DNA of 27,252 bases from a virus: positions 1-27,252 of the IMG/VR virus record IMGVR_UViG_3300008966_000005, one strand, 5' to 3'. Both the position numbers and the translations under genes were made by a program. Every line of letters begins with the position of its first letter. Position 1 is the stretch's first letter. This document shows positions 1 through 27,252 of the stretch, one piece after another. The notes under the pieces were generated by a model that saw only the letters and a program-made list of their open reading frames with translations, did no database searches and had not been told where the DNA came from.

Positions 1-2
1 AG

Positions 3-467
3 CTGCTCGATGCCGAGGCACTGTTCATCGAGCGAGGCTTCGAGGGAGCCATGCTGCGCGCGACGCTCGGCCCGTACAAATTCGGCCGCTCCACGCTGAA
101 CGAGGGCTCGCTGCTGAAGCTCAAGCGATTCCTTGACGGCGAGGCTGTCGTGCTGCGCGCCGAGGAGCTCATGCGCAATCACAACGACAGGAAGCTCGAC
201 GAGCTCGGCCGCATGAAGCGCTCCTCGCACAAGGACGGGAAGGTGCCGGCTGGCGTGCTCGGCGCGCTGCACGTTCAGGACGTCAAGACCGGCGTGCAGT
301 TCGCCATCGGCAGCGGGTTCGACGACGCCGACCGCGAGGTGTACTGGCAGCACCGCAAGAAGCTCGTCGGCCGCGTCGTGAAATACCGCTACTTCCCGTC
401 GGGCTCCAAGGAGAAGCCGCGATTCCCGACGTTCCTTGGCTGGCGTGATCCGAGGGACATGTCATGA
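3..467 (+). CDS. ATP-dependent DNA ligase, C-terminal part (5' end outside window)
   Basis: The reading frame is already open at the first base, so the ATG at 51 is internal and the gene begins before the window. What remains is the end of the nucleotidyltransferase domain and the OB-fold domain. The segment GFEGAMLR matches ligase motif IV (EGxM/L), and LLKLKRF about 20 residues later matches motif V, whose lysines contact the AMP. The tail RFPTFLGWRD is typical of phage ligases. The enzyme would seal nicks during replication and repair, using ATP to form a lysyl-AMP intermediate; the adenylated lysine (motif I) is not in the window. It heads a + strand replication block, and its stop codon overlaps the start of the next gene (ATGA at 464-467). 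The family assignment is confident. Confidence 0.9.
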   Translation: MLDAEALFIERGFEGAMLRATLGPYKFGRSTLNEGSLLKLKRFLDGEAVVLRAEELMRNHNDRKLDELGRMKRSSHKDGKVPAGVLGALHVQDVKTGVQFAIGSGFDDADREVYWQHRKKLVGRVVKYRYFPSGSKEKPRFPTFLGWRDPRDMS

Positions 468-712
468 GCGACGACATCAAGACTGGCGAAGGCAAGTTCG
501 ACTCGCGGAAGTACCGCATCGCGCTGATCTACCCGACGCTCGGCGCTGCGTTGGAGATGGCGAACCACCTGAGCGAGAACATGCTCTGGCTCCTCATCGC
601 GCTGTCATTCATCTACATGCTCGGGAACGTGGGCGCGGCGGCACTCGTCGCGATCCGCGGTGGCCAGCTCAACATCACCGGAGTCAAGTCCAATGCCACG
701 CAAGACAAGTGA
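464..712 (+). CDS. Small single-pass membrane protein, unknown function
   Basis: This 82-residue protein has a polar N-terminus and one clear hydrophobic stretch at about residues 40-64 (LWLLIALSFIYMLG... to LVAI), followed by a short polar tail. I do not recognise a family. The start is supported by GAGGG at 452-456, seven bases before the ATG, and by the ATGA overlap with the ligase stop. The next gene starts inside its last 20 bases, so the three genes are probably co-translated. A single membrane helix with no signal-peptidase site suggests an inner-membrane protein. An early host-takeover or exclusion role is possible, but nothing in the sequence shows it. Confidence 0.6.
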   Translation: MSDDIKTGEGKFDSRKYRIALIYPTLGAALEMANHLSENMLWLLIALSFIYMLGNVGAAALVAIRGGQLNITGVKSNATQDK

Positions 713-1097
713 GAAGAAGGTCACGCTGCCGAAGACGCTCGGCGCGTGCGCAGACATGCTCTACAAGCTCCGCGATCAGCGATACGCACTGCGCGCGCAG
801 ATCGAGGAGCTGGAAGAGCAAGAGTCCGCGATCAAGGACCACCTGATCAAGAACCTGCCGAAGTCGCAGTCGAAAGGCATCTCCGGCAAGGTCGCGAACG
901 TCAAGGTGGAGTCGCGCGACGAGCCCGTCGTGCAGGACTGGGACAAGTTCTACGCGAACCTGAAGAAGAAGGGCGAGTTCGACCTGCTCAATCGCGCGCT
1001 CAACAAGAGAGCGGTGAAGGAGCGGTGGGAAGACGGCAAGACGGTGCCGGGAGTGGGAACGTTCAAGGTCACCACCGTCTCGGTGACGAAGCTCTAG
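693..1097 (+). CDS. Hypothetical protein with N-terminal coiled coil
   Basis: This 134-residue protein has a charged, heptad-like helix at about residues 15-50 (LYKLRDQRYALRAQIEELEEQE), followed by a basic, compact C-terminal part ending in PGVGTFKVTTVSVTKL. The ATG at 693 is chosen over the in-frame codon at 660 because GGAG at 680-683 lies nine bases upstream and because this gives a short overlap with the preceding gene (stop at 712). The arrangement resembles small phage proteins found beside single-strand binding and recombination genes, such as Gp157- or Gam-like coiled-coil proteins, but I see no motif that decides this. It sits directly before the cysteine-rich DNA-binding candidate at 1138. 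Confidence 0.65.
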   Translation: MPRKTSEKKVTLPKTLGACADMLYKLRDQRYALRAQIEELEEQESAIKDHLIKNLPKSQSKGISGKVANVKVESRDEPVVQDWDKFYANLKKKGEFDLLNRALNKRAVKERWEDGKTVPGVGTFKVTTVSVTKL

Positions 1098-1137
1098 AGC
1101 ACAACGGCTTGATCAGCCATCAACTGAGGAAATGAAC

Positions 1138-1962
1138 ATGGCAGCGAAGAAGAGCGTCCCCGCGAAGGCGGGCAAGAAGACCGGGACCGCGATGGTCGCG
1201 TGGAAGGAAGAGCTGGCTCGGCAGGCGAAGGTCGCCGCCGAGATCGAGTCGAGCGTCAGCACCGGTGGTTCGTACTTCAGCACGAGCGGTGGCCAGCTCA
1301 AGTTCAACGGCGCGGACATCCCCGGCAACCGCATGAACGTCGTGATCCTCGCGCACGTCATCGAGAACGCGCTGTACACCGACCGATACGACCCGAACAA
1401 CCCGACCTCGCCGGCCTGCTTCGCGCTCGGCACGAACGAGAGCGAGATGGGTCCGCACGAGAAGTCCACCGATCCGCAGCACGACGCGTGCAAGGGATGC
1501 CCGATGAACGAGTTCGGCTCCGCCGACACCGGGCGCGGGAAAGCCTGCAAGAACACGCGACGCCTCGCGCTCGTGCCCGAGGACTCGCTCGACGACATCG
1601 AGTCGGCCGAGGTGGCGTTCATCAAGGTGCCGCCGACCAGCGTGAAGAACTGGGCGACCTTCGTCAAGAAGGTGGCGGACACGCTGGACATGCCGCCGCT
1701 CGGCGTGCTCACCGAGATCAGCCTGTCTCCCGACGCGAAGCATCAGTTCCACATGAACTTCAAGATCGTGAACGAGCTGGATGACGGCGACGTGGTGGCC
1801 GCGCTGCTGGAGAAGCAGAAGGAGGTCATGACGCCGCTCATGGCACCGTACGAGCCGCGCGAGGAAGAGGAAGCTCCGCGTCGCACGGGTCCGCAGGCGC
1901 GCGGCGTCAAGAAGCCGGCGGCGAAGGCGGCGGCGAAGGCTGGTGGCAAGTACCGCCGCTGA
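1138..1962 (+). CDS. Cysteine-rich phage replication protein, possible ssDNA-binding protein
   Basis: This 274-residue protein has a Lys/Ala-rich N-terminus and an equally Lys/Ala-rich C-terminus (KKPAAKAAAKAGG). Between them lies a conserved core with a probable zinc-binding cluster: a Cys in PACFALG, then CKGCP, then GKACKN, with His residues in GPHEK and QHDAC. This core recurs in phages next to family A polymerase genes and is sometimes annotated as a single-strand DNA-binding protein; I recall the family but cannot confirm its function. The ATG at 1138 is preferred to the one at 1132 because GAGGA at 1126-1130 is seven bases from 1138 and only one base from 1132. A strong hairpin follows the stop. 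Functional confidence is moderate; gene confidence is high. Confidence 0.7.
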   Translation: MAAKKSVPAKAGKKTGTAMVAWKEELARQAKVAAEIESSVSTGGSYFSTSGGQLKFNGADIPGNRMNVVILAHVIENALYTDRYDPNNPTSPACFALGTNESEMGPHEKSTDPQHDACKGCPMNEFGSADTGRGKACKNTRRLALVPEDSLDDIESAEVAFIKVPPTSVKNWATFVKKVADTLDMPPLGVLTEISLSPDAKHQFHMNFKIVNELDDGDVVAALLEKQKEVMTPLMAPYEPREEEEAPRRTGPQARGVKKPAAKAAAKAGGKYRR

Positions 1963-1975
1963 TCGTTCATCAACC

Positions 1976-2002
1976 GAGCGCCCGGTACGTCACCGGGCGC
2001 TC
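1976..2002 (+). terminator. Perfect 11-bp hairpin between genes, weak terminator or processing site
   Basis: GAGCGCCCGGT (1976-1986) and its exact reverse complement (1992-2002) are separated by a 5-base loop. The stem is very GC-rich, but the following bases (CACTCTAG) are not a U tract, so it may be a leaky terminator or an mRNA-stabilising structure rather than a full stop. It lies between the stop of the cysteine-rich protein gene (1962) and the Shine-Dalgarno of the next gene (2009-2013). Confidence 0.6.
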
Positions 2003-2019
2003 CACTCTAGGAGCAGCAC

Positions 2020-2202
2020 ATGAAGAAGGTCAAGACGTGGCGTGACATCAACGCCGAGCTGGTCGATGCGAACGAACAGCGGTGCAAGGAGATGCTCGAC
2101 GAGGAACGCAACGGCGAGAACCGCCAGCTCTTCGTCATCCGCATCTACGGTCGCTACGCGAAGCTCCGCGCCGCGCGCGAACGCAAGGAAATGAGGATCT
2201 GA
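2020..2202 (+). CDS. Small basic hypothetical protein
   Basis: This 60-residue, highly charged protein looks mostly helical (KTWRDINAELVDANEQRCKEM... then RAARERKE). No family is recognised. The start is well supported by AGGAG at 2009-2013, six bases before the ATG. The stop is two bases before the polymerase start at 2205, and the polymerase ribosome-binding site lies within this gene's last codons, so translation is probably coupled. It is likely a small accessory protein of the replication block, but function cannot be read from the sequence. Confidence 0.65.
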   Translation: MKKVKTWRDINAELVDANEQRCKEMLDEERNGENRQLFVIRIYGRYAKLRAARERKEMRI

Positions 2203-2204
2203 CC

Positions 2205-4082
2205 ATGCGCGCGCCGAGCGACGTAGTCACGATCGACTTCGAGACCGACGCCATCGAGCGTCGGCCGAAGTATCCGCCGCGCCCGGTCGGCGTGTCCATC
2301 ATCTATCCCGGCAAGAAGCCGGTCTATCGCGCATGGGCTCACCCGGAAGGGAACAACACTGACTTCGCCACGGTGAAGCGCGAGCTGCGCGACATCGACC
2401 GCAGCGGCGCGCCGGTTCTGTTCCACAACGCGAAGTTCGACGTCGACGTGGCGCAGACGCACTGCGGCATGAAGCTCAGCGACTGGCGGCGCATCCACGA
2501 CACGATGTACCTGCTCTTCTTGGACGACCCGCACTCCAAGACGCTGTCGTTGAAGCCTTCCGCTGAGCGCCTGCTCGGCATGGTGCCGGCGGAGCGCGAC
2601 GCTGTCAGCGAGTGGCTCGTGCAGCAACGCATCATTCGCAGGAACCAGAAGGACGCCGGTGCGTACATCTCGCTCGCTCCCGGTGACCTGGTCGGTGAAT
2701 ACGCGAACGGTGACACGCTACGCACGCTCAAGCTCTTCAAGATGCTGTTCCCGCAGATCACGGCGAACGGCATGGGCGCAGCGTACGACCGCGAGCGTGA
2801 GCTCATGCCGATCCTGCTCGAGAACGAGCGTCGCGGCGTTCGCATCGACGTGGCTCTTCTCGAGCACGACATCGGCGTGTACCGGAAGGCGATGCAGGTC
2901 GTTGAGCAGTGGCTCCGCAAGGAACTCACGCGGCTGGGAGCCAGTGCCAGCGACCTGAACTTCGACAGCGACCGCGACGTCGCCGCCGCGCTGCGCGACT
3001 CGGGCGTCGTGACCGACTTCGTGCAGACCGCTACCGGTCAGGACTCAGTATCCAAGAAGAACCTGACTCCCGGCATGTTCAACGACGCTCGCATCGCGTC
3101 GGCGCTCGGCTATCGCAATCGCCTGTTCACCTGCCTCGGCACGTTCATGGAGCCGTGGCTCGCGATGGCCAGTGCCAACGGAGGCTTCATCCACACGAAC
3201 TGGAATCAGGTTCGGCAGATGAGCGACAGCGGCAGCGGTGCCGGCGCGCGTACCGGGCGCATGTCGTGCAGCCCGAACTTCATGAACATTCCGAAGTCGT
3301 TCGAGGACAAGGGAGACGGGTACGTGCATCCGCGACACCTGCGCGCGCTGCCGGAGCTGCCTCGCATTCGGAAGTACGTGCTCGCCGACGATCATCGCTC
3401 GGTGTTCCTGCACCGCGATTTCAATCAGCAGGAGCTGCGCATCCTCGGTCACTACGAGGACGGTCGCTTGATGGAGGCATACCAGCAGCAGCCGCGCCTC
3501 GACGTCCACGACTTCGTTCGCGATCTCATCAAGGACGTGGCGAACGTTACGCTGGAGCGCCGCGCCGTCAAGATCCTGAACTTCGGCATGATCTACGGCA
3601 TGGGCGCGGGCGCGCTCGCCGCCGGCCTCGGCTGCTCGGTGCAAGAAGCACGCGAGATTCGTGGTCTGCACCAGAAGGCGCTGCCCGACGTGAAGCGTCT
3701 CGAGGAGAGCATCAAGCGCGGCGCGAAGGCCGATCAGCCGATCAGGACGTGGGGCGGACGCGTGTACTACACCGAGCCGCCGATCATGCACAATGGTCGT
3801 ATGCTCCACTTCGAATACAAGCTCCTGAACTACCTGATTCAGGGAAGTGCGGCGGACTGCACGAAGCAGGCTGTCATCAACTACCATCACGCGCGCAAGG
3901 AAGGCAGGTTCCTCGTGACGGTCCACGACGAAATCAACATCAGCGCGCCGACGAAAGCGCACAAGTCCGAGATGCGTATTCTGCGCGAAGCGATGTGCGA
4001 CGTCGACTTCGATGTTCCCATGGCCAGCGACGGCAAGTTCGGGCCGTCGTGGGGCTCCCTGAGCAAGTTCGAGGAGAAGTGA
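2205..4082 (+). CDS. DNA polymerase, family A, with 3'-5' exonuclease domain
   Basis: This is the phage replicative DNA polymerase (625 residues), with an N-terminal proofreading domain and a C-terminal Pol I-type polymerase domain. Exonuclease residues are present: D11 and E13 (IDFETD), D79 (HNAKFD), Y166 and D170 (YANGD). Polymerase motif A is at D405 (RDFNQQELR). Motif B has R452, K456 and F460 (RRAVKILNFG), and motif C is H574-D575-E576 (TVHDE). All catalytic residues look intact. F460 corresponds to E. coli Pol I Phe762, as opposed to the Tyr of T7 polymerase. The start at 2205 is chosen because GAGG lies about eight bases upstream and the previous gene stops at 2202; the longer in-frame extension back to 2082 would overlap that gene. 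There is no 5'-3' exonuclease domain. If the phage DNA is modified, this enzyme must accept the modified template. Confidence 0.95.
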   Translation: MRAPSDVVTIDFETDAIERRPKYPPRPVGVSIIYPGKKPVYRAWAHPEGNNTDFATVKRELRDIDRSGAPVLFHNAKFDVDVAQTHCGMKLSDWRRIHDTMYLLFLDDPHSKTLSLKPSAERLLGMVPAERDAVSEWLVQQRIIRRNQKDAGAYISLAPGDLVGEYANGDTLRTLKLFKMLFPQITANGMGAAYDRERELMPILLENERRGVRIDVALLEHDIGVYRKAMQVVEQWLRKELTRLGASASDLNFDSDRDVAAALRDSGVVTDFVQTATGQDSVSKKNLTPGMFNDARIASALGYRNRLFTCLGTFMEPWLAMASANGGFIHTNWNQVRQMSDSGSGAGARTGRMSCSPNFMNIPKSFEDKGDGYVHPRHLRALPELPRIRKYVLADDHRSVFLHRDFNQQELRILGHYEDGRLMEAYQQQPRLDVHDFVRDLIKDVANVTLERRAVKILNFGMIYGMGAGALAAGLGCSVQEAREIRGLHQKALPDVKRLEESIKRGAKADQPIRTWGGRVYYTEPPIMHNGRMLHFEYKLLNYLIQGSAADCTKQAVINYHHARKEGRFLVTVHDEINISAPTKAHKSEMRILREAMCDVDFDVPMASDGKFGPSWGSLSKFEEK

Positions 4083-4083
4083 G

Positions 4084-4767
4084 ATGCCTTCCACCTTCAC
4101 GTCGTGGTCGTTCAGCCGATACAGTGACTGGGCTCGCTGCCCGCTGTTCGCGAAGCTCAAGCATCTGGACAAGATGCCGACCAGCGCGAGCCCCGCCATG
4201 GCGCGCGGCGGCGAGATCGCCAAGCTCGGCGAGAACTTCCTCAAGGGAGCGCTGCGTACGCTGCCGGCGGAACTCAAGCCGCTAGGCGAGGACTTCAAGT
4301 TCCTGAAGAAGCAGAAGACCAAGTTCGTCGAGGAGCAGTGGGGATTCGACCGCGAATGGCTCCCGGTGGCGTGGAACGACTGGGATCGTTGCTGGCTCCG
4401 CGTGAAGGTGGACGTCGGCTACGTGGATGGCCACGTCGTTCACATCCGCGACGCCAAGACCGGCAAGATGCGCGAGGAGAAGAACGAGGAGTACCTGCTC
4501 CAGCTCGACCTGTACGTCGCAGCCGGTGCCACGCAGTTCCCCGACGCGAAGCAGTTCACTTCTCAGCTCCTGTACACCGACATGGGAGTTCGCTTCCCGG
4601 AGAAGGCACCGGTCACCGTGTCGCGCGCGGCGGCGCTCAAGCGACAGGCCGAGTGGAACAAGCGCGTGAAGCCGATGTTCAACGACCGCAAGTTCGTGGC
4701 GCGTCCCGGCTTCTACTGTCGGTGGTGCGACTTCAGCAAGTCCAAGGGTGGACCGTGCAAGTACTGA
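4084..4767 (+). CDS. Cas4/RecB-like PD-(D/E)XK nuclease with 4Fe-4S cysteines
   Basis: This 227-residue protein is a single-domain exonuclease of the PD-(D/E)XK superfamily. The nuclease core is visible as VDVGYVDG, then IRDAKTGK (the D...(D/E)xK part), then LLQLDLY, the Q-x(3)-Y motif of RecB/Cas4 nucleases. One cysteine near the N-terminus (C19, in WARCPLF) and three near the C-terminus (C212, C215, C225, in CRWC...PCKY) form the usual 4Fe-4S clamp of Cas4, AddB and Dna2. It probably processes DNA ends for recombination or replication. GGAG overlapping the end of the polymerase gene gives a good ribosome-binding site. Phage Cas4-like nucleases are often found beside polymerase and helicase genes. 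There is no CRISPR array here. Confidence 0.85.
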   Translation: MPSTFTSWSFSRYSDWARCPLFAKLKHLDKMPTSASPAMARGGEIAKLGENFLKGALRTLPAELKPLGEDFKFLKKQKTKFVEEQWGFDREWLPVAWNDWDRCWLRVKVDVGYVDGHVVHIRDAKTGKMREEKNEEYLLQLDLYVAAGATQFPDAKQFTSQLLYTDMGVRFPEKAPVTVSRAAALKRQAEWNKRVKPMFNDRKFVARPGFYCRWCDFSKSKGGPCKY

Positions 4768-4768
4768 C

Positions 4769-5122
4769 ATGAGCATCAGCGAGAAGCGACACGTAGAGAA
4801 CCCGTGCGTCAAGGAGGCGAAGAACCTCGGCGTGCGGGTCCTGAAGCTCAACACGATGGGGAACCGCTCGTGGCCTGACCGGTGCTTCTGGATTCCTGGC
4901 GGGAAGCCGCTGATCATCGAGTTCAAGAAGCCGGGCGAGAAGCCGACTCCGTTGCAGCGAGACACCATCGACTACCTCATTCGCATCGGATACGACGTCC
5001 ATGTCATCGACACGAAAGAACAAGGCATCGCGCTCATCCGGGATCGACTGGCTGCCGCGCGCGTACATGAAGCGAGCGGTGAAGTGGCTCGTGGAGCACG
5101 CCGCCGCAGGACTGTTCCTTGA
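4769..5122 (+). CDS. VRR-NUC domain nuclease
   Basis: This 117-residue stand-alone VRR-NUC protein belongs to the PD-(D/E)XK class often linked to Holliday-junction or flap cleavage. Visible motif residues are E10, D37 (WPDR), E51 and K53 (IIEFKKPG) and Q63 (PLQ), followed by a helix and GYDVHVID. Phages commonly carry this gene directly before an SNF2-type helicase, as here. The ATG at 4769 follows the previous stop by one base; its Shine-Dalgarno is weak, and an in-frame GTG at 4748 is an alternative. The last 40 residues (basic, RGARRRR) are read from DNA that also codes for the start of the helicase in another frame, an unusually long overlap (5001-5122). Confidence 0.85.
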   Translation: MSISEKRHVENPCVKEAKNLGVRVLKLNTMGNRSWPDRCFWIPGGKPLIIEFKKPGEKPTPLQRDTIDYLIRIGYDVHVIDTKEQGIALIRDRLAAARVHEASGEVARGARRRRTVP

Positions 5123-6449
5123 TCCGGGTCTCGGCAAGACCAGCATCACGCTCGCGGCCATCACCATGTTGAAGGAGGCCGGCGTGCTCGATCGCGTGCT
5201 CGTGGTCGCGCCGCTGCGCGTCTGCTATCTGGTATGGCCGGCGGAGATGGAGAAGTGGAACGATTTCTCGCACCTGCGTTGCGCAGTGCTGCACGGCAAG
5301 GACAAGACCGAGGCGATGCTGCGCCGTAGAGACGTCGACGTCTTCTTGATCAACCCGGAGGGTCTCGAGTGGCTCTTGACGAAGAGCCGTTGGAAGGCGC
5401 TCGGCGTGGACACGCTCGTGCTCGACGAGAGCTCGAAGTTCAAGAACTCGAAGACGCAGCGGTTCAAGAAGCTGAAACCGTACCTGACTCGGTTTCGCCG
5501 CCGCTGGATTCTCACGGGTACGCCGGCTTCCAACGGTCTACTGGACTTGTTCGGGCAGGTCTACGTCATGGACACCGGGCGCGCGCTCGGCCGGTTCATC
5601 ACGCACTATCGCAACAAGTTCTTCGATCGCACCGGGTTCGGTGGATTTTCGTGGCGCGTGCGCGAGGGCGCTGAGGAGGAGATCTACGCCGCGCTGCGAC
5701 CGTACGTGCTGCGCCTGAGCGCGGAGGAGTACCTGACGCTTCCCGCGCTCACGACGATCAACATCAAGGTGCAGCTCCCCGAGAAGGCTCGCCGCGTGTA
5801 CGACGAAATGGAGGCGGACTTGTTCAGCATCGTCAGCGGCGACAGAACGCTGCGCGCGCCGAACGTGGCGTCGTCGGTGAACAAGTGCCGACAGATCGCG
5901 AACGGGTTCGCGTACTGGACCGACGACACCGACCCAGACGACACTCGCAAGCGAAAGATGGAGTCCGTAGACATCCACGACGCGAAGATCGAGGCAGTGC
6001 GCGAACTCGTCGACGAGCGCAACGGCAAGCCGACCATCGTCGTCTACGAGTTCGCCGAAGACCTGCGCAGGCTGCGCAAGGAGTTCGGCAAGGACGTTCC
6101 CACGCTGAGCGGCAACATGCGCCAAGTCGCGGAGGTCGAACGAGCGTGGAACGCGGGCGAGCTGCCGCTGCTGTTCTTGCAGCCGCAGAGCGCCGGCCAC
6201 GGGTTGAACTTGCAGAAGGCCGGCGATACGATGATCTGGCTGTCGCCGATCTGGGACTTCGAACTGTACGACCAGACCATCAAGCGAATCCATCGACAAG
6301 GGACCAAGCATCAGGCAATTTTCGTGTACCATGTTGTCGCCACCGACACCGTTGACGAGGCAGTCGTCGTGGCTCTGAAGAGAAAGCGTAACGTCCAGAA
6401 TCGGCTGTTCGACGCGTTGTCCACCTATCGCAGGAGTAAGGGAAAATGA
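5001..6449 (+). CDS. SNF2-type DNA helicase/ATPase
   Basis: This superfamily 2 helicase of SNF2/RAD54 type has about 482 residues. Counted from the ATG at 5001, Walker A is DPGLGKT (G45-K46-T47), motif II is D142-E143 (LDESS), motif III is LTGTP (171-175), and motif VI is QTIKRIHRQG (425-434, with R429 and R432). Motif V is seen as SAGHGLNLQ. It should be a double-strand DNA translocase used in replication, recombination or remodelling. The start is uncertain. ATG 5001 has no clear Shine-Dalgarno, and conserved sequence begins near residue 19; ATG 5067 would trim the N-terminal strand of domain 1. The gene overlaps the VRR-NUC gene by up to 122 bases and ends in an ATGA overlap with the glycosyltransferase gene. 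Confidence 0.9.
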   Translation: MSSTRKNKASRSSGIDWLPRAYMKRAVKWLVEHAAAGLFLDPGLGKTSITLAAITMLKEAGVLDRVLVVAPLRVCYLVWPAEMEKWNDFSHLRCAVLHGKDKTEAMLRRRDVDVFLINPEGLEWLLTKSRWKALGVDTLVLDESSKFKNSKTQRFKKLKPYLTRFRRRWILTGTPASNGLLDLFGQVYVMDTGRALGRFITHYRNKFFDRTGFGGFSWRVREGAEEEIYAALRPYVLRLSAEEYLTLPALTTINIKVQLPEKARRVYDEMEADLFSIVSGDRTLRAPNVASSVNKCRQIANGFAYWTDDTDPDDTRKRKMESVDIHDAKIEAVRELVDERNGKPTIVVYEFAEDLRRLRKEFGKDVPTLSGNMRQVAEVERAWNAGELPLLFLQPQSAGHGLNLQKAGDTMIWLSPIWDFELYDQTIKRIHRQGTKHQAIFVYHVVATDTVDEAVVVALKRKRNVQNRLFDALSTYRRSKGK

Positions 6450-7777
6450 AGAAGTTGAAAATCATGTTCGCGGTGCCGGAGGGCGAGGACATGGGCGGCA
6501 TCATCTCCTCAAGCGAGAACCTCATGGCCGGCTTCAAGGAGCTCGGCCATAGCGTGACGTTCGCGCGCGTTCGCAGCATCCCGTCGCTCGCGCACACTGG
6601 CCGTCCGGACCGCGAGAACATCCGCGAGGAAGACTGGTCGATCGGCGAGGGTAGCGGCTACGACTTCCATCCGGTGCAGGGATGGGCGGGACCGTACTAC
6701 TCCATGACGAACAGCGCGAGCGTGGACAAGTTCATCGCCGATGCGCAGCAGCACGACGTCGTCGTGTGGATCGCGATGTACGGGTTCGCGAACAACCGCA
6801 CCGAGGGGACCACCGACTGGACGCGGATGCTGACCGGCCACGGTGTTCCGCAAGTCGCGTTCAACCACGACGATCATCTGTGGACGCGTCAGGCGTGGAG
6901 CTGCGTCTTCGACGACTACGTCGCGGGATGGGCCGGCGTGCAGCACTGCTCGTTCGACTCGCTGAAAGGCATGAAGTCGCCGCGAGCGATGATCTCGCCG
7001 GGGCACGACATGTCGCGCCTCGTCAAGAACCCGCTGCCGCTCGGCAAGCGCGATCGCACGATGCTGAGCTTGCAGGTCGCGAAGTCGTGGAAGAAGGTGG
7101 ACAAGCTCGTCGCCGCCGTTCCGTACATCCGCGACGCGAAGGTCCTGCTCGGCGGCGACGGTATCGAGCTGCGGTACATGCGGAGCAAGGAGAAGTGCAA
7201 GCCTCGCTATCTCTGCACGCCGACGGTCGACCCCGACGCGACCGCGAAGATGCGCGGGAAGCGGATCTGGGACAACGCGACCGCGTCCAAGAACTTCGAG
7301 TACGTCGGCACCATGTCCGAGGAGCGCCGCGACCAGCTCATGCGCAAGACGACGCTGCTCGTGGACCTCTCCACGCGCGCGAACAGCGGCCAGCTCAACC
7401 GCGTGGTCGTCGAGTCGATGATGGCCGGTACCGTCGTGGTCGCCGTCCCCGACTTCCTGTCCGGCGTGCGCCGCGAGACACCGTTCGTGCCGGGTACGCA
7501 CTACCTGCCGATCGACAGCGGCGGCACTCCGCGTGAGATCGCGGAGACGCTGAACTCCTACATGAGCATGTCGCCGAAGGAGTTCCGCCGCATCCAGAGC
7601 AACGCGACCGAGCTGATCCAGCAGTACGACAGGAAGCTCGGCGCGCAGCACCTCATCGATCTGGCGCTGCGCCCGAGCAAGAAGGCGGGTATGGCGTACG
7701 CCAAGGGAGCGCCGAACGAAGAGCTGCTCGAGAAGGGTCGCAAGGACTTCGCCACCATGTTCGGAGAAATGCCGTGA
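6446..7777 (+). CDS. GT-B fold glycosyltransferase, GT4-like
   Basis: This 443-residue protein has the layout of a GT-B glycosyltransferase. The N-terminal Rossmann-like half starts MKKLKIMFAVPEGEDMGG and continues to a Gly-rich acceptor loop. The C-terminal donor-binding half contains FEYVGTMSEERR, LLVDLSTR, and NRVVVESMMAGTVVVAV, whose Glu is the usual contact for the nucleotide-sugar ribose. It would move a sugar from an NDP-sugar to an acceptor that the sequence does not identify. Its ATG overlaps the helicase stop (ATGA), and its stop overlaps the GTG of the radical SAM gene. Together with the thymidylate synthase homologue and hypermodification protein downstream, the best inference is glycosylation of a hydroxymethyl pyrimidine in phage DNA. 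Glycosylation of a host or virion surface molecule is the alternative. Confidence 0.8.
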   Translation: MKKLKIMFAVPEGEDMGGIISSSENLMAGFKELGHSVTFARVRSIPSLAHTGRPDRENIREEDWSIGEGSGYDFHPVQGWAGPYYSMTNSASVDKFIADAQQHDVVVWIAMYGFANNRTEGTTDWTRMLTGHGVPQVAFNHDDHLWTRQAWSCVFDDYVAGWAGVQHCSFDSLKGMKSPRAMISPGHDMSRLVKNPLPLGKRDRTMLSLQVAKSWKKVDKLVAAVPYIRDAKVLLGGDGIELRYMRSKEKCKPRYLCTPTVDPDATAKMRGKRIWDNATASKNFEYVGTMSEERRDQLMRKTTLLVDLSTRANSGQLNRVVVESMMAGTVVVAVPDFLSGVRRETPFVPGTHYLPIDSGGTPREIAETLNSYMSMSPKEFRRIQSNATELIQQYDRKLGAQHLIDLALRPSKKAGMAYAKGAPNEELLEKGRKDFATMFGEMP

Positions 7778-8748
7778 GCGCCGTCGCCAAAGACATGATC
7801 GTTCCGATCTTCAACCAGATCTGCATCGAGACGAGCGCGCTCTGCAATCGCAAGTGCGTGTTCTGCCCGAACTTCTCCACTGCTCGGCCCGACGAGCAGA
7901 TGAGCTGGGACCTCATCAAGAAGATGGTGGCCGAGCTGCGCGAGATGAAGTACACGGGCTCGGTGGCGAACTTCATCTACAACGAGCCGTTCCGCGATCC
8001 GCGCGCGCTGGACATCATTCGGCACTTCGCGAGCGAGCTGCCGCGCGCCACCATCCACACGAGCACGAACTGCGACTACTTCAAGTCCAAGAAGGACATC
8101 GCGGACGCGTTCGACGCTGGTGTTCACACCATGGTCTGCAACATCTACTCGGCGGCCGACGGTGGCAGCGATCCCAAGAAGGTGGCGCGCGGCGTCGAGG
8201 CAGCGAGGAAGCGAGCCGATCAGGTGGAGCGCTGGCTCACGGAGCTCGGCGTGGACCAGAAGAGCTCGCCGTACGCACCTCGCGCTCCTCGTGGCGTGCG
8301 TATCGCGCGCGTCGAGCGGAAGTACGGCATCGCCGGCGGTACGAAGAAGCTCGGCTCGTTCGAGCTCCAGAACCGCTCGGGGAACATCGAGCACATTCTC
8401 GGCGGCACCACCGAGCCGCTCGAGAAGATGTGCGTGCGCCCGTGGCGCGTGCTCAACATCAACTGGACCGGACAGGCGATCATCTGCTGCAACGACTATC
8501 ACGGAGCCACGAATTTCGGCAACGTGGCGGAGCGTACGCTGTCGGAGATCTGGCAGCATCCTGGCTTCGGCGTGTATCGCCTGATGCTCCAGAACAAGAA
8601 CAGGAACATCGCGATGTGCGACACGTGCGATTACAAGGGAGGCTCGTATCCGCACATGATCAAGCGCGTGACGCTCGGCAGCGAGGAGCTCGACAACGAG
8701 TTCGTGAGGAAGACCGCCGCGCGCCACGCCAAGACCAAGGGGAAGTGA
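7774..8748 (+). CDS. Radical SAM enzyme with SPASM-like C-terminal domain
   Basis: This 324-residue enzyme has the radical SAM signature CxxxCxxC at C24, C28 and C31 (CNRKCVFC), which holds the 4Fe-4S cluster that cleaves S-adenosylmethionine. A second cysteine set fits a SPASM/twitch domain with an auxiliary cluster: C220 (MCVRPW), C238-C239 (IICCND) and C282/C285 (CDTC). The segment NINWTGQAIICCND followed by GNV and LSEIW is typical of SPASM enzymes. The start is GTG 7774, supported by GGAG at 7763-7766 and the GTGA overlap. Known SPASM enzymes modify peptides, sugars or small molecules. Here it lies between a glycosyltransferase and a base hypermodification protein, so it may act on a sugar or on the modified base. 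The substrate is unknown. Confidence 0.9.
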   Translation: MSAVAKDMIVPIFNQICIETSALCNRKCVFCPNFSTARPDEQMSWDLIKKMVAELREMKYTGSVANFIYNEPFRDPRALDIIRHFASELPRATIHTSTNCDYFKSKKDIADAFDAGVHTMVCNIYSAADGGSDPKKVARGVEAARKRADQVERWLTELGVDQKSSPYAPRAPRGVRIARVERKYGIAGGTKKLGSFELQNRSGNIEHILGGTTEPLEKMCVRPWRVLNINWTGQAIICCNDYHGATNFGNVAERTLSEIWQHPGFGVYRLMLQNKNRNIAMCDTCDYKGGSYPHMIKRVTLGSEELDNEFVRKTAARHAKTKGK

Positions 8749-8749
8749 C

Positions 8750-9595
8750 ATGAAGCCGCTGCCACTGAAGAACATCGACCGGTTCCACCGATTCATCAAG
8801 GAGCGGCACGCCATCTATCAGCGGCGCTCGGCCGGAGCCCCGAAACCGTGGACTCGTGACGAGATCCTTCAGAGCTTTCGTTTCTGCAACGTGTTCCGCG
8901 AGCTGGACACGGTCACGGAATGGATTCGCGTGAATTGGCGCGACCCGAACACGAGCGACCCGGATCTGTTCTTCGCGATGTCGGTGGCTCGCGTCTTCAA
9001 CCGCACCTGCACGCTCGACGTCATCGGGTACCCGGTGCCGTGGAAGCCTGAGCGGGCGTTCTCTCGAATCAGCGCATTCCGTGCAGCGGGACACGCGGTA
9101 TTCACGGGAGCGTACATGGTGAGTACGAACGGCACGAAGAAGGATAAGGTTGAGTACGTCATCGAGAACGTGCTCAACCCGTTGTGGAAGCAGCGCCATC
9201 AAGTGCGCCCATTCGCCGGCGATACGCTGGTCGGGTTCTCGCAGCGGCTCATCGAGCAGAACGGGTTCAAGGGATTCATGGCCGGTCAAGTCACGTGCGA
9301 CGTGAAGTACGCCGAAGGGAGCCACCTGCGGCACGCCGAAGACTGGTGGAGCTTCGCTGTCAGCGGTCCGGGCAGTCGTCGCGGTCTGAATCGCGTAGTG
9401 GGTAGAGGACTTCGTGAGCCGTGGCGCGAGCACGTATGGCACGAGGTTCTGATGCGCCTGCACGAGCGGACACCGGAAGTGCTCGGCGAGCCGCTCCACG
9501 CTCAGGACCTGCAGAACTGTCTCTGCGAGTTCGACAAGTACGAACGCGTTCGCCTCGGTGAAGGTCGTCCGCGCTCACGCTATCCCGGTGTCTAA
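8750..9595 (+). CDS. DNA base hypermodification protein, HMUDK_hel/alphaGPT-PPlase-like
   Basis: This 281-residue protein matches, from memory, the conserved pattern of the helical domain shared by 5-hmdU DNA kinases and alpha-glutamyl/putrescinyl thymine pyrophosphorylases. The N-terminal RHAIYQRR plus PWTRDEIL block is followed by FRFCNVFRELDTVTEWI, then GPGSRRGL, and near the end QNCLCEFDKYERV. That group is predicted to have a DNA-glycosylase-like helix-hairpin-helix fold and to act on hydroxymethyl or pyrophosphoryl-oxymethyl pyrimidines in DNA after replication. I see no P-loop (GxxxxGKS/T), so this is not a complete kinase. It lies one base after the radical SAM gene and 19 bases before the thymidylate synthase homologue. 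It is the strongest sign that this island modifies DNA bases. Confidence 0.75.
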   Translation: MKPLPLKNIDRFHRFIKERHAIYQRRSAGAPKPWTRDEILQSFRFCNVFRELDTVTEWIRVNWRDPNTSDPDLFFAMSVARVFNRTCTLDVIGYPVPWKPERAFSRISAFRAAGHAVFTGAYMVSTNGTKKDKVEYVIENVLNPLWKQRHQVRPFAGDTLVGFSQRLIEQNGFKGFMAGQVTCDVKYAEGSHLRHAEDWWSFAVSGPGSRRGLNRVVGRGLREPWREHVWHEVLMRLHERTPEVLGEPLHAQDLQNCLCEFDKYERVRLGEGRPRSRYPGV

Positions 9596-9614
9596 TTCAT
9601 AACGAGGAATTGTC

Positions 9615-10643
9615 ATGATTGTCCAGAAAGTGCGAAATGTGAGCGAAGCTCTGAAACTTGGGCTGTCGCTTGCTCTCGAGATTGGCGTACCGCGCGGGAC
9701 TCGCAACGGCACCGTCTTGCGAATCCCCGAGCCGGTGACCACGGTCTACCAGCGTCCTGATGAGCGAGTGCTGGTGAACGGTCCGCGCAACGCGAACCCG
9801 TTCTTCCACTTCTTCGAATCGTTGTGGATGCTGGCCGGTCGCAATGACGTCGAGTACGTCGCGCGCTACGTGAAGCGTATGCGGCAGTTCTCCGACGACG
9901 GCACCACGCTCCACGGAGCCTACGGATGGCGCTGGCGTGGCGGGCTCGGTGCCGATCAGATTCGCGTCGTCGTGGACCTGCTGCGAAAAGACCCGAGCAC
10001 GCGGCGCGCGGTCATCGCGATGTACGACGCCATGGAGGACGCGAGCGAGCTGTCGAGAAGTCGCGACATTCCCTGCAATACGCACATCTATTTCGACGTG
10101 ACCGAGTCGATGCACCTGAACATGACGGTCTGCTGCCGCAGCAACGACATCGTCTGGGGAGCGTTCGGCGCGAACGCTGTTCACATGAGCGTGCTCCACG
10201 AGTACGTCGCAGCCTGCACCGGCCTGCCGATGGGCGTGTACCGCCAGATGAGCAACGACCTGCACCTGTACACTCACGTCGTGAGCCGCGAGCAGGCTGC
10301 GCGCATCGTGGCCGCGTGCGACACCGAAGACGTCTACTCGGCACCGCTGCCGCGCATGGTGCCGCTAAGACCGGCGGGGACGCCGCGCGAACAGTTCATG
10401 GATCTGTTCGAACACGAGGTACATCGCGTGATCGGTACGCCGGTGGACCAGGTCATGAAGGACCGCGAGCTTCGACTTCCGTTTTTCAGAGACGTTGCTG
10501 CGCCGATGCACGACTCGTGGAGGCAGTACAGGAGCGGCGACATGAAAGAAGCGATGTACGAAGCACTCCGCATTCAGGCTGACGACTGGCGTGCTGCCTG
10601 TCTTCAGTGGCTCGGCAACCGTTGCAAGAAGGAGCTCGTGTAA
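9615..10643 (+). CDS. Thymidylate synthase homologue, probable dUMP/dCMP hydroxymethylase
   Basis: This 342-residue protein belongs to the thymidylate synthase superfamily. The catalytic nucleophile is C154 in IPCNTH (PCN rather than the usual PCH), and the phosphate/base-binding block is RSND...GAFGANAVH (R175, D178, N187, H190), with a Tyr-containing segment near SNDLHLY. An ungapped comparison with E. coli TS around YGxxWR (Y103) places M89 and F92 where TS has Trp80 and Trp83. These tryptophans guard the methylene intermediate, so their loss fits hydroxymethyl transfer instead of methylation. The base-specificity Asn is kept but may be shifted by one residue, so dUMP against dCMP is open. 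GAGGA at 9604-9608 supports the start. Ordinary dTMP synthesis cannot be excluded. Confidence 0.85.
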   Translation: MIVQKVRNVSEALKLGLSLALEIGVPRGTRNGTVLRIPEPVTTVYQRPDERVLVNGPRNANPFFHFFESLWMLAGRNDVEYVARYVKRMRQFSDDGTTLHGAYGWRWRGGLGADQIRVVVDLLRKDPSTRRAVIAMYDAMEDASELSRSRDIPCNTHIYFDVTESMHLNMTVCCRSNDIVWGAFGANAVHMSVLHEYVAACTGLPMGVYRQMSNDLHLYTHVVSREQAARIVAACDTEDVYSAPLPRMVPLRPAGTPREQFMDLFEHEVHRVIGTPVDQVMKDRELRLPFFRDVAAPMHDSWRQYRSGDMKEAMYEALRIQADDWRAACLQWLGNRCKKELV

Positions 10644-11116
10644 TGAAGGCGAACGATACGCAGGTCGGCGGTCTGCACTATCGCACCGGCTATCAGCACT
10701 GGGACTTCGTGATTGAGCACCTCGAGAACCGCTATCTCGAGGGGCAGATCACGAAGTACGTGACGCGGTGGCGGCGCAAGAACGGGCTCCAAGACTTGAT
10801 GAAGGCCTCGCACTTCCTCGTCAAGCTCATCGAGGCTGTCCAGATGCGGCGCGTGCATCCCATCGGCTCGCGGTTCGTCCACGCCGGTCGTGGCGTACGT
10901 GCGTTCATCGCCGACAACCGACTGGACCCGAACGAGGCGCAGCTCGTGCGTCTACTGGCGTCGTGGGAATCGCTCGACGAACTGCGCGAGGCGCAGGGAG
11001 TGCTCGGCGTACTGTTGGAGGATGCGCAGCGGCACGAGCGTCGGCTGGACGCGATCAAGGCTGGCGCATCGCCCGACGCCGAACCGGGCGCAGGCTACGT
11101 GAACCAGGACCGCTGA
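10643..11116 (+). CDS. DUF3310 protein, related to the conserved domain of T7 gp1.7
   Basis: The first 60 residues of this 157-residue protein are a clear DUF3310 domain: DTQVGGLHY, then HWDFVIEHL, then QITKYVTRWRRKNGLQDLMKA. T7 gp1.7, which carries this domain, is a nucleoside monophosphate kinase acting on dGMP and dTMP. The remaining 95 residues are helical, without recognised motifs. The start is firm: AAGGAG at 10629-10634 is eight bases upstream and the ATG overlaps the previous stop (TAATG). Following directly after a thymidylate synthase homologue, it could phosphorylate the normal or hydroxymethylated dNMP, which is an inference. DUF3310 proteins are also common in phages without modified DNA. 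Confidence 0.8.
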   Translation: MKANDTQVGGLHYRTGYQHWDFVIEHLENRYLEGQITKYVTRWRRKNGLQDLMKASHFLVKLIEAVQMRRVHPIGSRFVHAGRGVRAFIADNRLDPNEAQLVRLLASWESLDELREAQGVLGVLLEDAQRHERRLDAIKAGASPDAEPGAGYVNQDR

Positions 11117-11126
11117 GGAACTGGCC

Positions 11127-12107
11127 ATGAGCAATCGTGGACGCGTTCTGGTGACTGGCGGCTGCGGCTACGTCGGCAGTCACGTGGTGAAGCAGCTCGT
11201 CGAGGCTGGCGAAGACGTGGTCGTAGTCGACGACCTGAGTACTGGCTTCGCCGAGTCGTTGCTCGGCGGCTATCCGGTGTTCGCCGACTGCGGTGACTCG
11301 GAGTTCATGCGCGACGTGCTGGTGGACTACCGCGTGGATACCGTCATGCATCTGGCGGCGAAGATCGTCGTGCCCGAGTCGGTGTTCTCGCCGCTGCGGT
11401 ACTACGGTGCGAACACCTGCACTTCGCGCAGACTGCTGGAGGCCTGCGTCTCTGCTCGCGTGGAGCGCGTGGTGTTCTCCTCTACGGCATCGGTCTACGG
11501 CGACGTGCCGAATGGCGTCGCCAGCGAGGACACTCCCACGGCACCGAGCAACCCGTACGGGCGCTCCAAACTCATGACGGAGTGGATGCTGCGCGATGCT
11601 GCCGTGGCGCACGATCTGCGGTACGTGGCGCTACGCTACTTCAACGTCGCCGGTGCCGACCCCGAGGCGCGCATCGGTCAGCGCACGAAGACCGCCACGC
11701 ACCTCATCAAGCGCGCTTGCGAAGTAGCGGCTGGCAAGAGCGACCAGCTCGGCATCTTCGGCACCGACTACGACACGCCAGACGGTACCGCTGTCCGCGA
11801 CTACATACACGTCGAGGACATCGCGAGCGCTCACCTCGCTGCTCTGGCGTACCTGCGCGACGGCGGCAGCAGCGAGGTCTTGAACTGCGGCTACGGGCGC
11901 GGCGCGTCGGTGAGGCAGGTCATCGCAGCAGTGGAGCGCGCGCATGGCGCTCCGCTACGCACGGTCAACGCGGGACGGCGCGCTGGCGACGTGCCGTACC
12001 TCGTTGCGCGTGCTCAGCGCATCGTCGACGTCCTAGGCTGGGAACCGCAGCACGCGGACCTAGATCACATCTGCAGAACCGCACTCGCATGGGAGCACAG
12101 GGTGTGA
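11127..12107 (+). CDS. galE: UDP-glucose 4-epimerase-like NAD-dependent sugar epimerase
   Basis: This 326-residue extended short-chain dehydrogenase/reductase has the NAD-binding motif TGGCGYVG (G11, G14, G17), a Ser/Thr block SSTASVYG and the catalytic Y144xxxK148 (NPYGRSK). It also has the GalE-specific stretches FNVAGADPE and TPDGTAVRDYIHVED. The length matches bacterial GalE (about 330-340). It interconverts UDP-glucose and UDP-galactose or a close pair of UDP-sugars in the cytoplasm. Within this island it most likely supplies the sugar donor for the glycosyltransferase at 6446. GAGGA at 11115-11119, seven bases upstream, supports the start. The gene's stop overlaps the cupin start. Family is sure; exact sugar is not. 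Confidence 0.9.
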   Translation: MSNRGRVLVTGGCGYVGSHVVKQLVEAGEDVVVVDDLSTGFAESLLGGYPVFADCGDSEFMRDVLVDYRVDTVMHLAAKIVVPESVFSPLRYYGANTCTSRRLLEACVSARVERVVFSSTASVYGDVPNGVASEDTPTAPSNPYGRSKLMTEWMLRDAAVAHDLRYVALRYFNVAGADPEARIGQRTKTATHLIKRACEVAAGKSDQLGIFGTDYDTPDGTAVRDYIHVEDIASAHLAALAYLRDGGSSEVLNCGYGRGASVRQVIAAVERAHGAPLRTVNAGRRAGDVPYLVARAQRIVDVLGWEPQHADLDHICRTALAWEHRV

Positions 12108-12586
12108 AGAGCATCTGGCAACGACTGACGAACTGGATCTATGCGCAGGCGCTTCTTCGCGTGGCGCTCAATCGGCCACCGGACTACGTCGTGGGCGGCG
12201 ACGACCCGTACCTGTACCGCTGGTGGATCATCCCGAGGAACAGGTTCTTCAACGTGTACCTACACCAGTTCATTCGCAGCGACGACGATCGCGCGCTGCA
12301 CGATCACCCGTGGGTCTGGTGCTCGTGGATGCTGGCCGGCACGTACACCGAGCATCGCATCGCCGCTGGCGGCATCCACGTGCGACGCACCTATACGGCG
12401 GGAGCGGTGCGATGCGCGCTGCCGAGCACTGCGCACCGGCTGGAAGTGGAGCGCGGCTGCTGGACCTTGTTCTTCACGGGACCTGTAGTGCGGGACTGGG
12501 GATTCCACTGTCCCGGCGGCTGGCGGCACTGGCGCGTCTTCACAGACGAGAAGGATTCGAGCAGGGTAGGTCGCGGATGTGACTGA
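12104..12586 (+). CDS. Cupin-like phage protein
   Basis: This 160-residue protein has the cupin fold pattern: a first metal-binding motif with H66 and H68 (RALHDHPW), E83 (TYTEHR) and a later histidine, H111 (TAHRLEVE), followed by WTLFFTGP and WGFHCPGGWRHW. The histidines suggest a bound Fe or Zn ion. The family is widespread in phages and bacteria and its reaction is not known to me. GTG 12104 is chosen because GGGAG at 12091-12095 is eight bases upstream and it gives a GTGA overlap with the epimerase stop; an in-frame ATG at 12089 is the alternative. As the last gene of the unbroken run, it may belong to the modification island, for example as a sugar isomerase or oxygenase. Confidence 0.75.
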   Translation: MKSIWQRLTNWIYAQALLRVALNRPPDYVVGGDDPYLYRWWIIPRNRFFNVYLHQFIRSDDDRALHDHPWVWCSWMLAGTYTEHRIAAGGIHVRRTYTAGAVRCALPSTAHRLEVERGCWTLFFTGPVVRDWGFHCPGGWRHWRVFTDEKDSSRVGRGCD

Positions 12587-12608
12587 AAACAGGGACTTTC
12601 TGCGATGA

Positions 12609-12638
12609 TTGCCTCTTCAGGGAAAGAGCCTGTATAAT
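12609..12638 (+). promoter_or_regulatory. Sigma70-type promoter
   Basis: TTGCCT (12609-12614) and a perfect TATAAT (12633-12638), preceded directly by TG, are 18 bases apart. Transcription would begin near 12645, just upstream of the lysine-rich protein gene. This is the best promoter in the window, and its AT-rich -10 stands out in GC-rich DNA. The in-frame ATG at 12637 overlaps the -10 and so is not a start codon. Confidence 0.8.
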
Positions 12639-12645
12639 GAACGGA

Positions 12646-12663
12646 CCGGCGAATCGTCGCCGG
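12646..12663 (+). promoter_or_regulatory. 5' UTR hairpin at the predicted transcript start
   Basis: CCGGCGA (12646-12652) pairs exactly with TCGCCGG (12657-12663) across a 4-base loop. It would sit at the very 5' end of the mRNA made from the 12633 promoter and could protect it from 5' decay. The gene's Shine-Dalgarno (GGAG, 12678-12681) stays outside the stem. Confidence 0.45.
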
Positions 12664-12687
12664 CCAACCCAAGCACTGGAGAACACC

Positions 12688-13137
12688 ATGACCAAGTCCA
12701 CGAAGTCCACCGCCAAGGCTGCTGCGAAGAAGACCACCGCGAATAGCGCGCCGGCGAAGAAGGCGGAGCCGGTCGTGACGACCGAGCGCGTGGCGAGGCT
12801 GACGCCGACCGCTGCCGCGAACGTGAACGCCACCGTGAAGTCCGGCCTGAAGACCGGCCAGAAGCCGGTCGAGGCCGACGAGCCGCGTGGCAAGAAGACC
12901 GCGACGAAGAGCGCGTCGCCCAAGAAGGCCGACAGCGGCAGCACGCGCGGCGGTGACCAGAAGTACAGGGTCCTGTCCAAGGAGAACCCGTTCCGCGAAG
13001 GCACCGGTCGTCACGGTGCGTGGAAGATCCTGTCCAAGCACACGAGCACCGCTGCGGTCCGCGCCGAGAGCGCGCTCTACGGCACCGCTGTCTTCTTCCG
13101 CGAGCTCGAGAAGCGCGGCCTCATCAAGTTCGTGTGA
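12688..13137 (+). CDS. Lysine/alanine-rich protein with small C-terminal domain
   Basis: This 149-residue protein has a long low-complexity tail rich in Lys, Ala, Thr and Ser (residues 1 to about 90, for example STAKAAAKKTT and KKTATKSASPKK), like histone H1-type tails. A compact, conserved-looking domain follows at about 92-149 (KYRVLSKENPFREG to REKRGLIKF-like end). The tail suggests nucleic-acid binding, while the C-terminal domain is not recognised. The ATG at 12688 has GGAG six bases upstream. It is a single-gene unit with its own strong promoter and terminator, so it is likely made in large amounts. A DNA-coating or transcription-related role is an inference only. Confidence 0.7.
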   Translation: MTKSTKSTAKAAAKKTTANSAPAKKAEPVVTTERVARLTPTAAANVNATVKSGLKTGQKPVEADEPRGKKTATKSASPKKADSGSTRGGDQKYRVLSKENPFREGTGRHGAWKILSKHTSTAAVRAESALYGTAVFFRELEKRGLIKFV

Positions 13138-13157
13138 CGCGAAACGTTCTGCTCCGC

Positions 13158-13204
13158 AACGGGTCGCCCGTTGCCTTGAACCCGGCCCCGCGCCGGGTTC
13201 TTTT
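13158..13204 (+). terminator. Rho-independent terminator with a second small hairpin before it
   Basis: GAACCCGGC (13178-13186) pairs with GCCGGGTTC (13192-13200) across a 5-base loop and is followed by TTTT (13201-13204), a classic intrinsic terminator. Just upstream, AACGGG and CCCGTT (13158-13172) form a smaller hairpin. It ends the lysine-rich protein transcript. Confidence 0.85.
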
Positions 13205-13215
13205 GCCTGCGATTT

Positions 13216-13230
13216 GCGCAGGCCTCGGCG
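13216..13230 (+). repeat. 15-bp direct repeat, copy 1 (GCGCAGGCCTCGGCG)
   Basis: The 15-mer GCGCAGGCCTCGGCG occurs here and again, identically, at 14926-14940. Both copies are in gene-free DNA, and together they bracket the tandem array and the two genes at 13581-14577. The flanking bases differ between copies. Confidence 0.7.
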
Positions 13231-13238
13231 CTCGCACT

Positions 13239-13434
13239 CGGCTGCACCTGTAGCGGCTGCACCTGTAGCGGCTGCACCTGTATCGGCTGCACCTGTATCG
13301 GCTGCACCTGTAGCAGTCTGCACCCGCCTGTAGCGGCTGCACCTGTAGCAACCTGCACCCGCCTGTAGCGGCTGCACCTGTAGCAGCCTGCGCCCGTACC
13401 ACCGGCACGCGCCGCGCCTGTAGCGTGACAGGCG
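13239..13434 (+). repeat. 15-bp tandem repeat array with 20-bp variants, ending in a hairpin
   Basis: The unit CGGCTGCACCTGTAG is repeated head to tail at 13239, 13254, 13269, 13284 and 13299, with the last base T in two copies. It recurs at 13334 and 13369, alternating with 20-bp variants at 13314 and 13349 that share CTGCACCCGCCTGTAG. Units are nearly perfect. The array runs into a degenerate end where CGCCTGT (13415-13421) pairs with ACAGGCG (13428-13434). A further partial unit, CGGCTGCACC, lies at 13469. There are no unique spacers, so it is not a CRISPR array. Because 15 is a multiple of 3, both strands stay open in several frames, but no convincing gene covers it. It occupies most of the 443-bp gap 13138-13580 and may be a protein-binding array or a replication-related iteron. 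Confidence 0.85.
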
Positions 13435-13491
13435 ATCGCTGGGAGCTTGTTTTCAGCACTGCGGCGCTCGGCTGCACCGCTGCTCGCGCGC

Positions 13492-13533
13492 TTGCAGCGA
13501 TGTGAAAGATGCTACGATGGCTCTGCCATCGTA
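13492..13533 (+). promoter_or_regulatory. Possible promoter with overlapping operator-like palindrome
   Basis: TACGATGGC (13513-13521) and its exact reverse complement GCCATCGTA (13525-13533) flank a 3-base centre. TACGAT could act as a -10 with TTGCAG (13492-13497) as a -35, but the spacer is only 15 bases. The palindrome could be an operator or a small terminator-like hairpin. It lies 48 bases before the gene at 13581. Confidence 0.35.
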
Positions 13534-13580
13534 ACCCGGTGGCAGCGGCACCGACGACCCCAACACTAGGAGCAGACAAC

Positions 13581-14060
13581 ATGAACACCACGAAGACTCG
13601 CACCACCGTTCGCAACGTGCCGGCCCTGCGCGCCAACATCCGCACCATGCGTCGCGACCTCCACGACGTGACCGCGCTGCGCGAGACACTCAGCCGCGCC
13701 ATGCTGCTCACGAAGAAGGAGGCCGACGAACTCGCCGCGTCCCTCGGCCCGAGCTTCACCACCGTGAACATTCTCGGCGGCACCATCGTGTGTTCGCACT
13801 ACCTGCGCCACGAAGTGCTCTGGATGCTGCGCACCGCGTCGCGGTCGTACAGTCGCATCATGGAGCCGATCTGGCGCGAGATCCACGACGCCGAGGAGGC
13901 CGACTCGTGCTTCGATCACGGCGAATGGTCCGACGAGTTCCACGACAAGCGTCGCAACCGCGAAGACGAACGTGTCAGCGCCATGATCGCCGCGAAGTTC
14001 GGCATCACCGCTGGCGACCTGTACGCGGCCACACTGCGCCGCGCCAACAACGACCTTTGA
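13581..14060 (+). CDS. Hypothetical protein, charged and helical
   Basis: This 159-residue protein is rich in Arg, Glu and Asp, with probable long helices (ALRANIRTMRRDLHDV, EADELAASLG) and a His/Cys/Asp-containing middle (SCFDHGEW). No family is recognised. The ATG at 13581 is set by AGGAG at 13568-13572, eight bases upstream; the open frame to the left as far as 13509 runs through the palindrome and is unlikely to be translated. The bases from its ribosome-binding site into codon 4 (13568-13591) are identical to those of the next gene, so the two may share regulation or come from one duplicated module. Confidence 0.65.
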   Translation: MNTTKTRTTVRNVPALRANIRTMRRDLHDVTALRETLSRAMLLTKKEADELAASLGPSFTTVNILGGTIVCSHYLRHEVLWMLRTASRSYSRIMEPIWREIHDAEEADSCFDHGEWSDEFHDKRRNREDERVSAMIAAKFGITAGDLYAATLRRANNDL

Positions 14061-14085
14061 ACAGCACTCACCAGGAGCAGACAAC

Positions 14086-14577
14086 ATGAACACCACCGAC
14101 AACGTGAACACCGACCGTACCAACCCGTTCAGCACGATGGGCGCGTACGTCGCGTCGATCATCAATCGGACAGGCGTCACTGCGAACGACACGAACCGCG
14201 ACTTGTTCTTCACCGCGCTGGCTCGCGGTCTGGCGCAGTCCTCGCTGAACGCCATCGTCGAGCATCTCGGCACGAGTACGCTGAGCGACGCGATCAGCAC
14301 CGTGGACTCGCCGCGACTGGAGCGCGTACTGAAGAACTTGGCTCGCGAGTGGGAGCCGGAGGAATGGGCTCGCATGAACTCTGAGTTCAAAGACTGGCTC
14401 ATCGAGCACGACGAAGCCGAAGTCGACGATGCGCGCGACTCGTCCGCTACCGAAGCGAACGAGCAGACCACGCACGACGTGGAGGCCTGTCTGGACCGCG
14501 CGAACGAGTTGACCAGTGGCATCGAGCAGCTCGCACAGGAGCTGGGGGAACTGCGCGACAGGCTGCGCGACGAATGA
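14086..14577 (+). CDS. Hypothetical acidic protein
   Basis: This 163-residue acidic protein begins MNTTDNVNTDRT and has a helical core (LFFTALARGLAQSSLNAIVEHLG). It ends in an acidic, coiled-coil-like segment (CLDRANELTSGIEQLAQELGELRDRLRDE region). No family is recognised. The start is supported by AGGAG at 14073-14077, nine... bases' distance comparable to its neighbour, and by the shared 24-base initiation region. It follows the previous gene by 25 bases, so they form a two-gene unit. It is the last + strand gene before the convergent intergenic region. Confidence 0.65.
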   Translation: MNTTDNVNTDRTNPFSTMGAYVASIINRTGVTANDTNRDLFFTALARGLAQSSLNAIVEHLGTSTLSDAISTVDSPRLERVLKNLAREWEPEEWARMNSEFKDWLIEHDEAEVDDARDSSATEANEQTTHDVEACLDRANELTSGIEQLAQELGELRDRLRDE

Positions 14578-14606
14578 CCTGTACCGCACCGCGCTCCACG
14601 TGACAC

Positions 14607-14636
14607 CATCGCGCCGGCCTCAGTGCCGGCGCGATG
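14607..14636 (+). terminator. 12-bp perfect hairpin, probable end of the + strand transcript
   Basis: CATCGCGCCGGC (14607-14618) pairs exactly with GCCGGCGCGATG (14625-14636) across the loop CTCAGT. The following bases are CGTTTAG, a weak U tract. It lies 30 bases after the last + strand stop. Its very stable stem could also slow transcription from the opposite side. Confidence 0.7.
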
Positions 14637-14675
14637 CGTTTAGGGCTCGCTGCACGCCCGCTGGCGCTGGCCGCT

Positions 14676-14737
14676 GGCAGGCCGGTACAGGCGCACCGGG
14701 CGTACCGGCCGGCAGGCCGGTACAGGCGCACCGGGCG
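14676..14737 (+). repeat. 27-bp direct repeat, two copies 35 bp apart
   Basis: The 27 bases at 14676-14702 (beginning GGCAGGCCGGTACAGGCGCA) are repeated exactly at 14711-14737, separated by TACCGGCC, itself near-palindromic. Each copy holds GGTACAGGCGC, close to the reverse complement of the CGCCTGTA motif in the array at 13239-13434. Confidence 0.8.
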
Positions 14738-14925
14738 CGTTAGCCGGTGCCAGCGGGCTCCCAGGGTCGTTACCCGGCTCGCAGGGCGATCGCAGGGGCT
14801 CGTTTGGCAGGGTACCCGGTACCTGCGCCAAGGGTACCCGGTCGTTATGGCCACCAGCGGTCGCCTAGCGAGCCAGCCGGTACGGGCGCACGGGCGCGCC
14901 TGTATAAGTACGCCGGCACCGGCTG

Positions 14926-14940
14926 GCGCAGGCCTCGGCG
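14926..14940 (+). repeat. 15-bp direct repeat, copy 2 (GCGCAGGCCTCGGCG)
   Basis: This is identical to 13216-13230. The distance between the copies is 1710 bases, and they enclose the tandem array, the two-gene unit and the 27-bp repeats. Confidence 0.7.
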
Positions 14941-14973
14941 GCTGGCCACTGGCGCAGCCGCGTTCTTCACCGC

Positions 14974-15276
14974 TCACCAGCGAATGCGCCCGACACGTGT
15001 CTCGTCGATGAGGCATCGTTCATGCGCGATCGCGCATTCACGACAGCGACGATACGTTCCCGAGCCGACGAGCACTGCATCGCCGACGTCGTCGGGATCG
15101 CCTTCGCCTTGATCGTCGACGGGAACAGCGGGCGCGAGCACGTCGGGACACTCACTGTCCGCGCACTTCTCGCACGTCAGTTTCGGTGGCGGCGGCTGCA
15201 TGACCCAAGGCTTCGTTGATGGCACGCATCCGGCCAGCAGGAACGCGACAGCCATTGGCAAGAGTCGAAAGTTCAT
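14974..15276 (-). CDS. Rz1-like outer-membrane lipoprotein (o-spanin)
   Basis: This 100-residue protein has a lipoprotein signal: MNFRLLPMAVAFLLAGC, with lipobox LAGC and the lipidated cysteine at residue 17. A proline-rich stretch follows (QPPPPK). It starts inside the 3' part of the Rz-like gene in another frame, the classic nested spanin layout (overlap 15152-15276). Paired with the inner-membrane Rz across the periplasm, it would fuse inner and outer membranes in the last step of lysis. It is longer than lambda Rz1, with a cysteine-rich tail (CEKC, CREC). AGGA about nine bases before the ATG supports the start. Confidence 0.8.
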   Translation of the reverse strand: MNFRLLPMAVAFLLAGCVPSTKPWVMQPPPPKLTCEKCADSECPDVLAPAVPVDDQGEGDPDDVGDAVLVGSGTYRRCRECAIAHERCLIDETRVGRIRW

Positions 15277-15580
15277 TGACCGATTTCCTGTAGAGAGTGA
15301 TGGCAGTGCTGGAGGCCTGCGTTATCTTCTCCAGCGCCTCGTCGAGCTTCTTCTCACGCTCGGCGGCAGCGGCCTCCGCAGCGGCTTCTTTCTGCGCGAC
15401 GTCGTCGGCGACCTGGTCCTCGGCTTCGGCCTTGGATTCCTCGCACTCCTTCTGCGCCTTCGCGACGCCGGCGTCGAACTGCGCCTGAAGCCGCTCGCGG
15501 TCCCAGTCCCAGACGCCGACGCCGAGCAGAATCGCGAACGCCACGATGCCGATCCAGAGGTAGACTTTCGCGGTGATCAT
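15152..15580 (-). CDS. Rz-like inner-membrane spanin (i-spanin)
   Basis: This 142-residue protein has an N-terminal signal-anchor helix (residues 5-23, VYLWIGIVAFAILLGVGVW). A long Ala/Glu/Lys-rich periplasmic coiled coil follows (about 30-100), and then a C-terminal part. This is the Rz architecture. The ATG at 15580 is chosen because it forms an ATGA overlap with the endolysin stop and has GGGAG six bases upstream; a GTG at 15595 would include that site. The gene encodes Rz1 within its end. It acts in the envelope at lysis, together with Rz1. Confidence 0.85.
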   Translation of the reverse strand: MITAKVYLWIGIVAFAILLGVGVWDWDRERLQAQFDAGVAKAQKECEESKAEAEDQVADDVAQKEAAAEAAAAEREKKLDEALEKITQASSTAITLYRKSVNELSTLANGCRVPAGRMRAINEALGHAAAATETDVREVRGQ

Positions 15581-16200
15581 GACACGCTCCCGCACGCCAC
15601 GGCACGTCCCCAGCCGGAGCGCGAGTAGAGTGGAGCATGGCGCAGCATGATGCGGCGCGGGTAGTCACGGTTCTCGCGAACGAACTGCGGCGCGCGTCGC
15701 TTGTCCGGCGTCGCCTCCACGTGCGAGAACCACCGCAGCGGGTCGCGACCAGCGGCGATCGCCGCGCGCTGGTCTCTGCGGAGCCAGCCTTCGCCGCCGT
15801 TGTACGCGCTGAGCGCGAACGCCCACTGATCACACTCGGTCGCGCCCGGATTGCGCCGAAGCAGGAACGCCATGAACTCCATCTGCGCCATGATGGACCA
15901 TCGCGGGTCCAGCGGGTTGACGGGCGACAGGCGCTTCGGCTTCACCGTCGCGATCCACTCAGCAGTCGCAGGCATGAACTGCGCCAGTCCTTGTGCGCCG
16001 ACAGCACTGCGCGCGTCGCTGCGCCAGCCGGACTCCTGATGGAGTTGACCGGCGAGCGTGGCCGCCGGCGCGCTCACGCCGATGGTGCTCTGCGCCTCGC
16101 GAATGAGTGTTCGCTGCCAAGTCAGCGCAGCGGCGGGAACGGTCTGCGCTGACACCAGCGTCGTGGCGAGCAGCATGAACACCGCGATGAGCGCGTTCAT
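15577..16200 (-). CDS. Endolysin: lytic transglycosylase (SLT domain) with signal sequence
   Basis: This 207-residue protein has an N-terminal hydrophobic signal (MNALIAVFMLLATTLVSAQ) that may be cleaved or act as a signal anchor. A soluble lytic transglycosylase domain follows, with catalytic E56 in LHQESGW. Other SLT motif blocks are SAVGAQGLAQFMPATA and ALSAYNGGEGW. It would cut the MurNAc-GlcNAc bond of peptidoglycan, forming the 1,6-anhydro product. The signal suggests Sec export, so release may not need a large-hole holin. The gene overlaps the holin stop (ATGA at 16197-16200) and the Rz start, fitting a lysis operon. Confidence 0.9.
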   Translation of the reverse strand: MNALIAVFMLLATTLVSAQTVPAAALTWQRTLIREAQSTIGVSAPAATLAGQLHQESGWRSDARSAVGAQGLAQFMPATAEWIATVKPKRLSPVNPLDPRWSIMAQMEFMAFLLRRNPGATECDQWAFALSAYNGGEGWLRRDQRAAIAAGRDPLRWFSHVEATPDKRRAPQFVRENRDYPRRIMLRHAPLYSRSGWGRAVACGSVS

Positions 16201-16490
16201 ACCGCCACCGTCACGGCGAGCATACCGGCAGCGACGACCAGCGCCTGCGCGAGACCGGCGATGGCGCGCGTTCGCTCGTCGGCGATACTACTCAGGTTCA
16301 GGCGGCAGACGCGGCGACTGAACCAGAACCCGAGAAGGCCACCACTCGCGGCCTGCAGAACGGAGCCGATCCAGCGCTCCACGTACCCTTGCGCGTCGAT
16401 GAGCCAGACGCCGAGCAGCACGCCGAGCACGCAGAGGACGACCCACGGCGAGACGCGGAGCTTGCCGATGAAGTCAGTGATGCGGTTCAT
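16197..16490 (-). CDS. Holin
   Basis: This 97-residue protein has hydrophobic segments at about residues 16-32 (VVLCVLGVLLGVWLI), 43-58 (LQAASGGLLGFWF, weaker) and 76-97 (IAGLAQALVVAAGMLAVTVAV), and a basic loop between the last two. The size, the membrane segments and the position before the endolysin support a holin that triggers lysis. The ATG at 16490 has AAGGAG six bases upstream; the ATG at 16505 would contain the ribosome-binding site. The gene overlaps the end of the PAS gene by 17 bases and the start of the endolysin by 4. Confidence 0.8.
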   Translation of the reverse strand: MNRITDFIGKLRVSPWVVLCVLGVLLGVWLIDAQGYVERWIGSVLQAASGGLLGFWFSRRVCRLNLSSIADERTRAIAGLAQALVVAAGMLAVTVAV

Positions 16491-17124
16491 GATGTTCTCC
16501 TTCAATGACGATTACGACGCCGAACCATCCAGTGATCTTGCCGTTGGCGTCGCGTACCGGCGTCGCTCTGGTATTCACCCAGAACACGTGATCACCATTG
16601 ATCTTGCGATACGTCATGTCGAACGAGCGCTCACCCGCGACGCTGGCGTTCCACTCCTCCAGTACGCGCTCGCGGTCCTCGGGGTGAACGCTGTGGATCC
16701 AGCTCGTTCCGAGGCTCTCGGACGCCGGCTGACCAACGAGCCGACTGTAGCCGATACTGACGTACGTGCGGCGTCCTTGTGAATCGGTCTCGAAGCAGCC
16801 GCGCCGATTCTCGCTGGCGTCGGCGATCATGGCGAGCTTCTGGTCGGTGGCCAGCAGAGCGTTCTGCTGATCGTGGACAGCCTGTTCGATGCGAACCACC
16901 GCGTCGCGCAGCGTTCTACCGCCGTTGACCTGAAGCTCGCTGTAGATGCAGCGCAGGTCTTCCGGCATCTTCAGGAGCGCGGTCGTCACGCGCGCGGCGC
17001 GGCGGTACGCGCGCGGCACACCGACCCATCGTGCGAACGCCACGAGTGCGCCGAGGATGCCGATGCACGCCAGCGCGAACTGGACGTGATCCTTATAGTC
17101 TACGAATTGCGAAAACGCTACCAT
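16474..17124 (-). CDS. Membrane-anchored PAS domain protein
   Basis: This 216-residue protein has one transmembrane segment (about residues 14-36, VQFALACIGILGALVAFARW) and a linker helix (RTLRDAVVRIEQAVHDQ). A PAS domain follows at about 104-208, seen in RRGCFETDSQGRRTYVS, SWIHSVHPEDRERV, SFDMTYR and GWFGVVIVI. It carries no kinase, cyclase or other output domain. PAS domains sense small molecules, redox state or light, or mediate protein contacts. Because it is joined to the holin gene by overlap, a link with lysis timing is plausible but unproven. The ribosome-binding site is weak (AGGGG about ten bases before the ATG). Similar proteins occur near lysis genes of other phages. Confidence 0.8.
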   Translation of the reverse strand: MVAFSQFVDYKDHVQFALACIGILGALVAFARWVGVPRAYRRAARVTTALLKMPEDLRCIYSELQVNGGRTLRDAVVRIEQAVHDQQNALLATDQKLAMIADASENRRGCFETDSQGRRTYVSIGYSRLVGQPASESLGTSWIHSVHPEDRERVLEEWNASVAGERSFDMTYRKINGDHVFWVNTRATPVRDANGKITGWFGVVIVIEGEHHEPHH

Positions 17125-17137
17125 CTCTAGAGTACCC

Positions 17138-17857
17138 CTAGGCTGCTCGATCGTGTGAGACGACGTTGGAACCTGCGTCGTAGACCACGTTGCCGTTAGC
17201 GTCGTAGACCACGTACGGAGTGAACACCGGCGCGGGTTCCAGAAAGACCACCATTACCGCGTTGTTTCTATTCAGTCCAGCGTTTCCGAAGTTCGCGGTC
17301 TGCGCCCCGACGTTCGATATCGCGCGGTACTGCCAGCGAGCGACGGACACCGTAGACCACACGATTCCGCCGTTCGTGTACCCGGATCCGACGGCAGGAG
17401 TACCTCCTTGAACGTCGTTACATAGCGCCAGCGCGATGGCGGGCTGAAACGTATTCGTGACGGTCATCGTGGGCGTCGGGTCGGACCCGGTGTCGGTGAC
17501 CGCCGCAGAACCGTCGAACACACTCGCTCCGCTGCGAAGACCCGTCACCTCCACCGCAAGAATTCCGCGGTTCGCCTGCGCGCTGGCGTAGGTTGCGGTG
17601 ATCGTACAAGACCCTCCCGACGTTACCGGCGCCGTGAAGTGCCGAAGATGCTGTCCGGTACCGACTTCGGTGACGCTATTTCGCTCCGTGTAAACGTTCC
17701 CAAGATTGTCGTCGACGGTGATGACCACGCTGGCAGGCGCTCGGACACAGACCCACAGAGCGTTTCCGACTACGACCGCCGAAGCGAGCGTGGCCGCTAT
17801 CGTCGTGGCGCTGGCGACGTTAGCGGACTCTACTGATTGTGCGATCGACGCGGGCAT
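17138..17857 (-). CDS. Probable virion/tail protein, beta-rich
   Basis: This 239-residue protein is rich in Thr, Ser, Val, Ala and Gly, with alternating patterns typical of beta-sandwich tail or decoration proteins (GGSCTITATYASAQ, PTMTVTNTFQPAIALAL). Near the C-terminus there is a small internal repeat, YDANGNVVYDAGSNVV. No enzyme motif is seen. It begins just after the stop of the 356-residue gene, with AGGTGG about nine bases upstream. A receptor-binding or head/tail decoration role is inferred from position and composition. Confidence 0.6.
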   Translation of the reverse strand: MPASIAQSVESANVASATTIAATLASAVVVGNALWVCVRAPASVVITVDDNLGNVYTERNSVTEVGTGQHLRHFTAPVTSGGSCTITATYASAQANRGILAVEVTGLRSGASVFDGSAAVTDTGSDPTPTMTVTNTFQPAIALALCNDVQGGTPAVGSGYTNGGIVWSTVSVARWQYRAISNVGAQTANFGNAGLNRNNAVMVVFLEPAPVFTPYVVYDANGNVVYDAGSNVVSHDRAA

Positions 17858-17858
17858 G

Positions 17859-18929
17859 TCACGGCACCACCTGATCGATCAGCGCGGTCTCGATCTGGTA
17901 ATCGGCGGCGCCCGCGCGATTACAGATCCACGAGTGGTGGGCGAGGAACACGGTGTTCGCGGGGATGTCGGTGGAGGCATCGCGAACGTTCGGCGTAACG
18001 GTCAAGTCGTCGAGCCGCCACAACGCGAACGACACGCGGGAACCGTTCGCTTCGCTGTAGATAGCACCTTCGTACACCGCGGTCGTGTTCACCGGATAGT
18101 TCGCGCCGAGGTCGGTGGCCACGCACGCTCCCGCCGCATCGTTCACCAGATGGCGAAGCGTCGTCTGGGCGGCGTCCTTCCCCCAGCCGAGCACGTTCGT
18201 GAGCGTACTGATGTCGACGTTACCCGGTGCTGCAGAAGTACCGAGCAGACCAGTGAAGCTCGAATCCACCGCAGCGGGAAGCGCCGAGTATCCCCAGATG
18301 TATCGACACAGAAAGCCGCCGAGTCCCGCGGCGCTTCCTCTCCAGACCGTACCGAGCGCGACGCGAGAGCCGGCCTGCGTTCCCGCAGTCCCGCCAGTCG
18401 CGCCGCGCCAGCGACGGAGCTGAGCGCGGTAACTTCCAGCCGCCTGCGCCGGATGCGAGATGGTTCCTCCCTGCGAAGTGAACGGTAGTCCAATCGCTTG
18501 CGGCGCGGTACCGCTACCCGGATAGATGCTGACGCGGTTCTTGAAGCGACCGAGGACGAACCCTTCAGCGATGGGTCGAAAGCGCGAAGTCGATCCGTCG
18601 TAAATGAAGTCGCGTGAGCAGCCGGGCGCGAGCAGACAGTGCCCGCGCTCGGCACCTTCCGTTAGGTCGAAACGATTGGCCGCAAGCGAAGAAGCATTCT
18701 CAGACGCGAGCACCACCAGAAAAGTGCTCGAGTTGAGGACCGTGACCAGATCGCCGTCGTTCAGCGCTCCCAGACCAGTGATGACGACCGACGCGGTCGG
18801 CGTGAGTCGAAGGAAGCGACGAACGCTCGGAAGCGTCCATCCCGTAGGCGTGTAGTCGTTCTGATTGGCGCTTGGTGAAGCGCTGATCACACGAACTGCG
18901 CGGCTTGAACCCTGGCTGAGGTCTTTCAC
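17859..18929 (-). CDS. Probable tail fibre/receptor-binding protein
   Basis: This 356-residue protein begins at GTG 18929 with GGAG seven bases upstream. The first part (LTPTASVVITGLGALNDGDLVTVLNSS ... FDLTEGAERGHCLLAPGCSRDFIYDG) resembles the beta-rich domain seen in many phage fibre proteins, where a flat surface value is followed by YDG and xRFRP. The C-terminal half is Gly/Ala/Ser-rich with aromatic residues (CRYIWGYSALP). No enzyme motif is seen. It lies between the other fibre genes, all in one direction. The host-recognition role is inferred. Confidence 0.65.
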   Translation of the reverse strand: MKDLSQGSSRAVRVISASPSANQNDYTPTGWTLPSVRRFLRLTPTASVVITGLGALNDGDLVTVLNSSTFLVVLASENASSLAANRFDLTEGAERGHCLLAPGCSRDFIYDGSTSRFRPIAEGFVLGRFKNRVSIYPGSGTAPQAIGLPFTSQGGTISHPAQAAGSYRAQLRRWRGATGGTAGTQAGSRVALGTVWRGSAAGLGGFLCRYIWGYSALPAAVDSSFTGLLGTSAAPGNVDISTLTNVLGWGKDAAQTTLRHLVNDAAGACVATDLGANYPVNTTAVYEGAIYSEANGSRVSFALWRLDDLTVTPNVRDASTDIPANTVFLAHHSWICNRAGAADYQIETALIDQVVP

Positions 18930-18942
18930 GACTGCTCTCCGA

Positions 18943-19743
18943 TTACGGCACCGACGTGACCAGCACGCGGAACTGACCCGCCGTCGGCGCGGTGGCGAAC
19001 CGCAACACCACCGAGTTCACGGTGTCGCGCTCGACGTCGCAGAGGATCGTGTCCCACGGGGTCGCGTTGCGGCACACCTGCACGCGAACGTCGCGCGTGT
19101 TCAGGTTGTGGGTGACGGTGAGCTGCGTGGACGAACCGTCGCCGATGTTCGCCTTGAACGACTTCGGCAGCCACGACGCGTTCCTCCCCTTCAGCGGAGT
19201 GAGCATCCGCGTGTCGTCGGTACCGGTGTCGGTTTCGGCCTGCGTCGCGATCTCCGCGATACCCGAAACAGTCTCGGTCGCTGCCGGCGCGCTGCCGGTG
19301 GCGGACTGGAAGGTGACGGTGTTCGTTCCGATGACGCCATTGACCTGCGTCTGGACCCAGTCGGTGTTCGCGTTCGTCGTGCCTTCGGTGACGCGAACGC
19401 GCGCGCCTTCCAGCTCGTCGAAGGCGTCGGCGTCCGCCGCGCGCGTGGCCGGCGAAGCCGCGCCGTTCCAGACGTAGATGCCGTTCTGGTTCGCGGTGCT
19501 CTGGTCCTTCGCCAGGAAACGGTCGTTGAGCGCCATGGACACGCCATCGATCGTCGCGCCCGGCGACGCGAGGTTGATGTTGGCGGCGGACGCCGCGCGG
19601 CAGTCGTCCTTCCAGTTGAGCGAGTTGATCAGCGCGTCGACGTACGACTTCGGCGTCGCGTCGCTGGCGGCGGAGGGAGCCGGCAGACCGGTGACCGTGG
19701 CGTTGCCGACGAGCTCGAGAGTGGAGAGAACCTTCTGCGTCAT
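18943..19743 (-). CDS. Tail fibre protein
   Basis: This 266-residue protein has typical fibre blocks: DATPKSYVDALINSLNWKDDCRAAS, then DGVSMALNDRFLAKDQS with NGIYVWNG, then GIAEIATQAETDTGTDDTRMLTPLKG. The last block is a well-known phage fibre motif found before C-terminal tip domains. A C-terminal beta-rich domain with HNLNTRDVRVQV follows. It would form part of the distal tail used for host adsorption. GAGGAG eight bases before the ATG supports the start. Confidence 0.85.
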   Translation of the reverse strand: MTQKVLSTLELVGNATVTGLPAPSAASDATPKSYVDALINSLNWKDDCRAASAANINLASPGATIDGVSMALNDRFLAKDQSTANQNGIYVWNGAASPATRAADADAFDELEGARVRVTEGTTNANTDWVQTQVNGVIGTNTVTFQSATGSAPAATETVSGIAEIATQAETDTGTDDTRMLTPLKGRNASWLPKSFKANIGDGSSTQLTVTHNLNTRDVRVQVCRNATPWDTILCDVERDTVNSVVLRFATAPTAGQFRVLVTSVP

Positions 19744-19758
19744 GACTGCGACTCCTCG

Positions 19759-20094
19759 TTAGGTGCAGCGGGTGAACCCGGTCTGCGGGCTGTTGAATGA
19801 GACGATGTACTGATTGACGCTCGCGTGCGTGCCTTGAGCGATGACGATCTCGCCTCCCGGACTGTAGACCGTGACGAGCGGCCTATATCCCAGATTGTGA
19901 TTGACGATCCACGACGCAGATGCGACGCTCTGCGTGTGAAGGAACCCGCTGCCAGTGCCCGGCGCGCCCGGAGGCCCGGAGTTCTGGACGACGACTTCGA
20001 CGTCTGCTTCCACACCGACGCCGATGTCGCCATCGTCCAGCGACACCAGCACTGCCAGCGGCGACTCGATGATGATGGCAAGCTCTTCGTTCAT
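19759..20094 (-). CDS. Small tail-associated protein with collagen-like and HNLG motif
   Basis: This 111-residue protein has an acidic N-terminus, a short collagen-like segment (GPPGAPGTG) and a C-terminal domain containing ASWIVNHNLGYRPLVTVY and PGGEIV. This pattern is common at the ends of phage fibre and baseplate proteins. The related HNLN/HNLG pattern also occurs in the neighbouring fibre gene at 18943. Its ATG overlaps the stop of the preceding gene (20091-20094). It is probably a structural protein of the tail tip. Confidence 0.65.
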   Translation of the reverse strand: MNEELAIIIESPLAVLVSLDDGDIGVGVEADVEVVVQNSGPPGAPGTGSGFLHTQSVASASWIVNHNLGYRPLVTVYSPGGEIVIAQGTHASVNQYIVSFNSPQTGFTRCT

Positions 20095-20444
20095 TGTGCT
20101 TCCACCTTGAAGTCGCCGGGGAACAGCGGCCAGACCGACGTGGGACCAGACGTCAGCCGCAGCCGGTGCCAGTACACGCCGACCGGCAGCGCGAACCCGG
20201 TGGCGGGGATGAACGCGCTGAGCACGATCTGCCCGTTGGACGGAGTCGGGATCGTGAGCCCGTTCGACGAGTTGAACACGAACAGCCCGGTGCCGCCGCG
20301 CTTGTCGAATACGGCGAGCTCTGGGCTCCAGCCGGTCAAGTTGACCGGAGCCTTCGTCGTGCGGTTCTGGACCGTGAAGATGCGGCTCAGCGTGGCGCCG
20401 AGCAACGCACGGATCGCGGCCTCAGGTTCTTTGGTGATGCCCAT
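20091..20444 (-). CDS. Small tail/baseplate-like beta protein
   Basis: This 117-residue protein has FTVQNRTTKAPVNLTGWSPELAVFDKRGG, then SNGQIVLSAFIPAT and GVYWHRLRLTSG, ending PGDFKVEAQ. The pattern of a strand with polar loops, NLTG and VYWHRL resembles the N-terminal domain of BppU-type baseplate proteins and other phage structural proteins. AAGGAG seven bases upstream supports the start. It is co-transcribed with the fibre genes. Confidence 0.65.
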   Translation of the reverse strand: MGITKEPEAAIRALLGATLSRIFTVQNRTTKAPVNLTGWSPELAVFDKRGGTGLFVFNSSNGLTIPTPSNGQIVLSAFIPATGFALPVGVYWHRLRLTSGPTSVWPLFPGDFKVEAQ

Positions 20445-20448
20445 GACG

Positions 20449-20727
20449 TTACTCCTTCGGACCGATTACCGTTATGACCGTACCCTTCAGCGCGACCAGT
20501 TTCACGCCATCACTTATCGGGACTTTTCCAGTTTTCATTGAAGCGATGAGTTCGTCCCTACCTCCCGACAGCATAGCTCTCTTGATGGACTCGATGTCAA
20601 GGCCGACGTACCTTTCCAGATAGCGAACGATAGCGTGGTCTGTGACGTGACTGCGTAGCGGCGGACCGTGAACACCATCCACGATTTGTTGGAGAGCGTC
20701 TTTCCGCCGGCGCTCTTCGTTGCTCAT
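20449..20727 (-). CDS. 92-residue phage protein, unknown role
   Basis: The conserved-looking core of this protein is HVTDHAIVRYLERYVGLDIESIKRAML, followed by GKVPISDGVKLVALKGTVITVIGPK, a helix-then-beta pattern. It resembles small phage proteins with the motif TDHAxxRYLER whose function I do not know. ATG 20727 is preferred to the upstream frame start at 20784 because TGAGGAG, which also contains the previous stop, lies six bases upstream. It is odd in a structural operon because it does not look like a virion protein. Confidence 0.7.
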   Translation of the reverse strand: MSNEERRRKDALQQIVDGVHGPPLRSHVTDHAIVRYLERYVGLDIESIKRAMLSGGRDELIASMKTGKVPISDGVKLVALKGTVITVIGPKE

Positions 20728-20737
20728 GGCGTGCTCC

Positions 20738-21631
20738 TCAGCGTGCCTCCTGAACTTGGAATGACATGGTGTATAGGTCGCCACCTTGATGCTGCGCCTT
20801 CGGCTGACCGGTGAGATAACCGTAGATGCCAGTTCGGTTGACGAACTGCCTCACGCCACCGACCTGCGTCATGTCGCGCGGAATTGTGATGATCTCCCTG
20901 GAGACGCCGGCAGTCAGCACGATTTCTTGCAGCGAACGCCACGCGTTCAGATACGGACTCGCGTTATCGCCGAACATCAACTGGCGCGGAATGTTGCTGA
21001 CGGAGAAGTTCAGTACGCGGTAGCGCGGCTTCTCGTCAACGTAGACCTGCTGACCGCGCGAGCGCCGCACGACCGACGGATCGACGTGGTCGATGGACCA
21101 GTTCGCATCCACGCCGGCGGAGTTCAGCGAATCCACCAGCGAGAACGCCGGACCCATCCACAGACGACCAGCCTGCGCGCTCGCGAACAGCGAGCCGAGG
21201 TCCATGGTCAGAAAGACTTCCCAGTAGCGACCGACCTGGTCCGACGAGAACACATGAATGAAGTTCTTGGGAATCGCTTCGAACGCGCGATCGGCGAACG
21301 CGATGGTTCCACCGCCGATGGTAGCGATACCGAACCCGGTGTTCGACAGCGAGTACGTCAGGCTCGGCGCCTGAATGGAGCCCGCGCCCCACGCGCCCCA
21401 CTGCTGAGCGATAGCGAGGAACGCGAGCACGCGAACCGGGCGCTGAGTGTACGAAGTTCCCAGATCGACGCGAACGCGGAGCTGGCTCGGCCACGTTGCG
21501 AGCACACTCGTGCGCGCAACCTTGGCCAGCCGCGGGTCCTTGAGGTTCGACAACGGGTTGAGGCTGTCGATGGTGTCGGGCGACGTCAGCGTGGCGACGT
21601 CAGCGTAGTTTTCGTGCGAGATGAGCGACAT
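20738..21631 (-). CDS. Tail-associated structural protein, 297 residues
   Basis: The protein starts MSLISHENYADVATLTSPDTIDS. It has repeated beta-type segments typical of phage tail components (SLTYSLSNTGFGIATIGGG, RYWEVFLTMDLGS, RYRVLNFSVSNIPRQLMFGD). No catalytic motif is visible. ATG 21631 is chosen because GGGGA lies seven bases upstream and the preceding gene ends at 21636; the 21664 alternative would overlap that gene. Its place after the large hub-like gene suggests a distal tail or baseplate component. Confidence 0.65.
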   Translation of the reverse strand: MSLISHENYADVATLTSPDTIDSLNPLSNLKDPRLAKVARTSVLATWPSQLRVRVDLGTSYTQRPVRVLAFLAIAQQWGAWGAGSIQAPSLTYSLSNTGFGIATIGGGTIAFADRAFEAIPKNFIHVFSSDQVGRYWEVFLTMDLGSLFASAQAGRLWMGPAFSLVDSLNSAGVDANWSIDHVDPSVVRRSRGQQVYVDEKPRYRVLNFSVSNIPRQLMFGDNASPYLNAWRSLQEIVLTAGVSREIITIPRDMTQVGGVRQFVNRTGIYGYLTGQPKAQHQGGDLYTMSFQVQEAR

Positions 21632-21635
21632 GTCG

Positions 21636-24218
21636 TTATCCCCAAGCGATGAACTCGACCACATCGCTGAGGAAGCGACTGCGGATCGAGACGAGAACCA
21701 CCGGCAGTCCGGCGTTCAGCCCGTAACGGTCAGTCTGCAGCGTCACGACGGTGAACGGCTCGTACAGGTAACCGGTACCGCCGTCCACCGAAGCAGCGAA
21801 CTTGAAGAACCGGCGCGGCACGCTCCACAGACCACCGACACGCGTCGCCTCGGTCTGCAGGTTCGTGGCGTCGGTGATCAAGGTCGGCGTCGGCTCCGCT
21901 TTCTTGGCGTGCGAGTACATGCCGTTCAGCGGCGTCGCGGTCTGGCGGATGAGCTGATACTTCGCCTTCAGCGTTTCGACCAGTGGGCGATCCGACGAAT
22001 AGATCGAGCCGGCGATCTCGCCCTCTGTGTGAACAGCGTAGTTCTCCTCGCCGGCGAGACGATCCGACAAACCCGGCGCGAGGTCGTACGCGACGAGCAC
22101 GTCGCCGACGAGCTCGATGTCGGTGAAGGTGGCGACGGATGCGCCCGGCGTCGGCGCCACGAGACGACCCATCTTGATCTTGTTCAGACGATCAACCCAT
22201 ACGCCACCAGTGAACGAACGAGCGATGGCCTGAAGCAGATCGTACGCGCGGTAGCCGGATTGATCGGTGTAGAACCCGAGAGCGTAGGACGCCGCAGTGT
22301 TCAGCGAGTCGAGCGAGGCCTGATCGAACGACGACGCGGGCAGGGACATACGACGCTGCAAAACATGCGGGACCATGGTGTTCACGCGATCGACGGTACT
22401 CAGCTCGTAGATTCGCAGGTTGTCGATGCGAAGATCTGTCGGGTTGACGATATTCGCCAAGAGCCAGACGTTGCCGGTGGCAGCGACGAAAGCGCCACGA
22501 AAAGTTCCCGCGCGATCGACGCGCGCTCGGTTGGCTCCACCGAGGTTCAAGTTGATGGAACCGCTCACGTAGTTCGTACACGTGACTTCGTAGATGTACG
22601 CTTTCCCAACAGTGAGGGGCGGAGTCGCAGTGAGTATGTTGGGCGCGTTCACCGCGTCGTTGCGGAAGAATCGACACTCACCGGCCACGGTCTGCGTGAT
22701 GATGGCGTTCGGAGCCACCTCGCTCGTCGTCCATCCGTTCGGGTTGTCTCCAGTCCAGTTCGTGAACAGCCCGATACCGCCGAGCGCGTCGGTAGCGGCC
22801 GGGTTCGTAGCGAACCCTACGACGTGCGCGCACTGCTTCCCAGCCGGATTCGTCTGTCGGCGGATGCCGAACCCTTTGTCCTTGGCGATGGTGGTGAAGT
22901 TCCAGCCCGTACCGACGCTGATCGCGACTCCTTGATCGCGCAGCGCAGTCACGCTCACCGCGTCGTCGGACACAACGTAGTCGGCATTCGCCGGAGAGTA
23001 CGTGGTCAGCGGCACGAAGACGCACTCGCCGAGACAGACCGGCTGCGCGCGTCCGACGAGCTGCGCGTTCGGTACGTCGCTCGGGAAGACCGTCGACTGC
23101 AACGGCGCGTCCACCACGGCGAGCGTGTCCTTGGTCACGACGGTGAGCCGCGATTCGTCAGCGACTTCGATGGTCTCGACGACACCGTATCCAACATCGG
23201 TGAACGTGGACAGCGAAGCAGCCGGGTCGCCGAGCCGCCAGCGAATGGGAGCGTCGCGGACGACGTACGTCAGCAACGCGTCCAATCCACCGTCCGGATT
23301 CTCGAGGTCGAACGTGCCGATGGGCGCGCCGCCGCTGCCGCCGGTGTTCCACTGCGCCACCGAAACGGTTCGCTCATACACCGGGTCGGCGTCGTCAGCG
23401 ATGCGGCCATCGTAGTACCGGCTCTTCGGCGTGTCGGTCTCGCGCGACGTGTAGCCTTCGCTCCCGAAATATCCGAGCTCGCCCCATGGCGTGAACCCAG
23501 TCGGGAGCCACGACCTGAGAGACGGCTCGTCGGTCACGAGGTGCACGATGCTGTTCGGGTCCTGCGCGCTGGCCACGATGTAGAACGCTCGCTTCGTACC
23601 AGGGAGCAGCGTCGAACGATTGTCGGTGATGCTACCGGCAGTCAGGAGGTTCGTGTACTTCGGCGAAGTGTCGGTGGACGGATTACCGCTGTAGAACCAC
23701 GTCGGTGCGCCGCCGATGTCCGTCGCCTTCCCGAACCAGATCTTGCCTTGATCGAGATCTACGGCAACGAGAACGTACTCGCCAGTCAGCATGCTCGTAC
23801 CGGTGTACCCGCCACCACTGACCCCGCCGTGATACGACGCGCCCGCTCCCGCGCTGAAGCCTCCAGTATGGATCGACCACGACTCGTTGTCCGGCGAGCC
23901 AGAACCGTTGAAGCCGGGAACGGTGTCTACGCCGAACGCCTGAGTACAGACCCCGATGTACGCTCCATTGTCCTGAAGCGTCGTCGCACGTACCGCGAAC
24001 AACAGCCGACCACCAGCACGCGGAGTGATGCTGAAGACGTTACCGACATCCGGGTAGAGCATGCCCGCGAAGCGATAAGCGTTCTTCGCGACCTCGAGGT
24101 TCGGCGAGTTGAAGTAGATCGTCTGTCCGCTCGCGCCGCCGGCGTTGTTGCCGCCGAAGCGAGTCCGGTCCCAGAGCGTGCGTTCGCCGACCTCGGCGAG
24201 TAGTACTCGACGAGCCAT
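21636..24218 (-). CDS. Large tail tip protein with SPRY-like domain
   Basis: This 860-residue protein follows the tape measure gene and is probably a tail tip or hub component. An SPRY/concanavalin-like domain spans about residues 60-215, with NAYIGV-like strands, SWSIHTGG, GYTGTS and VAVDLDQGKIWFGKATD, then APTWFYSGNP. A second beta-sandwich, possibly carbohydrate-binding, lies in the middle (INLNLGGANRARVDRAGTF to LRIDNLRIYEL). The C-terminal third looks structural (ATFTDIELVGDVLVAYD, GLWSVPRRFFKF). GGGAGG eight bases upstream supports the start. The large + strand frame in the same place is a shadow. No peptidase motif is seen. Confidence 0.8.
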   Translation of the reverse strand: MARRVLLAEVGERTLWDRTRFGGNNAGGASGQTIYFNSPNLEVAKNAYRFAGMLYPDVGNVFSITPRAGGRLLFAVRATTLQDNGAYIGVCTQAFGVDTVPGFNGSGSPDNESWSIHTGGFSAGAGASYHGGVSGGGYTGTSMLTGEYVLVAVDLDQGKIWFGKATDIGGAPTWFYSGNPSTDTSPKYTNLLTAGSITDNRSTLLPGTKRAFYIVASAQDPNSIVHLVTDEPSLRSWLPTGFTPWGELGYFGSEGYTSRETDTPKSRYYDGRIADDADPVYERTVSVAQWNTGGSGGAPIGTFDLENPDGGLDALLTYVVRDAPIRWRLGDPAASLSTFTDVGYGVVETIEVADESRLTVVTKDTLAVVDAPLQSTVFPSDVPNAQLVGRAQPVCLGECVFVPLTTYSPANADYVVSDDAVSVTALRDQGVAISVGTGWNFTTIAKDKGFGIRRQTNPAGKQCAHVVGFATNPAATDALGGIGLFTNWTGDNPNGWTTSEVAPNAIITQTVAGECRFFRNDAVNAPNILTATPPLTVGKAYIYEVTCTNYVSGSINLNLGGANRARVDRAGTFRGAFVAATGNVWLLANIVNPTDLRIDNLRIYELSTVDRVNTMVPHVLQRRMSLPASSFDQASLDSLNTAASYALGFYTDQSGYRAYDLLQAIARSFTGGVWVDRLNKIKMGRLVAPTPGASVATFTDIELVGDVLVAYDLAPGLSDRLAGEENYAVHTEGEIAGSIYSSDRPLVETLKAKYQLIRQTATPLNGMYSHAKKAEPTPTLITDATNLQTEATRVGGLWSVPRRFFKFAASVDGGTGYLYEPFTVVTLQTDRYGLNAGLPVVLVSIRSRFLSDVVEFIAWG

Positions 24219-24220
24219 GA

Positions 24221-27200
24221 TCAGCGCCTCCCACTACCGTCGCGCAACATCCAGTCGCGCATGAGCTTGTTCGACACCGCGGCCTCCTTCAGCAATTCGT
24301 CGAGCTTCTGCTTGATGTCGTCTTCGCCGCGCGTGGTCCCCACGCCGCGCGCCACCATGGTCGAGCGGAGCGTGCGCAGTTCGGCGACCACCGCACCGTC
24401 GCCGCCGCGAACTTCGATGCCGTAGCGACGCAGATCGCCGGCCGTCTCCGGATCGATGACCATCTCGCCGGCGTGAATGGTGGCGAGACCGTCGCGCGTG
24501 ACCATCGACGCACCACCGGCGTATCCCGGCGGAGTAGCAGTGGCAGGCGCGGGAGCGTTCTCGCGGCGAATGGCGGCAGCGACGTCGCGCGTAGCGGCGA
24601 GGAGCTGACGGAGCCAGTCGTTCGCCTCCATGAGTTCCTGAACATCGGGGTCTGCGGACGACGGGTCGATGTTGTCGAAGTACGGAGCGAGTGCGTTGCG
24701 CAGCGCGGGCGCGAGATCGGACACCTCGGCTTCCAGCGCGGCCAGAGCAGCGTTCGCATCCGCCTCCGTGACAGCGTCCTCGACTGCGGCGAGCAGCGGG
24801 CGCAGCCGGTCGCGCTGCTCCTCGGGCAGGCTGTTGATCGCGCCTTCCAGCGCGTCGTTCATGAGCGACTGTTTGTCGGCGAGGTCGCCGAGGTCCACGC
24901 CGAGCGAGGTGGCCAGTTCGCTGAGATCGACGCCGAGGCCCTGTGCCAATTCGGCCAGTCCGAGCGCCGACTCCGCAGTCAGCTCCTCGAGATTGATGCC
25001 GACAGACGCAGCCAGCTCCGCGACACCAGACCCGAGATCCACGAGCGAGATGCCGAGCGCGTCGGTGAGCTCTTCGAGGCTGATGCCGAGACCGCTAGCC
25101 ATCGCCGCGAGCGCTTCGACGCTCTGCGCGTTCAGGTCCTCGAGGTTCACGCCGAGGTCGGACGCGAGCATCTGGAGGTTGACGCCCATGTCTTCCGCGA
25201 GCTGAAGAACGCTGATGTCCAGCGCACCAGCGAGGTCACGCAGGTTGGCCGACAGGTCCATGGCCAGGAGCGTGCGATTGATCGCGTCCTGCTGCACAGT
25301 GGCCGCGTCGCGCGCTGCGTAGAGCTGCCGCAGTTCGTCGGACGGAACGAGCTGTACCGTGTTCGGCCCGCCGAGCTCACCACCGGGCAGGGTCACGCCG
25401 CTGACGCTGCGCAGGTCGTCGCGAATCTGCTCGAAGATGGCAGTGTAGTCGTCGCCGCTCGAGAAGAACGAACGAGCGAGCGTGAGGTACTGCTGCGCGA
25501 GCTGTGGCAGATTCTCGAGCGCCGTCGCATCGCCGCCGCGCGCCGCAGTCAGTGCCGACGCGTACTGCGCAGCGGCTTCGCGCATCTGCTGCTCAGGCGT
25601 GAGCGTCGTGAGCTGCGTATTGAGCAGCATGGAATCGAGGAACTTCTGGATGTTCTCCAGACCGCGCTGCCAGCGCGCGAACAGGTTGTCCGTGGCGCGC
25701 GTGACGCCGCCGACACCATCGCCGAGATCGCGACCAGAACCTTCCAGCTCAGCGATGCGCGCATTGATCGCGTCCAGCGAACCCGGCACGCCACCGTAGA
25801 GCCGAGCGATGAGATCGCGCGTACGCTGCTGGAGGATGTCGATGGCGGCGGACACCTGTCGCGCGGTCTGCATGTGAATCCACGCCAGCCGCGCCTCACC
25901 GGCACCGGCCTCGGTCGCAGCCTCGGCGGCAGCGTTCCCGCTGTCGATGATGTACCGCATCGCCCGATAGAAGTCGGTGCCGAGACCGCTGACTTCGTCG
26001 GTCGCTACGCCGAGCGAGTTCGCGTACTGCTCGCTGACCTCCGTGAACGCCAGCAGCGCGTCGCCGGCGCGGAGCCACTGCACGATTTCGTCGTCGGTGA
26101 GCGTCGGCATGGCCGCGGTGAAGGCTTCGCGGAACTCGCGCAGCGTGATGTCGGGATCGAGACCGAGCGCGGTGAGCTGGTTCGAGGAAGCAGCTCCGAG
26201 GCGCTCCACCTGTCGCGACAACAGTTCGCTCTGCGAGAAGAACCCGTTGAAGAACCGGTTCCATAGACGCGAGGCTTCGTCGATACCGCCAGCCGCGTCG
26301 GCGATGTCGGCAGCGAACTCGACGAACTCTTGGCGGTTGAGGTCCATCGTCACGCCGAGCAGGCCGGTGGCGTCCTCCAGCAGCCGCGTCGCAGTCACGA
26401 GGCGCGTGTACGTGTCCACCAGCGGCTCGCCGGCGCGCGCCATGTCTTCCACGAAGTCCACGACTTGCGTGAGCGAAGAGCCCTCGCCGAGCAGAGACGC
26501 GCCTTCGCGAATGTCCACGCTCGCTGCGAGCATGAGGCGCGCGCCGTCCATGAGCGCCTCGGCATCGCCGCGCCAGCGCTCGGCGACTTCGGTGGCGACG
26601 CCGCCCATGACGGTGTCGATCGTCTTGATGATGCCTTCGGCAGCGATGCGCGTGGCCGCAAGATCGGCGGTCGCCTCCTCCCACGTACGACCGATTACGT
26701 CGACGAAGATCTTCGTCGCCTTGACCTTGCCTTTCTTGTCGTACTCGGTGACCGTGCGGATCGCAGCCTCGATCATCTCGGGAGCTTCGGTCTTCAGCGA
26801 CTGCGCCGCGCGCACCATCACGTCGTTGATGGAGTTGAACAGGTCGGACGCGGCCTGTCGCGCCTCGTCGCCAGGATCGACCGACGTGGTGCGCCACTGA
26901 CGACCACGGAACAACGAGCGCTGACGCACTTCGGAGAGGTACGCGCTGGCGTCGCCACCTTGCGGACCGACAGACAACGTGGTGCCGCTGTCCTCGGCGC
27001 GGTAGCGAGTGCCGAAGAGCTTGCCACCGCTGATCATGTCGATGATGGCGGCGACCGCGAGCGCGATGGCCACCGGTCCGAGCGCCGCAGCCGCGCCGAC
27101 ACCACCGCTGACCGCGCCACCGATGGCAGTGCCGCCAGCCGCAGACGCGAGCGACGCGCCAGTGGCAGCGCCGAGCGCGATGGTGCCGCCAGCGTACGCG

Positions 27201-27252
27201 AGACCACCGTACGCCGCAGCGCCAGCGAGCGAGCCGCCGCTGCCGTTGGAGC
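24221..27252 (-). CDS. Tail tape measure protein (N-terminal end outside window)
   Basis: The frame is open to the end of the window, so about 1009 residues are seen and the start is missing; the GTG at 27073 is internal. The first visible part is a Gly/Ala-rich hydrophobic run (GGTAIGGAVSGGVGAAAAL then VAIALAVAAIIDMISGG), as in tape measure membrane segments. Long helical sequence follows. An 11-residue repeat (consensus LGVxLxxLAxx) spans roughly 24870-25225. The C-terminus has YAGGASMVTRDGLATIHAGEMVIDP, the usual tape-measure end motif. It sets tail length and is expelled on DNA ejection. The stop lies two bases before the next gene's start. Confidence 0.9.
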   Translation of the reverse strand, partial: SNGSGGSLAGAAAYGGLAYAGGTIALGAATGASLASAAGGTAIGGAVSGGVGAAAALGPVAIALAVAAIIDMISGGKLFGTRYRAEDSGTTLSVGPQGGDASAYLSEVRQRSLFRGRQWRTTSVDPGDEARQAASDLFNSINDVMVRAAQSLKTEAPEMIEAAIRTVTEYDKKGKVKATKIFVDVIGRTWEEATADLAATRIAAEGIIKTIDTVMGGVATEVAERWRGDAEALMDGARLMLAASVDIREGASLLGEGSSLTQVVDFVEDMARAGEPLVDTYTRLVTATRLLEDATGLLGVTMDLNRQEFVEFAADIADAAGGIDEASRLWNRFFNGFFSQSELLSRQVERLGAASSNQLTALGLDPDITLREFREAFTAAMPTLTDDEIVQWLRAGDALLAFTEVSEQYANSLGVATDEVSGLGTDFYRAMRYIIDSGNAAAEAATEAGAGEARLAWIHMQTARQVSAAIDILQQRTRDLIARLYGGVPGSLDAINARIAELEGSGRDLGDGVGGVTRATDNLFARWQRGLENIQKFLDSMLLNTQLTTLTPEQQMREAAAQYASALTAARGGDATALENLPQLAQQYLTLARSFFSSGDDYTAIFEQIRDDLRSVSGVTLPGGELGGPNTVQLVPSDELRQLYAARDAATVQQDAINRTLLAMDLSANLRDLAGALDISVLQLAEDMGVNLQMLASDLGVNLEDLNAQSVEALAAMASGLGISLEELTDALGISLVDLGSGVAELAASVGINLEELTAESALGLAELAQGLGVDLSELATSLGVDLGDLADKQSLMNDALEGAINSLPEEQRDRLRPLLAAVEDAVTEADANAALAALEAEVSDLAPALRNALAPYFDNIDPSSADPDVQELMEANDWLRQLLAATRDVAAAIRRENAPAPATATPPGYAGGASMVTRDGLATIHAGEMVIDPETAGDLRRYGIEVRGGDGAVVAELRTLRSTMVARGVGTTRGEDDIKQKLDELLKEAAVSNKLMRDWMLRDGSGRR
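24870..25225 (-). repeat. 11-residue coding repeats in the tape measure gene
   Basis: About ten units of 11 residues follow each other in the protein, for example MGVNLQMLASD, LGVNLEDLNAQ, LGISLEELTDA, LGISLVDLGSG, LGVDLSELATS and LGVDLGDLADK. Some units are degenerate or carry one-residue length changes. Hendecad spacing suits a long, slightly right-handed coiled coil. Confidence 0.7.

Follow-up and report, generated by a model that had tools for sequence, protein, structure and literature searches.

The window, a stretch of 27,252 nt from an uncultured virus (IMG/VR record IMGVR_UViG_3300008966_000005, positions 1 to 27,252), carried a gene cassette that is best read, as likely though not proven, as a branch of phage thymidine hypermodification that uses a glycosyltransferase and no kinase. 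The gene content and families, the dUMP-type active site and the absence of a DNA kinase were shown. In the absence of chemical or genetic data, all catalytic steps are inferences, as are the sugar, its transfer at the DNA level and the benefit. Relatives of the cassette were widespread in uncultured phages and seem to stand in for the well-studied pathway of thymine hypermodification, with the product not seen chemically.

In the proposed pathway, the ThyA-like enzyme would convert dUMP to 5-hydroxymethyl-dUMP, which would enter DNA as 5-hmdU, and HMUDK_hel would bind DNA containing 5-hmdU and present the base. The GT-B glycosyltransferase (GT), replacing the 5-hmdU DNA kinase, would move a sugar from a nucleotide sugar onto the 5-hydroxymethyl group to give a base-J-like glycosyl-5-hmdU, and the BtrN-like radical SAM enzyme (rSAM) would remove two electrons from a hydroxyl of the attached (or donor) sugar, leaving a keto-sugar or a product of one. 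Once complete, the base should shield phage DNA from host nucleases. A previous sequence-only reading had proposed hydroxymethylation, incorporation, DNA-level glycosylation or other substitution, and radical tailoring; this scheme was supported by comparative evidence, with its chemistry inferred. Its claim of an undescribed base protecting phage DNA from host restriction remains a prediction without chemical evidence.

Gene content of the cassette

The sequence-only reading had placed a candidate DNA base hypermodification island at 6446-12586, and all genes that it named were real and stood where it had placed them (Table 1). It had called them tightly overlapping, which held for most junctions and not for every one. 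Overlaps of 4 bases were found at helicase/GT, GT/rSAM and GalE/cupin and of 1 base at ThyA/DUF3310, and gaps of 1, 19 and 10 bases at rSAM/HMUDK_hel, HMUDK_hel/ThyA and DUF3310/GalE, respectively.

Table 1. Genes of the cassette and the neighbouring helicase gene
Feature	Position	Strand	Length	Evidence or remark
SNF2-type helicase, replication-module neighbour	5001..6449	+		kept synteny; outside the chemistry
GT-B glycosyltransferase (GT)	6446..7777	+	443 aa	weak Glycos_transf_1, AlphaFold model, Foldseek
Twitch-type radical SAM enzyme (rSAM), BtrN-like	7774..8748	+	324 aa	Radical_SAM, SPASM matches
HMUDK_hel / aGPT-PPlase1 protein	8750..9595	+	281 aa	PF18723 E 3e-43, phrog_2396
ThyA-like enzyme	9615..10643	+	342 aa	phrog_5131 E 5e-104
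DUF3310 protein, role unknown	10643..11116	+		PF11753 E 1e-5, phrog_5839
GalE UDP-glucose 4-epimerase	11127..12107	+		TIGR01179, 415 bits (cut-off 262)
Cupin-like protein	12104..12586	+		no family match

The DUF3310 gene, between ThyA and GalE (favoured start ATG 10643, not GTG 10607), came after ThyA in most related loci irrespective of the partner enzyme, and the recurrent gene order was PolA-PDDEXK-helicase-[variable]-HMUDK_hel-ThyA-DUF3310. The cassette was not a chance assemblage, because the same arrangement was found again in independent phages. The check set beforehand, that the genes might be found apart and never together in related phages, was run; the genes co-occurred in relatives and the proposal was not refuted. 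At the DNA level, the cassette matched named phages mainly in the ThyA region (65-75%). PADLOC gave no match for the five cassette proteins tried.

The 5-hmdU DNA kinase of the M6 type (PF18748) was found neither in the window nor in a 43-kb near-twin that overlaps it at both ends, with a profile that did recover the positive control, L015. The amino acid:DNA transferase (ADDT; PF18724), the PLP enzyme and the M6-type rSAM were absent from the window, the near-twin and 82 GT-type loci. The claim that the set differs from described thymidine pathways thus held, as it lacks kinase, amino-acid transferase and PLP enzyme.

Exchange of kinase and glycosyltransferase

Among 58 deduplicated loci with ThyA sampled through HMUDK_hel, the kinase was present in 16 and a GT or GT candidate in 41; none had both, and one, at a contig end, had neither (Fisher p 2e-13, uncorrected for relatedness). 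In a larger set of 111 loci with HMUDK_hel and ThyA, which takes in loci found through the rSAM and is biased in this way towards the GT, the kinase was present in 29 and a GT or candidate in 82, again never together. The GT branch outnumbered the kinase branch in the sample. Loci were fragments with flanks of about 8-9 kb, and nine with GTB26 candidates were counted with the GT, unconfirmed as glycosyltransferases. Parsimony on the HMUDK_hel tree of the 111 loci gave 18 swaps between kinase and GT, of which well-supported branches required at least 8. Genes downstream also divided by branch: ADDT (16), the PLP enzyme (8) and the M6-type rSAM (8) occurred with the kinase only, and the BtrN-like rSAM (48) and a sulfotransferase-like gene (5) with the GT only. 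Most GTs of GT-type loci were TAGTs, relatives of DNA-modifying enzymes; TAGT has been assigned to T-even DNA glucosylation (PMC13390438).

The structure model of HMUDK_hel, built from an alignment of the loci only, without annotated phage records, was all-helical (pLDDT 96.5). Its fold matches were weak, the best being PUGT 8z2n (E 0.046). The sequence-only reading had this HMUDK_hel/alphaGPT-PPlase-like protein acting on such bases, a claim recast here as a DNA- or base-presenting partner common to kinases and glycosyltransferases. As part of the overall reading, HMUDK_hel is likely a partner presenting 5-hmdU DNA, with the presenting role inferred. A bolder reading, which could as easily fail as hold, would make it an all-purpose adaptor that presents the base in 5-hmdU DNA, with phages repeatedly exchanging its catalytic partner: a kinase would open the way to amino-acid side chains, glycosyltransferases that to sugars. 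The GT branch would then make relatives of base J with the sugar oxidised by the BtrN-like rSAM, as keto-sugars or derived products on DNA.

The glycosyltransferase

The presence of a GT-B glycosyltransferase, as claimed, held on fold, the sequence match itself being weak (Glycos_transf_1 E 6e-5, under the curated cut-off). The fold was borne out by an AlphaFold model (pLDDT 82) and by Foldseek, which returned GT-B matches from E 4e-16 and included T4 DNA alpha-glucosyltransferase AGT (E 1e-12); HepE, BshA and PimB' were also similar. GTB79 matched the C-terminal part (E 1e-5), and kinship of GTB26 with the window GT was unsupported (hhalign probability 0.2).

Relatives of the window GT adjoined HMUDK_hel in loci L031, L059, L141, L148, L190 and L199. 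That all of them do so was rejected, as in two T4-like contigs (L094 and L095) relatives 39-41% identical followed directly after a Tet_JBP dioxygenase gene (PF12851, E 1e-15), with neither HMUDK_hel nor ThyA found nearby. The TET/JBP dioxygenase family hydroxylates bases in DNA. The relative in L094 (39% identical) cleared the Glycos_transf_1 cut-off. No relative of the window GT was found among 50,697 phage records and no cultured GT-type isolate was identified; in the genome collection, loci of this type came from MAG contigs. Within the overall reading, the window GT likely glycosylates 5-hydroxymethyl-dU in DNA, with acceptor, DNA-level site and sugar inferred. It might instead use a free nucleotide or another acceptor, and beside TET/JBP the acceptor may be 5-hmC; both remain possible.

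The radical SAM enzyme

The closest PDB relative of the rSAM was BtrN, both with the single sequence (E 5e-16) and with the family profile over both domains (E 2.5e-35). The window protein carried CxxxCxxC and a twitch Cys set (C220, C238/C239, C282, C285), and both Cys sets were present in 69 of 71 family members. A radical SAM/SPASM enzyme had been claimed. The rSAM part held, and a full SPASM domain with two auxiliary clusters was rejected, since the seven-Cys motif was absent and only those cysteines occurred past the core; the domain is the one-cluster twitch type, as in BtrN. BtrN, from butirosin biosynthesis, shares the rSAM and twitch domains, both aligned, and the Asn-Arg-x-Gly motif, but oxidises the free cyclitol 2-deoxy-scyllo-inosamine, whereas the substrate of the window rSAM is unknown. 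In the overall reading, its likely task is to oxidise the sugar, either after transfer or in the donor, the two-electron oxidation of a sugar hydroxyl being inferred.

A search with the rSAM family profile found the GT in 53 of 62 loci and the kinase in none. Among the HMUDK_hel/ThyA loci, the BtrN-like rSAM occurred in 48 of 82 of the GT type and in no kinase locus; radical tailoring is optional within the family, as 34 of the 82 were without it. An rSAM is not in itself the new element, because M6-like phages have one from a different family. In L128, a single 579-aa ORF placed between HMUDK_hel and ThyA joined a TAGT (1-257) to an rSAM (268-579); this lone fusion may possibly be an assembly frameshift.

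The ThyA-like enzyme

A thymidylate synthase homologue making a hydroxymethyl pyrimidine had been claimed, with dUMP or dCMP as substrate; the first was supported by comparison, with the activity inferred, and the second was narrowed to dUMP as most likely, not dCMP, on the evidence of Asn187. This residue, in the motif CRSNDIVWGAFGANAVH, aligned with the dUMP-type Asn of thymidylate synthase, and the M6-type AN14 has the same Asn in a near-identical motif. Wherever the motif could be read, in 133 ThyA ORFs from kinase and GT branches alike, the residue was the dUMP-type Asn. A search of the 43-kb relative for a dCMP deaminase (PF00383) was negative. The enzyme is likely a dUMP 5-hydroxymethylase, an activity inferred from sequence.

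Comparison with known systems

The 5-(2-aminoethyl)-dU pathway of Pseudomonas phages M6 and YuA comprises ThyA, the HMUDK_HMUD1 kinase, HMUDK_hel, ADDT, a PLP enzyme and a large rSAM. The window shares the active-site Asn and motif of ThyA, HMUDK_hel, a nearby family A DNA polymerase and the 5-hmdU intermediate, but has a GT and no kinase, ADDT or PLP enzyme, and its rSAM, of the BtrN-like twitch type, belongs to another family than the 480-aa M6 enzyme. Kinetoplastid base J (beta-D-glucosyl-5-hmdU) belongs to the predicted product class, a sugar O-linked to 5-hmdU in DNA, but is made in DNA through thymine hydroxylation by JBP1/2 and then JGT, whereas the window would rely on a nucleotide-level ThyA and probably tailors the sugar further. 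Glucosylation of 5-hmC in T-even phages (gp42, AGT, BGT, TAGT) likewise combines a ThyA-fold hydroxymethylase with a GT-B or TAGT DNA glycosyltransferase; the T-even system differs in using cytosine instead of uracil, and T4 is not known to have HMUDK_hel or an rSAM. Phage TET/JBP systems share GT relatives with the window (L094/L095), but there the dioxygenase, not ThyA, hydroxylates in DNA. The glycosylated dihydroxypentyl-uracil of Bacillus phage SP-15 is also a uracil-5 side chain bearing glucose, but has five carbons, phosphoglucuronolactone and another gene cluster (PMC5977210).

Co-location of ThyA (TS), HMUDK_hel (aGPT-PPlase1) and a putative alpha-glucosyltransferase of the TAGT name-group in one region was already noted in pelagiphages in 2022 (PMC9599517). 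The term "radical SAM" is absent from that text, and its relevant passages do not discuss kinase absence or kinase/GT exclusion. A 2019 paper gave glucosylated 5-hmdU as unreported in phages. Priority is uncertain on the literature searched, as the pelagiphage co-location predates this work and earlier predictions are possible. The present reading gives HMUDK_hel a role, points to candidate enzymes for the glycosylation of 5-hmU in DNA and predicts that a sugar attached to DNA undergoes radical chemistry. If true, such enzymes would be tools for 5-hmU labelling and candidates for restriction and CRISPR evasion.

Alternative explanations

GT, rSAM, GalE and cupin could make up a cassette for glycans of the host surface or virion that adjoins a standard hydroxymethyl-dU operon by chance. 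GalE, GT4-like enzymes and BtrN-like rSAMs are also known from ordinary sugar pathways, AGT is not the only fold match of the GT, which also resembles HepE, BshA and PimB', and GalE and cupin were not conserved alongside the core. This is nevertheless unlikely: across the 111 loci a GT or candidate stood only where the kinase was missing, the two had been swapped independently at least 8 times, the rSAM was confined to GT loci, most GTs were TAGTs, and window GT relatives adjoined a TET/JBP dioxygenase. That the known kinase and amino-acid-transfer route is present, and lacks its kinase merely through the record being a fragment, draws on the window being only a 27-kb piece, and is very unlikely given that window and near-twin contained no kinase, ADDT, PLP enzyme or M6-type rSAM, that the control was recovered and that all four were likewise missing from the 82 GT-type loci.

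In a cytosine version, the ThyA-like enzyme would make 5-hydroxymethyl-dCMP and the GT would glycosylate 5-hmC as in T-even phages. The best single PDB match of the ThyA-like enzyme was the CMP hydroxymethylase MilA, in T-even phages it is 5-hmC DNA that TAGT and AGT relatives modify, and the TET/JBP-associated GT relatives may serve 5-hmC. However, MilA has Asp in the place of Asn187, the Asn is common to M6-type phages (5-hmdU makers) and all readable ThyA ORFs, and the constant neighbour, HMUDK_hel, is named after 5-hmdU; this version is unlikely. Glycosylation could also precede incorporation, with GT and rSAM using 5-hmdU mono- or triphosphate and HMUDK_hel having another role, as SP-15 dihydroxypentyl-dU is made ahead of DNA synthesis (PMC5977210). 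Against this, and leaving it very improbable, in M6-like phages HMUDK_hel pairs with a DNA kinase, its fold weakly resembles that of a transferase acting on DNA, GT relatives beside TET/JBP would have to act on DNA, and AGT was among the fold matches of the GT.

GalE and the cupin-like protein

The claim of a sugar-supplying GalE-like epimerase held in part: the gene was real and its role optional. GalE was treated as optional because it was rare (2 of 82 GT-type loci) and because in the near-twin L008 a deletion of about 186 bases took out its 3' end, together with the start of the cupin gene. Supply of the sugar donor is possible. The claim that the cupin belongs to the pathway probably failed, and the protein is likely unrelated to modification; it was excluded from the system because its relatives were scattered over many phages. 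It had no Pfam, PHROG or NCBIfam match. Its relatives, found only in phages, came from 76 phage records, mostly of mycobacteriophages, with some annotated as "cysteine dioxygenase".

Synteny and Cassette Genes

A recurring block in IMG/VR consisted of PolA, a nuclease, a helicase, a variable slot, HMUDK_hel (the helical partner protein of 5-hmdU DNA kinase; aGPT-PPlase1, PF18723), ThyA and DUF3310, in that order, with the variable slot occupied by a P-loop kinase or a glycosyltransferase (GT). In the window, an IMG/VR virus record of 27,252 bases, PolA, a PD-(D/E)XK nuclease and an SNF2 helicase preceded the GT on the + strand (ORF listing and family scans). The sequence-only reading had placed a cassette of modification genes at 6446-12586, and the presence of the genes it named held. 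Cassette genes overlapped by 4 or 1 bases or were separated by gaps of at most 19 bases.

Cassette genes of the window
Gene	Position	Strand	Evidence
GT	6446-7777	+	ORF listing and family scans
Radical SAM enzyme (rSAM)	7774-8748	+	ORF listing and family scans
HMUDK_hel	8750-9595	+	ORF listing and family scans
ThyA-like	9615-10643	+	ORF listing and family scans
DUF3310	10643-11116	+	ORF listing and family scans
GalE	11127-12107	+	ORF listing and family scans
Cupin-like gene	12104-12586	+	ORF listing and family scans

Exclusion of Kinase and Glycosyltransferase

The most frequent GT in the slot was TAGT (PF20691; phrog_842, beta-glucosyl-HMC-alpha-glucosyltransferase); the slot was also occupied by a divergent TAGT-like group, the GT-B family of the window and a second GT-B-like family, GTB79; GTB26 was a candidate family in the same slot, its GT identity not confirmed. 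Most loci were assigned to families by profiles made here from clustered loci, and Pfam was run on representatives only. The deduplicated set of HMUDK_hel relatives included 58 loci with ThyA, 16 with a kinase, 41 with a GT or candidate, none with both and one, a contig starting inside ThyA, with neither (Fisher p 2e-13, relatedness not corrected for). The set grew to 111 loci (29 kinase, 82 GT, 0 both) when loci found through the rSAM, in phages and in genome contigs were included and only those with either partner were retained. Its design enriched it for GT, but every locus was searched with the kinase profile. The HMUDK_hel tree required 18 partner changes (parsimony), at least 8 of them forced by well-supported branches, and the exclusion was therefore not one frozen accident. 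The kinase profile had no match in the window or anywhere in its 43-kb near-twin G001, with the kinase of locus L015 detected as a control.

Accessory genes segregated perfectly: ADDT (amino-acid transferase; 16), PLP enzyme (8), M6-type rSAM (8), FAD (4) and Nmad5-like (4) genes occurred with the kinase only, and BtrN-like rSAM (48) and sulfotransferase-like (5) genes with a GT only. The GT-type architecture in general was widespread among environmental phage contigs.

The sulfotransferase-like genes were found at GT-type loci L016, L023, L051, L140 and L141 and at no kinase-type locus, that of L051 having only a weak, sub-threshold Sulfotransfer_4 match. They might perform further sugar tailoring.

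ThyA-Like Enzyme and HMUDK_hel

The ThyA of the window belonged to phrog_5131 (family scan, E 5e-104), and M6-type phages (L003, L004) had a near-identical version of its motif CRSNDIVWGAFGANAVH. Asn187 aligned with the Asn of thymidylate synthase, a place taken by Asp in the CMP hydroxymethylase MilA; Asn was present in 133/133 ThyA ORFs with a readable motif (collected loci, not deduplicated). The choice of Asn or Asp sets uracil vs. cytosine specificity (thymidylate synthase, T4 gp42).

The HMUDK_hel model was all-helical (pLDDT 96.5). Its best PDB match was weak (E 0.046, probability 0.98, TM ~0.41), to PUGT, the phage 5-phosphomethyl-dU glycinyltransferase; 8-oxoguanine glycosylases came next, at non-significant E.

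In contigs from Alphaproteobacteria and Haloferax (L189:898-3077, L201:7851-10106, L192:7854-11590, L202:6384-8969), relatives of HMUDK_hel had as neighbours a dCTP-deaminase-like (DCD) gene, an uncharacterised ~185-aa protein, or both. A nucleotide-targeting defence operon is conceivable there; PADLOC gave no match for the proteins tried. HMUDK_hel 45-54% identical to that of the window also occurred in IMG/VR records of ~100-460 kb (L013, L036, L040, L042, L047, L055, L067, L076), and neither thymidylate synthase nor TAGT was found anywhere in these records, which could be cellular contigs or reflect another use of HMUDK_hel.

Glycosyltransferase

The Pfam match of the window GT was alone sub-threshold. 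In structure comparison, its AlphaFold model (pLDDT 82) resembled sugar-nucleotide enzymes of the GT-B fold, with matches starting at E 4e-16; T4 DNA alpha-glucosyltransferase was among them, at E 1e-12. The family was found at 7 loci in the IMG/VR scan and had 0 relatives among 50,697 annotated phage records. Remoter members were located at L141 and L148, and two MAG contigs (L190, L199) also carried such members.

Relatives with 39-41% identity occurred in two T4-like contigs (L094, L095), with no HMUDK_hel or ThyA nearby. The gene immediately before the GT there encoded a Tet_JBP dioxygenase (PF12851, E 1e-15, above cut-off). Since TET/JBP enzymes act on DNA, hydroxylating its 5-methyl-pyrimidines, the GT family encounters hydroxymethyl-pyrimidine DNA in two gene settings unrelated to each other. 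As inferred from gene context, this favours a DNA-level acceptor, which in the T4-like phages may be 5-hmC. At L094:6568-11013, the next gene after the Tet_JBP gene and the GT relative matched GmrSD_N below threshold.

Radical SAM Enzyme

The rSAM family profile matched BtrN (E 2.5e-35) along both domains, rSAM and twitch, and no other structure came close. The window enzyme had cysteines C24/C28/C31 plus C220, C238/C239, C282 and C285, and its Asn-Arg-x-Gly aligned with BtrN. It had no relatives in annotated phage records; with a distant family member as query, Campylobacter phages were reached, two of the proteins being annotated BtrN. Campylobacter phages CP20, CPt10 and vB_CjeM_WX1 (hits H99-H102) carried these distant relatives.

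At L128, between HMUDK_hel and ThyA, an uninterrupted 579-aa ORF (3324-5063) joined TAGT (1-257) to rSAM (268-579), as confirmed by Pfam. This fusion links rSAM to the glycosyl step. It was seen only once, and it is not ruled out that a frameshift in the assembly merged two neighbouring genes.

Proposed Pathway and Known Systems

The ThyA-like enzyme would form 5-hmdUMP, 5-hmdU would be incorporated into DNA and presented there by HMUDK_hel, the GT would attach a sugar to the presented base, and rSAM would oxidise that sugar. This order is preferred as the most likely one, its catalytic steps being inferred.

M6, ViI and phiW-14 are believed to have 5-hmdU as a common intermediate and to phosphorylate it in DNA (PMC6449724). 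A study of pelagiphages described a region that contains ThyA and aGPT-PPlase1 together with a putative DNA glucosyltransferase (PMC9599517); "radical SAM" does not occur in the text of that study. For TAGT, the assigned role is to di-glucosylate cytosine in T6-like phages (PMC13390438). In SP-15, glucose is carried on a different uracil side chain (PMC5977210). Iyer et al. 2013 reportedly predicted many phage base-modification systems; that work and Lee et al. 2018/2021 were outside the literature compared, and parts of the GT-type pathway may already have been predicted. The window cassette, proposed from sequence alone as a candidate new hypermodification island, was therefore classed as a variant of thymidine hypermodification and not as a categorically new system.

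Near-Twin Contigs, GalE and Cupin

G001 overlapped the window at both ends (1-15769, mostly 98-99.9%; 25091-27252, 97%), and the two together therefore probably cover a permuted genome of ~53 kb. GalE, a possible source of UDP-galactose, was present in just 2/82 GT loci. Among the near-twin contigs L007-L009, L008 lacked ~186 bases relative to window 11961-12142, which removed the 3' end of GalE and the start of the cupin and joined the two frames; both genes thus look dispensable. Downstream of the modification module, the window contained a tandem repeat array (13239-13413) of 15- and 35-base units, with consensus CGGCTGCACCTGTAG...
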